A DNA stretch of 64,000 bases. Origin: Flammeovirgaceae bacterium 311 (lineage in GTDB: Bacteria > Bacteroidota > Bacteroidia > Cytophagales > Cyclobacteriaceae). Positions within the stretch are counted from its first letter, which is position 1. Each line of letters starts with the position of its first letter. Made by a program: the position numbers and the translations under genes. Below are positions 1 through 64,000 of the stretch, piece after piece. The DNA is taken from assembly GCA_000597885.1 (NCBI GenBank), contig CP004371.1, forward strand, positions 2,806,501 through 2,870,500. The letters run 5' to 3'. The notes below the pieces were generated by a model. The model had not been told where the DNA came from, made no database searches, and saw nothing but the letters and a program-made list of their open reading frames with translations.

Positions 1-600
1 TTCCCCGATGTGGCCGTAGTGGTAGAACATGACCTGCTGGCAGCCGCCCGTGCCCTCTGTGGTACAGAACCCGGGATTGCCTGCATATTGGGTACCGGCT
101 CCAACTCCTGTTTTTATGATGGCAGCGAAATTACCCACAACGTATATGCCCTGGGCTGGATCATGGGCGATGAGGGCAGTGGTTCTGATCTGGGCAAACG
201 TGTTGTGGCCGATTACCTGCGCTACGATATGCCCGATCACCTGCGCCAGCTCTTTAAACAGGAGCACGATATTACTGCGGAAGATGTGCTGGACAAAATT
301 TACCGCCAACCCTTTCCCAAACCTTATATTGCTTCATTTGCCCGCTTTCTGCACAACAACCTGCAGGATCCCTGGTGCTACCGCCAGGTGTATAACAGCT
401 TTAAGAGCTTCCTGGAACGCAATGTGGTTAAATACCCCGATTACCAGCAGCACAAGCTGCACTTTGTTGGCTCGGTAGCCTACCACTATGCTGATGTATT
501 GCGCAAGGCCGCATCAGACATGGGACTAAGGGTGCATCATATTCTGGAAAATCCTATTGCCGGCCTTACCCTGTATCATCAATCTACCCGAGAAACCTAA
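1..600 (+). CDS. N-acetylglucosamine kinase-like protein, BadF/BadG ATPase family (3' part only)
   Basis: The reading frame is open at base 1 and ends at TAA 600, so only the last 199 codons are present. Near the window start a glycine-rich ILGTGSNS segment, followed by GWIMGDEGSG, fits the second phosphate-binding and adenosine regions of the ASKHA-fold BadF/BadG/N-acetylglucosamine kinase family. These enzymes phosphorylate amino sugars in the cytoplasm during cell-wall recycling or chitin use. The upstream N-terminal ATP-binding half and the promoter lie outside the window. The substrate is inferred from family resemblance only. A murQ gene involved in the same kind of recycling lies 42 kb away and is not linked. 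Confidence 0.8.
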   Translation, partial: FPDVAVVVEHDLLAAARALCGTEPGIACILGTGSNSCFYDGSEITHNVYALGWIMGDEGSGSDLGKRVVADYLRYDMPDHLRQLFKQEHDITAEDVLDKIYRQPFPKPYIASFARFLHNNLQDPWCYRQVYNSFKSFLERNVVKYPDYQQHKLHFVGSVAYHYADVLRKAASDMGLRVHHILENPIAGLTLYHQSTRET

Positions 601-668
601 AAAAAACCAGCCTTTCAGAATCAATACTAGCCAAACAATGTTGCAACCTAGAAGGAAGCTGTATAAAA

Positions 669-1877
669 ATGATCAGGAATACGTTTGGCAAAGAGATTGT
701 ACCGGTAAATGACGAAGCAAGGCTAAAGGCTCTATACCGTTATGAAATACTCGACACACCACCGGAGGGTGCTTTTGATAAAATAGCCACACTGGCCCAG
801 TCTATTTTTAAAGTTCCGATTGCACTTGTTGCCCTGGTGGATCAGAAGCGCGTTTTCTTTAAGGCTAACAGGGGCATGGGCGATACCAAAAGTGTGGATC
901 GTGGTGTAAGTCTGTGTTCGCTGGCAGTGCTGGAAGAAGGTGTTACCGTTTTTGAAAATGCAAACGACGACCCCTGCCTGCTGCACAACCCACTGGTGGC
1001 TGGTGCATTCGGACTCCGCTTTTATGCCGGTGCCCCCATTACCACACACGATGGCTACCGGGTTGGCACTGTTTGCATTGTTGATCATACCCCACGCAGC
1101 TTTTCCGCAGAGCAACGCTCTATACTGGCTCAGCTTGCTGGTCTGGTGATGGAGGAGCTTGAGCTCAGGCTCTCTGCCCGCAAAGCCCTGGGTGCACAAA
1201 ATGAAATGCTGAACATGACGGTACATGACCTGAAAAATCCAATAAATAACATCAGCGGACTGGCACACCTTATTGAGATGGAAATATCAGACAAGGAGAG
1301 TGTACTCACCTATACCGGTCTGATCCATAAATCAGCAAAAACGCTCAACCAGGTTGTTCAAAACCTGTTAGACACCTCCCTGAACACAAGCGGAGAAACA
1401 AACCTTAAGCTGGAAAATGTAAATTTATCATCGCTGTTGTGGCAAACTATAGAAGAAAACAAAGCAGGCCTTCTTAAAAAGAATCAGTCACTCACAACCG
1501 ATATATCCAAGAGTGTAAGGCTGCAGGCAGATCCGTTTCGTTTAAAACTTGTACTTGATAATCTGATCAGCAACGCCTCTAAATATTCTGACTCCGGGAG
1601 TGCTATTGACGTTACGCTAGAGCAAACAGACGGCACAGCCAGGGTAGCCATCAGTGATAACGGGCAGGGACTTACCGCAGAAGACCATAAAAAACTATTT
1701 GGCAAATACTCACGCTTAAGTGCAACACCAACTGCCAACGAAAGCTCTACAGGCCTGGGGCTTTACATAGCAAAGAAAATTGTACAGCAGCACAAAGGCA
1801 AGATCTGGGCAGAAAGCGATGGCAAAGACAAAGGAAGCCGCTTTATTATTGAACTGAAAGCAGACCATAAAAATTAA
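669..1877 (+). CDS. GAF-domain sensor histidine kinase
   Basis: This 402-residue protein has no membrane segment. Residues about 20-170 form a GAF domain, followed by a HisKA dimerisation helix with the phospho-acceptor His186 in MTVHDLKNPINN. The HATPase domain has an N box (LVLDNLISNASKYS), a G1 box (SDNGQGL) and a G2 box (STGLGLYIAKKIV). It is expected to autophosphorylate in the cytoplasm and pass phosphate to a separate response regulator. No receiver or regulator gene lies nearby, so its partner is unknown. It is transcribed alone and ends in a strong hairpin shared with the convergent neighbour. Confidence 0.93.
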   Translation: MIRNTFGKEIVPVNDEARLKALYRYEILDTPPEGAFDKIATLAQSIFKVPIALVALVDQKRVFFKANRGMGDTKSVDRGVSLCSLAVLEEGVTVFENANDDPCLLHNPLVAGAFGLRFYAGAPITTHDGYRVGTVCIVDHTPRSFSAEQRSILAQLAGLVMEELELRLSARKALGAQNEMLNMTVHDLKNPINNISGLAHLIEMEISDKESVLTYTGLIHKSAKTLNQVVQNLLDTSLNTSGETNLKLENVNLSSLLWQTIEENKAGLLKKNQSLTTDISKSVRLQADPFRLKLVLDNLISNASKYSDSGSAIDVTLEQTDGTARVAISDNGQGLTAEDHKKLFGKYSRLSATPTANESSTGLGLYIAKKIVQQHKGKIWAESDGKDKGSRFIIELKADHKN

Positions 1878-1924
1878 GCAGCAATGCCCCCGCAAGCCAG
1901 GCCGCTTTCTGGTCAACATAAAAA

Positions 1925-1955
1925 AAAACACAGCCGCTCCTGCGGGCTGTGTTTT
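1925..1955. terminator. Bidirectional intrinsic terminator
   Basis: A perfect 11-bp stem (AAAACACAGCC paired with GGCTGTGTTTT) with a 9-base loop has A and T runs on its two sides. It sits between the convergent histidine kinase and YfiR-like genes and can serve both. Confidence 0.85.
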
Positions 1956-1993
1956 GTCTTGTAGGGTTTTTAGAAAGGAAAGGATCTGCTGCC

Positions 1994-2509
1994 TTAAACC
2001 ACAATGGCCAAGCTTAGCAACTGGCTGGAAACCTTTAAGCCGGTTTTATCCATTGCTTCCTGATTCAGCTCAAAACGCATTTTGCCGTCTACAATCACGA
2101 AATTGATCATTGATCCTTTCTTCACTAATCCGTTCCGTTCGGTAACGATCAGTTTAGGAGCGCTGCTGTACATTTGAGAATAAGCTCCTACTTTATCGCT
2201 TTCTTTATCAGGAATGAAGATCACATGACAGGCGGCGGCATCTTCCGGTTTCGAAATTACCTTAACGGTATATTTACGATCTCCCATAGATTTGCTCTGG
2301 GCCATTTTTTCAAAGGCCATCAGGGCATCTTTATCACCTCCCTGTATGCCAATGACTGTCTCATTGCCTGCACTCGGCCACTCAATGTATCTGGTAAAGT
2401 TGTAAACGAACACCGTGTGGTAGGTGTAGTCTTTTGCCAGCACGTTACCGCTTCCTAATAGCAACAGAAGGGCAACAATTGTTAAAAACCCTGCTTTTTG
2501 GTACTTCAT
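1994..2509 (-). CDS. YfiR-like (DUF4154) periplasmic protein
   Basis: The chosen start at 2509 gives a classical signal peptide (MKYQKAGFLTIVALLLLLG, cleavage after VLA); an in-frame start at 2536 would bury it. The mature protein opens with a segment like the DUF4154/YfiR family (TVFVYNFTRYIEWP) and ends with a typical LLSLAIVV strand. YfiR in Pseudomonas is a periplasmic repressor of a membrane diguanylate cyclase. No GGDEF gene or YfiN/YfiB homologue is adjacent, so the role here is unassigned. In Bacteroidota such genes often stand near sensor kinases, and one lies convergent here. Length (171 residues) is normal for the family. Confidence 0.75.
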   Translation of the reverse strand: MKYQKAGFLTIVALLLLLGSGNVLAKDYTYHTVFVYNFTRYIEWPSAGNETVIGIQGGDKDALMAFEKMAQSKSMGDRKYTVKVISKPEDAAACHVIFIPDKESDKVGAYSQMYSSAPKLIVTERNGLVKKGSMINFVIVDGKMRFELNQEAMDKTGLKVSSQLLSLAIVV

Positions 2510-2946
2510 GATTTGAATTGTTGTTTGAACAAACACAATTCAAGTTAGCAGCACAAAAAACCCGTTGCAACGATCAAATCTATTAGCCAGGTAAAGTACA
2601 AAATTCTCCTTCCCTGCAACAGTAGTTTTCCGGTCCCGGATGCTGTTACGCTGGCAGAAAAGAAAGGCAGACATACAAAAAATCCATATAAATAGATATG
2701 AAATCTTTGCGTGTATTTAACGAAAAATGGCTTTGGATGCTTTAAAACGCATCTTTTGTCCTGAAAGAATCTTTACTACAGGATAAGAATATTACATAGT
2801 GCTGCATGGCCCGAACTACGCTGCCGCCTGTGCAGTACAGACCCTGCAGCACAGGTTGACCAACCTACTACTGTGGAACAGCAGACAACCCTGGAGGCAC
2901 AAAATGAAGAACAGGCTAAAAATTAAACCGGGCTGGACTGGCTTAT
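2510..2946. other. Intergenic region without a supported gene
   Basis: These 437 bases separate the YfiR-like gene from the next minus-strand gene end. The part near 2510 should hold the YfiR-like promoter. A plus-strand open frame from 2799 runs antisense into the neighbouring gene and has no recognisable protein character. I see no RNA gene or repeat. Confidence 0.5.
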
Positions 2947-3633
2947 TTACATGGCAGCCCGCTCGGAAGCTTCCTGCAACAGGTACTCCCGTTTCAGCAG
3001 GGGGCAGATTCTGTAACGTTCGTCGCCTGTATCCAGCAGCACGGCCTGCAAAAGTTCAAACACATGCTTCACCCCTATTTTATTGCACCAGGCAAAAGGC
3101 CCCATGGGATAATTGGTGCCCAGCTGCATACCCAGGTCTATATCTTCGCGGGTGGCGGTACCTTCCTGCACCGTAAAGTAGGCCTCATTTATAATCTGGC
3201 ACACCACCCGGGGGGTAACCATGCCTACCCGGTCCTGTACCAGGCGAAAATCGGCTCCTAAAGCACTGCATATTGACTGCAGACGGGGCAGATCGTTCTG
3301 ATCAAGCAGGCTTAGCTCCAGCAGCGGGCGATTCACAAAGCCGGGCAGGCCGTTAAACCCTGCCAGTGAACAGGAGGGCCTGCCATAGCGGTACTGCAGC
3401 TCTGCCAGGCATAATTTTGGAACATTACAGAAAAGCATCAGGCTATCCAGCCGCTGGTATTGCAGCATGCGTTCGGGCAAAGAATCAAGCCAGAAATCAA
3501 AAATGGCATCGGCTTTTAGCAGCTCTGCCTGCGGCAAGGCTTCTACCGTATGATATACTACCTCATCGGGCTGACCATAGCGCTCCTGAAATTCGGCCAA
3601 CATTTGAGCGGGTCCTGTCACCAGTATTAGCAT
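2947..3633 (-). CDS. 3-hydroxyacyl-CoA dehydrogenase-family protein, degenerate
   Basis: The start is ATG 3633; a TTG seven codons upstream is less likely. The C-terminal half (about residues 135-215) matches the 3-hydroxyacyl-CoA dehydrogenase C-terminal domain: VTPRVVCQIINEAYF, then a GTNYPMGPF segment. The N-terminal half keeps the overall layout but lacks the glycine-rich GxGxxG NAD loop, having LILVTGPAQMLAEF at its start. The catalytic histidine expected in the HFFNP segment is replaced (LAGFNGLPG). It may therefore not be an active dehydrogenase. The gene diverges from ridA with 54 bp between the starts, so the two may share a regulatory region. Confidence 0.7.
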   Translation of the reverse strand: MLILVTGPAQMLAEFQERYGQPDEVVYHTVEALPQAELLKADAIFDFWLDSLPERMLQYQRLDSLMLFCNVPKLCLAELQYRYGRPSCSLAGFNGLPGFVNRPLLELSLLDQNDLPRLQSICSALGADFRLVQDRVGMVTPRVVCQIINEAYFTVQEGTATREDIDLGMQLGTNYPMGPFAWCNKIGVKHVFELLQAVLLDTGDERYRICPLLKREYLLQEASERAAM

Positions 3634-3687
3634 AAATAGAGTATTTTTGGCCAAAATAAGCTTTTTTATCTACTAACTCTACCCAAA

Positions 3688-4071
3688 ATGAGCAAAAGCG
3701 TAATCTATAGCGAACAGGCCCCCGCCCCAATCGGTCCTTACAGCCAGGCAATTCGCGTAAAAGATACCCTCTATGTTTCGGGCCAGATTGCCTTGCTTGC
3801 CGGCAGCGGCGAGCTGGTTAAAGGTACTATTGAAGAGGAAACCCGCCAGGTAATGAAAAATCTGGGAGCCATTTTAACAGCAGCAGGTATGGACTTTGGT
3901 AATGTGGCCAAGTGCACCATTTTCATCAAAGACATGAATGATTTTGGCGCCATCAATGGCGTGTATGGCAGTTTTTTTTCTGATCAGCAGCCGCCGGCAC
4001 GCGAAACTGTAGAGGTAAGTCGCCTGCCAAAAGATGTTCGTGTGGAAATTTCCTGCATAGCCGTGGCCTGA
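3688..4071 (+). CDS. ridA: RidA family reactive enamine/imine deaminase
   Basis: This 127-residue protein spans the full YjgF/YER057c/UK114 family. Diagnostic features are IGPYSQAI near the N-terminus, YVSGQI, and the conserved arginine and C-terminal glutamate (PARETVEVSRLPKDVRVEISCIA). RidA proteins hydrolyse reactive 2-aminoacrylate-type enamines or imines produced by PLP enzymes, as trimers in the cytoplasm. The stop codon overlaps the start of the next gene (TGATG), so the two are probably translationally coupled. Confidence 0.95.
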   Translation: MSKSVIYSEQAPAPIGPYSQAIRVKDTLYVSGQIALLAGSGELVKGTIEEETRQVMKNLGAILTAAGMDFGNVAKCTIFIKDMNDFGAINGVYGSFFSDQQPPARETVEVSRLPKDVRVEISCIAVA

Positions 4072-4559
4072 TGCAGCTGTTTCCTTACAAGCAGGAAACT
4101 TTTGTGCTTCCCTATACGGCAGATGAGGCCCTGAAACGCATGCGTGTCCATACGCGGCCTATAAGCGGAGAATATGAGTTTAGCACTAATGAAGAAAAAC
4201 GTTTCCTGTTCAATGGCGTTGTAAAGAAAGGCATCTTTCGCATTAGCAGAAGGGTGCAAAAGCCCGAGAACTTTTTGCCCCTGCTCCTGGGCCGGTTGGA
4301 AACCACTTCTGTAGGTAGTCTGCTGTTTGTAAGCTACCGCCTTTTTTTCGCTACCGCGATGTTTCTTATTTTCTGGTCGGTGGTGTGCCTGCTGCTAACC
4401 CTGTTCTTTTTAATATACCATCAGGCCTGGCTCTATGCAGGCATTGCTTTTGGCACTGGCTGCGTACAATACATCATAGCCATCAAAAACTTTAGCTTTC
4501 AGGTTAACAGAAGCAGGCAGGAGCTGGAGAAGGTACTTTTCTCTAAAGAAGTGTGGTGA
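4071..4559 (+). CDS. Conserved hypothetical membrane protein
   Basis: The ATG at 4071 shares one base with the ridA stop. The product has 162 residues. A soluble N-terminal half is followed by two predicted membrane helices (about residues 85-110 and 118-140) and a basic C-terminal tail. I do not recognise the family. The layout resembles small bacterial proteins with a cytoplasmic domain tethered by a helical hairpin. Its coupling to ridA suggests co-expression but reveals no function. Confidence 0.7.
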   Translation: MQLFPYKQETFVLPYTADEALKRMRVHTRPISGEYEFSTNEEKRFLFNGVVKKGIFRISRRVQKPENFLPLLLGRLETTSVGSLLFVSYRLFFATAMFLIFWSVVCLLLTLFFLIYHQAWLYAGIAFGTGCVQYIIAIKNFSFQVNRSRQELEKVLFSKEVW

Positions 4560-4590
4560 GGCCCGACCTTTCCACACCATTTTAATTTTA

Positions 4591-4598
4591 TAAATTTG
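4591..4598 (+). promoter_or_regulatory. Putative -7 promoter element of gltX
   Basis: TAAATTTG matches the Bacteroidota -7 consensus TAnnTTTG and lies 17 bases before the gltX ATG. No clear -33 TTG is seen at the usual spacing, so the call rests on the -7 match alone. Confidence 0.45.
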
Positions 4599-4615
4599 CA
4601 GCAAATTTGAGCAGC

Positions 4616-6154
4616 ATGGACAAAGAAGTGAGAGTAAGATTCGCCCCCAGTCCCACCGGGGCTTTACATATTGGCGGCGTTAGAACCGCCCTGTACAATT
4701 ACCTGTTTGCCCGTAAAACCGGAGGCACCATGATTCTTCGCATAGAAGATACCGACCAGACCCGCTATGTGCCCGGTGCCGAAGAATATATACAGGAAGC
4801 ACTGGCATGGGCCGGCATAGAGCTGGACGAAAGTCCATGGAAAGGCGGCCCCTTTAGCCCCTACCGCCAGAGCGAACGTAAATCTTCCTACCTGGAATGG
4901 GCACAGAAGCTGGTAAACGAGGGCAAGGCCTACTATGCCTTCGATACTCCCGAAGAGCTGGAGGCCATGCGTGAGCGCCTGAAGGCTGCCCGTGTTGCCA
5001 ACCCCCAGTACGATGCCCTTTCGCGCATGCAGATGCGCAACAGCCTTACCCTGCCTCCCGAAGAGGTAGAGGCACGTATTGCCAGCGGCGAGCCCTATGT
5101 GATCCGCATAAAAGTACCCCGCAAGGAAGAAATAAGGCTCAATGACATGATCCGGGGCTGGGTAATGGTGCACTCTGCCACTTTGGATGATAAGGTGCTC
5201 ATGAAGAGCGATGGCATGCCCACCTACCACCTGGCCAATGTGGTAGACGATTACCTGATGAAGATTTCGCACGTAATTCGTGGCGAAGAGTGGCTGCCCT
5301 CTGCGCCTATCCACGTGCTGCTGTATAAATTTCTGGGGTGGGAGGAGCAAATGCCGCAGTTTGCGCACCTGCCCCTGATCCTGAAACCCGATGGCAATGG
5401 TAAATTAAGCAAGCGTGATGCCGAACGCCATGGATTTCCTATTTTCCCGCTGCAGTGGACAGACCCTAACGGTGGCGAGCAGGTGGCTGGTTTCCGCGAA
5501 GAAGGTTACCTGCCCGATGCCATGGTGAACTTCCTGGCTTTTTTAGGCTGGAGCCCGGGCACCACCGAAGAGCTCTTCACCATGCCCCAGCTGATTGAAT
5601 CATTTTCCATTGAACGTATTGGCAAAGCAGGCACAAAATTCGATATCGACAAAGCTAAATGGTACAACCAGCAGTACCTGCGCATGCGCTCCGACGAGGA
5701 GCTGACGGCGATGCTGCAGGAGCAGCTGGATAAGAATGAGGTAGATTACTCACCCGAAACAGCAAAAAAGGTAGCACTGGAGATAAAAGAGCGGGCGGTA
5801 TTTCCGCAAGACCTCTGGAAAGACGGAGCCGTCTATTTTATACGCCCTGCCCGCTACGATGAGGCCGTTGCTGCCAAGAAATGGAATGCCGAGGCAGCCC
5901 TTATTATTGAGCAGTTTGCCGATGCAGTGGAAAACAGCAGCAGTGCACTAACGGCTGATGGGGCCAAAAGCCTGCTCCAGGAGGTGCTCGATAAAAATAA
6001 TGTAAAGATCGGGCGTGTGATGCAGGCAGTACGCCTTGCGCTGACTGGCATGGGCTCTGGCCCTGACCTGATGAATATGATTGAAATAATCGGAAAAGAA
6101 GAAACAGCAGAACGCCTGCGCAAAGCCCTGCATCAATTACATGTGAATGGCTAA
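4616..6154 (+). CDS. gltX: Glutamate--tRNA ligase
   Basis: A class I aminoacyl-tRNA synthetase of 512 residues charging tRNA-Glu. The HIGH-type signature is PSPTGALHIGG near the N-terminus and the KMSKS-type loop is KLSKRD. The C-terminal helical anticodon-binding domain is complete (ending AERLRKALHQL). ATG 4616 is preferred over the in-frame TTG at 4607 because the family begins MDKEVRVRFAPSPTG-like. A probable -7 promoter box lies just upstream, giving a very short leader. The stop is followed by a GCCATGG/CCATGGC inverted repeat (6156-6176) and a longer hairpin. Confidence 0.98.
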   Translation: MDKEVRVRFAPSPTGALHIGGVRTALYNYLFARKTGGTMILRIEDTDQTRYVPGAEEYIQEALAWAGIELDESPWKGGPFSPYRQSERKSSYLEWAQKLVNEGKAYYAFDTPEELEAMRERLKAARVANPQYDALSRMQMRNSLTLPPEEVEARIASGEPYVIRIKVPRKEEIRLNDMIRGWVMVHSATLDDKVLMKSDGMPTYHLANVVDDYLMKISHVIRGEEWLPSAPIHVLLYKFLGWEEQMPQFAHLPLILKPDGNGKLSKRDAERHGFPIFPLQWTDPNGGEQVAGFREEGYLPDAMVNFLAFLGWSPGTTEELFTMPQLIESFSIERIGKAGTKFDIDKAKWYNQQYLRMRSDEELTAMLQEQLDKNEVDYSPETAKKVALEIKERAVFPQDLWKDGAVYFIRPARYDEAVAAKKWNAEAALIIEQFADAVENSSSALTADGAKSLLQEVLDKNNVKIGRVMQAVRLALTGMGSGPDLMNMIEIIGKEETAERLRKALHQLHVNG

Positions 6155-6205
6155 AGCCATGGCGCATGCCCATGGCACTTAACAGTACAAATACAACTGA
6201 ATAAC

Positions 6206-6240
6206 AGAAGCCCTTTTTACTTTATGTAAGAGGGGCTTCT
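6206..6240 (+). terminator. Probable hairpin terminator after gltX
   Basis: AGAAGCCCCT-type arms (6206-6215 and 6231-6240) pair around an A/T-rich middle with one mismatch. The following T run is weak, so the terminator assignment is tentative. Confidence 0.5.
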
Positions 6241-6276
6241 GGTTTATAAGGCAAACTCTTTATTTGTTTGTACTTC

Positions 6277-6471
6277 ATGATCAAAACCGTTCATAAACTT
6301 TATACACCGTTCGGTATATTCAAAATTTACTTTGATGCTCATACAGCCTATTTTAGTTCAGGCTACCTTAAAAATCGATTTACAAGACCTGAATTGCTCT
6401 GTTTTGCACTAAGCTCTCTGAAGAAAGCTTTACTTTCAAAGCAGTATAAAAAACAAATACCTGTAAAATAG
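6277..6471 (+). CDS. Small hypothetical protein (doubtful)
   Basis: An open frame of 64 codons starts at ATG 6277 and ends at TAG 6471 in the gap between gltX and the next operon. It encodes a basic, aromatic-rich peptide ending KKQIPVK with no membrane helix or known motif. Its support is weak: base composition is more A/T-rich than surrounding genes and no clear ribosome-binding site is seen. It may be chance. The rest of the 6155-6569 gap holds only the two hairpins and, presumably, the promoter of the following gene. Confidence 0.25.
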   Translation: MIKTVHKLYTPFGIFKIYFDAHTAYFSSGYLKNRFTRPELLCFALSSLKKALLSKQYKKQIPVK

Positions 6472-6569
6472 TTGTATTAGTAGTGGCATTATTGTACAAT
6501 TCCACTAAAACAGTTTTATATTAATCCTACGAACTGTTTTTTAGTATACTACTACAAAGATTATAGGCT

Positions 6570-6842
6570 ATGGCACGTAAACCCGAAAAAGGAGATAAAT
6601 CAGACAAACCTTCAAAAAAGGAGTCACCAAAGGTAAATGATGAGCTAAATGGTTTCGACATCAAGATCGATACATTTGGCGAAATCAGGTCTACCATGAG
6701 CATCGACGATATCAACAAGTTCTTAAACAAGAACGTGGATGATAAAAAGCTGCGCGACCGAGAGGATCTTGAATTTATTCAGGATAAAAAAAAGAACAAA
6801 ATACCAAAGAAGATCCCAAAAGATAACCAATCAGAAGAATAA
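6570..6842 (+). CDS. Small highly charged hypothetical protein
   Basis: A 90-residue, Lys/Asp/Glu-rich protein with no hydrophobic segment. Both ends look disordered, with a possibly folded middle (about residues 28-60: DIKIDTFGEIRST, then IDDINKFLNKNVDDKKL). It lies three bases before the AIM24-type gene and is very probably co-transcribed with it. I do not know a function; proteins of this look occur beside AIM24-family genes, which is inference from context here. Confidence 0.7.
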   Translation: MARKPEKGDKSDKPSKKESPKVNDELNGFDIKIDTFGEIRSTMSIDDINKFLNKNVDDKKLRDREDLEFIQDKKKNKIPKKIPKDNQSEE

Positions 6843-6845
6843 GCT

Positions 6846-7634
6846 ATGTACCGCCCTTCCGACCAGATCGATTACAACATTATAGGAGAAAGTATTCAGG
6901 TTGTAGAAATTGAGCTAGATCCTGGAGAAACCGTTATTGCCGAAGCCGGCGCCATGCTTTATATGGAAGACGGCATCCAGTTCGATGCCAAAATGGGCGA
7001 TGGCTCCGATGCCAGCTCCAGTATCTTAGGCAAGCTGTTTCAGGCTGGTTCCCGTTGGATCATGGGCGAATCGCTTTTTATGACCCACTTTACCAACCGC
7101 GGCGGCCGCGGGGCTTCCGGCAAGGCAAAAGTTGGATTTTCGGCCCCTTACCCGGGCACCATTGTACCGGTAAATTTGTCGAGCATGTACCGCAGCGAGC
7201 TGCTGGTGCAAAAAGATGCATTCCTGTGTGCCGCGCTGGGCACCAAGATATCTATTGCCTTCAATAAAAAGCTGGGCAGTGGCATGTTTGGTGGCGAGGG
7301 CTTTATTCTGCAGAAATTGCAGGGCGATGGCCTTGCCTTTATACACGCAGGCGGCACCATTATTAAGCGGCAGCTCAACAACGAAACCCTGCGGGTAGAT
7401 ACCGGCTGTATAGTAGGTTTCGAGTCTACTATTAACTATGATATTGAACGTGCCGGCGGCTTAAAGAGTATGATCTTTGGTGGTGAGGGTATTTTCCTGG
7501 CAACCCTAAGCGGCAGCGGTACTGTATGGCTGCAGAGCATGCCTGTGCGCAAGCTTATTCAGGCCCTGCTCCCTAATGGCGGGAACAGCGATAAAGGTAG
7601 CAGTTCGGTGCTGGGCCAGTTCTTTGAGCAGTAA
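6846..7634 (+). CDS. AIM24 / TIGR00266 family protein
   Basis: This 262-residue protein has the repeated beta-strand pattern of the AIM24 family, including [17 protein letters not shown], the [18 protein letters not shown] turn region and [19 protein letters not shown]. The family forms a trimeric beta-prism-like fold. The yeast namesake acts in mitochondrial inner-membrane organisation, while bacterial members have no settled role. There is no signal peptide, so it is cytoplasmic. Expression is likely from the promoter ahead of the small charged protein. A strong hairpin follows. Confidence 0.92.
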
Positions 7635-7662
7635 TCATAAAAATACCTATACTGTTTTGATA

Positions 7663-7694
7663 CAAAAGCCTCTGCTTTTCAGCAGAGGCTTTTG
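7663..7694. terminator. Bidirectional intrinsic terminator
   Basis: A perfect 13-bp stem (CAAAAGCCTCTGC with GCAGAGGCTTTTG) and a 6-base loop lie between the convergent AIM24-type and DUF1080 genes. T-rich sequence on both strands allows use in both directions. Confidence 0.85.
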
Positions 7695-7757
7695 TATTTA
7701 TGCTACCGCCCACACCCTTCAGGTTTTAAAAAACTGGCAGGTGCAACCTAAATGCAC

Positions 7758-8645
7758 TCACTTAAAATAAGAAGCATACTTTTTAGGCATTTCGCTGATG
7801 CTTCTGATCTTAATATCTTTGTAAAAAACCTCTGCCGCCTCACTTTGCAGCTGTATTTTCCCTTTGGTGAGTGGAATATCTTTATCATTTTCCACATAGC
7901 GGGAGTTCTGCAGGACCATCACCACATGGCCATTTACAATATGCAGGCTCTTGTCTCCAAAGCAGATCAGCTCCAGCTCTGTCCACTCACCCCTGGGACT
8001 TTCGTGGTCTTCGCTGCGCAGGCAAAAACTATCGATGCTTTTGCCGGAACCAATAGGCACAAAAGCCTGTCGGGCGCTTGCCACTGTATTCATTCTTCCC
8101 TCCGGTATAAAAGCCCGGATATCAATTGCCGAGTTTGCAATGTTCCAGTAGTCGCCCATGTGGCCCTCCATGATCTGAAATTCCTGCGAGAGCATCCAGG
8201 CACGCCAGTAATCCACACCTGCCTCGCCAACAGAGTGATATAAAATGCCGGAGTCTTTCAGCTTGTCCATTCTTGGCTCCCACTTCTTTTCACCCCACTT
8301 TACCTTTAGCTTCAGATGGTAATTCTCAAATTCCTGCCTGGTGAAAACACAGCCGTAAATTTCACCACTCACCCTTAAAACAGGCTCCCCTCCTTCTTCC
8401 AGAACTGAAAAAACCTGGGTTTCATCTTTGTTATACCCAATAGGTGCTACCGCTGCACCACTGGCATCTGTTGGCATATCACCGGCATAAGCGGTGTTAT
8501 GGCGGTAGCTAAGGTACACCTCCCACTTAGATAAATCTTTGTCGAGCAGGGGGGTCCACTCATTTTTAATGAAAAAGGAGCTGATGCCCAGGAGTATCAG
8601 GGCAATGGCTGCGAAGCCCATCATTCGTCTGCTTGAATTGTTCAT
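7758..8645 (-). CDS. DUF1080 (3-keto-disaccharide hydrolase-like) protein
   Basis: This 295-residue protein starts with a membrane anchor or signal segment (about residues 8-24, AAIALILLGISSFFI). The remainder is a laminin-G/concanavalin-like DUF1080 domain, seen in WTPLLDKDLSKWEVYL, the SGEIYGCVF strand and YYHSVG/EFQIMEGHMGDYW-like segments with the ligand-site histidine. DUF1080 proteins act on glycans outside the cytoplasm and some cleave 3-keto-disaccharides. The gene is last in a minus-strand group after a YdeI-like gene (24-bp gap) and a broken NTF2-like gene. The substrate is not predictable here. Confidence 0.87.
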   Translation of the reverse strand: MNNSSRRMMGFAAIALILLGISSFFIKNEWTPLLDKDLSKWEVYLSYRHNTAYAGDMPTDASGAAVAPIGYNKDETQVFSVLEEGGEPVLRVSGEIYGCVFTRQEFENYHLKLKVKWGEKKWEPRMDKLKDSGILYHSVGEAGVDYWRAWMLSQEFQIMEGHMGDYWNIANSAIDIRAFIPEGRMNTVASARQAFVPIGSGKSIDSFCLRSEDHESPRGEWTELELICFGDKSLHIVNGHVVMVLQNSRYVENDKDIPLTKGKIQLQSEAAEVFYKDIKIRSISEMPKKYASYFK

Positions 8646-8669
8646 AGGGGTTAAAAAAATAGTACAGGG

Positions 8670-9152
8670 CTATGCCCTGTCGGTAAATTTTAGGTTGTTT
8701 AAAATTGCATCAATGGCTTTGGCAATGCGCGCTACCCGGGTATCTTCAGTTTTTGCGCTGTAGATCCAGTCTATATAAGCTTTTTGTTCCCCCTCTGTAA
8801 AGCGCATAAAATTCTGGCGTGCCTGAGGCTCATCCTGCAGGCAAAGCAGCAGCTCCTGTGGTACCTCCAGAGGGGCATTATCGGCATACAGCACAACCTT
8901 TACCCAATCGCCTTCTTTTTTGCCAATCTTCTTCCTGATCTCGGCTTTCACCGGCAGAAAGAGCCTGCTATCACCCATGGGCATCAGGTGGCAACTTTTT
9001 ATTTCGAGCCCATCAATTGTTCCCCTCACCTTAACCCAGCCAAAATGTGCTTTTTTATCCTGCGGAATTTCAGGAATGGCTGCGTAGGTCCAGCCGCCTT
9101 TGCCGGGAAATTTCTCCAGCAGGTACTCCTTCTCGACCAGGGGTGCATCCAT
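8670..9152 (-). CDS. YdeI / DUF1905 domain protein
   Basis: A 160-residue soluble protein. Residues 1-80 form a DUF1905 beta-barrel-like domain (WTYAAIPEIP, then FGWVKVRGTIDG), and the C-terminal helices match the bacteriocin-protection YdeI/OmpD-associated family (FTEGEQKAYIDWIYSAKTEDTRVARI). Function in the family is poorly defined. The gene sits 24 bases before the DUF1080 gene and 42 bases after the broken lipoprotein gene, so all three were probably one transcript. Confidence 0.85.
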   Translation of the reverse strand: MDAPLVEKEYLLEKFPGKGGWTYAAIPEIPQDKKAHFGWVKVRGTIDGLEIKSCHLMPMGDSRLFLPVKAEIRKKIGKKEGDWVKVVLYADNAPLEVPQELLLCLQDEPQARQNFMRFTEGEQKAYIDWIYSAKTEDTRVARIAKAIDAILNNLKFTDRA

Positions 9153-9194
9153 GGTGTTGTGCTTTACAAAGTAGTGGCAGCCTGTGCTGATGCT

Positions 9195-9662
9195 TTATTC
9201 TTCCGGGGTATTGTTGTAGTAGGTATAGTCTTTGGTGATCAGGCCATTTTCGACTGTAAAAATAGTGCATATCGGCAGGCTCCATTTCGTACCATCTGGT
9301 GCCGAGCCGGAAGATACAAACTCAACCACTACATGATTTGCGCCGGAAGGATAAACATTCACCACTTCGTCTTTTATATCCGGAAACATCTCACCCATCT
9401 CCTGGTACTTGGCAGCAATCTCCTCCCTTGTCTGCGGCACTGCCTCCAGACCAAAGGCAGGATCTTTGAATTCAGCAGGGTTGCTGTAGAGACTAGCCAT
9501 CGCGGTCCAGTTGTGTGCGTTAAAATGCTCTTAAACCTTGTTTACAATTTCAACATTCTGCTCAGATGCATTGAGGCTGGCAAGGCTGGTTTCTTTCTCT
9601 GGCTTATTGCAGGCTACCAGTAGCAGCACTGATAAGGCTGCAATCATTAGTTTGTTGCTCAT
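9195..9662 (-). pseudogene. NTF2-like (SnoaL-type) lipoprotein gene interrupted by one in-frame stop
   Basis: Translation from ATG 9662 gives a lipoprotein signal with lipobox LLLVAC (Cys18), then a linker, then a TAA at codon 44 (bases 9531-9533). The same frame continues without shift as EHFNAHNWTAMASLYSNP and a full NTF2-like fold to the stop at 9195. The sense of the protein runs straight through the stop, as expected for a single-base nonsense change from a Tyr, Lys, Gln or Glu codon. An internal ATG at 9500 could give a 101-residue fragment lacking its first helix and export signal. A sequencing error is the main alternative. Confidence 0.75.
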
Positions 9663-9840
9663 ATGGATAAATTGGTAATTCCTTAAAAAAACAGCTTTGA
9701 CACACCCCTCCGGTTCACCTTCTTAAAAGGCTGGTGTTAACAGGCACATAATGCGCCCAGGTTGCACCTGGTCTTAGGCATTGTTAATTCTCAATGACTA
9801 TATGATCTCCTGTTACTAACCCCAGTGGCCAATCACCCGC

Positions 9841-10554
9841 TCACTCACTCACATGAGCCTGTGCAGGGTTTCTGGCCTCCAGGCGCTCAAACTGACTTAG
9901 GCGGTATCCGATTATACCTGCATGGACATCTATCGCAGCATGCAGCGTGATGACGATCCAGATATTGTTGGTAAAATAATAAATAGTGCTGAACAAAATA
10001 CCAAGAAAAAATGAACTAAACAGGTTTTGTTTGCCGCTGCCAATGTGGGTAATGGCGAAAAGAGCATTTACGACAACTAAGGCGATGCTGATGTGTGTAT
10101 AATCCAGCAGAAATTCAAAGAGAAAAAGCCTGAAAATAATCTCTTCGCATATGCCCGCACTCAGAGAAAGCCCGGTGAACCACCTTAATTCCTTTGGTGT
10201 CTTGGGCAGGTAGTGGTAGATGTACTCCATATTAGCTTTTACAACAGAGGCTGTTTTTATTGTAATTTTAGCCTGTATTGTCTGGAAAATTATAAAGGCA
10301 ACAAGCAGTATCGATAAAATTATACCAGTGGTATTGAAGACAGGGTAAAAATCATCAATCAGGCTGTTACGAAGAACTGCCCTGAACACAATCAGCGCAG
10401 TAGCCAGCCAAAAGATCACTATAGTTCTTTTGTAATCTGTCAGCCTGTACTTTCCGTCTAACCTGATACTGTTGTGGATCTTCCGATAGGTCAGTACAAA
10501 GTACAAGGGGTAAACAAAGCCGACCAATGCTGCCACGATATAAGTTAAATTCAT
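9841..10554 (-). CDS. CPBP family intramembrane glutamic protease (Rce1/Abi type)
   Basis: A 237-residue multi-spanning membrane protein. Motif 1 of the CPBP family is present as ICEEIIFRLFLFEFLL (the EExxxR motif), motif 2 as NALFAITHI with the conserved His, and motif 3 as ITLHAAID. These residues form the active site of Rce1-type prenyl-protein endopeptidases and bacterial Abi relatives. A first set of about four helices precedes them. The gene is monocistronic on the minus strand. The 178 bases downstream, up to the broken lipoprotein gene, show nothing else. Confidence 0.9.
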   Translation of the reverse strand: MNLTYIVAALVGFVYPLYFVLTYRKIHNSIRLDGKYRLTDYKRTIVIFWLATALIVFRAVLRNSLIDDFYPVFNTTGIILSILLVAFIIFQTIQAKITIKTASVVKANMEYIYHYLPKTPKELRWFTGLSLSAGICEEIIFRLFLFEFLLDYTHISIALVVVNALFAITHIGSGKQNLFSSFFLGILFSTIYYFTNNIWIVITLHAAIDVHAGIIGYRLSQFERLEARNPAQAHVSE

Positions 10555-10655
10555 CTTATAATAACCTCTGAATAATAGACCTTCAAAACATCAGGGACTG
10601 CCGGATGCCTACACCTCAAAGCCTTTAATGTAGCAGTTTAGTAGATGAAAGGCAA

Positions 10656-11267
10656 TTAGCTATGGCTGTTATTATATAATTGTTGTTTACCATTGCTTCT
10701 ATTTTCCCAATCCTCTTCGAGAATCGCAAATTCATAGTTATCAGACCAGCCCTCTTTCAGTGGCAGTACTTTTCTTTTATGTCCTTCTTTCAGCATACCT
10801 GCTTTTTCCAGCACTTTAATGGAGCCCGTATTGGCTGTTGCACATCCGGCTTCAATTCTATGCAGTTTTAAGTTTGAAAACCCAAAATCAAGTACTTTTT
10901 CCAGGGCTTCGGTAGCATATCCTTTCCGCCAGTGTTCTACATGCAGTTTATACCATACCTCTCCGGTCCTGAATTTTGGTTTTCCGCATTTCAGAGCAAT
11001 CAGCCCTATGAAAGTATCAGTTTCTTTGCTCCTGATGCTAAAGGTAAAGGCGGTGCTTATTTCTGCTTCTGCTGCAGCTATCCATTCCTGAACAATGTTA
11101 ACTGTCTGCTCCACGGACTCCGGAATACCCAGCGTATTGTATCGGTCAGTTTCCGGAAGAGTATGCAATTCATGGATATCCGGCAGGTCCTCTAACTGTA
11201 CTAAGGCTAAGTTAAGTCTATGAGTTGATAGGGTTAGATCCATTGTGTTTAGAATATGTGAAATCAT
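10656..11267 (-). CDS. GNAT family N-acetyltransferase (RimJ/RimL type)
   Basis: The product has 203 residues if started at ATG 11267, which overlaps the upstream stop as ATGA; Met 11243 is an alternative. The GNAT fold is clear: LSTHRLNLALVQLEDLPDI strand-helix, then GEVWYKLHVEHWRKGYATEALEKVL containing the acetyl-CoA-binding loop, and ANTGSIKVLEKAGM typical of RimJ/RimL/RimI-like enzymes. It would acetylate a protein N-terminus or a small amine in the cytoplasm; the substrate is unknown. It is translationally coupled to the membrane methyltransferase-like gene upstream. Confidence 0.9.
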   Translation of the reverse strand: MISHILNTMDLTLSTHRLNLALVQLEDLPDIHELHTLPETDRYNTLGIPESVEQTVNIVQEWIAAAEAEISTAFTFSIRSKETDTFIGLIALKCGKPKFRTGEVWYKLHVEHWRKGYATEALEKVLDFGFSNLKLHRIEAGCATANTGSIKVLEKAGMLKEGHKRKVLPLKEGWSDNYEFAILEEDWENRSNGKQQLYNNSHS

Positions 11268-11869
11268 ACCCGCCTCTTCTTCCCAAGCTTCGGAATGATC
11301 ATGGGTACTTTTTGTCTGTACTGGCGGTAGGCATCGCCAAACTGCTGCTCCAGGTCCCGTTCCTCTAACCTGATTCCTACAAAGAGATAGATAATAACCA
11401 CAACCGTTGTAATAAGGTTGGCAAGGGTTGGCATGTAGAACCAAAAGCCAAGAATAAACAGCAGCATAGCCAGGTAGAGCGGATGGCGGACCTGCGCCAG
11501 GATTCCATGCGTTTTTAACCCGCCCTGATCGGCAGTATGTTCTGTCACAGGCTTCAGGCCCACAAATTCCTGGAAAGAATACACCCGGAATGCCTGCCGG
11601 AACGCAAGAACGCTTAAGGTCGCCAGGATCAGCCCTACATAACGGTAGGTTTCCTCCTCAGGCAGCAGGCGCTCATGCGAAATAATAGCATTATAAAATA
11701 ATATGCCGAGCAGGCCAAGAGAAGAACCAAGGCTGTAGAACAGCCGGTAATGGGGCATTAGCCAGCGCAGATGGCGCGAAAACCAGTCCTTCATCCAGGG
11801 GCGGGCAAAAAGGCTGTGCAGCAGGAAATACAGCACCCACAAGATAACTAAGAGAAGATATGGGCTCAT
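11264..11869 (-). CDS. Isoprenylcysteine carboxyl-methyltransferase-like membrane protein
   Basis: A 201-residue protein with about five membrane helices. The C-terminal region matches the ICMT/PEMT-type membrane methyltransferase family: a VRHPLYLAMLLFILGFW segment, then the conserved double-acid LEERDLEQQFGDAYRQYRQKV. The N-terminal part resembles the NnrU/mDUF-like extension common in bacterial members. It should bind S-adenosylmethionine at the membrane, but the methyl acceptor in bacteria is generally unknown. Its stop overlaps the GNAT start by four bases. Confidence 0.85.
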   Translation of the reverse strand: MSPYLLLVILWVLYFLLHSLFARPWMKDWFSRHLRWLMPHYRLFYSLGSSLGLLGILFYNAIISHERLLPEEETYRYVGLILATLSVLAFRQAFRVYSFQEFVGLKPVTEHTADQGGLKTHGILAQVRHPLYLAMLLFILGFWFYMPTLANLITTVVVIIYLFVGIRLEERDLEQQFGDAYRQYRQKVPMIIPKLGKKRRV

Positions 11870-11947
11870 GGTAGCAAATTACTATATTTGAGCGTCTTTT
11901 CCGGCAGTTTATTGTATTGCTGAACACCAGAACTAGCTTTTTTACCT

Positions 11948-13159
11948 ATGCTTAAGATTGGCCTTATCCGCGAAGGCAAGCGTCCTATTGACCGGCGGGT
12001 ACCCCTTACGCCCCAACAGGCAGCCACCTTTAACAGCCAATATAAAGAGGCTACTATTGCCGTTCAATCCAGCCACATCCGTTGCTTTACCGACGAGGAA
12101 TACATGGAAGCAGGACTAGCTGTGGAGGATGATATGCACGATTATGATGTACTGATGGGCATCAAAGAAGTGCCGCTGGATGAGCTGATCTCCCACAAAA
12201 CCTATCTCTTCTTTTCTCATACCATTAAAAAACAGTCCTACAACCGCCAGCTGCTGCAGGAGATCCTGAACAGGAACATACGCCTGATAGATTATGAGCG
12301 CATCACCGACGAAGAAGGAAACAGACTGGTAGCTTTTGGAAAATGGGCCGGCATAGTAGGCGCCTATAATGCCATCTGGACCTGGGGGCGCCGCTATGGT
12401 ACCTTCGATCTGCGCCGGGCACACGATTTTTATGATTACCAGGAGCTGAAAAAAGAATTCAAAAAAGTAAAGCTGCCGGCCATAAAGATTATTCTAACCG
12501 GTGGCGGAAGAGTGGCCATAGGAGCAATTGAGGTACTGGAAGCCATGGGCATACGGCGGGTAAGCCCGGAAGAGCTGCTGCAGGGATCACTTACCGAAGC
12601 AGTGTACGCACAGCTCAACAGCCGCCACTACCACTATCGCCGCAGCGATAATGGTTTTGATCAGGAGGAGTTCTACCAGCATCCGGAGCTGTACGATTCA
12701 TCTTTTGCGCAGTTCTACCGTGTGGCCGACCTCTTGATTGCCGCTGCTTACTGGCACCCGGCAGCGCCTGTGCTCTTCTCTCCGCACGAAGCTGCAGCAG
12801 AAGATTTTAAGATTAAAGTGATCGCCGATATTACCTGCGACATCGAAGGCTCCATTCCCTCTACCAAAAAGCCCTGCAATGTAATAGAGCCCATTTATGA
12901 CTATGATCCGGCCAGCGACAGCATAGCCACCCCCCTCTCCGGCGAAAAAAATATCACGGTAATGGCCATTGATAATCTGCCCTGCGAGCTGCCGCGCGAT
13001 GCCTCCGAGAGCTTTGGCCGGGACCTGATGCAGCACGTAATGCCCCACTTCGAGAATGGCGACAGGCAGGGAATTCTGGCCCGGGCAACCGTAGCGGAAG
13101 AGGGCAGGCTAACGCCTGCGTACGCCTACCTGCAGGATTATGTAGATGGAAAGGAGTAA
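11948..13159 (+). CDS. NAD(P)-dependent oxidoreductase, alanine/saccharopine dehydrogenase-like
   Basis: This 403-residue protein has the alanine dehydrogenase/PNT N-terminal domain (KIGLIREGKRPIDRRVPLTP) with the substrate-binding Arg/Lys region, and a C-terminal Rossmann domain (KIILTGGGRVAIGAIEVLEAMG). The architecture is that of lysine-forming saccharopine dehydrogenases (Lys1-like) and related enzymes. The later half (CDIEGSIPSTKKPCNVIEPIYDYD) is typical of the saccharopine-dehydrogenase-like branch. The physiological substrate is not established from sequence. It stands alone between a divergent methyltransferase-like gene and convergent corA. Confidence 0.82.
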   Translation: MLKIGLIREGKRPIDRRVPLTPQQAATFNSQYKEATIAVQSSHIRCFTDEEYMEAGLAVEDDMHDYDVLMGIKEVPLDELISHKTYLFFSHTIKKQSYNRQLLQEILNRNIRLIDYERITDEEGNRLVAFGKWAGIVGAYNAIWTWGRRYGTFDLRRAHDFYDYQELKKEFKKVKLPAIKIILTGGGRVAIGAIEVLEAMGIRRVSPEELLQGSLTEAVYAQLNSRHYHYRRSDNGFDQEEFYQHPELYDSSFAQFYRVADLLIAAAYWHPAAPVLFSPHEAAAEDFKIKVIADITCDIEGSIPSTKKPCNVIEPIYDYDPASDSIATPLSGEKNITVMAIDNLPCELPRDASESFGRDLMQHVMPHFENGDRQGILARATVAEEGRLTPAYAYLQDYVDGKE

Positions 13160-13166
13160 CCCTAAC

Positions 13167-14279
13167 TCACAACCACTTTTTCTTTCTGAATATAATTAGC
13201 ATCATGATGGCAAGACCAATCATCACCAGCCACACAAACAGATAACCATAGCGCCACTTTAGTTCGGGAAACACCTCGAAGTTCATGCCATACACCCCTA
13301 CAATAAAGGTAAGGGGAATGAAGATGGTGGAGATGATGGTAAGCACACGCATAACTTCGTTGGTGCGGCTACCCACTGTAGAGTGGTACAGATCGGCCAT
13401 GCCCTTAAGCAGATCACGCGTTACCTCCACAATGTCGATGATCTGCGTCATGTGGTCAGAAACATCCCGCAGGTAAATTTGGGTCTGGTCCTGAATCAGG
13501 ACGAAATCGCCACGCTCCAGGCGGTACATCACATCACGCAGCGGCCATACCGATCGCCAGATGGTGAGCATCTCCCGCTTCAGGTGGTAAACAGTATCAA
13601 AATTTTCTTTCGAGGCATCGGTAAGCAGCTGCTCTTCGAGTTGGTCGGCACGCTCATCGATCCTATCTAGGATTACAAAATAGTTATCAACCACTGTGTC
13701 TATAAGGGCGTAGAGCAGATAATCGGCACCTGCACTCCTGATACGGCCCCTGCCGGCACGTAAGCGGCTGCGCACCGGCTCAAAGGTGTCTCCGGGCCGT
13801 TCCTGAAAAGAGAGCACAAAGTCAGGACCCAGCACCAGGCTTATCTGTTCCAGGCCTACACTGGCCTTTTCTTCATCGTATTCCAGTACCTTCAGCACCA
13901 CATACAGGTAGCCCTCCATTGATTCTACCTTGGGCCGCTGGCGGGTGCTAACAATATCTTCTATCGTAAGGGGGTGAATATTGAAGTGCTTGCAGATCTG
14001 CTCCACCAGCACCACATCATGAACGCCATCAACATTTATCCAGGTAGTTCCATTTTTACTAACTGCATCAATTGCTTTCTGTGGCGATTCAGGAAAAGAT
14101 TCCTTAAGCCCATCCTCATCGTAAGCAAACAGCTGCATACTGATGGGGGCATCTGCATTTTCGCCGGTATACATGATAGAGCCAGGCGGAAGCCCTACCT
14201 TTCTTTTGTTGCGTATTGAAGCTGCTATATTCTGGGCAGTTTTAAGTGCCTGGCGTGTTTTAGATTTTTTTTCCGGCAT
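13167..14279 (-). CDS. corA: Magnesium/cobalt transporter CorA
   Basis: A 370-residue CorA protein. The long N-terminal cytoplasmic domain (WINVDGVHDVVLVEQICKHF and a helical willow region) is followed by two C-terminal membrane helices separated by the signature GMN selectivity motif (VGVYGMNFEVFPE). The basic tail FRKKKWL is typical. It forms a pentameric channel for Mg2+ or Co2+ in the inner membrane. The gene ends only eight bases from the convergent oxidoreductase gene. The N-terminal 40 residues are extra and basic compared with short CorA proteins. Confidence 0.96.
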   Translation of the reverse strand: MPEKKSKTRQALKTAQNIAASIRNKRKVGLPPGSIMYTGENADAPISMQLFAYDEDGLKESFPESPQKAIDAVSKNGTTWINVDGVHDVVLVEQICKHFNIHPLTIEDIVSTRQRPKVESMEGYLYVVLKVLEYDEEKASVGLEQISLVLGPDFVLSFQERPGDTFEPVRSRLRAGRGRIRSAGADYLLYALIDTVVDNYFVILDRIDERADQLEEQLLTDASKENFDTVYHLKREMLTIWRSVWPLRDVMYRLERGDFVLIQDQTQIYLRDVSDHMTQIIDIVEVTRDLLKGMADLYHSTVGSRTNEVMRVLTIISTIFIPLTFIVGVYGMNFEVFPELKWRYGYLFVWLVMIGLAIMMLIIFRKKKWL

Positions 14280-14447
14280 TTCTTTTTACTACAATTGTTG
14301 AGCTGCAGGTACTGCAAAGCCTTCCCTGGCACATCATCTCCCAATCTCAGCTGCTGATAACCCACAAGATATTGATTCTTTACCGATATGCAAAGTCAAT
14401 AGCTGCGCCTCCGGTTGCGAGAAGAGATTTCAGAAATTGCCGGGCAC

Positions 14448-14479
14448 AAAAAAAGCGACTGCCAGGTAAGGCAGCCGCT
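14448..14479 (-). terminator. Intrinsic terminator downstream of rho
   Basis: Read on the minus strand, AGCGGCTGCC pairs with GGCAGTCGCT (one mismatch) around a 6-base loop, and a run of seven T follows. It lies 25 bases past the rho stop. Confidence 0.85.
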
Positions 14480-14504
14480 CTCTTATAATAATTATATCAG
14501 ATGG

Positions 14505-16604
14505 TTATCCATTCATGGATACCAGAAACTCGTCGTTATCGCGGGTGCCGCGCATTCTTTCAAGCAGGAACTCCATGGCCTCCTGAGAGTTCATGTCGCT
14601 CATAAACTTGCGCAGGATCCATACACGCTGCAGGGTTTCCTTGTCCATCAGCAGATCTTCGCGGCGGGTACCTGAAGCAGGCACATCAATTGCAGGATAG
14701 ATACGGCGGTTGGAAAGTTTACGATCCAGCTGAAGCTCCATGTTACCGGTACCTTTGAATTCTTCAAAGATTACCTCATCCATTTTAGAGCCTGTTTCGA
14801 TCAGGGCGGTAGCAATAATTGTAAGCGAACCACCATTTTCTACGTTACGGGCTGCACCAAAGAAACGCTTTGGCTTGTGCAGGGCGTTGGCATCCACACC
14901 ACCGGAAAGAATTTTACCGGAAGAAGGAACCACGGTGTTATAAGCACGGGCAAGGCGCGTAATGGAGTCTAGCAGAATTACCACATCGTGGCCGCACTCT
15001 ACCATTCTCTTTGCTTTTTGCAATACAATGCTCGATACTTTTACGTGACGCTCTGCCTGCTCATCAAAAGTAGAGGCAATTACCTCTGCCTTTACGCTGC
15101 GGGCCATGTCGGTAACCTCTTCAGGTCGCTCGTCAATCAGCAGGATGATCAGGTAACACTCAGGATGATTCTCGGCAATGGCATTGGCAATTTGCTTCAG
15201 CAGCACCGTTTTACCGGTTTTAGGCTGTGCCACAATCATACCACGCTGGCCTTTGCCAATAGGGGCAAAAAGGTCGAGGATACGGTTGCTGTAATCGCCG
15301 GAGGTGGTACTTAAACGAAGCTTTTCCTGTGGGAACAGCGGCGTAAGGTGCTCAAAACCAATACGGTCGCGTACTTCTTCAGGTGTTTTGCCATTGATGG
15401 TTTCCACGCGCAGCAGGGCAAAGTATTTCTCGCCTTCTTTTGGCGGGCGAATCTGACCTTTTACCGTATCGCCGGTTTTAAGGTTGAAAAGCTTGATCTG
15501 AGAAGGAGAAACGTAGATATCGTCGGGAGAAGCAAGGTAGTGGTAATCGCTGGAGCGCAGAAAGCCATAGCCATCCTGCATAATTTCCAGTACCCCTTCG
15601 CTGGAGACAATACCATCAAATTCTTTTACCGGTGCAGGTGTAATTGCATTAGCATCCCGGCGGCTCTCATTGGCAACAGGGGCATCTGCCTCTTGTGGTG
15701 CCGAATCACGATCGCGGTTGCGGTCCGGGCGTTCACGTTTGTCAGGACGTCCTTCACCACGATCGGGGCGATCATTCCTACGGTCAGTCCTTTCACCACG
15801 TTCTGCCTGAGCATCGCCACGGCGGCTTTCCTGATCTTCGTCCTGTCCACGGCGGTCATCACCTCTACGGTCATCTCCACCACGGCGTCCTTCTGCACGG
15901 TCTTCACCGCGACGGTCACCACCTCTGCGATCGTCGCCACGGCGGTCATCACCACGAGGACGCTGGTTGCGCGGACGGCTTTCAGTTGATTCGCCTTCTG
16001 CGTTTACACTGGTTTCAGGTTCTTCTTCAACAGGCGTAACGTTCACACGGCGGGCAATCCTTGCCTGGCGGCGATCCTCCTCCTGCTGACGTTGCTGATC
16101 ATCTTTGTTCTGTCCGTCACGGGCAGCACCATCAGCACCAGGCTTATCCTGTGTTGCTTCAGCAGAAATAGCTTTGTCCTGGTTACGGTCTGGTTTGTCC
16201 TGGCTACGCTCCCGCTCCTGGCGGGGCCTTTCCGGACCGGGTTTCTCAGACCTGTTCCTGTCCGGCCCAGTCCTCTCTTTACGAGGCTTGTCGGGGCCGC
16301 CGGATCTATCCTGACCGGGTCTATCCTGACCGGATCTTTCCTGAACAGCAGTATCATCTGCTGCTACTACTACTTCCTCTTCTTCTACAGCACTATCTGC
16401 TGCAGTAGACGGTTCTTCTACAGGAACAGGAGGAGCTGCTCTTCTTTTGGGAAGGGCATTCTCAGGCATTACAGCCTGCTGATCCAAAATCTTGTAGATT
16501 AATTCTTTTTTGGGCAGTTTTTTGTAGTTTTTTACGCCCATTTCCTCTGCAATCTCTTTCAGTTCCGAAAGTAGCCTGAGATTTAGTTCTTCAATTTTGT
16601 ACAT
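14505..16604 (-). CDS. rho: Transcription termination factor Rho with long disordered insertion
   Basis: This 699-residue Rho (E. coli Rho has 419) begins with a Rho_N helix domain (residues 1-50). About 275 low-complexity residues follow (roughly 52-327), rich in Arg, Asp, Gly, Glu and Gln with RRGDDRRG-like repeats. The cold-shock-like RNA-binding domain ([14 protein letters not shown]) comes next, then the RecA-type ATPase with Walker A AQPKTGKT near residue 461 and Walker [12 protein letters not shown]. It is a hexameric RNA helicase ending untranslated transcripts. Such insertions are known in Bacteroidota Rho proteins. Short DNA repeats inside the insert (16300-16335) suggest slippage-driven expansion. 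Confidence 0.97.
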
Positions 16605-16895
16605 ATCCGGGTGTTAGAACAACGAGTCGGAATGACTACCTAACGAGGGTTGAAATACCTTAAAAGATGAATTATTTATTCCTAAACTGGGTGCTAAAGG
16701 TCTTTAAGAAAAGCTTACCTGCCTATAGCCCGGGGACGGCGAACGTCTGAAAGGTGCACAAGTATAGCTAGTATGCTACGAATTCGCAAGATTTTTGCCA
16801 AATTTTATCTTTAGCCAAAAAAGCCTTTAACCGGAAGCTTAAAGCTGAAAAAATAGTTAATTTTACAGCTAACGCAAGGAATAACCCCTTACGGC

Positions 16896-18179
16896 ATGCT
16901 ATCAGTATCCTATATCAAAGATAACAAAGACATTGTTATAACTGGTCTCTTAAAGAAAAAGTTTAAGCAGGCTGAAGAAAGTATTGAAAAAGTACTCTCG
17001 CTCGACGAAAACCGGCGTACCACCCAGAAGCGGATGGACGATTTGCTGGCCGAGCAAAATATGGCTTCGAAGCAGATTGGCCAGCTCATGCAGCAGGGCA
17101 AACGCGAGGAAGCCGAAGCCGCCAAAGCCAGGGTGAGCGAGCTGAAACTGGAAAGCAAAGAACTGGGCGACCGGCTGCAGCAATACAGCGACGAGCTTAC
17201 CCAGCTGCTCTACACCATTCCCAATGTACCGCACGAGCGCGTACCGGAAGGCAATGGCGCAGACGATAATGTGGAGGTAGACAGCGGCGGCGCAAAACCC
17301 GAACTGGGTGCCGGTGCCCTGCCCCACTGGGAGCTTATAAAAGAGTACGACCTGATCGATTTTGAACTGGGTATCAAAATTACCGGTGCCGGCTTTCCGG
17401 TTTATAAAGGCAAAGGTGCCCGCCTGCAGCGAGCGCTCATTAACTTTTTCCTGGACGAAGCCCTGGCAGCAGGCTATACGGAATACACCCCGCCACTGCT
17501 GGTAAATGAAGCCAGCGGTTATGGCACCGGTCAGCTCCCCGATAAGGAAGGCCAGATGTACCACGCCACTGCCGATAACCTGTACCTGATCCCTACTGCA
17601 GAGGTACCTATTACTAACCTGTTCCGCGATGTGATTTTGCAGGAAGCGGAGCTGCCCGTAAAATGTGTTGGCTACACCCCCTGCTTCAGGCGCGAAGCCG
17701 GCTCCTGGGGCGCCCATGTACGCGGCCTCAACCGCCTGCACCAGTTCGACAAGGTAGAGATTGTGCAAATAGCCAGGCCGGAAGACTCCTATAACATTCT
17801 GGAAGAGATGCGCCTGCACGCCACCAGTCTGCTTAAAAAGCTGGAGCTTCCCTACCGCGCTATTACACTCTGCGGCGGCGATATTGGCTTTACTACTGCC
17901 TTCACCTACGACCTGGAGGTGTGGAGCGCTGCCCAGGAGCGCTGGCTGGAGGTAAGCTCTGTGAGCAATTTCGAGACCTACCAGAGCAACCGTTTAAGAT
18001 TACGTTACAAGCCGGAAGAAGGAAAAGGAAATCTGCCCGCCCACACCTTGAACGGTAGTGCCCTGGCCCTTCCGCGCATTATGGCCGCCCTGCTGGAAAA
18101 CAACCAGACCCCGGAAGGCATCCGCATTCCAAAAGCGCTGCAGCCTTACTGCGGCTTTGAGATGATTAGGAAGGTGTGA
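16896..18179 (+). CDS. serS: Serine--tRNA ligase
   Basis: A class II synthetase of 427 residues. The N-terminal coiled-coil arm that contacts the long variable arm of tRNA-Ser covers about residues 25-110. The catalytic core has motif 2 (VGYTPCFRREAGSWG) and motif 3 (LNGSALALPRIMAALLENNQ). It charges tRNA-Ser and tRNA-Sec-type substrates in the cytoplasm. The 291 bases separating it from divergent rho should hold both promoters, though I could not fix them. The stop is followed directly by a dispersed repeat element. Confidence 0.98.
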   Translation: MLSVSYIKDNKDIVITGLLKKKFKQAEESIEKVLSLDENRRTTQKRMDDLLAEQNMASKQIGQLMQQGKREEAEAAKARVSELKLESKELGDRLQQYSDELTQLLYTIPNVPHERVPEGNGADDNVEVDSGGAKPELGAGALPHWELIKEYDLIDFELGIKITGAGFPVYKGKGARLQRALINFFLDEALAAGYTEYTPPLLVNEASGYGTGQLPDKEGQMYHATADNLYLIPTAEVPITNLFRDVILQEAELPVKCVGYTPCFRREAGSWGAHVRGLNRLHQFDKVEIVQIARPEDSYNILEEMRLHATSLLKKLELPYRAITLCGGDIGFTTAFTYDLEVWSAAQERWLEVSSVSNFETYQSNRLRLRYKPEEGKGNLPAHTLNGSALALPRIMAALLENNQTPEGIRIPKALQPYCGFEMIRKV

Positions 18180-18181
18180 GG

Positions 18182-18362
18182 TTTCAGGTATCGGGTATGA
18201 GGTATGGGGTATGAGGACAGGAGATAAGATACCTGTTCATATGATTGACTGATTGGCTTCACTGTTCCATAGCAGGATACATTGCTGTTGCTTTGTTGCT
18301 GTCTGCTGCAGTATCTAACCCATACCGCAAAGCTCATTCCCGATACCTCATACCCCATACCT
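18182..18362. repeat. Dispersed intergenic repeat A, copy 1
   Basis: About 180 bases fill the whole gap between the convergent 3' ends of serS and the antiporter gene. Both ends carry degenerate tandem heptamers of the form GGTATGR (18187-18215) and their complement (18340-18362). The centre is unique sequence including GCAACAGCAATG-type words on the minus strand. The reverse complement closely matches 24441-24587. The structure resembles a non-autonomous palindromic element, but no transposase is present in the window. Confidence 0.8.
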
Positions 18363-19649
18363 CTATATTTCCTCCTCGCCGGTAGTTTCGATTTTAGATT
18401 CCGGCTTTTCGTACCCATACCTTCTGTCCAGCCATTCCATGACTGGGTAAGCACTGAAGCCATGTGCGATGGAAGAAACGACGATTACCACCAGTACAAC
18501 ACCCCAAAGTTCTTCTGATACCCCAAAATCATAATTGGCAAGTGCATATGCCAGGTAGTAGATAGAGCCAATACCCCTGATACCAAAAAATGCTACAATA
18601 GCTCTTTGGGAGCCCCAGACCCTGGATCCCAGCAGACAAACCCAGCCAATTAGAGGTCTGATCAATAGAATATAGATCAGGGCATACCAGAGCATATCCC
18701 AGCTAAGTGTAGGCCACATAAAAGCCAGCAGTCCCCCCATAAAAATAAGCACCAGCGATGCAATTACGTGCTCGAGGTTATAGGTGAACTCATGCAGAAT
18801 GATATTAAACTTATTGGTGTGCTCACTTCTGCGAAAAGCATAAGCAGCTACAAAAACTGAAAGAAAGCCATAGCCTCCGATTGCCTCAGCCCCTGCATAA
18901 GAAATAAAAAGTACGCAGATAGCAATAGAGCCCATCCCTTCGGCAAACACAGGCCGCTCCTTTGGCACTTTAAATACCAGAAAAGCCAGCACCCTGCCCA
19001 TTAAGTATCCTGCCAGCACACCTACCCCTATTTTATACAGCACATCCTGCCAGAACCAGGTAAACAGCCAGTCGCTATCAAAGCCTCCTGCCTCTGCCAT
19101 GCGTATGGCAAAATAAGTGAAGGGAAAAGCAAGACCATCATTAAGTCCTGCCTCGGAAGTAAGGGTAAAACGCACCTTATCATTCTGCTCATTGGGTGGC
19201 CCCACCTGCACATCAGAGGCCAGCACCGGATCGGTAGGTGCCAGCACAGCTCCCAGGAGCACAGCCGCGGCAGGCACCAGCCCCAGCAAGGCATAACCCA
19301 GCCAGGCACCCGCCACTATGCACAAAGGCATTACCAGAAAAAGCAAACGTCCGGTAGTTTTCCATTCCCCGGAGGTGGGGGATGCATCTATCTTTAAGCC
19401 TGCTCCCAGCAGGGAAATGATTACTACAAATTCCGAAAGCTTCTCCCAAAGTCTTTGGCCGGTCTCCGAATAAGGATTAGGAACTTCGATCAGAAAAATC
19501 TTGAAAAAAAGAAAGCCGGCCAGCACATACAGCAGGGCAATGGTAAAGTGCCTTTTCACTAAAATCTGCGGCAACCACACACCAACTACCAGGGTGAGTC
19601 CTGCACCAAGCATAGCCCACTCGTAGGGATCAAAACTTATTAGCTTCAT
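18363..19649 (-). CDS. Cation:proton antiporter (CPA family)
   Basis: A 428-residue protein with about 12 membrane helices. Signature segments are LGAVLAPTDPVLASDVQVG and TSEAGLNDGLAFPFTYFAI, which hold the Asp residues of the ion-binding centre in CPA1/NhaP-type exchangers. It should exchange Na+ or K+ for H+ across the inner membrane. There is no C-terminal RCK/TrkA regulatory domain; the protein ends with a short charged tail. Its stop codon abuts repeat A copy 1, which may replace a normal terminator. Confidence 0.92.
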   Translation of the reverse strand: MKLISFDPYEWAMLGAGLTLVVGVWLPQILVKRHFTIALLYVLAGFLFFKIFLIEVPNPYSETGQRLWEKLSEFVVIISLLGAGLKIDASPTSGEWKTTGRLLFLVMPLCIVAGAWLGYALLGLVPAAAVLLGAVLAPTDPVLASDVQVGPPNEQNDKVRFTLTSEAGLNDGLAFPFTYFAIRMAEAGGFDSDWLFTWFWQDVLYKIGVGVLAGYLMGRVLAFLVFKVPKERPVFAEGMGSIAICVLFISYAGAEAIGGYGFLSVFVAAYAFRRSEHTNKFNIILHEFTYNLEHVIASLVLIFMGGLLAFMWPTLSWDMLWYALIYILLIRPLIGWVCLLGSRVWGSQRAIVAFFGIRGIGSIYYLAYALANYDFGVSEELWGVVLVVIVVSSIAHGFSAYPVMEWLDRRYGYEKPESKIETTGEEEI

Positions 19650-19698
19650 TTTGTAACGATCTCCTGCTACAACAGGAATTCTTTACATGTGGTTAAAA

Positions 19699-19731
19699 AA
19701 TAAATGAGCCCCACCTACAGGCAGGGCTCAT
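19699..19731 (-). terminator. Intrinsic terminator downstream of rocD
   Basis: On the minus strand ATGAGCCCTGCC pairs with GGTGGGGCTCAT (one imperfect pair) around a 4-base loop, followed by T-rich TTATTTTTT. It lies 56 bases beyond the rocD stop. Confidence 0.8.
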
Positions 19732-19786
19732 GATGTACAGTGTTTAAGAAGATTTAGTTACCGAAGCTTCAACTTCCAGGACTTTA

Positions 19787-21064
19787 TTACTTAAAATTCA
19801 GGATTATTTTTTCTATGATATCGCAGCATTCGTGCAGCTGCTCCTCAGTCATCACCAGGGGTGGGGCAAAACGAATGATATTGCCATGGGTAGGCTTGGC
19901 CAGAAGCCCCTCCTCTTTCAGGGCCACACAAATATTCCAGGCGGTAGAGCTGTTTGCAGAATCGTTGATCACGATGGCATTAAGCATGCCCTTGCCACGT
20001 ACCAGCTTAATCAGGTCAGTTTTGCTGATAAGCTGCTCCATTCTCTCCCGGAATAGATTTCCCAGGCGACGGGCATTTTGCATCAGGCGCTCATCGCGCA
20101 CCACCTCCAGGGCTGCAATGGCTACCTTACAGGCCAGCGGATTCCCCCCAAAAGTGGAGCCATGCTGGCCCGGCTTGATCACATCCATAATCAGATTATC
20201 TGCCAGCACTGCCGATACAGGATAAACACCACCGCTCAAAGCCTTGCCCAGGATCAGAATATCAGGTTTTGTGTAATGCTCCGGCTGGCGCTCGCACTTA
20301 TTTTCGCAGCTGCAGTTGCCACAAACTGCCAGCAGGCTGCCGGTACGGGCAATTCCAGTTTGTATTTCATCAGCAATAAACAAGATACCATTTTCATGGC
20401 ACAGGGCTGCCACTTCCCTGATGTAGCTGTCATCAGGAGTAAACACACCTGCCTCGCCCTGGATTGGCTCTACCAGAAAGCCTACCACATTTTCCTCTTC
20501 CTGCAATACCTTTTTTAACACCTCTACATTGTTGTAAGGCACTTTAATAAAGCCCGGAGTATATGGTCCAAAGTTTTTACGGGCATCCTCATCATTGCTA
20601 AAAGAGATAATGGTAGTAGTACGACCGTGAAAATTACCCTCCGCCACCACTATTTTTGCCTGTGCTTCGGGCACTCCACGCCTTTCATAGCCCCATTTCC
20701 GGCAAATCTTGATGGCAGTTTCTACTGCTTCGGCTCCTGTGTTCATGGGCAGCACCTTTTCAAAGCCAAAGTATTCGGTTAAGTACTTTTCGTACACGCC
20801 CAGCACATCGTTGTAAAACGCACGCGAAGTAAGGGTAAGGGTTTCGGCCTGCTCTTTGAGGGCACCAATAATGCGGGGGTGACAATGGCCCTGGTTAACG
20901 GCACTATAGGCCGATAAAAAATCATAGTATCGCCTGCCTTCCACATCCCACACATAAACACCTTCCCCACGGCTAAGCACAACGGGCAGCGGGTGGTAGT
21001 TATGTGCGCCGTAGCGGTTTTCTAACTCCATTGCCTCCTGGCTGGTACGAATTTCAGTAGTCAT
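19787..21064 (-). CDS. rocD: Ornithine--oxo-acid transaminase
   Basis: A class III PLP aminotransferase of 425 residues converting ornithine and 2-oxoglutarate to glutamate semialdehyde and glutamate. Family markers are [16 protein letters not shown] at the N-terminus, the PLP-phosphate loop [27 protein letters not shown] and the lysine in [11 protein letters not shown] that forms the Schiff base. An insertion between the last two carries four cysteines ([10 protein letters not shown]). Usual family members have no such cluster at this place, although related Cytophagales enzymes may. The 5' leader contains an 18-base tandem duplication. Confidence 0.95.
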
Positions 21065-21432
21065 AACTTCATGATTTAAGATCTGTTGGCAGCTGGCTCA
21101 GGCAAAAGCCCACACCTGGGCGAAAGCCCGCACCTGCCACCTAAAAATAGCTCTTTAGCTTTGTATACGTTTTCCACAATTAAAGGGGAATGGGGTAAAT
21201 ATAGCGATTACAGCACAGAGCGTAAAATAGCACTCTATAAAAAGCTGTAAATGCCATATTCCTTCTCCTGTTTTAACTTTTAAGCTGAAAAGCTGCTGCA
21301 TGGAAAGTCAGAATATTTTTTCCTGAATTATAAACCTGCCCCTGCAGCAGCTTACTGCCTTTATACGGAAAGAAGCTATCTTGTGGCTTAAAGCTGCTGC
21401 GAAGCAGGCATACATGATTTGATCTAAAATAT
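21065..21432. other. Intergenic region with a tandem 18-mer and inverted repeats
   Basis: These 368 bases separate divergent rocD and the DUF5522 gene. An 18-base word is tandemly duplicated with two differences at 21101-21118 and 21119-21136, 37-72 bases upstream of rocD. AAGCTGCTGCA (about 21290) and TGCAGCAGCTT (about 21342) form a distant inverted pair. I see no gene in the region. Confidence 0.55.
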
Positions 21433-21627
21433 TTGAAATCGAGAAAAACAGCACCACAGCCCCTGCAGGCAGGCGATTTTTACTACAACAGCCAGGGTTT
21501 GATAGTATTTACAGAACAGTACCACCTCAGGCGGGGCTCTTGCTGCGGCAGCGGCTGCCGGCACTGCCCCTGGCGGGAGGGCCAAAAGGAGGTTAGAAAA
21601 GATATGCCAAATCAGAATAAAAAATAG
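21433..21627 (+). CDS. DUF5522 small cysteine-rich protein
   Basis: This 64-residue protein matches the DUF5522 pattern: a DFYYNSQGLIVFTEQYHL stretch followed by RRGSCCGSGCRHCPW, with five clustered cysteines and two histidines suited to binding Zn or an iron-sulfur centre. An in-frame TGA at 21415 limits the start, and the best candidate is TTG at 21433, with no ATG available. It lies 95 bases before rpmB on the same strand. Its function is unknown. A basic tail (REGQKEVRKDMPNQNKK) may contact nucleic acid, which is inference. Confidence 0.75.
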   Translation: MKSRKTAPQPLQAGDFYYNSQGLIVFTEQYHLRRGSCCGSGCRHCPWREGQKEVRKDMPNQNKK

Positions 21628-21722
21628 GTTTGGATATTTAAACTAATATCACGATATTTGCAGACTAATTTGAAACAACCATAAGCAATCACAGGCATTG
21701 GTAGCTTAAAGCATATAAAGTC

Positions 21723-21959
21723 ATGGCCAGAGTTTGTCAAATAACAGGAAAAAAACCAGTAACGGGTAATAACGTATCACACGCTAACAACAAGACTAAG
21801 CGTAAGTTCTATCCGAACCTGCAGAAGAAGCGTTTCTATCTGCCAGAAGAAGACCGTTGGATTACCTTAAAGGTATCTACCCAGGCGCTGCGTACCATTA
21901 ATAAAAATGGCCTGCTGAATACGCTGAAAAAAGCAGCCAAAAAAGGAACCTTAAGCTAA
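21723..21959 (+). CDS. rpmB: 50S ribosomal protein L28
   Basis: A 78-residue L28 protein starting [26 protein letters not shown]-like, the family's conserved N-terminus. It heads the rpmB-rpmG-DUF4295-ftsY cluster that is standard in Bacteroidota. Upstream A/T-rich sequence near 21630-21670 contains TTTG words consistent with a -33/-7 pair, with a near-consensus GATATTTG at about 21653. Confidence 0.98.
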
Positions 21960-21994
21960 TCATTCGGATTAATCTCCAATAATAAGAAAGCATC

Positions 21995-22177
21995 ATGGCA
22001 AAGAAAGGCAACCGTATCCAGGTAATTATGGAGTGCACCGAGCAGAAGAATACTGACGTTCCAGGCACTTCCAGATATATCACTACCAAGAACCGTAAGA
22101 ATACAACTGAGCGTTTGGAGCTGAAAAAATACAACCCGAACCTTAAGAAAGTAACTGTACATAAAGAAATTAAATAA
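21995..22177 (+). CDS. rpmG: 50S ribosomal protein L33
   Basis: A 60-residue L33 protein ([17 protein letters not shown], later [20 protein letters not shown]). Only one cysteine is present, so it is the zinc-independent (C-minus) form. It lies 35 bases after rpmB and two bases before the DUF4295 gene. Confidence 0.98.
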
Positions 22178-22179
22178 GC

Positions 22180-22329
22180 ATGGCTAAGAAGGTAGTTGCA
22201 ACCCTGAAAAACAAAGAAGCCAAAGGCTTCGCGAAAGTAATCAAAGCCGTGAAATCTCCTAAAACAGGTGCTTACACCTTTAGAGAAGAGATTGTACCGG
22301 TAGACTTAGTAAAAGACGCGCTGAAATAA
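22180..22329 (+). CDS. DUF4295 small basic protein
   Basis: A 49-residue protein (MAKKVVATLKNKEAKGFAKV, ending LVKDALK) encoded two bases after rpmG. This tiny Lys-rich family is found almost only in Bacteroidota, always between rpmG and ftsY. Conservation with L28 and L33 suggests a ribosome-associated role, which is inference from synteny. The stop is followed by an intrinsic terminator at 22375. Confidence 0.93.
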   Translation: MAKKVVATLKNKEAKGFAKVIKAVKSPKTGAYTFREEIVPVDLVKDALK

Positions 22330-22374
22330 GCATTGTTGATGTGCTGAAGTAAGCCTTATATCATTATTGATCAT

Positions 22375-22402
22375 AAAGTCCCGTTGGTTCGGGACTTTTT
22401 TG
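22375..22402 (+). terminator. Intrinsic terminator after the L28-L33-DUF4295 genes
   Basis: AAAGTCCCG pairs with CGGGACTTT around TTGGTT, followed by a T run. It separates the ribosomal-protein genes from ftsY, whose start is 36 bases further on. Confidence 0.88.
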
Positions 22403-22437
22403 TTATATTCCCCCGGAAAAGCATAATTGCGGTAGCT

Positions 22438-23424
22438 ATGGGTTTTTTTGATTTTTTTAAGGAAAAGCCGGAAGTCAGGCAGGAGAAGCCTGAAGAAAAA
22501 CAGGAAAAGCTGGACAAAGGCCTGGAAAAGACGAAGGAAAGCTTTTTTTCCAAGTTAGGCAAAGCTGTAGCAGGTAAATCCAAGGTTGACGAAGAGGTAC
22601 TCGATGAGCTGGAAGAAATCCTGATCTCAAGCGATGTAGGCGTAGAAACCACGGTTAAAATTATTCGGCGCATAGAAGAGCGCGTAGCCCGCGACCTCTA
22701 CCTGAATACCAGCGAATTAGACACAATCCTCCGTGAGGAAGTTGCTGCACTCCTGGCCGAAAACAAATCGGCCGATGTACAGGGCTTTAACATACCGGAG
22801 GGCATTCAAAAACCTTATACTATTCTGGTGGTGGGCGTTAACGGTGTTGGCAAAACCACTACCATTGGTAAGCTGGCAGCCCGTTACAAGGCCAATGGAA
22901 AGAAGGTGGTATTGGGTGCAGCAGATACTTTCAGGGCTGCAGCTGTAGACCAGCTAAAACTTTGGGGCGAGCGTGTAGGCGTGCCGGTAGTTTCGCATGG
23001 CATGAATACCGACCCTGCTTCTGTAGCTTACGATGCCGTTGAAACCGGCCAGAAGGAAGGTGCCGATGTGGTGATCATTGATACCGCCGGCCGCCTGCAT
23101 AACAAGGTGGGCCTCATGAATGAGCTCTCTAAAATTAAGCGGGTTATACAAAAATTTGTACCCGAGGCTCCTCATGAAGTAATGCTGGTACTGGATGGCA
23201 GCACCGGCCAGAATGCCCTGCTACAGGCCCGCGAGTTTACCAAAGCCACCGATGTTACCACACTGGCCATTACCAAACTGGATGGCACCGCCAAGGGCGG
23301 CGTGGTGATTGGTATTTCTGAAGAGTTTAAAATACCGGTAAAATACATAGGCGTAGGCGAAAAAGTAGACGACCTGCAGGTATTTGACCGCAAAGCATTT
23401 GTAGAAACTATCTTTAAAAGATAA
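22438..23424 (+). CDS. ftsY: Signal recognition particle receptor FtsY
   Basis: A 328-residue SRP-type GTPase. ATG 22438 gives the amphipathic start MGFFDFFKEKPEVRQ that binds membrane; an earlier in-frame start would run through the terminator stem. After a charged linker come the N domain (SKVDEEVLDELEEILISSDVG) and the G domain with P-loop GVNGVGKTTTIGKLA, DTAGR, and TKLDGTAKGG. It docks SRP-ribosome complexes at the Sec translocon. The acidic A domain is short compared with E. coli FtsY. Confidence 0.98.
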   Translation: MGFFDFFKEKPEVRQEKPEEKQEKLDKGLEKTKESFFSKLGKAVAGKSKVDEEVLDELEEILISSDVGVETTVKIIRRIEERVARDLYLNTSELDTILREEVAALLAENKSADVQGFNIPEGIQKPYTILVVGVNGVGKTTTIGKLAARYKANGKKVVLGAADTFRAAAVDQLKLWGERVGVPVVSHGMNTDPASVAYDAVETGQKEGADVVIIDTAGRLHNKVGLMNELSKIKRVIQKFVPEAPHEVMLVLDGSTGQNALLQAREFTKATDVTTLAITKLDGTAKGGVVIGISEEFKIPVKYIGVGEKVDDLQVFDRKAFVETIFKR

Positions 23425-23477
23425 GATGCAAGAGGCAGGATCAGCAATTTTACCTGCTGATACCACTAAAGATGAAG

Positions 23478-23503
23478 GCCCGGGCTTACTCCCGGGCTTT
23501 TTT
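23478..23503 (+). terminator. Intrinsic terminator after ftsY
   Basis: GCCCGGG and CCCGGGC pair perfectly around a 6-base loop, followed by seven T. Confidence 0.9.
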
Positions 23504-23561
23504 ATTTCAGCTCATTCACCCATGCTCCTTATCCCCTTCACCTTAGCTGTGTACTTTTAGA

Positions 23562-24161
23562 TCAATCCACATATCCCTGGTAATCAATATAGGAAAGACG
23601 GTTTTGCCTGAAGCGAAGGCGAATGGAGGTAGGCGCCTGCTCTGCTCTTATCAGAATGGTTTGAGGTACTGTTTTTTTGCCCTGCAGCGCCTCAATGCGC
23701 TCTGCCACTTCCTGTGGTTTCATGCCCACTTCAAGGCCTCCTCCAAAAGCAATACCACTCTTTGAGAGGGTAGCGGTCTGGAGCATATCCTGATCAGGCA
23801 GGCTGTAAAACTGGAAAATAGTACTGTCGCTTTTGATGGTGATCAGCGTATCAACCTGCCCGTCTATATGCCGGTTAGGCACCGCTTCTCTTTTTGTGAT
23901 TTTAGCCTCAGGCATCTTACGGAGCACCTCCTGTACCGTCCATTTGGGCATCAGCTTATCCATCAGGCTGTTGCTCTGTATACTGGTATCTGCCCCTGCC
24001 CTTACCTGCACGCTAAACTCTTCGCTGGATACACTATCATCCAGCATGGTATTAGGAGCGGGCGCATCAGTTTGTGAGTTACGCTCGGTATTTTCACAGG
24101 CCAGGCATAGCCCTATTACCATTGATATCAGGAAAGCCTGTATGATAGATCTGAAGATCAT
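23562..24161 (-). CDS. Hypothetical lipoprotein
   Basis: This 199-residue protein has a lipoprotein signal ending in the lipobox LCLACEN (Cys22), then a Ser/Thr/Asp-rich linker. A mainly beta C-terminal domain (about 75-199) contains DGQVDTLITIKSDSTIFQFY and IAFGGGLEVGMKPQEVAERI, the latter resembling a BamE/SmpA-like helix. I do not recognise the family. Its start overlaps the end of the short M48-like fragment by four bases, so it is probably read with that remnant. Confidence 0.7.
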   Translation of the reverse strand: MIFRSIIQAFLISMVIGLCLACENTERNSQTDAPAPNTMLDDSVSSEEFSVQVRAGADTSIQSNSLMDKLMPKWTVQEVLRKMPEAKITKREAVPNRHIDGQVDTLITIKSDSTIFQFYSLPDQDMLQTATLSKSGIAFGGGLEVGMKPQEVAERIEALQGKKTVPQTILIRAEQAPTSIRLRFRQNRLSYIDYQGYVD

Positions 24162-24388
24162 AGCAGTTTAACGTTAAGGTGACTGGGCATCATACTTGCA
24201 TATTGCTGAGCCATTTCAGGAGCTGCCTGCAATCCAAGCGCTATTTCCTGCTCGGCTGTCATGCTGATACGCTGCTCCTCTTCGGTAAGCGGGTTATATT
24301 CCGAGATACTAAAGTAAGCGATAGGCGAACCTACTACCATTACCAGGCTGATGATCAAACGCATGCCCCCTCCCATTCGTAGTCTCAT
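24158..24388 (-). pseudogene. N-terminal stub resembling an M48-family metallopeptidase
   Basis: These 76 codons encode a signal-anchor (RLIISLVMVVGSPIAYFSI) followed by YNPLTEEEQRISMTAEQEIALGLQAAPEMAQQY, which looks like the start of Bacteroidota M48 peptidases just before their catalytic domain. The sequence then changes to SMMPSHLNVKLL and stops. No HExxH or remaining M48 domain is present in any frame downstream, where an unrelated lipoprotein gene begins. It therefore looks like a deletion remnant, although a genuine small protein cannot be excluded. Dispersed repeat A copy 2 lies just upstream. Confidence 0.6.
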
Positions 24389-24440
24389 ATAGAAAATTTC
24401 TGATAGTAGAAGCTAAACTACAAATGGGACAGATAGTTGC

Positions 24441-24587
24441 GGGGTATGAGGTATAGGGTATAAGGTATGAGCTTTTTGGTATGATTAGATACTGCAGCAG
24501 ACAACAAAGCAACAGCAATGCATTCTGCTATGGAACAGTGAAGCCAGCAATGAACAATTATCGTATCTCCTGTACCTCATACCCCAC
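24441..24587. repeat. Dispersed intergenic repeat A, copy 2
   Basis: About 147 bases, in reverse orientation to the copy at 18182-18362. The shared core includes TTAGATACTGCAGCAGACA, ACAAAGCAACAGCAATG, TGCTATGGAACAGTGAAGCC and TATCTCCTGT in the same order, with small indels. The left end carries tandem GGTATRR words and the right end CCTCATACCCCA. It ends six bases from the stop of the DUF6048-like gene. Confidence 0.8.
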
Positions 24588-24592
24588 CCCCC

Positions 24593-25294
24593 TTACAGCT
24601 TAAACCGGTAGAGCAGGTAGTAGCTAAAGCCGAACGTAGAGTTTCTGTTGGCGTTGCCAAAACCGGGTATTTCATAGATCTGCACCTGCTCATCGTCTCT
24701 GAAGTGAGGCAACAGCCGCAGGGTGAGGTTGTAGCCAACGTTCAGCTGCTTCCATACCCGTGCCTGCATACCGGCACTTAGCTCCACCCAGCCGGCCGTC
24801 AGTCCGGTTGAGCTTCTGTTGATGGGGAAAGTGCCATAAGGCACATCTTCTACAGTACCGCTAAGACTTTCGTCGAACCAGCTGCGACCATAGCCTAAGC
24901 CAATGCTTAGCAGGTTATTATCGGGATCGCCGGGCATGGCATTCAGGTACACGCCTGCTCTAACAGCTGTACCCTTGTTGTAGTAGGTGGCGCTATCGCC
25001 TGTAATGTTTGCCTGTGAGTGGGTCAGGTCTAGCATGGCACCATAGCGTACCACGTTGCCCGGGCCTGCATCCAGGCGCAGGTGCAGGTTATAGACATCC
25101 CTGTCGCTGCTGGCAATCCCCTGAATCCAGGATTTCACATCCACCCCCACGCGCAGGCCATTAATTCGCAAAGGCAAATTAGCTGCAGTATCAACATGTG
25201 CAGGCTGCTGCTGCCCTGCTGTGTTGTTTGTTGACTGCCCCATTCCCAATAGCGGCATCAGCAGCAGGCAAATACTAATCAAATACCTGTACAT
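24593..25294 (-). CDS. DUF6048-like outer-membrane-type beta-barrel protein
   Basis: This protein has a signal peptide (MYRYLISICLLLMPLLGMGQS) and then alternating beta-strands ending in an aromatic terminal strand (STFGFSYYLLYRFKL), as in small outer-membrane barrels. Met codons at 25315 and 25303 are also in frame; 25294 gives the best signal sequence. The size and pairing with a DUF6452-like lipoprotein gene upstream fit the DUF6048 family of Bacteroidota. The two reading frames overlap by 20 bases. Function is unknown; a joint envelope role with its neighbour is inferred. Confidence 0.7.
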   Translation of the reverse strand: MYRYLISICLLLMPLLGMGQSTNNTAGQQQPAHVDTAANLPLRINGLRVGVDVKSWIQGIASSDRDVYNLHLRLDAGPGNVVRYGAMLDLTHSQANITGDSATYYNKGTAVRAGVYLNAMPGDPDNNLLSIGLGYGRSWFDESLSGTVEDVPYGTFPINRSSTGLTAGWVELSAGMQARVWKQLNVGYNLTLRLLPHFRDDEQVQIYEIPGFGNANRNSTFGFSYYLLYRFKL

Positions 25295-25781
25295 CTGTTG
25301 CATCACTGGGTTCAATAAGTTCTGTATTAACTACCTGGGCCGAATCGAAAGTTGTACGTACCAGCCTAAGATCACGGAAGGTGACCTCCAGCGGGCAATC
25401 GGGTGAAATAAGCCGGTAACGCCGCTGGTAAGTAAAAATAAGCGTATCTGCTACTGGCGGTTCCTCTCCTTCCTCTGCCGCTGTGTGTTCGAAAACAAAG
25501 GTAGTGGTGTCGCTATCAGGATTCATTACCAGCAAAAAGGTATTTTCAATTCTGGCTCTGGCAGTGTCTTCCCAGAATACATATCCTGTAAGGGTGTTTT
25601 CAGAGGTCTTTACCAGGCTGTATATGCGGCGAAAATAGCGGTCGTCGGTGGTGATATCCGGGTTATCTTCGGACAGAAACTCCACCACAAAGCGGTTGGT
25701 TGCTGACGAAATGCAGGCTTCTTCGGGCTGGCAAGCCCAGAAAAGTGCAGGAAAAACGATTAACAGGAGTAAATAGCGCAT
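25275..25781 (-). CDS. DUF6452-like lipoprotein
   Basis: This 168-residue protein has a short lipoprotein signal with the lipobox ALFWACQ (Cys17). The mature part is beta-rich: CISSATNRFVVEF near its start and SPDCPLEVTFRDLRLVRTTFDSAQVVN at its end, a pattern seen in DUF6452 proteins. It is expected in the periplasm, anchored to a membrane. It overlaps the DUF6048-like gene downstream, supporting a two-gene operon divergent from rimO. Confidence 0.7.
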   Translation of the reverse strand: MRYLLLLIVFPALFWACQPEEACISSATNRFVVEFLSEDNPDITTDDRYFRRIYSLVKTSENTLTGYVFWEDTARARIENTFLLVMNPDSDTTTFVFEHTAAEEGEEPPVADTLIFTYQRRYRLISPDCPLEVTFRDLRLVRTTFDSAQVVNTELIEPSDATDVQVFD

Positions 25782-25839
25782 GCGTAGCTACAAAGTTATG
25801 AATAAGAGCGGCCTCCGGAAACCTACTGATACTTAAATT

Positions 25840-27204
25840 ATGTTAATTTTGCGATTCGCAGAAAAAAAGAGGAAAGAGCCGTTGAAAACCAAAGCTAAGA
25901 ATACCAGAAAGCATAAAGTAAATATTGTAACGCTGGGCTGCAGCAAAAACCTTGTTGATTCGGAGGTGCTGCTTACCCAGCTGCGTGGTAATAATGTAGA
26001 TGCTACCCACGAGGCAGAGAACGACGATGCCAATGTGGTAGTCATCAATACCTGCGGCTTTATTGATAACGCCAAACAGGAAAGTATTGATACAATTCTG
26101 CGCTATGTGGATGCCAAAGGCGAAGGCCTGGTAGAAAAGGTGTATGTAACCGGCTGCCTAAGCCAGCGCTATGCAGGAGAACTGGAAAAGGAAATTCCCG
26201 AAGTAGATTCCTGGTTTGGTACCCGCGACCTGCCCCGCCTGCTGAAAACCCTTAAGGCCGATTATAAGCATGAGCTGGTGGGCGAGCGCCTGCTTACTAC
26301 TCACAACCACTATGCTTACCTGAAAATAAGCGAAGGCTGCGACCGCCCCTGCTCCTTTTGCGCCATACCCCTGATGCGCGGGGGCCACACCAGCCGCCCC
26401 ATGGAAGAGCTGGTAAAAGAAGCCACTCACCTGGTAAAGGGCGGCACCAAAGAACTGCTGCTCATTGCCCAGGACTCCACCTACTATGGCCTGGACCTGT
26501 ACAAGAAACGTAACCTGGCAGAGCTGCTCAGCCGCCTGGCCGATGTAGATGGCGTTGACTGGATTCGCCTGCACTATGCCTTCCCGACAGGCTTCCCAAT
26601 GGATGTGCTGGATGTAATGCGCGAGCGCCCAAATATTTGCAAGTACCTGGATATACCGCTGCAGCACGGCAGCACAGAAGTGCTGAAGCAAATGCGCCGT
26701 GGTACCACCCGCCAGAAGCAGGAAGAGCTGATCTATACCATCCGCGATAAAGTGCCCGGTATTGCCATACGCACCACCTTTATAGCCGGACACCCCGGCG
26801 AAGGCAGAGCAGAGTTTGAAGAAATGCTCGATTTTGCAGAGCGTATGCGCTTTGAACGCCTGGGTGTATTCACCTATTCGCACGAAGAAAGCACCCACGC
26901 CTACGGCATGGAAGACAGCCTACCCGATAAGGAGAAGCAGCAGCGTGCTGATGAGCTGATGGAATTGCAGGAAAGTATTAGTGCAGAACTGAACCAGCAA
27001 AAATTAGGGAAGACCTATAAAGTACTGATCGATAAAAAGGAGAGCGGTTACTATGTTGGCCGTACCGAGCATGATTCGCCAGAGGTAGATAATGAAGTGC
27101 TGATAGATGCCAGCCAGCACTATTTACGCGTAGGCGATTTTGCTGATATTACCATCACAGATGCCTCCGAGTTTGACCTGTACGGAACGCCACAGCTTAA
27201 GTAG
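25840..27204 (+). CDS. rimO: Ribosomal protein S12 methylthiotransferase RimO
   Basis: A radical-SAM enzyme that adds a methylthio group to Asp of ribosomal protein S12. The UPF0004 domain holds three cysteines (VTLGCSKN, INTCGF, VTGCLSQ) for one [4Fe-4S] cluster; CDRPCSFC holds the radical-SAM cluster; a C-terminal TRAM domain follows. The ATG at 25840 gives 454 residues. A TAATTTTG promoter-like box at 25844-25851 lies inside that start, so the true start may be TTG 25879 (LKTKAKN), which has a purine-rich AGAGGAAAG stretch at suitable distance. The core enzyme is unaffected. Confidence 0.95.
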   Translation: MLILRFAEKKRKEPLKTKAKNTRKHKVNIVTLGCSKNLVDSEVLLTQLRGNNVDATHEAENDDANVVVINTCGFIDNAKQESIDTILRYVDAKGEGLVEKVYVTGCLSQRYAGELEKEIPEVDSWFGTRDLPRLLKTLKADYKHELVGERLLTTHNHYAYLKISEGCDRPCSFCAIPLMRGGHTSRPMEELVKEATHLVKGGTKELLLIAQDSTYYGLDLYKKRNLAELLSRLADVDGVDWIRLHYAFPTGFPMDVLDVMRERPNICKYLDIPLQHGSTEVLKQMRRGTTRQKQEELIYTIRDKVPGIAIRTTFIAGHPGEGRAEFEEMLDFAERMRFERLGVFTYSHEESTHAYGMEDSLPDKEKQQRADELMELQESISAELNQQKLGKTYKVLIDKKESGYYVGRTEHDSPEVDNEVLIDASQHYLRVGDFADITITDASEFDLYGTPQLK

Positions 27205-27223
27205 TTCTATAAAAAACACTTTA

Positions 27224-27251
27224 AAAGCCAGCCTAAGGGTTGGCTTTTTTT
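27224..27251 (+). terminator. Intrinsic terminator after rimO
   Basis: AAAGCCAGCC pairs with GGTTGGCTTT (one G-T pair) around TAAG, followed by a T run. Confidence 0.88.
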
Positions 27252-27766
27252 GCTTCAAATTTGCCTGGACCAGCAGATTCAACTGCTTTATCGCTCAAAA
27301 AGCGGCATTAATAATAAGAAGCTAATTTCTAAAACATGTAATATCCCATAAATTTTCCTTCGATGCTGTGATGTAATAAACTGCTTAGAAGATTAGCTAT
27401 CCTATATTTTCAAAAAATAGTAATACTATTCATAAGTATATTTGTATGCAGTTCAAACTTTACCTGAGGTTCCTGGGCATAATGGTTTATTTATCAGCTT
27501 TTTATAATTTTTAAATTTTTATTCTGTTGCAGAATACCAATTTTTTAGCTGATCAAGGGTGTTAATTGTTCCTGACTAGTTGATCCTGTAAACCTTCCAC
27601 AGGCCTTTTTAGAGAGAAAAATTTTTCCATAGTAGGTTCTTAACAGGATTAAGGGTTTTCCCCGATGCCTAAGGGTAAACCCTTACGTGAGGTAAGCAGG
27701 AGGATTGGTTTTTTAACCAGCGTCTAAACAATGACTTTTGTCATAGTTATCTCAACCCTCTCCCTT
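27252..27766. other. A/T-rich intergenic region with a palindrome upstream of the sensory genes
   Basis: About 500 bases carry no supported gene. Notable are the palindrome TAAGGGTAAACCCTTA (near 27669-27684), preceded by a second AAGGGTTT word (near 27652) that can pair with the same AAACCCTT, and an AGGAGG purine run near 27700. The region may hold the promoter and leader of the DUF6436-like gene, but no TAnnTTTG box is obvious. Confidence 0.5.
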
Positions 27767-28399
27767 ATGCGCAGAAAACTAATCCTTTCTGTTATGCTAT
27801 CCATTCTGCTACTAATGGTACTTACCATATTCTGGCAGCAGGAAATAAAGTATCTAAAGCCTACGCCCGTTCCTCATAATTACAAAGCCGTACCAGTTCA
27901 GGAGACAATAGACCTGCAGGAAGTAGTGGGTGGGGAACCGAAAAAACCTGTGCTGCTTCATTTCTTCAACCCTGACTGCCCCTGCTCCCGCTTTAACACC
28001 AGCCATTTTGTTTCGCTGGTAAAGGAGTATGAAAATGAAGCTAGTTTTTATGTAGTACTGCAATACAGCCAGGACAAAGTAGCGGCAGAAAAAATTATGG
28101 CGCCCTATGGTGTGAAGCTGCCCGTGCTACTGGACGAAAACGAAGTCCTGGCCCAAAAATGCGGAGTTTACTCAAGTACGCAGGCCGTTATCATAGATCG
28201 CAATCAGCGGCTGTTCTATCGGGGCAACTACAACAGGTCCAGGTACTGTACCGATAAGCAAACCAGCTATGCCCGTCTTGCCCTGGAAGCCCTTAGAGCC
28301 GGGGCATCACCACCTAATTTATCAGCATTGGCTACAACTGCCTATGGTTGTGAGCTCAGAGACAATACTCCCTCAAACCTGAACTTTCTTACCTTCTAA
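27767..28399 (+). CDS. DUF6436-like thioredoxin-fold membrane-anchored protein
   Basis: ATG 27767 gives a clean N-terminal anchor (RRKLILSVMLSILLLMVLTIF); ATG 27731 is an alternative. The rest has a thioredoxin-like fold with PVLLHFFNPDCPCSRFN, where the redox centre is CPC instead of CxxC, and a cis-proline region GVYSSTQAVIIDRNQ. Such proteins are placed in DUF6436 and are probably periplasmic thiol-disulfide factors. The gene ends seven bases before a large PAS/GAF sensor and is likely in one operon with it, which hints that redox state is sensed. Confidence 0.75.
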   Translation: MRRKLILSVMLSILLLMVLTIFWQQEIKYLKPTPVPHNYKAVPVQETIDLQEVVGGEPKKPVLLHFFNPDCPCSRFNTSHFVSLVKEYENEASFYVVLQYSQDKVAAEKIMAPYGVKLPVLLDENEVLAQKCGVYSSTQAVIIDRNQRLFYRGNYNRSRYCTDKQTSYARLALEALRAGASPPNLSALATTAYGCELRDNTPSNLNFLTF

Positions 28400-28406
28400 C
28401 CAAAGT

Positions 28407-31064
28407 ATGAACATTTCTATTGCAGAAACCACGGCTATCAAAAGCAACGGGTACAAAAAATTTCTTTCTGAACGCTACCAGGAAGCTGATCGTAATACAA
28501 GCTATTTTATTTACGGTTTCTTAATACTGGGTATTTTAATTGCATCCTTTTATGATACCTGGCTGTTTGCTTTTGGGGTAGGCGGAGCCTGTCTGGCAGC
28601 TTACCTTTTGTGCAAATTCCTGATTCCCGGCACGCTGCTTTCGCGCATGGTGATCAGCGCTGTATTTTCCATTTTCATGCTACAGTTTATCGGGCAGATG
28701 CATGGCATGTACGAGATGCACTTTTTCTTCTTTATCAACATTGCTATCCTGATCATTTACCAGGACTGGCGGATCATGTTGCCCTACACCCTGATTGCGG
28801 CCGCCCATCATGGCACTTTATTTGGGTTGCAAATGAATGGCTATGATGTAAAAGATTACATTATTAACCAGGATGCCATCAGCCATACAACCATAGGTTT
28901 CCACCTGGGCCTGGTAGCCCTGATGGGTGTGGTCTGCGGATGGTGGAGTATTGTGCTGCAAAAAAGAACCAGGCAGGATTACATAAATAAGTATACCCTG
29001 GAGAGCCAGCTGGTAAACATGCAGAACAATATTGCCTTTGCCAGCCAGATCAGCAAGGGCAACTTAAACGCCAGTTATGAACTGCACAATGAAGACAAGC
29101 TGGGTAAATCACTGGTAGAGATGCGCAGCAGCCTGCTTGAAGCCTCGGAAAAAGAAGAGCAGGAAAAGTTTAAAAATGTAGGTCTCGCTGAAATCAGCGA
29201 TATTCTTAGAAACAATACTACCCACCTGGAAGATTTAGCCAACCAGGTGCTTGCCAGGATTATAAAGTACATGAACATCAACCAGGGAGGCCTGTTCATT
29301 TTGCAAAAAGATGAGGACGGAAGCTACCTGGAACTCCTGTCCAGCTATGCCTACAACCGGAAAAAATACCTTATTAAAAAAATAGAAATAGGTGAAGGCT
29401 TATTAGGACAGGCTGCACTGGAAAAAGACACTGTTTATCTGACAGACATCCCGCAGGATTATATCAGTATTACCTCCGGCTTGGGTGAGGCCCGTCCAAA
29501 TTGTGTATTGATCGTTCCCATAAAATCTAATGAAGAAGTGGTGGGTGTTATGGAATTTGCTTCTTTCCAGGTATTTCAGCCCTACCAGATCAAGTTCCTT
29601 GAGAAAGTTTCCGAGACCATTGCTTCTACCATTATTTCCGTACAGGTAAACCAGCAAACCAAATTGTTACTGGAGAAATCGCAACAACAGGCCGAGGAGC
29701 TTAGGGCACAGGAAGAAGAAATGCGCCAGAACATGGAGGAGATGGAGGCCACCCAGGAGGAAATGCAACGCAAGGAAATTGAAATGAGGGGGCAGCTGTC
29801 GGCGATAGACAACACCCTGGCCACCATAGAATTTGATATTAAAGGTAGCGTGCATACCGCCAATGATGCCTTCCTGAAGCTGATAGGCTACTCACTGGAA
29901 GAAATCAGGGGAAAACACCACCGCATGTTTTGCGAAAAAGAGTTTACCGAATCTGATGAGTATGTAGAATTCTGGAAACAGCTACAGCAAGGTATTAGCT
30001 TCAAGAACGACTATAAGCGTATTACCAGGCAGGGCAAAGAATTGTGGCTGCACGCCACCTATACCCCGGTGTTTGATAGCAAAGGATATCCCTACAAGAT
30101 AATTAAACTGGCTTTCGATATCACCAATGAAAAGCAAAAGCAACTCGATCTGCAGGGACAGGTAGAGGCCATCAACAATTCAAGCGCTGTAATAGAATTT
30201 ACACCCGAGGGGAAAATCTTAAGAGCCAACTGGATATTCCAGGATTTGATGAAATATTCTGAAAACGAGCTTGCCGGCAAACACCACAAGATCTTTATCG
30301 AGGAAGCAGAAGCCACCACTGCAGAATACCGCGAACACTGGTTAAAACTACAAAGCGGAGAGTCTGTACAGGGTGAGTTTAAAAGAATAGATAAGGAAGG
30401 CAAAACCATCTGGATCAGGGGAATTTACGGTCCGGTACTAGATATGAATAATAAGGTAGTGAAGGTGGTAAAGCTGGCTCAGAACATAACAGCAGAAAAA
30501 CAGCTGCTAAACAAGGCCCAGCAGCAAATGGATACATTAGACCAGAAGGTGCGGGAAAATGAAGTAATGCAGAAAGATCTTGATGCTTACCTGAAAGCAT
30601 TAGATGCCGCTGCGCTCATGAGCGAAGCAGATATTTATGGCAACATTACTTATGTAAACGACCGTTTCTGCGAAGTTGCCAAATACAACCGTGAAGAAGT
30701 TATTGGAAAACCCCACAGCATATTGCGGCATCCCGATAACTCTAAAAAACTATTCAAAGAAATGTGGGCCACAATCAAATCCGGAAAAGTATTTAAAGGA
30801 CACTACCCGAACACTGCAAAAGACGGAAGCACTTATTGGGTAGATGCCACCATTGAGCCTGTGCTTGGGGAAGACGGTAAACCTGTAAAATACATTGGAA
30901 TCCGTTTTGACATTACCGAGCAGGTTAAACGGGAAGAGGAAATAGCATCCTTACTGCAGCAAGCCAATGAGCACCTGAAGGAAATTCAGCAAAGTGAAGA
31001 AGAGCTTCGCCAGAACATGGAAGAAATGTCTGCCACCCAGGAGGAGCTAAGCAGAAAAGAGTAG
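28407..31064 (+). CDS. Membrane-bound GAF/multi-PAS sensor protein without output domain
   Basis: This 885-residue protein has about six N-terminal membrane helices (residues 35-190) with histidine-rich turns (MYEMHFFFFINIAILI, LIAAAHHGTLFG). A HAMP-like linker, a GAF domain (about 260-415), a coiled coil (EEEMRQNMEEMEATQEEMQ) and three PAS domains follow; the third has the Aer-like pattern (DIYGNITYVNDRF, then GKPHSILRHPDN). It ends in a second coiled coil. No kinase, cyclase or chemotaxis signalling domain is present. Beyond the TAG stop the same frame continues as ETLSIKEELDARVGK to TAA at 31151, so the stop may be recent. It probably signals through partner proteins. Confidence 0.85.
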   Translation: MNISIAETTAIKSNGYKKFLSERYQEADRNTSYFIYGFLILGILIASFYDTWLFAFGVGGACLAAYLLCKFLIPGTLLSRMVISAVFSIFMLQFIGQMHGMYEMHFFFFINIAILIIYQDWRIMLPYTLIAAAHHGTLFGLQMNGYDVKDYIINQDAISHTTIGFHLGLVALMGVVCGWWSIVLQKRTRQDYINKYTLESQLVNMQNNIAFASQISKGNLNASYELHNEDKLGKSLVEMRSSLLEASEKEEQEKFKNVGLAEISDILRNNTTHLEDLANQVLARIIKYMNINQGGLFILQKDEDGSYLELLSSYAYNRKKYLIKKIEIGEGLLGQAALEKDTVYLTDIPQDYISITSGLGEARPNCVLIVPIKSNEEVVGVMEFASFQVFQPYQIKFLEKVSETIASTIISVQVNQQTKLLLEKSQQQAEELRAQEEEMRQNMEEMEATQEEMQRKEIEMRGQLSAIDNTLATIEFDIKGSVHTANDAFLKLIGYSLEEIRGKHHRMFCEKEFTESDEYVEFWKQLQQGISFKNDYKRITRQGKELWLHATYTPVFDSKGYPYKIIKLAFDITNEKQKQLDLQGQVEAINNSSAVIEFTPEGKILRANWIFQDLMKYSENELAGKHHKIFIEEAEATTAEYREHWLKLQSGESVQGEFKRIDKEGKTIWIRGIYGPVLDMNNKVVKVVKLAQNITAEKQLLNKAQQQMDTLDQKVRENEVMQKDLDAYLKALDAAALMSEADIYGNITYVNDRFCEVAKYNREEVIGKPHSILRHPDNSKKLFKEMWATIKSGKVFKGHYPNTAKDGSTYWVDATIEPVLGEDGKPVKYIGIRFDITEQVKREEEIASLLQQANEHLKEIQQSEEELRQNMEEMSATQEELSRKE

Positions 31065-31203
31065 GAGACGCTCTCCATAAAAGAAGAACTTGATGCCCGG
31101 GTAGGCAAAATGGCAGCAAAAGAGCTTGACAACACCAGCCAGCCCGGGTAAGGCAGCAGCAAGGATTAACAAAAACAAAAGAAGGCACAATAACCTGATC
31201 TTA

Positions 31204-31416
31204 ATGGATAATAAGTCTGAAGCCATGACTGAGCTGATTAAAAGGCTCAAAGCGCTGAACAACCACTTAAGCCTGCACATTGAAAAGAGCCGGAAAGAGC
31301 TGCAGCTATACAGCCAGGAGTTAAAGCAATACCAAAATAATACCGCTGCGCCCTCCCGAAATGGAAAAGCTGATGTACAAAAGGTTGCCCTCCTGTGGCA
31401 GGAACATTTAAACTAA
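31204..31416 (+). CDS. Small coiled-coil hypothetical protein
   Basis: A 70-residue protein from ATG 31204, mostly one helix with heptad-like Leu spacing (TELIKRLKALNNHLSLHIEKS). An in-frame start further upstream would add a poorly protein-like, basic extension that overlaps the in-frame continuation of the sensor gene. It is downstream of the large PAS protein and may be its companion. I do not recognise the family. Confidence 0.5.
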   Translation: MDNKSEAMTELIKRLKALNNHLSLHIEKSRKELQLYSQELKQYQNNTAAPSRNGKADVQKVALLWQEHLN

Positions 31417-31505
31417 AAAAGCTTAAAGGTCAAAAGCTGCACTTCTGCGGAAACTTTATAAAGCTAAAATTTAACATCTCTGCTCCAATCTGTTATATGA
31501 TGTAC

Positions 31506-31538
31506 AGGCACTCTGCAGATAGCGGGGTGCCTTTTTTT
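31506..31538 (+). terminator. Probable intrinsic terminator
   Basis: AGGCAC and GTGCCT pair around a 15-base loop and are followed by seven T. It closes the DUF6436/PAS operon before the next kinase gene. Confidence 0.65.
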
Positions 31539-31640
31539 ATGCCTGAACACCCGTCCCCGCATATCTAAAGGCAATGTTTGTTATTCAGATATTTAGATCT
31601 TTAAGTGTATATTTCAGCCAATATCACGCAGAGATTTAAG

Positions 31641-33164
31641 ATGAATTCTTTATTCGATACGCTGGATTCAGGCTTCATGCCTCATGGCCATTGTTACTAT
31701 TGGGAGCCTTACATCATGTGGTCGCATGCGATTTCAGATAGTATTATTGCCCTGGCATACCTCACGATCCCCTTGAGCCTGATCAAGATTGTACGCAGCC
31801 GCAAGGAAGATGACTTTGCCTATATGTGGATGCTCCTGCTCTTTGCTGTGTTTATCCTGGGCTGCGGCGCTACCCATATCATGGATGTTGTTAACATCTG
31901 GGAGCCCTGGTACAGAACAGACTCTGCCATACGCATTATTACTGCCCTGGCCTCTATCGGCACGGCAGTACTACTGGTACGCATTACTCCACAGCTTATT
32001 ATGGTACCCAGCGGGCGCCGCTGGAAAGAACTGAATGAAGAGCTAAAATCACTCAATGAGCAGCTGGAGCAAAATGTACAAACCCGTACCGAAGAACTGG
32101 AAAAGCTTGCAGCACGGTATAAGTTTTTGTCAGATGCAATTCCACAAATTATCTGGACGGCAAATCCCATCGGCAAAACAGAGTACCTGAATAAAACGTG
32201 GTTTACCTACACTGGACAAAAAGAAGAGGAATCAACTGCCAGTAACTGGAACAGTCGCGTTCATCCCGAAGACCTGGTACCGGCCAGAGCAGCCTGGCAG
32301 GAATCAGTGGAAAAAGGAGTTCCGTTTGAGGCTAAAATACGTATTGCGAGTAAATCTGGCGAATATTGCTGGCACCTGAGCCGGGCATTGCCTATGACAA
32401 ACAGCCAGGGCCAGATAGAAAACTGGTTTGGCACAGCTACCAATATACATGATCAGGTAACAAAAAACCAACAGCTGGAACGTACCAATGAGGAGCTCGA
32501 TAATTTTGTGTATACGGCCTCTCATGACCTTAAAACCCCGATCCTGAATATCGATGGCTTGCTACAGCTGATGAAAGCTAAAATACCGGCAAATGAAAAT
32601 AAAGATCTGCAGAACATCTATGCGCGCATTGATAAATCGGTAAACCAACTGAGAGAAACTATTCACGACCTGGCAGATATTACCCGCATACAGCGCGAAC
32701 CTGCAGAGGAATCTCACTGGATTAACCTGCCGGAGCTGATAGAAGAATTCAAGGTAAACCACCAGTTATTATACGAGAGTACGGCAGCCACCCTGGATGC
32801 GGACCTGGAAGAAGTAGAGATATGCTGCATCTCCCGAAAGCACATGCGCAGCCTGCTGGATAACCTGCTTAGCAATGCCCTGAAATACCGCCATCCCGAG
32901 CGTCCGCCACATGTACAGGTTAAAAGCGAGCTGGAAGACCAATACTATAAAATTTCCATCCATGACAATGGCATAGGTATTGCCCCTGAGCATCAGCCAA
33001 AGGTTTTTGATATGTTTAAGCGCTTTCACAGCCAAGCCCCCGGTACAGGTGTAGGTTTATATATTGTAAAGAAGATCATTGAAAAGTACGATGGCCGCAT
33101 AAGCCTACAAAGTGCCCCCGAGATTGGCACTACCTTTACCGTATGGCTAAAGCAGAAAGGTTAA
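31641..33164 (+). CDS. Histidine kinase with ethylene-receptor-like N-terminal domain
   Basis: From ATG 31641 the protein has 507 residues. Three N-terminal membrane helices (about 25-115) match the ethylene-binding domain of plant ETR1: ISDSIIALAYLTIPL and FILGCGATHIMDVVNIW. The residues equivalent to ETR1 Asp25, Tyr32, Ile35, Pro36 and the copper ligands Cys65 and His69 are Asp33, Tyr40, Ile43, Pro44, Cys75 and His79. A coiled coil, a PAS domain (about 160-280), a HisKA helix with His295 (ASHDLKTP) and a complete HATPase domain (N box, HDNGIGI, GTGVGLYIV) follow. A GTG 36 bases upstream is a less likely start. No response regulator is adjacent. Confidence 0.9.
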   Translation: MNSLFDTLDSGFMPHGHCYYWEPYIMWSHAISDSIIALAYLTIPLSLIKIVRSRKEDDFAYMWMLLLFAVFILGCGATHIMDVVNIWEPWYRTDSAIRIITALASIGTAVLLVRITPQLIMVPSGRRWKELNEELKSLNEQLEQNVQTRTEELEKLAARYKFLSDAIPQIIWTANPIGKTEYLNKTWFTYTGQKEEESTASNWNSRVHPEDLVPARAAWQESVEKGVPFEAKIRIASKSGEYCWHLSRALPMTNSQGQIENWFGTATNIHDQVTKNQQLERTNEELDNFVYTASHDLKTPILNIDGLLQLMKAKIPANENKDLQNIYARIDKSVNQLRETIHDLADITRIQREPAEESHWINLPELIEEFKVNHQLLYESTAATLDADLEEVEICCISRKHMRSLLDNLLSNALKYRHPERPPHVQVKSELEDQYYKISIHDNGIGIAPEHQPKVFDMFKRFHSQAPGTGVGLYIVKKIIEKYDGRISLQSAPEIGTTFTVWLKQKG

Positions 33165-33204
33165 ATCTGGCTGCTTCCTATTGTCATAAACATTTCAACT
33201 ACTG

Positions 33205-33230
33205 GCACAGGACAATCCTGTGCTTTTTTT
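33205..33230 (+). terminator. Intrinsic terminator after the ethylene-receptor-like kinase
   Basis: GCACAGGA pairs with TCCTGTGC around a 3-base loop, with seven T after it. Confidence 0.88.
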
Positions 33231-33322
33231 ATGGATGTTCTGCCGGCTCTGGTACTCCCTCCTTTGTAAGAACAGAAATTTATTTCTATCGCTCCCTTTG
33301 AGTTTACCAACAAATTTATGTT

Positions 33323-33345
33323 ACTTTGAAGTACAAAGTACTTTA
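33323..33345 (+). promoter_or_regulatory. Operator-like palindrome at the start of the regulator operon
   Basis: ACTTTG and CAAAGT are inverted around five bases, then ACTTTA follows, ending one base before the ATG at 33347. The 23-base stretch differs at one base from 34393-34415, ahead of the DUF4173 gene. The left half (TTACTTTG) is one base off the -7 consensus TAnnTTTG, and TTTG at 33297 lies 20 bases further upstream as a possible -33. A bound protein would block transcription start. Confidence 0.7.
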
Positions 33346-33346
33346 C

Positions 33347-33976
33347 ATGAGCAAAACTGAAACCTACTTAAACGATCTGGCAGAGATCCGCTCCATGATG
33401 GAGCGCTCCAGCCGGTTCATTTCCCTCTCGGGGCTATCTGGTGTAGCAATGGGTATTTATGCACTGGCGGGTGCCGGTGCTGCCTGGTACCTGATGAACC
33501 AGGAGGGTATGCAGCTGGAGCATGGTCTGGCACGGGGTGCCGCCGGCGCAACACTTAGCCTGCAGCTCCTGTTCATTGGCCTGGTGGTGCTGCTGCTGGC
33601 GCTGGTTACCGGCTTGTGGTTAACCATTCGCAAAAGCAAAAAAACAGGACAGTCAATCTGGGATAAAACAGCCCGCAAGCTGCTGGTGAGTATGCTTATT
33701 CCGCTGGTAACAGGTGGTATCCTGTGCCTGATCTTTATGGCCCGGGGATTTGTAAGTGTTGTGGCCCCGCTCACCCTGATCTTCTATGGCCTGGCGCTGG
33801 TAAATGGCAGCAAATACACCCTTAGTGATATTCACACACTGGGGCTGCTGGAAATAGGACTGGGCCTGCTGGCTGCCATCTTCCTGGGCTATGGGCTTTT
33901 CTTTTGGGCAATTGGTTTCGGTGTTTTACATATTACTTATGGCTTCCTGATGTACCGGAAATACGAACGTGGATAA
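33347..33976 (+). CDS. Small hypothetical membrane protein of the XrtN-region regulator operon
   Basis: From ATG 33347 the product has 209 residues: a charged N-terminal helix (YLNDLAEIRSMMERSSRF) and about five or six membrane helices. I do not know its molecular role. Its frame overlaps the following winged-helix gene by eight bases, a pattern typical for a membrane partner that modulates a regulator. The operator-like motif lies directly ahead of its start. Together they are probably one autoregulated unit. Confidence 0.75.
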   Translation: MSKTETYLNDLAEIRSMMERSSRFISLSGLSGVAMGIYALAGAGAAWYLMNQEGMQLEHGLARGAAGATLSLQLLFIGLVVLLLALVTGLWLTIRKSKKTGQSIWDKTARKLLVSMLIPLVTGGILCLIFMARGFVSVVAPLTLIFYGLALVNGSKYTLSDIHTLGLLEIGLGLLAAIFLGYGLFFWAIGFGVLHITYGFLMYRKYERG

Positions 33977-34268
33977 TCTGCTAAAAAACTTAAATAAAGC
34001 CTTTGAGAGCAAGGTAAGGCTGGGGGTAATGTCACTGCTGATGATCCATGACGAACTGGAATTTACCCGCCTCAGGGAGCTGCTGCAGGTTACCGACGGC
34101 AATCTTGCCAGCCACTCCAGAGCGCTGGAAACAGCTGGCTATATCCAGGTGGAAAAAAGTTTTGTAGGCCGTAAACCAAATACCACCTACAAGGCAACCA
34201 GGGAAGGCAGCAAAGCTTTTCAGGAGCACCTGGGTGCCCTGGAAAACCTGATCAGGCATGGGAGGTGA
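33969..34268 (+). CDS. Winged-helix transcriptional regulator (HTH_34 / ArsR-MarR-like)
   Basis: A 99-residue one-domain DNA-binding protein starting at GTG 33969, inside the end of the preceding gene. The helix-turn-helix is LEFTRLRELLQVTDGNLASH, followed by the wing (VGRKPNTTYKATREGSKAF). There is no effector domain, so sensing may depend on the membrane protein encoded with it. A shared palindrome precedes this operon and the DUF4173-exosortase operon 147 bases downstream. I infer it represses both. Repeat B copy 1 begins at its stop codon. Confidence 0.88.
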   Translation: MDNLLKNLNKAFESKVRLGVMSLLMIHDELEFTRLRELLQVTDGNLASHSRALETAGYIQVEKSFVGRKPNTTYKATREGSKAFQEHLGALENLIRHGR

Positions 34269-34304
34269 ATGTGCTAATGTGCTAATTGATCAATGTGCTA
34301 ATCA
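34264..34304. repeat. GTGCTAAT repeat cluster B, copy 1
   Basis: Three near-identical GTGCTAAT words lie in AATGTGCTAATGTGCTAATT, a TGATCA palindrome and AATGTGCTAATCAC. They start in the regulator's stop codon region and end before the DUF4173 promoter. Similar words in both orientations occur at 45899-45998. Confidence 0.65.
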
Positions 34305-34392
34305 CATGCGCCTGTAGCATTAAACCTATAAACCGCATCGGCGGACCGCTAATTCACTCATAAAAAAACTACTTCTCTTTTTTTGCTAATGA

Positions 34393-34415
34393 ACTTTGAA
34401 ATACAAAGTACTTTA
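34393..34415 (+). promoter_or_regulatory. Operator-like palindrome at the start of the exosortase operon
   Basis: The same motif as at 33323-33345: ACTTTG, AAATA, CAAAGT, then ACTTTA, whose final A is the first base of the DUF4173 start codon. GAACTTTG is one base off the -7 consensus. The identical placement relative to two start codons supports a common regulator. Confidence 0.7.
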
Positions 34416-35779
34416 TGAAAAACAAAGCTATCTCTTTACAGGCTACAGCCGCTCTTACAGGAACTTGGCTGCTATACCAGACCAGCTGGGGGCTTAACGC
34501 TTTTTTGCTGGCGCTGATGGTGCTGGGTTTACTGGTCTGGACAAAACGGCTGGCCCCGATCCCTGCAGTGTTGTTCGGTATTTCGGGTTTGTTTGTGGCA
34601 TTAAGTGCCTCCATGCTTAGCCTGGTGCTGTTCTGGCTGCTCCTGTTTCTGCTTATTGGTAACCGGCAGAGCAGTGTTTCATGGCTTATAGCCATACCTG
34701 AAGGCATTTGCAGACTGGTAAGTAGTGGCTGGAAGGTGTTGCGGAGCGGGAATCAAACCGCACTGCCAGGTTTTAGCTTAAGCAAAAGCCTGCTCTTCAC
34801 CCTGCCTCCCCTCGGCATCACGCTTATCTTTTACGCACTTTATGCAAACGCCAGTCCTGCTTTTGCCAGTAAAGCATCGCTGGCACAGCTCAACCTTCCC
34901 GATATAACATGGTTCCTGCTATTTTTCGGCCTGCTGTATGGCAGTTATGCGCTGGCATATGCTCATCCTGCCACCAGGCTGGAGGCATGGGATGCCCGCC
35001 AGCCAGATGTCCTGATTCGCCGCAGAAGAAAAATCATGCTGAACCCTTTCTGGCTCAAGTATGAATATAAAACAGCCCTGTTGGTACTGGGACTGCTGAA
35101 CGCCCTGCTCCTGCTCTTTCATGGCATCGACATGACCACCCTCATGGAAGGCAAGCCAGGAGATGGCATTACCTATGCCGAATGGGTACACCAGGGAGTA
35201 GGTACCCTCATTGTTTCCATTATGATGGCCGTTGCCCTGCTGATCTATGTTTTCCGCGGAAACCTGAACTTCTTTAAGCAGAACAAACCACTCCTGCAGC
35301 TGGCAAAAGCCTGGATTATTCAGAACCTGCTGCTTGTCTTGACCACTACCCTGAAAAACAGCTGGTACATTGCCTCTTACGGCCTTACCTATAAGCGCAT
35401 TGGCGTATGGGTTTACCTGGTACTGGTGCTCATTGGCCTGATCAGTACCTGGATCAAGATCAGCGAAAAACAAACGCTCTGGTGGATGATCAAGGGCAAC
35501 TTCAGGGCGACCCTTGTGGTGCTGCTCCTGGTGGCTGCCCTTCCCTGGGCCCGCATCATCAGCTGGTATAACCTGGAAAAAGCCGCAGTACACGATACCG
35601 CTTACCTGCTGGAACTCCCCCTGCACAATACCGATCAGCTGATGCAATACAAATTTGCCTTCAGGCCGGAACAACAACGAAGGTTACACAACCGGCAGTC
35701 ATCCCTCATACATTTAACAAAAACTGAAAACTGGAAAAGCTGGACGCTCCTGAACCATTATGCTGCACAAAATCTATAA
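34415..35779 (+). CDS. DUF4173 multi-spanning membrane protein
   Basis: A 454-residue protein with about 11-12 membrane helices, starting at ATG 34415 directly behind the operator-like motif. The DUF4173 region is recognisable near residues 300-350 (NSWYIASYGLTYKRIGVWVYL). A soluble C-terminal segment follows the last helix. Function is unknown; DUF4173 genes are often paired with a small winged-helix regulator, as here. It is the first gene of a four-gene operon and overlaps the next gene by 20 bases. Confidence 0.85.
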   Translation: MKNKAISLQATAALTGTWLLYQTSWGLNAFLLALMVLGLLVWTKRLAPIPAVLFGISGLFVALSASMLSLVLFWLLLFLLIGNRQSSVSWLIAIPEGICRLVSSGWKVLRSGNQTALPGFSLSKSLLFTLPPLGITLIFYALYANASPAFASKASLAQLNLPDITWFLLFFGLLYGSYALAYAHPATRLEAWDARQPDVLIRRRRKIMLNPFWLKYEYKTALLVLGLLNALLLLFHGIDMTTLMEGKPGDGITYAEWVHQGVGTLIVSIMMAVALLIYVFRGNLNFFKQNKPLLQLAKAWIIQNLLLVLTTTLKNSWYIASYGLTYKRIGVWVYLVLVLIGLISTWIKISEKQTLWWMIKGNFRATLVVLLLVAALPWARIISWYNLEKAAVHDTAYLLELPLHNTDQLMQYKFAFRPEQQRRLHNRQSSLIHLTKTENWKSWTLLNHYAAQNL

Positions 35780-36770
35780 ATACCTCTCAAAGATCAAGAG
35801 ACTGATCCGGGTGATCGTGCTCAGGATAACGAACCCCTGGGTGGCAGGGCCTCTGTTAGGACTGGCGGCTTTTTGCCCGCTCTACCTCTTTACCCTGGCC
35901 GGCTCCTGGCTGCCCCACCTGCTTGTATTATGCCTGCTGTGGACCGGCTGGCTCCTGCTAAAGCGTCAAAACCACAAAGCCGCCTGGCTGGCAGCGTGGG
36001 TAGTACTGGCAGCCTCAGCACTGGTCCCTCAGCAGGAAATTGCCGCCCCTGCTCCGGCAGCAGGCACAAGCCTGAAGGTGGCCCAGGTAAATGTACTGCA
36101 GTTTAACAGCCGACACGAGATGGTAACCCGGCAAATAGAAGCATTGGGTGCCGACATCCTGGCATTTCAGGAGGTAAACCAGCCGTGGGCGGATAGCCTG
36201 GTAAAGGTGCTGTCGGCAGAATACCCCTACTTTAGCCTGGCTCCACAGGATAATTGCTATGGCATGGCCCTCTTTTCCAAAAAGCCCCTTAAAGAGGTGC
36301 AGCTGCGCCTCTGGGAGGGTTATCCGGCCATCAGCGCCAGGATAGAAGAAAATGGGCAGGATACCCTGATCTTAAGCCTGCATGCTGCCTCTCCTGTTAG
36401 CCTTGAACGCTTCCGGGCCCGCAACAAACAGCTAAAAGCAGCCGCCCGCTTTATAGAAGAAGCAGGTGTCCCTACCCTGGTACTGGGCGACTTTAACACA
36501 GTACCCTGGGATCCTGCCCTGAAGCCCCTGCTGCAGGCGGCAAACCTTCAGGACAGCCGCTCCCTGCATTACACCGCCACCTGGCCCTCCTTCTTTGGCA
36601 AGTGGGGCATTCCCATCGATTATGTACTGCACAGCCCGCACTGGCAGCGCTTAAGCCACGGCAGCGTCAGCATTCCCGGCTCAGACCACAAAGCCATGGT
36701 CGCCACCCTGGCCATGAAAGCCTCCCCTGCACAGGAACAGAACAATATATTAGTAAGCGCACAGCCATGA
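35760..36770 (+). CDS. Membrane-anchored endonuclease/exonuclease/phosphatase-fold protein
   Basis: A 336-residue protein with about two N-terminal helices (residues 28-90) and a DNase I-like EEP domain. Catalytic-type residues are all present: QVNVLQFN, LAFQEVNQ, LSLHAAS, VLGDFNTVPWDP, PIDYVLHS and GSDHKAMV. The anchored EEP proteins of bacteria may cleave phosphodiesters of lipids or nucleotides outside the cytoplasm; the substrate is unknown. It overlaps both neighbours (20 bases and 4 bases), so it is part of the exosortase operon and may process a lipid or glycan involved in sorting. Confidence 0.9.
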   Translation: MLHKIYKYLSKIKRLIRVIVLRITNPWVAGPLLGLAAFCPLYLFTLAGSWLPHLLVLCLLWTGWLLLKRQNHKAAWLAAWVVLAASALVPQQEIAAPAPAAGTSLKVAQVNVLQFNSRHEMVTRQIEALGADILAFQEVNQPWADSLVKVLSAEYPYFSLAPQDNCYGMALFSKKPLKEVQLRLWEGYPAISARIEENGQDTLILSLHAASPVSLERFRARNKQLKAAARFIEEAGVPTLVLGDFNTVPWDPALKPLLQAANLQDSRSLHYTATWPSFFGKWGIPIDYVLHSPHWQRLSHGSVSIPGSDHKAMVATLAMKASPAQEQNNILVSAQP

Positions 36771-37288
36771 AAGTTATGCATGTGCTCCTGAATCGCCCCA
36801 CCATTCAGCTGATCCTGCTCTGGTGCCTGGTAATTGCTGCAAAGCTATGGTACCGGCAGGCAGAGGTAACAGAACTTGCTTTTCTGTTAACGCCTACAGC
36901 CAAAATAAGCGGACTGCTGATGAACTTAAGCTTTGAATGGCAGCCGCTGGGATATCATTGCCTGAAGGCCGGCATTCTGATTTCGCAGGATTGCTCTGGC
37001 TTTAATTTTTTACTTGTTGCCACACTGGCTGCTTTTTTTGCACTCTCGCCCCGTTGGTCACAAAGGTTATGGCTCATGCCTCTTTCGGTGCTCCTGGCTT
37101 TTGGACTTACCATACTGGCCAATGTGGCCCGCATTTGTTGCCTGGTGGTGGCAGGTACTTTAACACCGGTACCCGGCTGGCTCCACCTTAGCATCGGCAT
37201 CATCGTTTACCTGTGCCTGCTAATTCCCTATTCACTTCTGCTTTCTAAAAATCCTATCCTTCTGCCCTATGCAAACCAAAACAACTAG
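36767..37288 (+). CDS. xrtN: Exosortase, XrtN type (minimal)
   Basis: A 173-residue membrane protein; ATG 36767 overlaps the preceding stop as ATGA. The exosortase triad is present: Cys76 in SQDCSGFNF, Arg122 in ANVARICC and His140 in GWLHLSIG, each at the membrane surface. Exosortases cleave a C-terminal sorting signal and transfer the protein to another molecule. Size and its pairing with one VIT-domain protein fit exosortase N; exosortase K is a related dedicated type I cannot fully exclude. It overlaps the start of the VIT gene by 20 bases, tying enzyme and substrate together. Confidence 0.83.
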   Translation: MKVMHVLLNRPTIQLILLWCLVIAAKLWYRQAEVTELAFLLTPTAKISGLLMNLSFEWQPLGYHCLKAGILISQDCSGFNFLLVATLAAFFALSPRWSQRLWLMPLSVLLAFGLTILANVARICCLVVAGTLTPVPGWLHLSIGIIVYLCLLIPYSLLLSKNPILLPYANQNN

Positions 37289-40160
37289 CCCGGTACAATT
37301 GGTACCTGCACCCCGACAAGGGTCCGACGCCTCAGTTAAAACCTTTCATCCGCTGTCGGCCCTGCTGCTACACAGCCTGCCACAGCTGGGTCTGCTCGGG
37401 CTCTGGTCCCTGATGCTCCTAAGCTTTCAATCTTCGCTGCAGGAAAGTGCCAGGCCTTACTTTTATACTACCTTCTGTATTATTCTTACAGTTTGGCTCT
37501 GTAACCTGGGCTATGCCGTTTACTGCTACCGGCGCAGGCAGGGCCTGTCTGTTCGCTGGGCTGTTGCCTCCCTTGTAGCCTATGTTGTCCTGATTGTGCT
37601 GTATTACCAAAACCTGGATCTGTACCAGACACTGGGCGTACCCAGCTGGCAACAGCCGGGGGATATCCTGCACTATACAGGTTCCTTCATCATCCCTGCT
37701 GTATTACACCTGCTTACGCTGCTGGCTGTTTGGTTTAGCAACCGCAGCACAGAAAACCGGGGCTGGCGTACTGCCCTAATGGGATTACTCCCCCCACTGC
37801 TCTGCTACCTGATGGTGATGGGTGCTTTTGGCCTGCGGCTCCCGGTAAGCTTTGATAGTTACTGGTTTATCCTGTTGGTAGCCTGTGCCACTGTAGCCTC
37901 TGTTTTTTACCTGATCCTTGGAGTTGTAAGGCTAAACCTGTCAAGATTCGGATCCAGGGAGTTGGGGAGTGTAGTTAAATTTTTATTAACCGGCCTGTTG
38001 CCACTGGGCTGCCTGATGTTTAATAATGGATCGTTCTGGGGAGACCCCAGCAATAGCGAAGGCATGTTTGGCGATTTTAACCACCCGCTCTTCTATGTGC
38101 TGGCAGTGGTGAACGGTTTGCTGATCAGCCTTCCAGATCATACACCAGCCAAACGGCCCTGGATATTTATTGGCCGCTGCATGCTGCTGCCTTTTTCCCT
38201 TTATTTCTTTTTTGTGATGGCACCCTACATGCCATTCTCCATATTTCTGGTCATTTTCTTAGGCCTCGGGCTACTCCTGCTAACGCCCATTGTTGTTATT
38301 GTCTTTCACCTGAAAGCGCTGATCGGGGATATCAGGATGCTATCCAACACCTCTCCCCTTTTAAACCTGGCCCTGGCCGGTGCCATTGCTTTCATGGTAC
38401 TGCCGGCAGGCATTTTCATAACCTACCAGCACGACCGTGTGGTGCTGCACCAGGCACTGGATTATCTGGATGATCCTGGTGCCACAGCAGTAGAAGTTTC
38501 TACCTTTAGCCTCCATCGTACCCTTAGTCATATACAGGGAAACAAAGTAAGAGGCGACCGGTGGTTTGACCAGCGCCACACGCCCCTGCTCTCTCCCTGG
38601 TTTACCTGGCAGGTACTCGATGGGCTTAGCCTCTCCGATACCAAAGTAAGCCAAATTCAACAGGTGTTCCTGAACAAACCCTTAAGCCGGCAGGAGCAGC
38701 CATTTAGCCGCTGGAGCCGGCCGGAAAGCGGAAGTGTTACCCTGGATTCACTCACCGGCAGCAGTTATTACAATGCAGAGGCGGGCCATTGGGTGAGCGA
38801 GGTGCAGCTGGAAATGCATAACCCCACCAACGGCTGGCAGGAGTACCTCACCCAGTTTGAGCTGCCTGCCGGCAGCTGGGTAAGCGATTATTACCTGTAC
38901 CTGGGCGATCAAAAAGAACCAGGGTTGCTCGTGGAGAAAAAAGCTGCGCTGTGGGTGTATGATCAGATCACCCGTACGCGCAAAGATCCCGGCCTGCTGC
39001 GCTATCTTCCCGGTGGTGCCCTGGAGCTGCGTGTGTACCCCTTCACAGAAGAGCAAACCCGCCGCACGGGATTTACCCTGCTGCATAAAAGACCTTTTAC
39101 GCTAGCCCTGGATGGAAAGCAACTTCAGCTGGGAGACCCCGATCAGTTAACAGCAGCGCCACAGTTGGCACAGACAAGCACAGGGGTATTTATACCCGCA
39201 GAACACAAAGTGGGGCTTCCTACTGTAGAGCGAGAGGGATACTGGCACTTTATAATAGATTGCTCCGAAAATAATGAAGCCCTGCTCCAAAATTACAAAG
39301 CAGCCATAGAGCAGCTGTTACAGGAGTATCCACTGCTGGCAGCAAAAGCAAAGATCTCCTTCACCGGCCATTCGGTTGCTACTTTTCCTCTTCAGGCCAG
39401 CGAGCTAGAGCAGCTTTGGCAGCAACAGACATTTGAAGGAGGCTTTTACCTGGAGCGTGCCCTCCAAAGCCTGTTGCTGGATCACTACAGGAGTAGCGAA
39501 CAAGATTTTCCGGTGCCTGTGGTAATCACCAACAATTATGAAAACGCTATTTTAACTGCCAGCCTGCCGGATCTATCCTTTGCGATGTCGGGGCAGCAGC
39601 ATTTCTACAGGCTAAAATCAAATGCTACCCTTGCTGCCTACGCTTATGGCACTCCAAAGGAAGAGCTGGATGCTGCTATAGAACCTCCACAACAGCTAAG
39701 CAGCCTTGCCTGGCCGGATGCAGCACAACCCAGGATCTTCCTGAAGCCTGACGGGAAAGATGCCCTGCTGCCACTGCCGGTACAAGTGCTATCTACAGAA
39801 GCAACGGCGGGTTCAGAATGGGATGAAGGCCTGAAGCTATGGACTGACTGGCAGGGGGCGCAGTTATATCCTGCAGCGGATAGCTGGAAAGCGCAGGTAA
39901 AAAGCAGTTTTGCAGCCCACATTCTTAGTCCGCACACTGCCTTTATGGTAGTAGAAGAAGCATGGCAAAAGGATATGCTGCTGCGCAAACAGGAGCAATA
40001 CCTCAACGGCCATCCAGGCATTGACAGCGGCACTGAGCTGGTAGAAATGCCCGAACCGGAATTTTGGGTGCTGCTGATACTATTATTCCTGTGGCTTGGG
40101 TGGAGGAAGCGGGCAAAATGGCAGCAGCTCAGGCAGCAATTGCAGAAAGCCATAGCTTAA
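37269..40160 (+). CDS. VIT-domain membrane protein, predicted exosortase substrate
   Basis: This 963-residue protein has about ten N-terminal membrane helices (residues 30-390). An extracytoplasmic VIT domain follows (about 490-620, with WVSEVQLEMHNP and ALWVYDQITRTRKDPGLL), then a von Willebrand-like alpha/beta region. The last 37 residues form a sorting tail: MPEPEFW, a hydrophobic stretch VLLILLFLWLGW and a basic RKRAK end. Such tails (PEP-CTERM-like) are recognised by exosortases. It is the only protein in the window with this tail and overlaps xrtN, so it is probably the dedicated substrate. VIT domains act in protein-protein contact; the biological role is unknown. Confidence 0.85.
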   Translation: MQTKTTSPVQLVPAPRQGSDASVKTFHPLSALLLHSLPQLGLLGLWSLMLLSFQSSLQESARPYFYTTFCIILTVWLCNLGYAVYCYRRRQGLSVRWAVASLVAYVVLIVLYYQNLDLYQTLGVPSWQQPGDILHYTGSFIIPAVLHLLTLLAVWFSNRSTENRGWRTALMGLLPPLLCYLMVMGAFGLRLPVSFDSYWFILLVACATVASVFYLILGVVRLNLSRFGSRELGSVVKFLLTGLLPLGCLMFNNGSFWGDPSNSEGMFGDFNHPLFYVLAVVNGLLISLPDHTPAKRPWIFIGRCMLLPFSLYFFFVMAPYMPFSIFLVIFLGLGLLLLTPIVVIVFHLKALIGDIRMLSNTSPLLNLALAGAIAFMVLPAGIFITYQHDRVVLHQALDYLDDPGATAVEVSTFSLHRTLSHIQGNKVRGDRWFDQRHTPLLSPWFTWQVLDGLSLSDTKVSQIQQVFLNKPLSRQEQPFSRWSRPESGSVTLDSLTGSSYYNAEAGHWVSEVQLEMHNPTNGWQEYLTQFELPAGSWVSDYYLYLGDQKEPGLLVEKKAALWVYDQITRTRKDPGLLRYLPGGALELRVYPFTEEQTRRTGFTLLHKRPFTLALDGKQLQLGDPDQLTAAPQLAQTSTGVFIPAEHKVGLPTVEREGYWHFIIDCSENNEALLQNYKAAIEQLLQEYPLLAAKAKISFTGHSVATFPLQASELEQLWQQQTFEGGFYLERALQSLLLDHYRSSEQDFPVPVVITNNYENAILTASLPDLSFAMSGQQHFYRLKSNATLAAYAYGTPKEELDAAIEPPQQLSSLAWPDAAQPRIFLKPDGKDALLPLPVQVLSTEATAGSEWDEGLKLWTDWQGAQLYPAADSWKAQVKSSFAAHILSPHTAFMVVEEAWQKDMLLRKQEQYLNGHPGIDSGTELVEMPEPEFWVLLILLFLWLGWRKRAKWQQLRQQLQKAIA

Positions 40161-40174
40161 GTTACTTCTTTTCG

Positions 40175-40210
40175 GGCTGTAGCCGATATCCTTAAGTATC
40201 AGCTACAGCC
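40175..40210. terminator. Hairpin between convergent genes
   Basis: GGCTGTAGC pairs with GCTACAGCC, with partial pairing of the A/T-rich centre. It lies between the exosortase operon and the convergent glycosyltransferase-like gene and touches the stop codon of the latter. Flanking T runs are modest. Confidence 0.7.
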
Positions 40211-41439
40211 TATTCTTCTGGTCTGTAGTGGTGTGGAAAATAGCGGATCATAGCCACCAGGTGCTCTGCTACCAGCGCCGGAGAGGTACTGGTGGGCAGG
40301 AAGCGCCCCAGGTAAAGCTGGTTTTGCGGATTGTGACGGGGTATTACATCTTCTGCCTGATTGATGATTTTGTAAGGCGGTACCAGGCTGATAAAGCCGG
40401 CCGACAGCCAGGAAGGGATCAGCATGTTAGACCCATGCACCCCTACCACCACGTGGCTGCTGCTGTACTGCCGGCACCATTCCAGTTCGGTTGCTTCTGT
40501 TACCTGGCCGTGGGCTGCGCGCATATCCCTGAAATCTGCAGGAAAGCTGCCTGTAGTTCCCAGCCCCACCACTGCAAAATCAACATCTCCAATTTGCTGC
40601 TTTAAGGCGCTGGCAAGCTGCTGAAAAAGCTTATTCTGCCGGTGAATAAAGTAAGCTTTTACTTTGGGCAGGAATTTAAACTTCTGGGCCGCCAGATAAA
40701 GATTTGCATCTGCCCTGCCTGTGAGCCAGAAACGGTCTTCGCGGTAAATAAATGTGATCAGGGGCCGCTCTTCCGTAAACCGCTGCATGGCAAAGGGCGA
40801 CACCTTTACAAAGTGGGAGAAATCTATTTTGCTGTAGTCTACACTGGTGGATGCCGGGCTTAGAAAAACCTCCGAAAAGCGATAGAGCTCCTCCTTGATA
40901 AAAGCATCAAAGTTTTTCAGCACTCCCTTTAGCTCCCCCAAGGGGGCTTTTACCGACCAGACTTCTGCCACACCCTCAGGCACCAGCCAGATAAAAATTT
41001 GGGGCACGATTAGGATCAGGTCCAGTGCCGGATCTGCCAGGTAGTGCTGGGCGTTCATGAGTTTTACCAGCACATGGCCGTAGCAATCGTCAAGGCAGTT
41101 AAGAATTACCACCCGCCCGGAGGCTGGCTTCAATCTTTTTTTTTCTATGGAAACCGTACTGCCACTGCCCTGTACGACGCTATCGATCAGCGGTTTTGCC
41201 AGCCAGTCGGCTGCCTGCGGGTGGTACTGTGCCCCTGAACCATCGGCACAAAAAGAAACGGGGTAGAAGGAGGTGTAGCCCAATGGAAGGCTGTAGTAGT
41301 ATTCTTTTCCGTCTTCTTCGTTGCGTTGCCTTAGCAGGGTATGTACGCCCAGAAAAAGTAAATCCTCCAGCTTTGGCTGCTGTAATGCTACAGTATGCCC
41401 AAGTGGAGGAAGTACAGGTTCTGGAAATATCTTGATCAT
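40210..41439 (-). CDS. Putative glycosyltransferase, family 61-like
   Basis: A 409-residue protein without a membrane helix. Near residue 115 it has GHVLVKLMNAQHYL, comparable to the conserved His-containing start of the GT61 domain, and near 335-355 SSSHVVVGVHGSNMLIPSWL, the characteristic HG-containing acceptor/donor loop. GT61 enzymes move xylose or related sugars onto glycans. Similarity is moderate, and the substrate is unknown. No other sugar genes adjoin it. Confidence 0.6.
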   Translation of the reverse strand: MIKIFPEPVLPPLGHTVALQQPKLEDLLFLGVHTLLRQRNEEDGKEYYYSLPLGYTSFYPVSFCADGSGAQYHPQAADWLAKPLIDSVVQGSGSTVSIEKKRLKPASGRVVILNCLDDCYGHVLVKLMNAQHYLADPALDLILIVPQIFIWLVPEGVAEVWSVKAPLGELKGVLKNFDAFIKEELYRFSEVFLSPASTSVDYSKIDFSHFVKVSPFAMQRFTEERPLITFIYREDRFWLTGRADANLYLAAQKFKFLPKVKAYFIHRQNKLFQQLASALKQQIGDVDFAVVGLGTTGSFPADFRDMRAAHGQVTEATELEWCRQYSSSHVVVGVHGSNMLIPSWLSAGFISLVPPYKIINQAEDVIPRHNPQNQLYLGRFLPTSTSPALVAEHLVAMIRYFPHHYRPEE

Positions 41440-41554
41440 GCAAACTGCCTATGTCTCTGATAGCATGTGAGGGTGTAACCTGAATTTTCAAACCGGAAGA
41501 ATGCCGGGAGACCCATTGCTACCACCAAACATAAGCAATTATGCTATACACTGC

Positions 41555-42121
41555 TTAACCTAATCGGTAGGTCACCAGCTTATTGATTACCTCACAAAAG
41601 AGCTGCGGCTTCATGGTGCGCCAGTTTTGCACATCCAGCTGGCCACCCATATTGACGTAGGCATCGATGTTGTAGAGCTTCATTTCATGCTGTACAAAAT
41701 CACGAAAGCCAATGCCGGCAATCCACCCATCCTCCACATCATCAAACCATTCCTCGTAGTAGCAATCGTCGGAGCCATGAAAGTTGAGTACATTTTCTCC
41801 GATCAGGATAAATTTATTAATGCCGATTGGGGTAAAATAATCAATAATGTTGCGCTTGAGGTGCATGATGTCGTTGTTAATGGCATCATTCCACTCTCCC
41901 AGGAATTCCATTACTACAAAACCACGGTCGTAATCGGCCCATAAGATTTTAAAATACAGGGTCTCGGAGCCCATAAAATCCCAGGCCGGATCTATGTAAA
42001 AATTGTAGATGGCATCGGTATACAGCTCATAATTGTACTCCTTCCCGAAGTACGGTGAGCGGGTATCTTCGGCTACGTTATAATATTTTAGCCAGTTGTA
42101 AAAAGGTTCAATCTCGTGCAT
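41555..42121 (-). CDS. Conserved hypothetical protein coupled to murQ
   Basis: A 188-residue acidic, aromatic-rich soluble protein (many Tyr, Trp, Asp), with no signal peptide. I do not recognise a domain. Its start overlaps the murQ stop by 14 bases, so the two are co-transcribed and likely coupled. A role connected with muropeptide recycling is possible but rests on position alone. Confidence 0.75.
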   Translation of the reverse strand: MHEIEPFYNWLKYYNVAEDTRSPYFGKEYNYELYTDAIYNFYIDPAWDFMGSETLYFKILWADYDRGFVVMEFLGEWNDAINNDIMHLKRNIIDYFTPIGINKFILIGENVLNFHGSDDCYYEEWFDDVEDGWIAGIGFRDFVQHEMKLYNIDAYVNMGGQLDVQNWRTMKPQLFCEVINKLVTYRLG

Positions 42122-42926
42122 GTTGCTGACGGTAAAAATCGACGGCCTTGCGAACCGACCCCTGCTGCAACAGCAGCTGCCGGGCTTCGGCTTCCTCGAT
42201 AGTTAACTCGTCCATGATCATGCGGGTTCCGCGTTCTACCAGCTTTTTATTACTAAGCTGCATGTCTACCATTTTGTTGCCCTTTACCCTGCCCAGGCGC
42301 ACCATGGTAGAGGTGGTAATCATGTTCAGCACCAGTTTTTGGGCCGTGCCGGCTTTCATGCGGGTGCTGCCTGTTACAAACTCGGGACCAACAACAGCTT
42401 CTATGGGATACTCACAGGCTGCCGCCACCGCTGAGCCGGGGTTGCACACCACACAACCTGTGAGCAGACCCCGCTTCCGGGCTTCCTGCAGGCCACCGAT
42501 CACATAGGGGGTACGGCCAGAGGCGGCAATACCTACCACCGTATCCAGCTCGTTTGGCAGGTAAGGTGCCAGGTCATGCCAGGCAGCATCTCGGTCGTCT
42601 TCGGCAAACTCAACCGCTTTGCGAATGGCGCTGTCGCCGCCGGCAATCAGGCCAACCACCCAATCGTGGGGTACTCCATAGGTAGGCGGGCATTCTGAGG
42701 CATCTACAATACCGAGGCGGCCACTGGTGCCGGCGCCAATGTAAAACAGCCGGCCTCCCTGCTGCATGCGCGGCACCAGCTGCTCTACCAGTGCTTCTAT
42801 CTGCGGAATCGCTTTTTCCACAGCCAGGGGTACTGTTTTATCTTCCTTATTGATATTGTCCAGCAGCTCCCGCACACTCATCTGCTCAAGGTGGTTGTAG
42901 TGGGAGCTTGATTCGGTGATGCTCAT
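42108..42926 (-). CDS. murQ: N-acetylmuramic acid 6-phosphate etherase
   Basis: A 272-residue SIS-domain enzyme cleaving the lactyl ether of MurNAc-6-phosphate to GlcNAc-6-phosphate and lactate in peptidoglycan recycling. Typical segments are GRLFYIGAGTSGRLGIVDASECPPTYG, GDSAIRKAVEFAEDD with the catalytic Glu, and TGSTRMKAGTAQKLVLNM. It is slightly shorter than E. coli MurQ (298 residues) at the C-terminus. It is first in a two-gene operon. Confidence 0.97.
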   Translation of the reverse strand: MSITESSSHYNHLEQMSVRELLDNINKEDKTVPLAVEKAIPQIEALVEQLVPRMQQGGRLFYIGAGTSGRLGIVDASECPPTYGVPHDWVVGLIAGGDSAIRKAVEFAEDDRDAAWHDLAPYLPNELDTVVGIAASGRTPYVIGGLQEARKRGLLTGCVVCNPGSAVAAACEYPIEAVVGPEFVTGSTRMKAGTAQKLVLNMITTSTMVRLGRVKGNKMVDMQLSNKKLVERGTRMIMDELTIEEAEARQLLLQQGSVRKAVDFYRQQHARD

Positions 42927-42989
42927 TTTTGATGTTTATGGACGCTAAATTATAAACTTGTTCTAACTGCCTTGCAGGCATATGGAAAT

Positions 42990-43313
42990 TTACAATAAAG
43001 AATTTTTGTAATATATGACATCATCATACTTCACCAGCTCTATTTCCTGCCCTATCCTAAAAGGGGGCCTGTAACTATTTGCGTATTTCACAAAATCCCT
43101 TTTCATTTTTTGGTCCCTGTCCAGATACTCCACATACGGATACTTAATCCAGGTCCATTCACCACCAATTCTGGCAAACTTAGAGCGATATTCTATCACA
43201 AAACCTTTTGTATGATAGCCTTCTCTTAATATAGCTTGTGACTTCTTAAGCAAAAGCACCCAAACAAGTATGATAACAGCAATAAGGACAAACAGGAAGA
43301 TTAACCACTCCAT
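42990..43313 (-). CDS. DUF3592-like small membrane protein
   Basis: A 107-residue protein with one N-terminal helix (WLIFLFVLIAVIILVWVLLL) and a small beta domain, including GFVIEYRSKF, KYPYVEYLD and FRIGQEIELVKYD, that resembles DUF3592. These proteins have no assigned role. It stands alone on the minus strand between murQ and the Rieske oxidoreductase. Confidence 0.7.
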   Translation of the reverse strand: MEWLIFLFVLIAVIILVWVLLLKKSQAILREGYHTKGFVIEYRSKFARIGGEWTWIKYPYVEYLDRDQKMKRDFVKYANSYRPPFRIGQEIELVKYDDVIYYKNSLL

Positions 43314-43421
43314 AGGATGCTATGCTAAAGCTTTGCTACCAATGTAAGGCTCTTATCTGAAATTTTCAGAACAAAAACCTCTATAAGAAGCAAGGCATCA
43401 GAAGCAAGCCTGCGCTGTCAC

Positions 43422-44909
43422 TTAAATCTCTGCCTTGCGCAATCCTGTAGCCGGAGGGCCGGAGAGTTGATCGCCGGTAGCTGTGTAGCGGCCGCCATGG
43501 CAGGGGCAATCCCAGGTTTTTTCCATTTTGTTCCACTGCACCACGCAACCCATGTGAACGCAGGTGGGACTCATCACATGCAAGCCACCCTGATCATCGC
43601 GATACACCGCATACTGCTGAAGGCCCTGGCGCAGAATTTTGCCTTCGCCATTCTGGATTTCCTTTACATCAGAAGCATCGGAGCTAAAGCGGTCTGTGAT
43701 AAATTCCTTGGCTACATTCAGGTTTTCCTTCAGGAATTCGCCTGCTTCTGCTTTGATATTGAGGCGCGACGGACTGAATAATTCAGCAAACTTGTTCTCC
43801 TTACCCAAAATTATATCAGACAGCAGATAGCCTGCAAAGGAGCCCCAAAGGGTACCATCACCAGAATAACCCGATCCGTAGTACACCCTTTTGTGGGTGA
43901 TGCTTTTGCCTATGAAAGGCAGATTGTCGGCCGGCTCAAACACCTGTGCCGACCAGCTGGCCAGGTATTCTTTGATACCAAAACGCTCCTCTGCCCAAGC
44001 CTTGATGGATTGCAGGTGGTTGTTTTCATCTCCGGTCTGGCCGGTTTTGTGGTCGGCACCGCCAATGATCACCACATCATCTTCCTCCTTACGCACATAG
44101 TTATAAGGATCGCGCATGTCGTATATCAGGGCATCGGGCACCGGCTGGCGGGTGCGCACGGCGATGGCATACGAGCGGTAGGGTGCCATACGGGTATGTA
44201 CCGGGTGCATAAAAATTGGGCTGTGTGTTGCCAGCACCAGGTGCTGTGCCCGCACGGTAGCACCAGTCGACAGGGTCACTTCCACATGATCGCCTTTATC
44301 ATTATGCTTTTCTACGCGGGTCTGCTCATGGATCTGCACACCGGCATCTCGCAGGGTGTCGGCCAGTCCGTAAACAAACTTCAGGGGGTGGAAACGGGCA
44401 TTCCGGTTAAAGCGTACCACCATCCCGGTTGGGAAATTGAGCCCTTCGATCTCCTCCACCTCTTCTACATCCAGGCCAGCTTCTTTTGCCGCTTTCAGCT
44501 CCTTTTGCAGCTCCAGGATTTGGTCGGTTGTTTCGGCATAGATATAAGCAGGCAGCTTTTTATAGTTAGCATTCAGGTTGTGCGCCTTGTCTACCTGCCC
44601 TACCAGCTCAATGCCCAACACTGCGGCTTCTGCCACCAATTTGGCAGTATCCTTACCAAAATTCCGGGTAACAATGTGGTAATCGCAATCTACAGATGAG
44701 TTAAGGTGGGCTGTGGTATTGCCGCTTACACCACTGCCGATGGTACGAGCTTCCACCACCACCGCTTTTTTCCCTGCCTGCATCAGGTTCCAGGCGGTCA
44801 TCAGGCCGGTGATGCCTGCGCCTACAATAAGCACCTCTGTTTCCAGGTCTTTATCCAGTGGCGCAAATACTTCTTTTTTGGCCGTTCTTTCCCAATAAGA
44901 TGTTGTCAT
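43422..44909 (-). CDS. FAD-dependent oxidoreductase with C-terminal Rieske domain
   Basis: A 495-residue fusion. Residues 1-385 form a DAO-type FAD oxidoreductase (VLIVGAGITGLMTAWNLM as dinucleotide loop; YYGSGYSGDGTLWG near the FAD C-terminal site). Residues about 425-495 form a Rieske domain with CVHMGC and CPCHGG, giving the Cys-His/Cys-His ligand set for a [2Fe-2S] cluster. Members are widespread, and the electron acceptor and substrate are unknown. It diverges from the CDF exporter with 58 bases between starts. Confidence 0.93.
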   Translation of the reverse strand: MTTSYWERTAKKEVFAPLDKDLETEVLIVGAGITGLMTAWNLMQAGKKAVVVEARTIGSGVSGNTTAHLNSSVDCDYHIVTRNFGKDTAKLVAEAAVLGIELVGQVDKAHNLNANYKKLPAYIYAETTDQILELQKELKAAKEAGLDVEEVEEIEGLNFPTGMVVRFNRNARFHPLKFVYGLADTLRDAGVQIHEQTRVEKHNDKGDHVEVTLSTGATVRAQHLVLATHSPIFMHPVHTRMAPYRSYAIAVRTRQPVPDALIYDMRDPYNYVRKEEDDVVIIGGADHKTGQTGDENNHLQSIKAWAEERFGIKEYLASWSAQVFEPADNLPFIGKSITHKRVYYGSGYSGDGTLWGSFAGYLLSDIILGKENKFAELFSPSRLNIKAEAGEFLKENLNVAKEFITDRFSSDASDVKEIQNGEGKILRQGLQQYAVYRDDQGGLHVMSPTCVHMGCVVQWNKMEKTWDCPCHGGRYTATGDQLSGPPATGLRKAEI

Positions 44910-44935
44910 AGGTTTTGTAGCTTTGGTTATAGGAG

Positions 44936-44943
44936 TAACTTTG
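44936..44943 (+). promoter_or_regulatory. Promoter -7 element of the CDF exporter gene
   Basis: TAACTTTG matches TAnnTTTG exactly. TTTG at 44914-44917 lies 18 bases upstream as the -33 element. The exporter ATG is 24 bases downstream, which favours the start at 44968 over an earlier in-frame one. Confidence 0.6.
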
Positions 44944-44967
44944 AATGAGTTCCGATGTTTTTACAAT

Positions 44968-45900
44968 ATGGCGCATAATCATTCTCATCATGAAGGCGGG
45001 CATGGGCACCATCACGGGCATCACCACCACCATCATGCCGGCAGCAGCTCTAAAAATATTTTAACAGCCCTCCTGCTAAACCTAAGCTTCACTGTTGTTG
45101 AGATCGTTGGTGGCCTGCTAAGCAACAGCCTAGCCATCTTGTCTGATGCCGTCCACGACCTGGGAGACAGCCTGGCCCTGGGCATGAGCTACTATGCCGA
45201 AAAAAGATCCGGCCAGAAGGTAAAGGATGAGAATTATACCTTTGGACTGCGCCGGCTCCCACTCATGAGTGCTGCCCTCAATGCGCTGATCCTGCTGGGT
45301 GGTTCTGCCTGGGTTGTAGTAAATGCCCTGCCAAGACTGCAGGCGCCGGAACCTGTAAAATCCGGCTGGATGATAGTCCTGGCCGTGGTGGGTGTTGCCG
45401 TAAACGGCCTGGCTGTGCTACGGCTCAAAGGCAATAAAGGCATCAACAGCCGTGTGGTGGCCCTGCACCTCCTGGAAGATGCCCTGGGCTGGGTGGCTGT
45501 GCTGATCGGTGCGGTGGCGATCCATTATACCGGCTATTACATCATCGACCCCATTCTATCGCTGCTCATAGCCTGTTATATTTTTTACAATGCCTTTAAA
45601 AGCCTGCGGGAGGTTTATTTCCTTTTAGTACAGCGCTCTCCTGCCACCGTAGAGGTATCACAAATGAAACAACAACTGGAGGCACTCGAAGATATCCGGC
45701 AGATCACCGATCTGCACATCTGGTCCCTGGAGGGTACCCATCACATCTTAAGCCTGCACGCCCTGGTTACACCCAACTTACAGCCAGAACAGCAGCATGC
45801 CCTGAAAACCAGCATGCGCCGCATCATTAACAAACACGGCGAATTCCACAGCACCATAGAGCTGGAGTACAACCTGGATGAATGCGGGGATCATTGTTAA
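44968..45900 (+). CDS. Cation diffusion facilitator (CzcD/ZitB-type) metal exporter
   Basis: From ATG 44968 the product has 310 residues. A histidine-rich N-terminus (MAHNHSHHEGGHGHHHGHHH) precedes six membrane helices. Helix II contains HDLGDS-type residues (SDAVHDLGDSLALG), and helix V LEDALGWVAV; these give the His/Asp metal site typical of Zn/Cd/Co exporters. A C-terminal cytoplasmic domain (DLHIWSLEGTHHILSLHALV) completes the fold. It exchanges metal for protons at the inner membrane. A promoter box fixes the likely start. Confidence 0.95.
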   Translation: MAHNHSHHEGGHGHHHGHHHHHHAGSSSKNILTALLLNLSFTVVEIVGGLLSNSLAILSDAVHDLGDSLALGMSYYAEKRSGQKVKDENYTFGLRRLPLMSAALNALILLGGSAWVVVNALPRLQAPEPVKSGWMIVLAVVGVAVNGLAVLRLKGNKGINSRVVALHLLEDALGWVAVLIGAVAIHYTGYYIIDPILSLLIACYIFYNAFKSLREVYFLLVQRSPATVEVSQMKQQLEALEDIRQITDLHIWSLEGTHHILSLHALVTPNLQPEQQHALKTSMRRIINKHGEFHSTIELEYNLDECGDHC

Positions 45901-46003
45901 TGTGCTAATTGGGACAGCAAACTTTATGAATTACTGTGGGTGTTCATATGCAGTACCCCGATCATTAGCACATTAGCACCCCAAAAAATTAGCACATTAC
46001 CCA
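45899..46003. repeat. GTGCTAAT repeat cluster B, copy 2
   Basis: The 105-base gap holds AATGTGCTAATT at its left and AATTAGCACATT (45987-45998) at its right as perfect inverted 12-mers. ATTAGCACATTAGCACC occurs at 45964-45980. The left repeat begins in the exporter's stop codon. It resembles cluster 34264-34304. Confidence 0.7.
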
Positions 46004-46013
46004 AATAGTCCCT

Positions 46014-46021
46014 TAAATTTG
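46014..46021 (+). promoter_or_regulatory. Possible -7 promoter element ahead of the PLP enzyme
   Basis: TAAATTTG matches TAnnTTTG but ends only three bases before the ATG at 46025. Transcription would then begin at or near the start codon, giving a leaderless message. It may be coincidence. Confidence 0.3.
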
Positions 46022-46024
46022 GGA

Positions 46025-47185
46025 ATGAGCAAAAATAACTCCGCCAACTGGCGTACCGCCACACAGTGCGTACACAGTGGAACCCTACTTGACGAAACCG
46101 TAAAGGGCGTAAATACGCCTATTCATACCTCCTCTGCCTTTGGCTACGGAGACCCTGCCGATAATAAGTATCCACGCTATTACAACACCCCCAACCAAAA
46201 GGCGGTGGTGGATAAGTTGTGTGCCCTGGAAGGCGCCGAAGAAGGCATGCTGTTCAGCTCCGGCATGGCAGCCATCAGTGCCATGGTGCTGGGCCTGCTG
46301 CAAAGTGGAGACCACCTGGTGATCCCTAAAGAGATTTATGGAGGCAGCTACAGCTTTTTCCGTACCGAGCTGCCGCGCTTTGGCATTCAGTTCACCCTGA
46401 TTGATGATACCACTCCGGAAGCCTATGCGGCTGCCATTACCCCGGCCACCAAAGCCCTGTACATGGAAACACCCAGCAATCCGCTGCTGAAGCTTACCGA
46501 TGTTGCGGCGGTGGCACAGCTGGCAAAGGAGCATGGCCTGTTAAGCTTTATCGATAATACCTTTGCCTCTCCCATTAACCAGCTGCCCCTGCAAATGGGG
46601 GTAGATGTAGTAATGCACAGCGGCACTAAATATTTTGGCGGCCACAGTGATCTTTGCTTTGGCGTGCTGGTGGGCAAACGGGAGCCCCTGCAAAAACTAC
46701 GCACCCATGCTGTTAACACAGGCGGAAGCCTCAATGCCCAAACCTGCGCCCTGATAGAGCGTAGCCTGAAAACCCTGGAGATACGTGTTGAACGCCAGAC
46801 CCAAAATGCGCAGCGTATTGCAGAATTCCTGGAGCAGCATCCAAAAGTGGTAAATGTGAATTTCCCGGGGCTTTCCTCTCACCCACAGCACGAGCTGGCC
46901 AGAAAGCAGATGATAGGCTTTGGTGCCATGCTTTCTTTTGAGGTGGCTGGTGGTGGTGCTGCAGCTGATGCACTTACTGACCGATTGCAAATCATCATGC
47001 CGGCCCTAAGCCTGGGCGGTGTGGAAAGCCTGATCTGCTCGCCCCGAAAAACTTCTCACTTAAAAATGAGTGCGGCAGAACGGGAGGAAGCAGGTATTTC
47101 CGATGGACTACTGCGCCTCTCTGTTGGCATAGAAGCTGCAGAAGACCTGATAGCAGATCTGGACAGGGCGCTAAGGGCTGAATAA
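46025..47185 (+). CDS. Cys/Met metabolism PLP-dependent enzyme (trans-sulfuration family)
   Basis: A 386-residue enzyme of the cystathionine gamma-synthase/lyase and methionine gamma-lyase family. Key segments are TPIHTSSAFGYGD, the PLP loop MLFSSGMAAISAMV, DNTFASPINQLPLQMGVDVVMHSGTKYFGGHSD with the Schiff-base lysine, and the C-terminal LSLGGVESLICSPRKTSH. Which reaction it catalyses (beta- or gamma-elimination, or replacement) cannot be decided. It is seven bases upstream of a KAS II-like gene and is probably in one operon with it. Confidence 0.92.
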   Translation: MSKNNSANWRTATQCVHSGTLLDETVKGVNTPIHTSSAFGYGDPADNKYPRYYNTPNQKAVVDKLCALEGAEEGMLFSSGMAAISAMVLGLLQSGDHLVIPKEIYGGSYSFFRTELPRFGIQFTLIDDTTPEAYAAAITPATKALYMETPSNPLLKLTDVAAVAQLAKEHGLLSFIDNTFASPINQLPLQMGVDVVMHSGTKYFGGHSDLCFGVLVGKREPLQKLRTHAVNTGGSLNAQTCALIERSLKTLEIRVERQTQNAQRIAEFLEQHPKVVNVNFPGLSSHPQHELARKQMIGFGAMLSFEVAGGGAAADALTDRLQIIMPALSLGGVESLICSPRKTSHLKMSAAEREEAGISDGLLRLSVGIEAAEDLIADLDRALRAE

Positions 47186-47192
47186 AGGGAGC

Positions 47193-48440
47193 ATGCAGCT
47201 ACACAGGGTGGTGATTACGGGGCTGGGTGTGCTGACCCCAATTGGCAATTCAGTTTCTTCTTTCTGGAAAGGTTTACTGGAAGGCAAGAGTGGGGCAGGG
47301 CCAATCACCCGCTTTGACAGCAGTGGCTACCGCTGCCGTATTGCCTGCGAGCTCAAAGACTTCAGGCCACAGGACCACCTGGACCATAAAACGCTGCGGC
47401 AGACCGACCGCTTTACCCAGTATGCCCTTGTTGCCGCCAATGAAGCAATGCAGGATGCAGGATTGGTCCTGCCAGCCATGCGGCCTGAACGTATGGGCGT
47501 CATTTGGGCTTCGGGCAACGGAGGGGTGGAGAGCTTTGAGCAGGAGGTGCTGGCAAATGCTGCCAGTAACCGCAGGCCACGCTACAGCCCCTACATAATC
47601 CCAAAGACGCTGCTCGATACGCCCAGCGGCATGCTGGCGCTGAGGTTTGGTTTCAGGGGCGTGAACTTTGGCACCGTTTCGGCCTGCGCCTCTGCTACCA
47701 CTGCCCTTATAGAAGCTTTCAATTACCTGCGGCTTGGCAAGGCCGATGCCATTCTCTGCGGAGGCTCCGAAGCGCCCATCACGCCTGCCTGGGTGGGTGG
47801 TTTTGATGCCATGAAGGCCCTCTCTACCCGAAATGATGAACCCGCCAAAGCCTCCCGCCCTTTTGATGCTGAAAGAGATGGATTTGTGGTGGGCGAAGGG
47901 GCCGGCGCCCTGGTACTGGAGCGGCTGGAGCATGCGCTGGAGCGTAAAGCACACATTTGGGCCGAAGTGGCAGGCGGTGGCATGAGTGCCGATGCCTGGC
48001 ATCCCACCGCCCCGGAACCCGGGGGCAGCGGTGCACTGCTAAGCATGCAAATGGCGCTGGAAGAAGCTGGGATTAGTCCTGAACAGCTGGGCTACATAAA
48101 TGCACATGCCACCTCCACCCTGGCAGGCGATTTAGCCGAAGCAAAGGCCTTAGCCAGCCTGTTGGGCACTAAGCTGGCAGCTGTGGCAGTGAGCAGCACA
48201 AAAGGGCAAACAGGACACCTGCTGGGGGCCGCCGGGGCAATTGAAGCTGTTGCTACTACCCTGGCGCTCTTCCACAACACCCTGCCACCCACCGGAAACC
48301 TCAGTACACTCCACCCGGCACTGCCCCCGCAACTGCAGCTGATCTCCAGGAAACCCATGCACAAATCAATCAAATTCGCAATAAGTAATAGCTTTGGCTT
48401 TGGGGGACACAATGCCAGCCTGGTACTCTCCGGCCTATGA
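47193..48440 (+). CDS. Beta-ketoacyl-ACP synthase II-like protein
   Basis: A 415-residue thiolase-fold condensing enzyme. The catalytic Cys165 (VSACASATT), the His of INAHATST and the His of KGQTGHLLGAAG give the KAS II Cys-His-His triad, so it should be active in malonyl-ACP condensation. N-terminal GLGVLTPIGNS and C-terminal FGFGGHNASLVL are typical of FabF. It lies beside a PLP enzyme instead of acpP, so it is probably an accessory synthase and not the housekeeping fabF. The product is unknown. Confidence 0.92.
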   Translation: MQLHRVVITGLGVLTPIGNSVSSFWKGLLEGKSGAGPITRFDSSGYRCRIACELKDFRPQDHLDHKTLRQTDRFTQYALVAANEAMQDAGLVLPAMRPERMGVIWASGNGGVESFEQEVLANAASNRRPRYSPYIIPKTLLDTPSGMLALRFGFRGVNFGTVSACASATTALIEAFNYLRLGKADAILCGGSEAPITPAWVGGFDAMKALSTRNDEPAKASRPFDAERDGFVVGEGAGALVLERLEHALERKAHIWAEVAGGGMSADAWHPTAPEPGGSGALLSMQMALEEAGISPEQLGYINAHATSTLAGDLAEAKALASLLGTKLAAVAVSSTKGQTGHLLGAAGAIEAVATTLALFHNTLPPTGNLSTLHPALPPQLQLISRKPMHKSIKFAISNSFGFGGHNASLVLSGL

Positions 48441-48586
48441 GGAGCCTTCCACAGGTTTAATCAGGAGTACGCTGCTAAAAAATGTGATTTTCCGGAAGAA
48501 AATAAGAAGATGATCAGAACGTTCTATACGCTGAAAACCCTAAACTATAGAGGCTTAGCAGGATACCCTTTATATTAAGTTGAATT

Positions 48587-48598
48587 TGATAATTATCA
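48587..48598. promoter_or_regulatory. Palindrome upstream of histidine kinase gene
   Basis: TGATAATTATCA is a perfect 12-base palindrome 96 bases before the kinase ATG. It resembles half-site spacing of Fur-type boxes, but the resemblance is weak and the sequence is A/T-rich. Confidence 0.3.
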
Positions 48599-48693
48599 TA
48601 CATCAGACTGCAACAATATCTGTTAGTTTATAGATTTACATGAATTATATCCATGGCGGCATCCATTCTCTCTAATTCTCTTTTTTCTAATAA

Positions 48694-49971
48694 ATGAAAA
48701 ACAGCCACCTGATTCACCGCTTGCTGTTGGTTGCTGCAGCAGCCGCAGGTCTTCAAGCTCTTTGGGATGCTTATCAAAGTTCCATGGTCATTGCTATGCT
48801 TGATGCTGTTATCCTGCTTTGGTTGCTGGGTCTTATGCTCCTGAATAAGGTGAGCAGGCAATCTTTTGTGCCTTTCATCATACTCGCTTCCATTGCCGCT
48901 ATTTTACTGGTTACGGGTTCGCTCATACCCCAGGAGAATGGGCTGCACCTGCTTTTTTTACCGCTGCTATGCGCCGTTTTTATACTTTTTGACTATAAAC
49001 AACATTGGGAAAAAATTGTGGGCGGCGGTTTTGTACTTGGCTGTTATCTGCTGCTGGAGGCTACAAACTTCAGGCTGTTCGGAGATTTACCCATGCTGGA
49101 GGCTCCTGATCGTGTATCCTTTTCAGTTAACTTCTTAAGCTCGGGAGTAGGGCTCTTTACAATCTTTAGCTTTCTTACCAGGGCTAATTATAAAGCCCAG
49201 GAACACCTACAGGAAATGGCAGATGAGGCACAACGAAAAAATAATGAGCTTATCAAGGTAAATGAAGAGCTGGACCGCTTTGTATACAGCACCTCACATG
49301 ATCTGCGGGCTCCGCTGCTTTCAGTCCTGGGCTTGGTTCAGCTGCTGGAAAAAAAGCCTGTCGATGAAACCCAGCAATCGTACCTGAAAATGATGCGAAC
49401 GCGCATCAGCAACCTGGAGGCTTTTATCAATGACATTACCTCCTATGCCCGAAATGCCCGCCTGCCATTACAGCCGGAACCCCTCCAGCTTCAGGAGCTG
49501 GTAGATGAGGTTTTCAACAGCCATCTTTTTTTACACGAAAACAACCCAATTGCCCTTATTCAGCAAATCGATTTCCGGGAGATTCTCTCTGTTGACCGCC
49601 AGCGCCTGAATACGGTACTTAATAACCTTATTTCTAATGCCATTAAGTATCATCAGCTACAGCACCCACAACCCCACGTAACCGTAGGTGCCAGCCTGCA
49701 GGGCAAAGAACTACACCTATGGGTAGCAGATAACGGTCCGGGGATTTCTCCTAATGTACAGGCACGCATGTTTGAGATGTTTTACCGTGGCAATGAGCGC
49801 TCCGGCGGTTCCGGCCTGGGTCTTTATATTGTAAAGGAAGCGATAGAAAAGCTAGGTGGTCGCCTGGAAGTGGAGTCGGTTTATGGTGAAGGCAGCACCT
49901 TTCATGTATGGGTACCGGTACAAATAGTGGAACAGCAGCCTATACAGCATCTGCCCCTGGCTGATGGTTAG
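48694..49971 (+). CDS. Membrane-bound sensor histidine kinase
   Basis: A 425-residue kinase. Residues 5-170 hold about six membrane helices with little outside, a sensor of unknown ligand. A short coiled coil leads to a HisKA helix with His202 (STSHDLRAPLLSVLGL), the HATPase N box (NTVLNNLISNAIKYH), the G1 box DNGPGI and the G2 box SGGSGLGLYIVKEAI. It is an orphan: no response regulator adjoins it. Its closest relative in the window by motif is the ETR1-like kinase, which shares a similar C-terminal kinase. Confidence 0.93.
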   Translation: MKNSHLIHRLLLVAAAAAGLQALWDAYQSSMVIAMLDAVILLWLLGLMLLNKVSRQSFVPFIILASIAAILLVTGSLIPQENGLHLLFLPLLCAVFILFDYKQHWEKIVGGGFVLGCYLLLEATNFRLFGDLPMLEAPDRVSFSVNFLSSGVGLFTIFSFLTRANYKAQEHLQEMADEAQRKNNELIKVNEELDRFVYSTSHDLRAPLLSVLGLVQLLEKKPVDETQQSYLKMMRTRISNLEAFINDITSYARNARLPLQPEPLQLQELVDEVFNSHLFLHENNPIALIQQIDFREILSVDRQRLNTVLNNLISNAIKYHQLQHPQPHVTVGASLQGKELHLWVADNGPGISPNVQARMFEMFYRGNERSGGSGLGLYIVKEAIEKLGGRLEVESVYGEGSTFHVWVPVQIVEQQPIQHLPLADG

Positions 49972-50107
49972 TAAACTTTAATACCAACAACTAAACAAGC
50001 TGGCCGTTAAAGGAAAGGACTGAAAAAAAATTAGTCTGTGTCTTTCATGCCGCCTGTTGCAGCAAAATTTCCGGAACCACTCTTAGTCTTATGGTATAGG
50101 ACAATGG

Positions 50108-50470
50108 TTAATTGACTACACTGGCCGTTAACTCCTGCCACTTAGCCTCACGGGCAAAGTAAATAATACCTAAAAGAGTTTTGATAACCAGCACGTCCTT
50201 ATTGAGGGATACAATCTGATATTGAAGCTTATTATTCAGCACCAGGTAAGTCTGTTTGTTACCATCCGCGTCAGATGCTGTTTTAAGGCACCATGTTCTA
50301 TTTGAGGAAGCAGCACTACTATAGCCATCCCTGGTATTTTCCAGCAGTACTTTACCATCGTTCTTAAAATGAAACTCCTGGTAATTTGAAGGGCAGCTTA
50401 TCTTAACCTTTCCATGTACCAGGGTTTTATACGATTTCCAACTACCTTCCAGACGTTCCTTCAAAATCAT
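50108..50470 (-). CDS. Hypothetical protein, lipocalin-like
   Basis: Starting at ATG 50470 the product has 120 residues; a longer frame to 50587 has a poorly protein-like N-terminus. It opens with LEGSWKSYKTLVHGKV, then alternating strands (EFHFKNDGKVLLENT, YQIVSLNKDVLVIKTLLG), similar to small lipocalin-like domains found in Bacteroidota. I do not recognise an exact family. No signal peptide is seen from this start. Confidence 0.55.
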   Translation of the reverse strand: MILKERLEGSWKSYKTLVHGKVKISCPSNYQEFHFKNDGKVLLENTRDGYSSAASSNRTWCLKTASDADGNKQTYLVLNNKLQYQIVSLNKDVLVIKTLLGIIYFAREAKWQELTASVVN

Positions 50471-50788
50471 ACTATGGAAATTTACCCTTATGGAATACAA
50501 ACCTATACCAATAATGGTTTCCTTAGGCCAGCCTAATCTGCTGGAACACGGACATTTTAATAATAATTTAATGTGGGAACATAGCACAAGTGTGGGTATG
50601 CGCAGTCCAGCAGGTTAAAAATAATTGCTCTGCCCTGCTCATATCTACAGACCATAAAGTGCAACAATATATCTTTTTCTATTTCAGGAGAAGATCAGTA
50701 AATCCGCTTTATAAAGCGTCAACATAAGTGAGGGCTGCTCTAAACATTCTCATAGTTATTTTTATTTTATACTCATAATTTCATCATC

Positions 50789-51634
50789 ATGAGATACAAA
50801 GGCCGCAGATCCAGTTCAAATGTAGATGACCGCAGAGGCATGTCCAGGGGTAAACTGGCTGTCGGGGGTGGTATTGGTGGAGCTATCATGATAGTTTTAT
50901 ACCTTCTGATGGGTGGAGATCCGGGTGCTGTGATGAACCAGGCAGGCCAGGGTCAAAATAACGCATCTGGTACTTACGAGCCTACCGCTGAAGAACAGGA
51001 ATTGTATGAACTGGTAACGGTGACGCTTGCCGATACAGAGGAAGTTTGGCAGGAAATATTCAGAGCCAGGGGTTACACATACGATGAGCCCACAATGGTG
51101 GTATTTACGGATGCTGTGGAGTCCGCCTGCGGGAGCGCGGGCGCTGCTACGGGACCATTTTATTGCCCGGCCGATCGCAAAGTCTATATTGACCTAAGCT
51201 TCTATAATCAACTTAAGCAGTTAGAAGCCCCTGGTGATTTTGCCATGGCCTACGTGATAGCCCATGAAGTTGGTCATCATGTGCAGAACCTGATGGGTAT
51301 ATCGGAACAGGTGCAATCTCAACGCAGAAGCCTGTCAGAACAGGAATACAACCAGTTATCCGTGAGGCTGGAGTTGCAGGCTGATTTTTTTGCAGGTCTG
51401 TGGGCACATCATGCACAGGATAAATTCAATATTTTACAGGAAGGCGACATCGAAGAAGCCCTTAATGCCGCTAATGCTATTGGCGATGACCGGATGCAGA
51501 GACGTTCACAGGGATATGTGGTACCCGATGCCTTTACCCATGGCACCTCCGCACAGCGCGTACGCTGGTTTCGTAAAGGCTTTGAGACAGGTAGGCTGGA
51601 AGAAGGCGACACCTTCAATGCCACCAATCTGTAG
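50789..51634 (+). CDS. Neutral zinc metallopeptidase (YpfJ family)
   Basis: A 281-residue protein with one N-terminal membrane helix (GGGIGGAIMIVLYLLMGG) after the typical MRYKGRRSSSNVDDRRG start. The catalytic motif AHEVGHHVQNLMG is HExxH with the third ligand region LELQADFFAGLWAH. The family (YpfJ, previously KPN_02809) has no well-defined substrate. It faces the periplasm. A strong hairpin follows, and its upstream region (50588-50788) shows no other feature. Confidence 0.94.
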   Translation: MRYKGRRSSSNVDDRRGMSRGKLAVGGGIGGAIMIVLYLLMGGDPGAVMNQAGQGQNNASGTYEPTAEEQELYELVTVTLADTEEVWQEIFRARGYTYDEPTMVVFTDAVESACGSAGAATGPFYCPADRKVYIDLSFYNQLKQLEAPGDFAMAYVIAHEVGHHVQNLMGISEQVQSQRRSLSEQEYNQLSVRLELQADFFAGLWAHHAQDKFNILQEGDIEEALNAANAIGDDRMQRRSQGYVVPDAFTHGTSAQRVRWFRKGFETGRLEEGDTFNATNL

Positions 51635-51672
51635 TGTAAGCTCCCCTGAATATTGGGCCGGTTTAAAGCGGC

Positions 51673-51709
51673 AGCGGGGCTGCCCCAGCCCGGCTGTGGC
51701 AGCCCCGCT
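51673..51709. terminator. Strong hairpin after the metallopeptidase gene
   Basis: AGCGGGGCTGCC and GGCAGCCCCGCT form a perfect 12-bp stem around a 13-base loop; TTGATTTTT follows. It is likely the intrinsic terminator of the metallopeptidase gene. The remaining sequence to 51970 holds no gene. Confidence 0.75.
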
Positions 51710-51970
51710 ATTGATTTTTCAATGTAAAATTTCTTCTGATAAATCAGTAGGAGCTCTGTAATTAAGAGTTTGGTGAAGCCGGTGGTGGCGGTTTTACGCC
51801 GCTGCTGCCATGGCCGAACTTCATGTAGGCCTACATTTTCACTAGGATTTTGATGGATCTAATTAATTTCGAAAGCGTTTTTTAATGACAGTGGACTTAT
51901 TGAGGTAAGATGGCTATAGAAATGCCTTTACGATCATCAGCCACTTCCCGTCTTATGGTTATCATAAACT

Positions 51971-52414
51971 TCATTGTACCGGATGCTTCAGGTGTGTTGC
52001 TACCGCTATTCTGTTCCATGCGTTAATGGCTACTATCTGTATGATGATTTCGGCGATCTCATTTTCAGAAAAATAGTCTTTCAATCTGGCATAGCTCTCT
52101 TTTGAAAGTCCACTGTCAGCAATTTTTGTGATTTGGTCCGTAGCAGCTAATGCCGTTTTTTCTTTTTCGGTAAACAGGGGAGACTCCCACCAGGCACTCA
52201 AGGCATAGATGCGCTGTTCGCTCTCTCCTGCTTTACGGGCATCGGTTGTGTGAATCTGAATACAGTAAGCACAACCGTTGATCTGGGAAGCCCTGATCTT
52301 GATAAGTTCCTTCAAGGAAAACGCTAAGCGTGTATCTTTTAGATACTTCTCCAAAGCATACATGGCTTTGTATGCCTGCGGTTCCACTTCTTTGATGATC
52401 ACTCTTTCTTCCAT
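51971..52414 (-). CDS. Carboxymuconolactone decarboxylase / AhpD-like protein
   Basis: From ATG 52414 the product has 147 residues, all-helical, with the AhpD-type motif INGCAYCIQIHTTDARKAG, in which Cys-x-x-Cys and His form a peroxidase-type redox site. The remainder (WWESPLFTEKEKTALAATDQITKI) is typical of the family. Such proteins reduce organic peroxides or act in beta-ketoadipate metabolism; the first is more likely here given the CxxC. An upstream ATG would add a basic, poorly conserved tail. It is first downstream of a ketopantoate reductase-like gene. Confidence 0.9.
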   Translation of the reverse strand: MEERVIIKEVEPQAYKAMYALEKYLKDTRLAFSLKELIKIRASQINGCAYCIQIHTTDARKAGESEQRIYALSAWWESPLFTEKEKTALAATDQITKIADSGLSKESYARLKDYFSENEIAEIIIQIVAINAWNRIAVATHLKHPVQ

Positions 52415-52525
52415 TTTTTCTTTGATTTCATTACCTGATCCTGCACCCTTATAGAGCACAGGCTTGGCTTAAGCCCTTTCCCTTTATACATGGCAGGAAA
52501 TGCGGTGGCCAGGCATGGACTCCAG

Positions 52526-53455
52526 CTAATTAAAAATTTTAGCTTTTAACTTCGTCAATTCTCCAAGCAGCAAGGTATCCTTTACCAGTTCCTCTTTACC
52601 AATCTTCGCGGCTGCTTGAACAATCTCAAAGTTCAGGGTATCTATCTCGGTTTCCCTGCCGTTTTTAATATCCTGCAGGGTAGAGATCAGTTGCCCCTCA
52701 GAAGACCTGCTGATCAGCAGCAGCTTTGCCAGAATTTCGTCCGGATCAAGCTTTATGGCATTTCCCTTTGCTATTTCCACACATTCCCCAATTACCCTTT
52801 TCGCTATGTTCAATGCATCTTTATTCCGGTAAAAAATGCCGTTATCCACATCCAGCAGGGGGCAAATGGAGTTAAAAACACAGTTGATAATGGTCTTTTC
52901 CCAGATGATTGGCTGAATGTCGGATTCCAACCTGAACTGAAAATATTTACTGCTAAGTTGCGCTACAACGGCCTGCAGCTTAGCTCCACCCCCCCGTATT
53001 ACTCCTATGGGAGACTCAGCAACAGGTTTGAAGGAAAGCGTATGTGCTGAAGTTATTTGACTGGTCGCAAAGAGCACACAGCGGTAGATTTCAGGAAAAC
53101 CTTCCTCAGCAAAGGGCTGCTCAACTCCCAGCCCGTTTTGCAGGATCACCAGAGGCGCATCCTTTATTTTACCCTTTAGTAAGCTGGATAACCTTTTATT
53201 CCCATAGGACTTGTTTGTTAGCACGATAAGGCCATCGAGTTCAGAAAAGCTGCCCAGGGTACTGGTCTGGAAGGTAGCCTCCAGGCTTTCCTGATTCATT
53301 AGCTCAACCCGGACCTGTGACCGATAGCTTTCGCCCTCATCCACACTCCCCCGAAGCATGACTACCTGCCTGTTATTCAGTGTGAGGAATACTGCAAGGG
53401 CTCTGCCAATTGCACCAGATCCCACAATAAATATTTTCTCATTATTCATAGTCAT
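52526..53455 (-). CDS. 2-dehydropantoate 2-reductase-like protein
   Basis: A 309-residue ketopantoate-reductase-family protein; the start at 53455 or 53449 places the Rossmann loop KIFIVGSGAIGRALAVFL at its N-terminus. The ApbA/PanE C-terminal helical domain follows with the active-site lysine region IIWEKTIINCVFNSICPLL. It may make pantoate for coenzyme A, but many Bacteroidota have additional paralogues acting on other 2-oxo acids. No other pantothenate gene is nearby. Confidence 0.88.
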   Translation of the reverse strand: MTMNNEKIFIVGSGAIGRALAVFLTLNNRQVVMLRGSVDEGESYRSQVRVELMNQESLEATFQTSTLGSFSELDGLIVLTNKSYGNKRLSSLLKGKIKDAPLVILQNGLGVEQPFAEEGFPEIYRCVLFATSQITSAHTLSFKPVAESPIGVIRGGGAKLQAVVAQLSSKYFQFRLESDIQPIIWEKTIINCVFNSICPLLDVDNGIFYRNKDALNIAKRVIGECVEIAKGNAIKLDPDEILAKLLLISRSSEGQLISTLQDIKNGRETEIDTLNFEIVQAAAKIGKEELVKDTLLLGELTKLKAKIFN

Positions 53456-53552
53456 ATGGTTAAAATGGCGTGTACCAGCCGCCAGCCTACGGTACATATG
53501 CATGCAACTGCAACATGCTTATCGAACAGCAAGTGAAGAAAGTTATACTGAC

Positions 53553-54299
53553 TTATTTCCCTCCTGTAATGTCAATAAACGTCCCGGTGGAATAAGAGGC
53601 TTCGTCAGAAAGTAACCACAAAATCGCCCGGGCAACTTCTTCAGGCTTCCCGCCACGTTTCATCGGGACACTTTCTTTGACCCTGTCCACCCTGGCCGGC
53701 TCGCCGCCACTGGCATGAATATCGGTGTAAATAAAGGCAGGGCGTACTGCGTTAACCCGAATTCCTTCATCAGCGACTTCTTTTGACAGGCCGAGGGTGA
53801 AAGTATCAACCGCCCCTTTGGAGGCCGCATAATCAACATATTCCCCGGGAGCACCGGTACGTGCTGCTATGGAGGAAACATTTACAATGGCACCTCCCCT
53901 ACCGCCTCTTTTTGTGGACATTCTTAATACTGCTTCCTGGGCACAGAGAAAACAGCTGACAACATTAGCACTGAAAATCCGGTACAGCCTGTCAGCACGC
54001 ATTTCCTCTACCCGCTGCTGCGGTTCCAGAATACCTGCATTGTTGACTAATGCACTAAGATAGCTCCCCTGTTCATCAAGGGTAGCAAATAGCCTTTTTA
54101 CTTCTGCCTCCGAGGATACATCTGCCTGAACTGCTTCGGCGCTGCCACCGTGCTGCTGAATATACTGCACAACACCCATGGCTGCAGCCTCATTCTTCAG
54201 GTAGTTTACCCAAACCCGGTAGCCCCTGGCAGCCGCTAACACAGCCGTAGCTGCGCCAATTCCACGACTTGCCCCGGTAATAAGTACAGCCTTCTTCAT
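53553..54299 (-). CDS. SDR family oxidoreductase
   Basis: The start is ATG 54299, giving MKKAVLITGASRGIGAATAV with the TGxxxGxG cofactor motif; a longer frame upstream encodes no sensible N-terminus. The active-site Tyr-x-x-x-Lys is YVDYAASKG, preceded by NVSSIAARTG with the catalytic Ser. The short length (248 residues) and C-terminal GTFIDITGGK fit classical SDRs. The substrate is unknown. Next to it are a cupin and a ketopantoate-reductase-like gene on the same strand. Confidence 0.93.
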   Translation of the reverse strand: MKKAVLITGASRGIGAATAVLAAARGYRVWVNYLKNEAAAMGVVQYIQQHGGSAEAVQADVSSEAEVKRLFATLDEQGSYLSALVNNAGILEPQQRVEEMRADRLYRIFSANVVSCFLCAQEAVLRMSTKRGGRGGAIVNVSSIAARTGAPGEYVDYAASKGAVDTFTLGLSKEVADEGIRVNAVRPAFIYTDIHASGGEPARVDRVKESVPMKRGGKPEEVARAILWLLSDEASYSTGTFIDITGGK

Positions 54300-54363
54300 C
54301 TTGCGTGAACAGAAAGTTAAGTACGGATAAGAATTAAACTGCTTCTTACGGGTATCACCTGTT

Positions 54364-54711
54364 TCAGGATAAGTGATTGATGGGCTCGCTCCTTTCGCCT
54401 CCGGGGGGACCGTAGAATAAAACCCAGGTACTAAAATCATCGGTAAATTCAACAAACCTATGATTTGCCCCGGCCGGCACAAACAAAAAGTCTCCTGCTT
54501 TAAATGCTGTTAATTCCTCTTCCAGCATAAACTTACCGCTACCTGTTGCAATGATATATACTTCATCCCTGTCATGGGGCATTTGCTTGTCAGTTGCTAT
54601 AGGTCGATAAAGTTCAACAGACAAGCTTCCATGCTCAAACATTATTTTAAATTCATGAGGGATTGCCTGAAGTGATTGTAGTGCCGAAGCAAGTGCTACT
54701 TTATTTCTCAT
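54364..54711 (-). CDS. Cupin domain protein
   Basis: A 115-residue single-domain cupin. The two motifs are MPHDRDEVYIIATGSGKFML and AGDFLFVPAGANHRFVEF, holding His, Glu and the second His as metal ligands. Cupins bind a metal and a small acid or sugar; no substrate can be named. It lies 64 bases upstream of the SDR gene on the same strand. Confidence 0.9.
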   Translation of the reverse strand: MRNKVALASALQSLQAIPHEFKIMFEHGSLSVELYRPIATDKQMPHDRDEVYIIATGSGKFMLEEELTAFKAGDFLFVPAGANHRFVEFTDDFSTWVLFYGPPGGERSEPINHLS

Positions 54712-54862
54712 ATGTTTTTTTTTGATTTCATCCAGGGAGTAAGAGGTAAACTGGCAGCATGCAACTCATCTGTTGGGTGCGAGGTAAAGTTATGCTCAAT
54801 TACCTGCCTGTAGGCGCCTCCCCTATGGGGAACAGTATCCTGAAAAAAACCTGCAGGCAAGC

Positions 54863-55408
54863 TTAATTCCACTTAACGGCAAATGCCAGCAGGAGCTTTA
54901 TCATGTAGAGCAAAACCAGGAGCGTTACGATCGGATGAGAATAGTTTAGACAAAAAACAACACTTAGCCCCAGTACCAAGAAAAAGGCGGCATACACTCT
55001 TTGGTTCAGATAATCTGTCAGCCCATTGATCAGCAGCATGGCCACCAGGGTATAGGCAGTGATGGCCATGAGCGGAATAAAGTTGTCAGCTACTGAAAAA
55101 ACATAGTAGATTAACAGGGGCTGCAACACATGCAGCGCAATAAAAAAATACCTTTTCCCCGCCCGATTCTTATAGTAAAGATTAGTGCCTTCGGTAAAAT
55201 TTGCCACAATGCCTCCGGCCAGATCCAAAGTCAGGAACCCCAATACAACCTGTTTCCATCCGCCCATTTCCCGTGCATAATAAAGGACGGTTATGCACAC
55301 CAAAACGCCCGTCAGATAGGTGAGCAGCAGATCGATAACCCGAGCCCTTTGCCCATGCAGCTCCTGCAGGAATCCCGGGATGTTCAGCTCTTTATTCAAT
55401 GTGTTCAT
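54863..55408 (-). CDS. Hypothetical membrane protein
   Basis: A 181-residue protein with about six membrane helices from residue 24 on. A cytoplasmic start (MNTLNKELNIPGFLQELHGQ) precedes them. A loop with GGIVANFTEGTNLYYKNRAGKRYFFIA is the most distinctive stretch. I do not recognise the family. It stands between the cupin gene and the first DinB gene on the minus strand. Confidence 0.75.
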   Translation of the reverse strand: MNTLNKELNIPGFLQELHGQRARVIDLLLTYLTGVLVCITVLYYAREMGGWKQVVLGFLTLDLAGGIVANFTEGTNLYYKNRAGKRYFFIALHVLQPLLIYYVFSVADNFIPLMAITAYTLVAMLLINGLTDYLNQRVYAAFFLVLGLSVVFCLNYSHPIVTLLVLLYMIKLLLAFAVKWN

Positions 55409-55582
55409 TATTTCATGATTGATGCTCTACGTGACAATGTTTATAAAAATATCTACCTCTTTGAATTGTTAAACAAGCAGGCCAGGCAGAATCTTTAACA
55501 GTCCATTCATACACAATGATGGGTGGCGCCGTTTCCGCAGGAGCAGCAGGGTTCGGTCGAATGTCTGGCTTAATGCTTACTA

Positions 55583-56083
55583 TCAGGTGCGGGAAACCTT
55601 CTGAAGCTGTTCGGCACTAAGACCGAAGATAGGCGGCGTAGATACTCCCAGCATTCCCAGGTAGAGATACAGCTGTCCACGGTGGTGAATTTCATGTTCT
55701 GTCAGGGCCAGTAACCATTTCCAGGCAGAGATCTCTCCGCCAGTAGGTAACCGGCATTTCCGCTCTAAGCCCTCGTCCCCGATGCTTTGGAAAATCGCCA
55801 CAGATTCGTTGTGCATGCTATGGAAATACTGCAGCACTCCCTCATAGCCATCGGCCAGCTCCTTTCCGCAGCCCCTGTAACGGCTTGGCCTCCCCAGGAG
55901 CGTTTCTGCATACAGGTCGCGCTCAATGGCCGCAATGTGTCGAATGAGGTCTGCCAGGGTAAATTTACCGGCTTTGTAAGTCCAGTCCAGCTGCTCGGGC
56001 GGAACCACGTTAATCACCTGATTGGTCCGGTAGCGGATTCGCTCGTAATAGCGAAGGAAGGAAGACATTGTATGAATCTCCAT
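55583..56083 (-). CDS. DinB family protein (1)
   Basis: A 166-residue four-helix-bundle protein of the DinB/YfiT class. His residues in TLADLIRHIAAIERD and LALTEHEIHHRGQLYLYLGMLG are spaced as in the family's metal site. Bacterial DinB proteins are often thiol transferases or detoxifying enzymes. A Met two codons inside the start (MSSFLRYYER) is also possible. It is 37 bases downstream of a second DinB-like gene; tandem duplication is possible but the two are clearly diverged. Confidence 0.9.
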   Translation of the reverse strand: MEIHTMSSFLRYYERIRYRTNQVINVVPPEQLDWTYKAGKFTLADLIRHIAAIERDLYAETLLGRPSRYRGCGKELADGYEGVLQYFHSMHNESVAIFQSIGDEGLERKCRLPTGGEISAWKWLLALTEHEIHHRGQLYLYLGMLGVSTPPIFGLSAEQLQKVSRT

Positions 56084-56120
56084 AAGCCAGGCCCTAGCAA
56101 TAATGGTTTAAATATAGCAA

Positions 56121-56588
56121 TCACACCGGCATTTCCCGCTTAAAGAAGATGTAATCCGTAAGCGGGGGTTCAGCAGCTGCCTGTCTTAACAGCAGGGCGA
56201 CCTGCCCCCGGTGATAGGCCGAATGGTTCAGGATATGGAAATAGATCTCCTGGATGCTGTTGGTAAAGTCGACTCCCCTGCTATTCTGGTAATAGACCTG
56301 CTTGCCCAGTTGCAGACCGAACTTTGTGGACTGCAGAAAAAGAAGCGTGTTCGTGTAGTTCTGATCATTAAGCTTGGAAAAGACTTCCTTATCCAGCTTT
56401 TCCCAGGGATGGACCTGAAGCCCATCAACCGGATAGATGCGGTTTAGCCAGATGCGATGCGCATTGAGCAGATGGCTGAAAATCTCATAAGCCCTGGCCG
56501 GGAGCGAATCGACTGTTGTAAGTACCTCGACAATGCTTTCGTTGGCCCTATGGTTGTAGGCAAACCAATCTTTTAAAAAAGCTTCCAT
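56121..56588 (-). CDS. DinB family protein (2)
   Basis: The start ATG at 56588 follows the preceding stop by one base (MEAFLKDWFAYNHRANESIVEVL). The 155-residue product has the DinB pattern: FSHLLNAHRIWLNRI early and LNHSAYHRGQVALLLRQ near the end, with the three histidines that bind metal. It is coupled to a YbhB-like gene upstream and followed by the other DinB gene. Confidence 0.9.
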   Translation of the reverse strand: MEAFLKDWFAYNHRANESIVEVLTTVDSLPARAYEIFSHLLNAHRIWLNRIYPVDGLQVHPWEKLDKEVFSKLNDQNYTNTLLFLQSTKFGLQLGKQVYYQNSRGVDFTNSIQEIYFHILNHSAYHRGQVALLLRQAAAEPPLTDYIFFKREMPV

Positions 56589-56589
56589 A

Positions 56590-57132
56590 CTACCTCCCGT
56601 AATACAGGACCAAAGATGCCTTCTGAATAGTATTGGCATTCAGGTTAAACCCCACAAGGGCCGGATTAGCCTCTTCATCCAGCTCCAGCTTTTCGGTGTT
56701 TAGTGCATAAACGGTAAGGATGTATGTGTATACCCCTTGTCCTTCCGGCGGACAAGGTCCTCCATATCCCGGCCTGCCAAAATCTGTCAGGCTCTGAATA
56801 CTACCCTTTGGAGCGATCGGCAGCTCCGGATTTCCGGCATTGGCCGAAAGCTCACGGGTTCCGGCAGGAAGATTAAACATGACCCAATGCCACCAGCCGC
56901 TGCCCGTGGGCGCATCCTGGTCGTACATCGTTACGGCAAAGCTTTTGGTACCGGCCGGCACATTTTCCCAGCTAAGCTGCGGCGAAATATTTGCACCGCT
57001 GCACCCAAAGCCGTTATACACCTGATCGGCAGTTGCCTGACCGCCGATATCCCGGCTTTTCAGCGTGAAGGTCTGTGCAATCACCCCATGGCTGAAGAGC
57101 AGCAGCATAGGGAGGTAAAGTATCTTTTTCAT
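56590..57132 (-). CDS. YbhB/YbcL family Raf kinase inhibitor-like protein
   Basis: A 180-residue PEBP-fold protein with a signal peptide (KKILYLPMLLLFSHGVIAQT). Diagnostic segments are SPQLSWENVPAGTKSFAVTMYDQDAPTG, WHWVMFNLPAG and GYGGPCPPEGQGVYTYILTVYAL, which shape the anion-binding pocket. Its ligand in bacteria is unknown. It is exported, unlike E. coli YbhB. It lies 102 bases downstream of a divergent-free AraC regulator gene and precedes the two DinB genes. Confidence 0.94.
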   Translation of the reverse strand: MKKILYLPMLLLFSHGVIAQTFTLKSRDIGGQATADQVYNGFGCSGANISPQLSWENVPAGTKSFAVTMYDQDAPTGSGWWHWVMFNLPAGTRELSANAGNPELPIAPKGSIQSLTDFGRPGYGGPCPPEGQGVYTYILTVYALNTEKLELDEEANPALVGFNLNANTIQKASLVLYYGR

Positions 57133-57234
57133 GCTTTCTTTGTGTTACTAATTCTGGTATCACAAAGGTAAAGCCGGGCGCCTGAGACAAGGTAACGCTG
57201 GTGGTCCAATAAATGTGGTACAAGGTTCAGTAGC

Positions 57235-58107
57235 TTAGGCAGAGACATCCTTTGCCTGTCCCGGGGTAAACCCCCACTTTTCCCTGAACACTTTCACGAA
57301 GTGGGATACATTTTCAAAGCCAACCTCCAGACACACCTCCGATACATTTTTATCGGTAGACTTTAACAGGAAATAAGCCTCCTGCAGGCGCCGCTCCTGT
57401 ATCCATTTACGGGGGGAAGTGTGGTACAACTCCTCCACCCTCCGTTTGAAAGTAGAAAGGCTATAGCCCCCCAGGAATGCCAGTTGCTCTACAGAAATCT
57501 GCTCCCTATAGTGCTGCTCCAGCAAACGCTCCACCGCGTGCTGCCCGCGGTTCTGGAGCCGGGATAAGAAGGAGACAAAGGCAGCCCCTGATTCTGCATG
57601 TGCCAGCAACCAAAAAAGCTCCTGCAGCTTGATGGACAAAAGCGAGCCGACATTATTAGTCAAGTGTCGATCTGCTTTCAGGTAAGCCTTTACAGACTGG
57701 GCAAAAGGAAAACAATTAGCCGAGGCAGGAATTTTCAAAAGCTCGGTAAAAGCGCCGTCGCTCTTCTCAAGCTCCCGAAACATACCAGCAGATAACTTAA
57801 TGGCCATCGCATCATCAAAGAAGATCATCAGGCTTTCATAACGCGTGGAAACAGCAAACTTCTCCGTCATGATGTAGTTGCCCTTCTTGAGGAAAAAACC
57901 TTCCCCTGCCCTGATGCTGATCTTGCCAGAAGGGCTAAAAACCTCCTTATAACCCTCCAGCAGGATTACCACCGCATTTGCGGTAAATTGAACATTGGCT
58001 CTTTGAGTTTCCTGTGCAGCCCTGTACAGGAAAACATCTATGCCATCTCCTGAGCTCAGGAAATCTTCCGAGCTTTCGAATACAAAGGGCAAACTCCATA
58101 CTAGCAT
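57235..58107 (-). CDS. AraC family transcriptional regulator
   Basis: A 290-residue regulator. Residues 1-180 form a cupin-like effector domain, and residues about 190-288 hold the two helix-turn-helices of AraC/XylS, with EQLAFLGGYSLSTFKRRVEELYHTSP and NVSEVCLEVGFENVSHFVKVFREKWGFTPGQ. Its position at the head of the minus-strand run YbhB-DinB-DinB suggests control of those genes, which is inference. The N-terminal ligand is unknown. Confidence 0.94.
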   Translation of the reverse strand: MLVWSLPFVFESSEDFLSSGDGIDVFLYRAAQETQRANVQFTANAVVILLEGYKEVFSPSGKISIRAGEGFFLKKGNYIMTEKFAVSTRYESLMIFFDDAMAIKLSAGMFRELEKSDGAFTELLKIPASANCFPFAQSVKAYLKADRHLTNNVGSLLSIKLQELFWLLAHAESGAAFVSFLSRLQNRGQHAVERLLEQHYREQISVEQLAFLGGYSLSTFKRRVEELYHTSPRKWIQERRLQEAYFLLKSTDKNVSEVCLEVGFENVSHFVKVFREKWGFTPGQAKDVSA

Positions 58108-58474
58108 AGACTACAATTGGATTGTTAAGTAATATAGGTTGTTCCTGAGTAACGCGAGCTACTCCATAAATATACCTGTATCTTTCCGTCTGCCCCTTGC
58201 AATCCCGGAGCAGGTGAATTAACTATCATTTAAGCATGGGGTAGAGTATCATTTTCTGCAAGGAAGATTCTGTATCCTGTAGAGCCAAAAAAATTGCCCG
58301 TACATATTTTGAGACCGACCATAGCCCTGAGGTTTTGTAATCTTCTACATCCGCCTCAAAGTTTATTCATAGCTACTTTACCACTTTAAATATATTAAAT
58401 AGGCGGAGGGTGTTACAATATACTAATATATGTATTTATGCCTGTTGAATTACACTGGCAGATGATGCCGGATT
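58108..58474. other. Intergenic region without a supported gene
   Basis: These 367 A/T-rich bases lie upstream of the AraC gene. No ORF, repeat or convincing promoter is seen; short words such as TATACCTGTATCTTT near 58170 may be part of the AraC promoter. Confidence 0.4.
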
Positions 58475-59014
58475 TTAGCTGGCCCTGTGCCAGATGGGCA
58501 GTAAATATAATCCAATGCACAACAGGTAGATCAGTTTTGAATCATTTCTGCCAATATTACTAAGCAGTAAACGCACAAAATCAGGTGTGAAATGATAACT
58601 AAACAGCTTTCTTTTTTGGTGGTCCATTAGTATGAGCTTACCATCCGGACAATATTGAATCTTCCAGGCATAGGTTTGCTTGTGCAGGCTGATAGTTCCT
58701 TCATTCAGTTTGTGGTTGCTTTTCTTTATATAACCGATGGACTGCCCGCTATCCCTGTTGGCTAAAAGTAAACAAGAAGAAAAAAATGAACTACAATCCT
58801 TAAATTCTACCAACATACTGTTAAGCTCGATTTGAACTAAACCATCTTGCTTTCTGGGTATGCAAAGGGTAGCAACTAAATGCGCCTCTTCATAAAGATG
58901 AAAGAACATAACCTCCTCACCTACATCTCCTTCCCAATAGAACTGTAGCTTATCAGAGGAAGAAGAAGTAGGTAAAAAAGTAGATTCATCTGGTGGTATT
59001 GGTAAAAAGAGCAT
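58475..59014 (-). CDS. Hypothetical protein
   Basis: A 179-residue protein, beta-rich and Ser-rich in its first third, with a C-terminal hydrophobic segment (residues about 158-175, SKLIYLLCIGLYLLPIW) that could be a membrane anchor. I do not recognise a family. The A/T-rich composition is unlike the surrounding core genes, which may indicate rapid evolution or transfer. It has no co-directional neighbour within 100 bases other than the isochorismatase-like gene upstream. Confidence 0.6.
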   Translation of the reverse strand: MLFLPIPPDESTFLPTSSSSDKLQFYWEGDVGEEVMFFHLYEEAHLVATLCIPRKQDGLVQIELNSMLVEFKDCSSFFSSCLLLANRDSGQSIGYIKKSNHKLNEGTISLHKQTYAWKIQYCPDGKLILMDHQKRKLFSYHFTPDFVRLLLSNIGRNDSKLIYLLCIGLYLLPIWHRAS

Positions 59015-59123
59015 GTGGAAAAACTTTCAAAGAACTGCACAAGCATATAGATGCCTGCAGCATCTATAACTATCAAGGTAGATTATGATAGAGCAGCCTT
59101 GACTAGGAAATATTTGAAAATAG

Positions 59124-59951
59124 CTAAGCGCCTGTGACTGTTGTATTGGGCTGAACAGCAGCATCATCAGAGGCTGATGCCTTTACGGAAGCCTTACTTT
59201 TTTTAGGTTTAGCAGCTGCATTTTCTCCTGTAACAACACCCCCCGACTTTCTCCCCTGCTTCTTTTTTGTAGGCTTTTGGGCTTGCCTGGTGCTCGTTGC
59301 CATGCCAGGCTCAACATTTCTCATGTTAGCCTCGGCAGCTTCCAGGGCCGCCTTAGCAGATTCAAAAGCAGCCTCCTGCTTGGCAGCCTCTTTGATGAGC
59401 TTCTTCCTTTTCTTCTCTTCAGATTTAATAAAAGCTTTTGCCGTTGTTATTTCAACATCATTACTGTCTAGGATTGCCATTACCACTTTGTGCGCGAGCG
59501 ATGGCTTAATCTTCTCACCCTCCACCCTTAATTTGCTTACTGCGCAGGCATCTTGCACAACAGTGCAGGCATAGTTTAGGGATTTTGCAGCATGAACGGT
59601 GGCTATCAGGTATTTTTCTGCCGCCAATCCTGCAACAAGCAGATGAGTAGCCTCCAGGCTTTTTAGTGTTTCCGCCAGTTTCTGATCGGCAAAGGCATTC
59701 ACCTCGGCTGTAACCAGCGTTGGTTCATCCTTTTTTGGTTCTAATAACTCATATGTTTGCAGGTTGTCAACAGATAGATCTTCAAGTTTACCCATGTGCA
59801 TCACATGTATAACCGGAAGATGATGTTCCCTGAAATGTTCAAGCAGCTTAGCGGCAGCTTTAGCACTCATTTTAACATCTTTAGTATAGTGGCTGCCTTT
59901 CTTTTTGAAGAAACTATCCTGAAAAGCCACAAGAAGCAGTGCCGTTTGCAT
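59124..59951 (-). CDS. Isochorismatase-fold pseudo-hydrolase with histone-H1-like basic tail
   Basis: This 275-residue protein has an isochorismatase/cysteine-hydrolase domain at residues 1-175 (QTALLLVAFQDSF, HLLVAGLAAEKYLIATVHAA, YACTVVQDACAV). All expected catalytic residues are altered: the Asp of the DxQ start is Ala9, the nucleophile Cys is Tyr114 and the Lys position near residue 82 is not Lys. A tail of about 100 residues follows, rich in Lys, Ala and Glu, with KKRKKLIKEAAKQEAAF, then PTKKKQGRKSGG and KPKKSKASVKAS. The tail looks like histone-H1-type nucleic-acid binding regions. Enzymatic function is unlikely; a DNA- or RNA-associated role is inferred. Confidence 0.85.
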   Translation of the reverse strand: MQTALLLVAFQDSFFKKKGSHYTKDVKMSAKAAAKLLEHFREHHLPVIHVMHMGKLEDLSVDNLQTYELLEPKKDEPTLVTAEVNAFADQKLAETLKSLEATHLLVAGLAAEKYLIATVHAAKSLNYACTVVQDACAVSKLRVEGEKIKPSLAHKVVMAILDSNDVEITTAKAFIKSEEKKRKKLIKEAAKQEAAFESAKAALEAAEANMRNVEPGMATSTRQAQKPTKKKQGRKSGGVVTGENAAAKPKKSKASVKASASDDAAVQPNTTVTGA

Positions 59952-60512
59952 AAATGATACGGGTAAATGTAATGCTGATTATTAAAAATTGCGTTTCAAT
60001 TTCCCCACTTGTTCAGCGCTTGCCAAGTTATCCATGTTATGATTTAATTAATAAATTCATGCGCAAATGACTATAATATTAACAGCATAACTGGCATATA
60101 GGAAATATGCAAATCATGTTAAAAAATTAGCATCAGCTTTCTGAATAAACCTTATCTTAAAATCCAATCTATAACTAATGGTTAACAGTAGGATACTTTA
60201 GAAGAATTTCTTGTTTGACCTACAAACGATCAACTCCTTTACAGCTACAACAGCACTGCTTAGCAGCCTAGTGCAGAGTAACAAAGAGTGCTGCCGGCTA
60301 TTACATGGAGAAGAATGAAGACTGTTTTATTTGTACAGACAAAGCCAGCTCAAAAAGCTGGCTTTGTCTGTAATTTATTATTGTATGAAGAGGATACTAA
60401 AATGATACAGAGACAGTTAACAGATCCGAACAAGCGGACTTCTTAGTCAGAAAAGAAAAACTACAAATGAATTAACCAGTAGCACGATGAGTAAGGAAGC
60501 TCGGGGCTAGGG
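59952..60512. other. Intergenic region with a perfect hairpin
   Basis: These 561 bases have no supported gene. The main feature is the 15-bp perfect hairpin at 60335-60371. The left part is A/T-rich (TTAATTAATAAATT near 60040) and may hold the promoter for the isochorismatase-like gene. Confidence 0.5.
60335..60371. terminator. Perfect 15-bp hairpin
   Basis: ACAGACAAAGCCAGC pairs exactly with GCTGGCTTTGTCTGT around TCAAAAA. It lies 142 bases beyond the 3' end of the minus-strand coiled-coil gene, but no T run follows on either strand, so a terminator role is not certain. It could be a processed-RNA stem or a small RNA end. Confidence 0.45.
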
Positions 60513-60734
60513 CTAATCAAGGGCTACATCATCCAGGGCTGTTTCTATGTTGTTTAAGGTAATATTTACATGTTTCAGCCGGCTCACCACATCGTCCATA
60601 GAATAGCCCTTCCATTTATCAGTGAGTTTACTTACTTCCTGCTTTACCACCTCAACGTTGCTGTATACCTCCTGTAACTGACCTTCCAGTGTGTTCAGTT
60701 TGGTGAGAATTTTCTCAAGCTTTTCTTCATGCAT
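60513..60734 (-). CDS. Small coiled-coil hypothetical protein
   Basis: A 73-residue protein, almost entirely helical, with heptad spacing (KILTKLNTLEGQLQEVYSNV, then VVSRLKHVNITLNNIETAL). No signal peptide or known motif. It stands alone, between two gene-poor gaps, and I cannot assign a role. Confidence 0.7.
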   Translation of the reverse strand: MHEEKLEKILTKLNTLEGQLQEVYSNVEVVKQEVSKLTDKWKGYSMDDVVSRLKHVNITLNNIETALDDVALD

Positions 60735-61166
60735 CTTTTTATAATTTAATCATGTCAGGAAATTCAATATAGATTGATCACTACTATTGCATTCGCTTAA
60801 AATACCGCTCGAAATGAAGGACTCTTATCGCCTCTTGCCACTCCAGGCCCGGTGCTGATGTACTCCCCTTCCTCTAGTTTGTAAGGCCGAGAATAGTGTT
60901 TGTTTCAGCCTTTACAAAGCTCCGGATTGGCAAACAGATTATCAAACCTGCCAGATTATGCTTTCAATATGTTCTATCAAAGGAAATAACAACTGCTTTA
61001 CAATTGCAGAAAGAATACATAAAACAGCAGGGAATCCGGAGTTAGGCTGCTGGCAGTGGTTGGTTACCGGCCCCTCTGTAAGAGCAAATTTAACCTAAAC
61101 TTTACAGCTAAATTTTTTAATGCTGCAGTGCAATGGCTTGCTTTGCCTTTTTAACGGTCTGTATAT
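60735..61166. other. Intergenic region without a supported gene
   Basis: These 432 bases separate the small coiled-coil gene and the HAMP/GAF sensor gene. I see no ORF, RNA gene or repeat of note. The stretch near 61090-61130 is A/T-rich and likely includes the sensor's promoter. Confidence 0.4.
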
Positions 61167-62912
61167 ATGAATAAAATCTTCTCCAGCATCAGAGTCAAAA
61201 TTCAGCTATCTTTTCTTAGCATCATCTTATTCTCAACCCTATCGGGCATATTATCATACAAAATACTCAGGACTGTTATTGAGCATGAAGAGCTGAAAAG
61301 CAAAGTAGATGAGATGGTAAGCTATTTTGCAGAGGCAAGAAAGCAGGAAAAGGATTTTATTCTCTATGATCGAAAAGAGTTGGCCTTTCTGGAAAATGGT
61401 AGCTGCGAAAGCATTAAAAAGCATGCTCAGGCTATAGAAAACATTCAGCAGCTCATACAGCAATGTAACGCATTAGAGGAGCAGGATGAACTGAACAACA
61501 ACATGCTTGCGCTTGCCACGGCGCTTGCGCGTTACCAGCAAACATTTGCAGATTTAGTAAATGCATATAAAATTCGGGGCTTTAAAGACCATGGCATGGA
61601 GGGCCAGATGCGTGATGTGATCCATCAGCTGCAGGAATGCCAATCGAAAGAAGAGCAGTGGTTTGCCCTGATGCTACGCCGGCATGAAAAGGACTTTTTC
61701 ATCAGGCATGACCCCAGTTATATTGAAACGCTGCATAAACGGGCGCAGGCTTTTATAGTGTTTGTTGAAACATCCGGCCTTCCGCACATGACTCCTGCCT
61801 ACAGGGCCAAAACAACAGCAGCCATCCGGAACTACGTACGTTATTTTGACCGTATTGCTGCTGTTGAAAAACAGATTGGCCTTTCGAAAAAGGATGGGTT
61901 TATAGGAACACTTACCCATCATGCCGAAGCCACAGAACCATTACTTGCACAGCTACAACAGGCAATCAATCAAAAGAACCAGCGCCTGGCAGGAAATTCA
62001 GTGTTGTTAATGCTGATTTCTACATGCCTGATGTTTGCCTGTGGCTTAGGATTTAGCTATCTGCTGGCGAGAAAAATATCCGGCCCCATTATTCAATTAA
62101 GCAGGGTGGTAGAGCAGGCATCTGTAGGCGATGAAACTACCCTCAGCACTTTAGCTTCTATGAAAAGAGAAGACGAGGTGGGAACCCTGATTAACAGCAT
62201 TGGAAGCATGTTTCGGGATATTAACCTGAAAGTGGATGAGATTAATGAAAAGAACACCCTTTTACAAGCTACCGCACTGCAGGAAAAAGAAAGAAACTGG
62301 ATTACAGAAGGCGTTTCTTTGTTTGAAGGCATTCTGGCAAAACAAGCCAGTGATCTGGCTTTACTTTGTGAAGAATTTTTAAGGAGCCTGGTAAAGTACA
62401 TTTCTGCCAACCAGGCAGCTTTATTTCTTAGAGAAGAAGATAGGTACGGGAACATCACTATGAAGATGATTAGCTGTTATGCCTGTAATAAGAAAAGATA
62501 TGTTGATCAGGCCATTGAATTAGGCGAAGGACTGGTGGGTGCTGTTTGGCAGGAAAAGGAGTCATATTATATGACTGACATCCCTGCCAACTACAGTAAA
62601 ATAAGGTCGGGTCTTGGCCAGGCTAAACCTACTGCTGTTTTTATTGTACCGGCAGTACAGGAAGAAGAGGTAGAAGCAATTGTAGAGATTGGTGCTTTCC
62701 GGGAGTTTTCAGAAAAAGAGAAAGAGCTTATACAGCAGGTATGCAAAGGGCTGGCCAATGCCATAGCCAGGGTGCGGCTACAGGAGCAAACCAACTTGCT
62801 GCTGGAAAGGGCAAATGCCTTGACCGAAGAGTTAAAACAACATGAAGAAGAAATGAGGCAGCAACTCGAAGAACTGACGGCTACACAGGAAAAGCTGGAG
62901 AGAAGGGGGTAA
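61167..62912 (+). CDS. HAMP/GAF membrane sensor without output domain
   Basis: This 581-residue protein has a first membrane helix (about 12-32), a large all-helical periplasmic sensor (about 35-285, resembling the HBM type), a second helix (about 288-310), a HAMP domain, then a GAF domain (about 390-530) and a coiled coil (EEMRQQLEELTATQEKL) at the end. No kinase, methyl-accepting or cyclase module follows. The GAF and coiled coil are paralogous to those of the 28407-31064 protein (LGEGLVGAVWQEKESYYMTDIPANY against IGEGLLGQAALEKDTVYLTDIP). It must act by partner proteins. Confidence 0.88.
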   Translation: MNKIFSSIRVKIQLSFLSIILFSTLSGILSYKILRTVIEHEELKSKVDEMVSYFAEARKQEKDFILYDRKELAFLENGSCESIKKHAQAIENIQQLIQQCNALEEQDELNNNMLALATALARYQQTFADLVNAYKIRGFKDHGMEGQMRDVIHQLQECQSKEEQWFALMLRRHEKDFFIRHDPSYIETLHKRAQAFIVFVETSGLPHMTPAYRAKTTAAIRNYVRYFDRIAAVEKQIGLSKKDGFIGTLTHHAEATEPLLAQLQQAINQKNQRLAGNSVLLMLISTCLMFACGLGFSYLLARKISGPIIQLSRVVEQASVGDETTLSTLASMKREDEVGTLINSIGSMFRDINLKVDEINEKNTLLQATALQEKERNWITEGVSLFEGILAKQASDLALLCEEFLRSLVKYISANQAALFLREEDRYGNITMKMISCYACNKKRYVDQAIELGEGLVGAVWQEKESYYMTDIPANYSKIRSGLGQAKPTAVFIVPAVQEEEVEAIVEIGAFREFSEKEKELIQQVCKGLANAIARVRLQEQTNLLLERANALTEELKQHEEEMRQQLEELTATQEKLERRG

Positions 62913-63189
62913 TTTCTATTCAAATTCACACCCAGTACTGGCTGCTCCTTTTACCACCTGCAAGTTTGGCAGCGTATCTGAAAAAATATACGCAGCAGCA
63001 ATTTCAATAAAAAAAAAAGACCAACTGTCATTAGGTACAACTACCCCTCCCAACTACAGGGTGTTTTTCATTGCCCTTGCAGGAGGAGGTGGCAGCCGCG
63101 CCGGGATCTTTCTACTGTACTAAATATAAATAAGTTTCTAAAATGTACTAACTAAAAACCAACAGGGGATATCATCCGGTTTACACATG

Positions 63190-64000
63190 TTATTCCTCTT
63201 GGAAAGAAGCCAGCTTAACCTGATCGGGTGTCTCAAGGGGTGCCTTGTCACTAAGGGTGTGTAGGAAAGCAATTATATCCTGGATCTCCTGCTTGTTGAG
63301 CAGCAGCGCATCCGGAGGAAGGGTTTGGTGCTCCAGTACAATTCCGATACCGGCACCCCCACCACGATTGTAAAAGTCCATTACCTCCTCCAGACTGCTG
63401 TATACACCATTGTGCATATAAGGTGCTGTTAACGCACTGTTGCGTACTGTTGGTGTTTTAAAGAAAAACTTCCGCACCTCTGTCTGATACAAATTATACC
63501 TGCCCAGGTCAGGGTCTATCTGTGCATTAGCAGTATCATTTGCTGCAGGAACCCCCAGTAGCTCCAGCTCTGTTTCTGCAAATTCCGGTGGTACTGTACC
63601 ATTAAATACCGGTGCAAAGTGGCAGGTGGCACATTTGGCCTTGCCTGTAAACAGGTTAAATCCCTTTATTTCGCTCGGGCTAAGGCTCTGCTCCAGGCCG
63701 TTAATGTTGCGATCAAACTTTGAGTTGAAAGGTGCAAGACTTCTGATATAGCTGGCAATCGCATTGCGAATGGCTGCATCTGTAATTTCTTTTTTGTAGA
63801 TCGTGGCAAAGGCCTGCTGGTAGTCGGGTTGTTGCTTTACCGTTTCAGTCATTGCCTCCAGGTTGCTGTGGAATTCTGTTTCATTGTTGACTACTGATAC
63901 AATTTGCCCCTCCAGGCTACCAGTGCGCTTATCGTAGAAAAATCCTCGCTGCAAGCCGGCGTAGCTAAGGGTAGGACTGTTGCGCAGCTGGCCATCGGAT
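63190..64000 (-). CDS. Di-heme cytochrome c peroxidase / MauG family (C-terminal part)
   Basis: The frame is open to the window edge at base 64000, so the N-terminal heme is missing. The present 269 residues start in a RNSPTL-containing segment and have the second heme motif CATCH (residues near 115 of this fragment), the distal MHNGVYSSLEEV pattern and DFYNRGGG near the C-terminus. These match the MauG/Ccp di-heme peroxidase family, periplasmic enzymes using c-type hemes. A putative CO- or peroxide-related function depends on the missing part. Confidence 0.92.
   Translation of the reverse strand, partial: SDGQLRNSPTLSYAGLQRGFFYDKRTGSLEGQIVSVVNNETEFHSNLEAMTETVKQQPDYQQAFATIYKKEITDAAIRNAIASYIRSLAPFNSKFDRNINGLEQSLSPSEIKGFNLFTGKAKCATCHFAPVFNGTVPPEFAETELELLGVPAANDTANAQIDPDLGRYNLYQTEVRKFFFKTPTVRNSALTAPYMHNGVYSSLEEVMDFYNRGGGAGIGIVLEHQTLPPDALLLNKQEIQDIIAFLHTLSDKAPLETPDQVKLASFQEE

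Follow-up and report, generated by a model that had tools for sequence, protein, structure and literature searches.

Why two neighbouring operons of Flammeovirgaceae bacterium 311 begin with almost the same short sequence, and which protein could read it, is the question raised by this locus. In the window (the whole stretch of 64,000 nucleotides that was analysed), positions 33323-33345 (ACTTTGAAGTACAAAGTACTTTA) and 34393-34415 (ACTTTGAAATACAAAGTACTTTA) differ by a single mismatch, which lies within the spacer; the ATG at 33347 begins one base past the end of the first 23-base stretch, and the A of the ATG at 34415 is the last base of the second. The letters thus agree with the earlier note, which had described two near-identical stretches lying at start codons, and the exact 17-mer ACTTTG-N5-CAAAGT is found in the window at these two places only. 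The features concerned are the following:

33323..33344, + strand: putative operator 1, ACTTTG-AAGTA-CAAAGT-ACTTT, an exact 22-mer that precedes the regulator operon
33347..33976, + strand: MEM, a membrane protein of 209 aa with seven predicted helices, one N-terminal and six long
33969..34268, + strand: winged-helix regulator of the HTH_34 family (PF13601, 104.7 bits), 99 aa, with a GTG start that overlaps the MEM gene
34393..34414, + strand: putative operator 2, ACTTTG-AAATA-CAAAGT-ACTTT, an exact 22-mer that precedes the target operon
34415..35779, + strand: DUF4153 protein (PF13687, 112.4 bits, cut-off 27), first gene of the target operon
35760..36770, + strand: endonuclease/exonuclease/phosphatase-family (EEP) protein (PF03372, 102.6 bits)
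36767..37288, + strand: exosortase XrtK, ATG start (TIGR04287, 86.8 bits, cut-off 55)
37269..40160, + strand: MSEP-CTERM (VIT-domain) protein, the expected XrtK substrate (TIGR04286, 691 bits, cut-off 150)

Adjoining reading frames overlap by 4 to 20 bases, and no tRNA genes were found at 28000-46000 of the window. The target operon had been read as starting with a DUF4173 gene and containing xrtN, two labels that the family scores rule out at this locus. DUF4153 is the only Pfam family found for the first gene at E<=0.001, and the XrtN model TIGR04476 reaches 24.2 of the 200 bits required (TIGR04477, 47.5 of 250), whereas TIGR04287 and TIGR04286 are found side by side and over their cut-offs, so that the sorting genes belong to the XrtK/MSEP-CTERM system.

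With regard to the regulator, its score is far over the HTH_34 cut-off of 27 bits and this is the sole Pfam family listed for it, LytTR not being among its families; the ArsR/SmtB model NF033788 gives 21.8 bits against a cut-off of 55. Both sequence and fold resemble those of the solved relative PH1061 (36.7 bits; best PDB match of the structure model 1ub9, TM 0.86; model pLDDT 93), MarR and PadR chains appear among the Foldseek matches of the model, and a search of the literature by titles found no target site for PH1061/1UB9. MEM is modelled with a pLDDT of 88 and its N-terminal helix is well conserved in the alignment. It belongs to no Pfam or NCBIfam family over cut-off (best 17.2 bits, 27.4 needed), and a known fold was rejected for it as its model matched nothing in the PDB at E<=0.001. 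Just upstream of this operon, at 31605-33164, there is a histidine kinase whose N-terminal domain resembles that of ethylene receptors (ETR1_N, PF25487).

We consider it likely that the HTH_34 protein encoded between the two 22-bp elements uses them as its operators, and that it would act as an autorepressor and as the repressor of the following operon, with MEM as a gate. What we computed to arrive at this reading are the sites, their spacing, their linkage to and co-occurrence with the MEM/HTH_34 pair, the correlation between recognition helix and motif, and the overlap with the promoter.

The conservation of the sites was examined at loci chosen by the membrane protein and not by the motif, namely the best 80 of at least 579 MEM relatives found with a MEM alignment. 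An HTH_34 gene lies within 4 kb behind MEM in 78 of the 80, and the counts over 78 loci omit two loci with too little upstream sequence or two without HTH_34 within 4 kb. Allowing one mismatch, the equivalent of operator 1 was present between 200 nt upstream of the MEM match and 30 nt inside it at 76/78 loci (62 exact) and that of operator 2 between 60 nt upstream and 400 nt downstream of the regulator's end at 71/78 (58 exact), in contrast to 0/78 and 0/78 for a reversed-pattern control; as the loci are kin by descent, these counts are not independent. The earlier note had asked for the motif at both starts of homologous loci, and there it is. When spacer lengths from N0 to N15 were tried, N5 alone occurred (62 and 58 loci). 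Furthermore, nCTTT follows the second arm in 69/76 first sites and 64/71 second sites, which makes it a third half-site of the operator; conservation of the right arm and of nCTTT is roughly on a par with that of the left arm. The conserved unit is therefore ACTTTG-N5-CAAAGT-nCTTT, of 22 bp; the inverted pair proposed before is real, but it is not the whole operator. The two-site layout across loci also supports the idea that one operator is common to the regulator operon and the next one, with autoregulation as its probable consequence. Its recurrence in many Bacteroidota suggests that the arrangement is a conserved switch for envelope proteins.

In the genome of the bacterium itself (6,665,617 bases) the 17-mer is found three times exactly and 19 times with one mismatch, far from the hundreds of unrelated sites that would have spoken against an operator. 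However, the reversed control gave 3 and 20, so the count alone proves nothing and its enrichment was rejected as evidence. The sites exceed chance by the 22-mer, by their placement and by their conservation: the exact 22-mer ACTTTG-N5-CAAAGT-ACTTT is found three times against none for the control, and all three exact 17-mers lie beside HTH_34 genes over cut-off, of which the genome has just two (three weaker matches stay below it). The second of these genes has a site with one mismatch before its operon and the third exact site begins 45 bp behind its matched domain, giving the same layout as in the window, that is, site, MEM, HTH_34, site and the next genes:

L034:2887-14012 (own genome C1:511386-522511): the other copy of the pair, again with two sites

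Behind this second pair there is a 417-aa frame and then, as judged by eye, an ABC ATPase followed by two proteins, 1215 and 1219 aa long, that are related to each other and membrane-like. With up to three mismatches, the 22-mer with nCTTT gave 64 matches in the whole genome, fewer than the 117 of the control, so beyond the four sites at the two loci nothing stands out, and further regulon members in this genome were rejected.

The left arm of the operator coincides with the consensus of the -7 promoter element of the phylum, TAnnTTTG, and at operator 1 the following elements can be proposed:

33298..33300, + strand: candidate -33 TTG, 25 bases before the left arm
33321..33328, + strand: candidate -7 box TTACTTTG (consensus TAnnTTTG), inside operator 1

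Counting from the left arm over 147 sites, there is a T at -2 in 123, and TTG at -25, -24 or -23 is scored 64 times, with a smaller TTG peak at -10 (24), a pattern that would fit TTG, about 20 bases and T(A/T)ACTTTG, close to TAnnTTTG. Site 1 of the window has the TTG, and site 2, with no TTG at -25..-23 and GA at -2/-1, fits a promoter less well. The overlap with a -7-like element that had been noticed in the window is consequently a clear trend over the 147 sites, of which window site 1 is a fair example and site 2 a poorer one. As the -7 box of F. psychrophilum lies at -12 to -5 (PMC9723704), transcription would start in the spacer, near 33333 by our inference for operator 1, and leave a leader of about 12-16 nt; in 59/76 cases an ATG in frame with MEM is found 7-9 nt behind the palindrome.

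An element that looks so much like a promoter could also be the site of an activator, or represent a special sigma-factor class of promoter, and not a repressor operator. The match of the left arm to TAnnTTTG and the standing of the element at gene starts are what such a reading would predict. We nevertheless regard it as unlikely, because neither the right arm nor nCTTT is known to play a part in promoters, yet both are conserved about like the left arm, and because the presence of the element follows the HTH_34/membrane pair. Moreover, the spacing of the -33 TTG is that of ordinary promoters, and repressors typically sit over -7/+1.

How closely the element follows the pair could be seen in a scan of 296 genomes. 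The exact 22-mer occurs in 57 of them, with 100 sites listed and zero throughout for the control. Of these sites 74 lie within 2.5 kb of a MEM gene, every one on the MEM strand, and at least 68 lie within 5 kb of an HTH_34 gene among the 150 HTH_34 matches listed, again all on the same strand. MEM is present in 53/57 genomes with the motif vs 38/239 of the others (Fisher p 8e-29, which ignores kinship, and with 10/101 genomes whose MEM matches are weak, E 1e-20 to 2.5e-13, scored as MEM-less), so 38 genomes bear MEM without an exact 22-mer. An HTH_34 gene is found in 57/57 motif genomes vs 179/296 overall (chance 5e-15). In the fetched loci, a same-strand frame starts within 300 nt downstream of 97/102 exact sites, a count made with no control.

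Twenty-six exact sites are not linked to MEM. A survey of 23 of these, made with no control, placed 19 within 300 nt of a family also seen behind linked sites (c8, c10, c6, c16, C92 peptidase, Coq4-like, DUF4153, CreD, DUF2809 and XrtN VIT). In five genomes of a single genus (g65; L150, L151, L153, L155, L156) an unlinked site is followed by a C92-peptidase gene and then a Coq4-like gene, a second regulon locus.

The motif also tracks the part of the regulator that would touch DNA:

34095..34133, + strand: presumed recognition helix DGNLASHSRALET, residues 43-55, a helix in the model

Residues D43, G44, S48 and H49 are invariant across 41 regulator sequences. To compare helix and motif we used one row per distinct protein, from loci with top HTH_34 scores or hand-picked but not chosen for the motif, those from L172 to L181 mostly being picked since they had no exact 22-mer nearby. 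The site, with up to one mismatch, accompanied 14/14 MEM-linked regulators and 5/24 unlinked regulators of the DGNL..H type, 14/24 of the latter having AAAGTNCTTT, the inner part of the composite operator, in their neighbourhood. None of 11 AGNL..Q regulators had the site, two had AAAGTNCTTT and one a variant palindrome, and two single cases of other helix types (DG..S and SG..G) carry the site. On these sequences, the change of D to A and of H to Q appears to go with the loss of the operator.

That another, unlinked regulator binds the site and the HTH_34 gene is just one of its targets would also explain the linkage, since a mere target is likewise expected to lie beside it. This we judge very improbable, as HTH_34 is present in 57/57 motif genomes, the motif follows the class of recognition helix (14/14 vs 0/11), and unlinked DGNL..H genes have a related core nearby in 14 of 24 cases. 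Because of the linkage at 76/78 and 71/78 loci, the presence of HTH_34 in all motif genomes and the absence of the site in the AGNL..Q class, the winged-helix protein, already singled out as the natural binder from the letters of the window, is very probably both the binder and an autoregulator. As for the palindrome acting as RNA, in a leader hairpin that controls translation or termination, it is scarcely credible: an inverted repeat that leaves a 5-base loop, just ahead of a start codon, would suit it, but a transcription start in the spacer would leave the left arm outside the RNA (from the -7 box position given in PMC9723704), some copies stand 74-205 nt before the frame and the element is tied to HTH_34 genes.

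Several HTH_34 genes of other loci are worth recording here. AAAGTNCTTT lies 8-83 nt before f35 HTH_34 frames at L072, L076, L080, L083, L091, L093, L094, L096, L099 and L100. HTH_34 classes outside f35 likewise come, for the most part, after a membrane protein some 200 aa long. At L082, L088, L098, L178, L196, L200 and L201 the membrane protein before other HTH_34 classes has a different sequence, and some of these loci have a variant palindrome or none; its homology to MEM is uncertain (hhalign probability 31.5, E 0.0005).

Returning to the repressor reading, we infer binding, repression, the dimer, membrane gating and a signal as follows. The HTH_34 protein, probably as a dimer in view of the inverted half-sites and the modelled fold, would bind ACTTTG-N5-CAAAGT, whose half-sites are separated by one turn of the helix, and would make an additional contact with nCTTT. 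Because the -7 box and the predicted start both lie within the element, binding should block RNA polymerase, so that one protein would hold down both its own operon and DUF4153-EEP-XrtK-MSEP. The multi-pass MEM may respond to some state of the envelope by retaining the regulator or letting it go, through the conserved N-terminal helix of MEM. In other Bacteroidota the same two-site module would command different envelope cargo, and the autorepressor would have linked and sometimes unlinked targets.

The nearest logic described, in our analysis, is that of the LytTR Regulatory Systems, such as HdrRM and BrsRM of Streptococcus mutans, which are widespread, consist of a regulator and a transmembrane partner and are autoregulated (PMC6193735). 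In them the regulator binds direct repeats upstream of -35 and drives a positive loop, being held by a membrane inhibitor (PMC6193735), so they act by activation. The likeness lies in a two-gene operon of regulator and membrane partner with repeats at its own promoter; the differences are an unrelated winged-helix family, inverted half-sites over -7/+1 and a predicted repressor. MarR-, PadR- and ArsR-type autoregulated repressors have palindromic operators at their own promoters. They share the winged-helix fold, and the present system differs by its third half-site and its co-encoded membrane protein. CreD, a frequent cargo here, would follow an HTH_34 operator rather than a two-component system, as creD does in CreBC-CreD (PMC4689548). 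The window genes match the XrtK and MSEP models, and XrtN/VIT operons elsewhere carry the same operator; another exosortase, XrtF of F. johnsoniae, is treated in PMC10936215. Literature on exosortases and CreD/DUF4153 yielded no regulator of XrtK/MSEP-CTERM or XrtN/VIT systems, and the operator was not found in literature on the motif, HTH_34, exosortases and CreD/DUF4153, mainly open-access and covered by top matches for the broad topics. A conserved envelope-gene switch with this two-site layout is apparently undescribed.

A wider proposal, which we rate slightly below an even chance, is that HTH_34 proteins and their multi-pass membrane partners make up a class of membrane-gated switches found throughout the phylum, that the recognition helix fixes the operator of each subclass, and that the DGNLA(S/T)H subclass reads ACTTTG-N5-CAAAGT-nCTTT and commands an envelope regulon. 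If so, HTH_34 switches would work like LytTR systems with an unrelated winged-helix repressor. For a regulon met repeatedly across Bacteroidota, the prediction supplies an operator exact to the base, together with its regulator and a partner in the membrane.

The genes under this predicted control are varied. Of the 78 loci, 21 have CreD as the first frame behind the regulator, 13 have DUF4153, 11 c8, 16 some other family and 15 an unlabelled frame, while 2 have no frame there; counting everything within 6.5 kb, DUF4153 turns up at 36, CreD at 24, DUF1361 at 21, XrtK with MSEP at 4 and XrtN/VIT at 1 of the 78. These labels come from clusters or single queries, with one Pfam-tested member each for CreD, DUF1361, C92 and DUF2809, and the Coq4-like label rests on a match below cut-off. 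Two or more predicted membrane segments were found in 55/70 first frames vs 21/168 upstream frames (simple hydropathy, longest frame). CreD and DUF4153 are nearly exclusive behind the regulator in L206-L285, as though one replaced the other: 24 loci have CreD, 35 DUF4153 and one both among the 71 with enough sequence (p 1.5e-8, ignoring kinship).

The sorting genes are thus a recurrent but minority cargo, CreD and DUF4153 being commoner. The claim of a switch for the sorting system holds in that these genes are a recurrent target, and not in the sense that the switch exists for them; as the defining target, exosortases are too narrow. XrtK and MSEP-CTERM, both over curated cut-offs, are found behind the pair in Xanthovirga (L208), Marinifilum (L236) and two Kordia (L256, L283); in L208 the nearest site is 184 nt before XrtK, and in the other three CreD comes first. 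Nine genomes have MSEP-CTERM over cut-off. A site is present at that operon in G000, G344 and G222, the last with no HTH_34 within the fetched stretch, and none at that operon in G012, G015, G037, G056, G194 and G219 (6/9), although G012, G015 and G219 encode both MSEP-CTERM and MEM. When G017 and G230 are added to these nine, the eight genomes with MEM are exactly the eight with the 22-mer (up to one mismatch), which in the 11 genomes gave 32 matches vs 5 for the control.

XrtN/VIT operons, with VIT and XrtN over cut-off, carry the site behind the pair in G017 (L039) and Mucilaginibacter pankratovii (L234) and away from it in G230 (L154), so two different exosortase/VIT systems are found under the operator. 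If the wider proposal is right, interchangeable inner-membrane and sorting genes (CreD or DUF4153, the two exosortase/VIT systems and others) would form an envelope regulon, and their placement under one predicted control suggests when these poorly understood proteins act. In a family search the XrtN VIT protein was found in 3/296 genomes. The exact 22-mer stands within 100 nt before its gene in G230 and G300; at the gene of G166, a genome also without a MEM match, there is no 22-mer. Near 4005-4012 of L338 and L339 (G230 and G300), on the - strand, there is an extra palindrome, ACTTTG-N5-CAAAGT-TTA, that lacks the third half-site.
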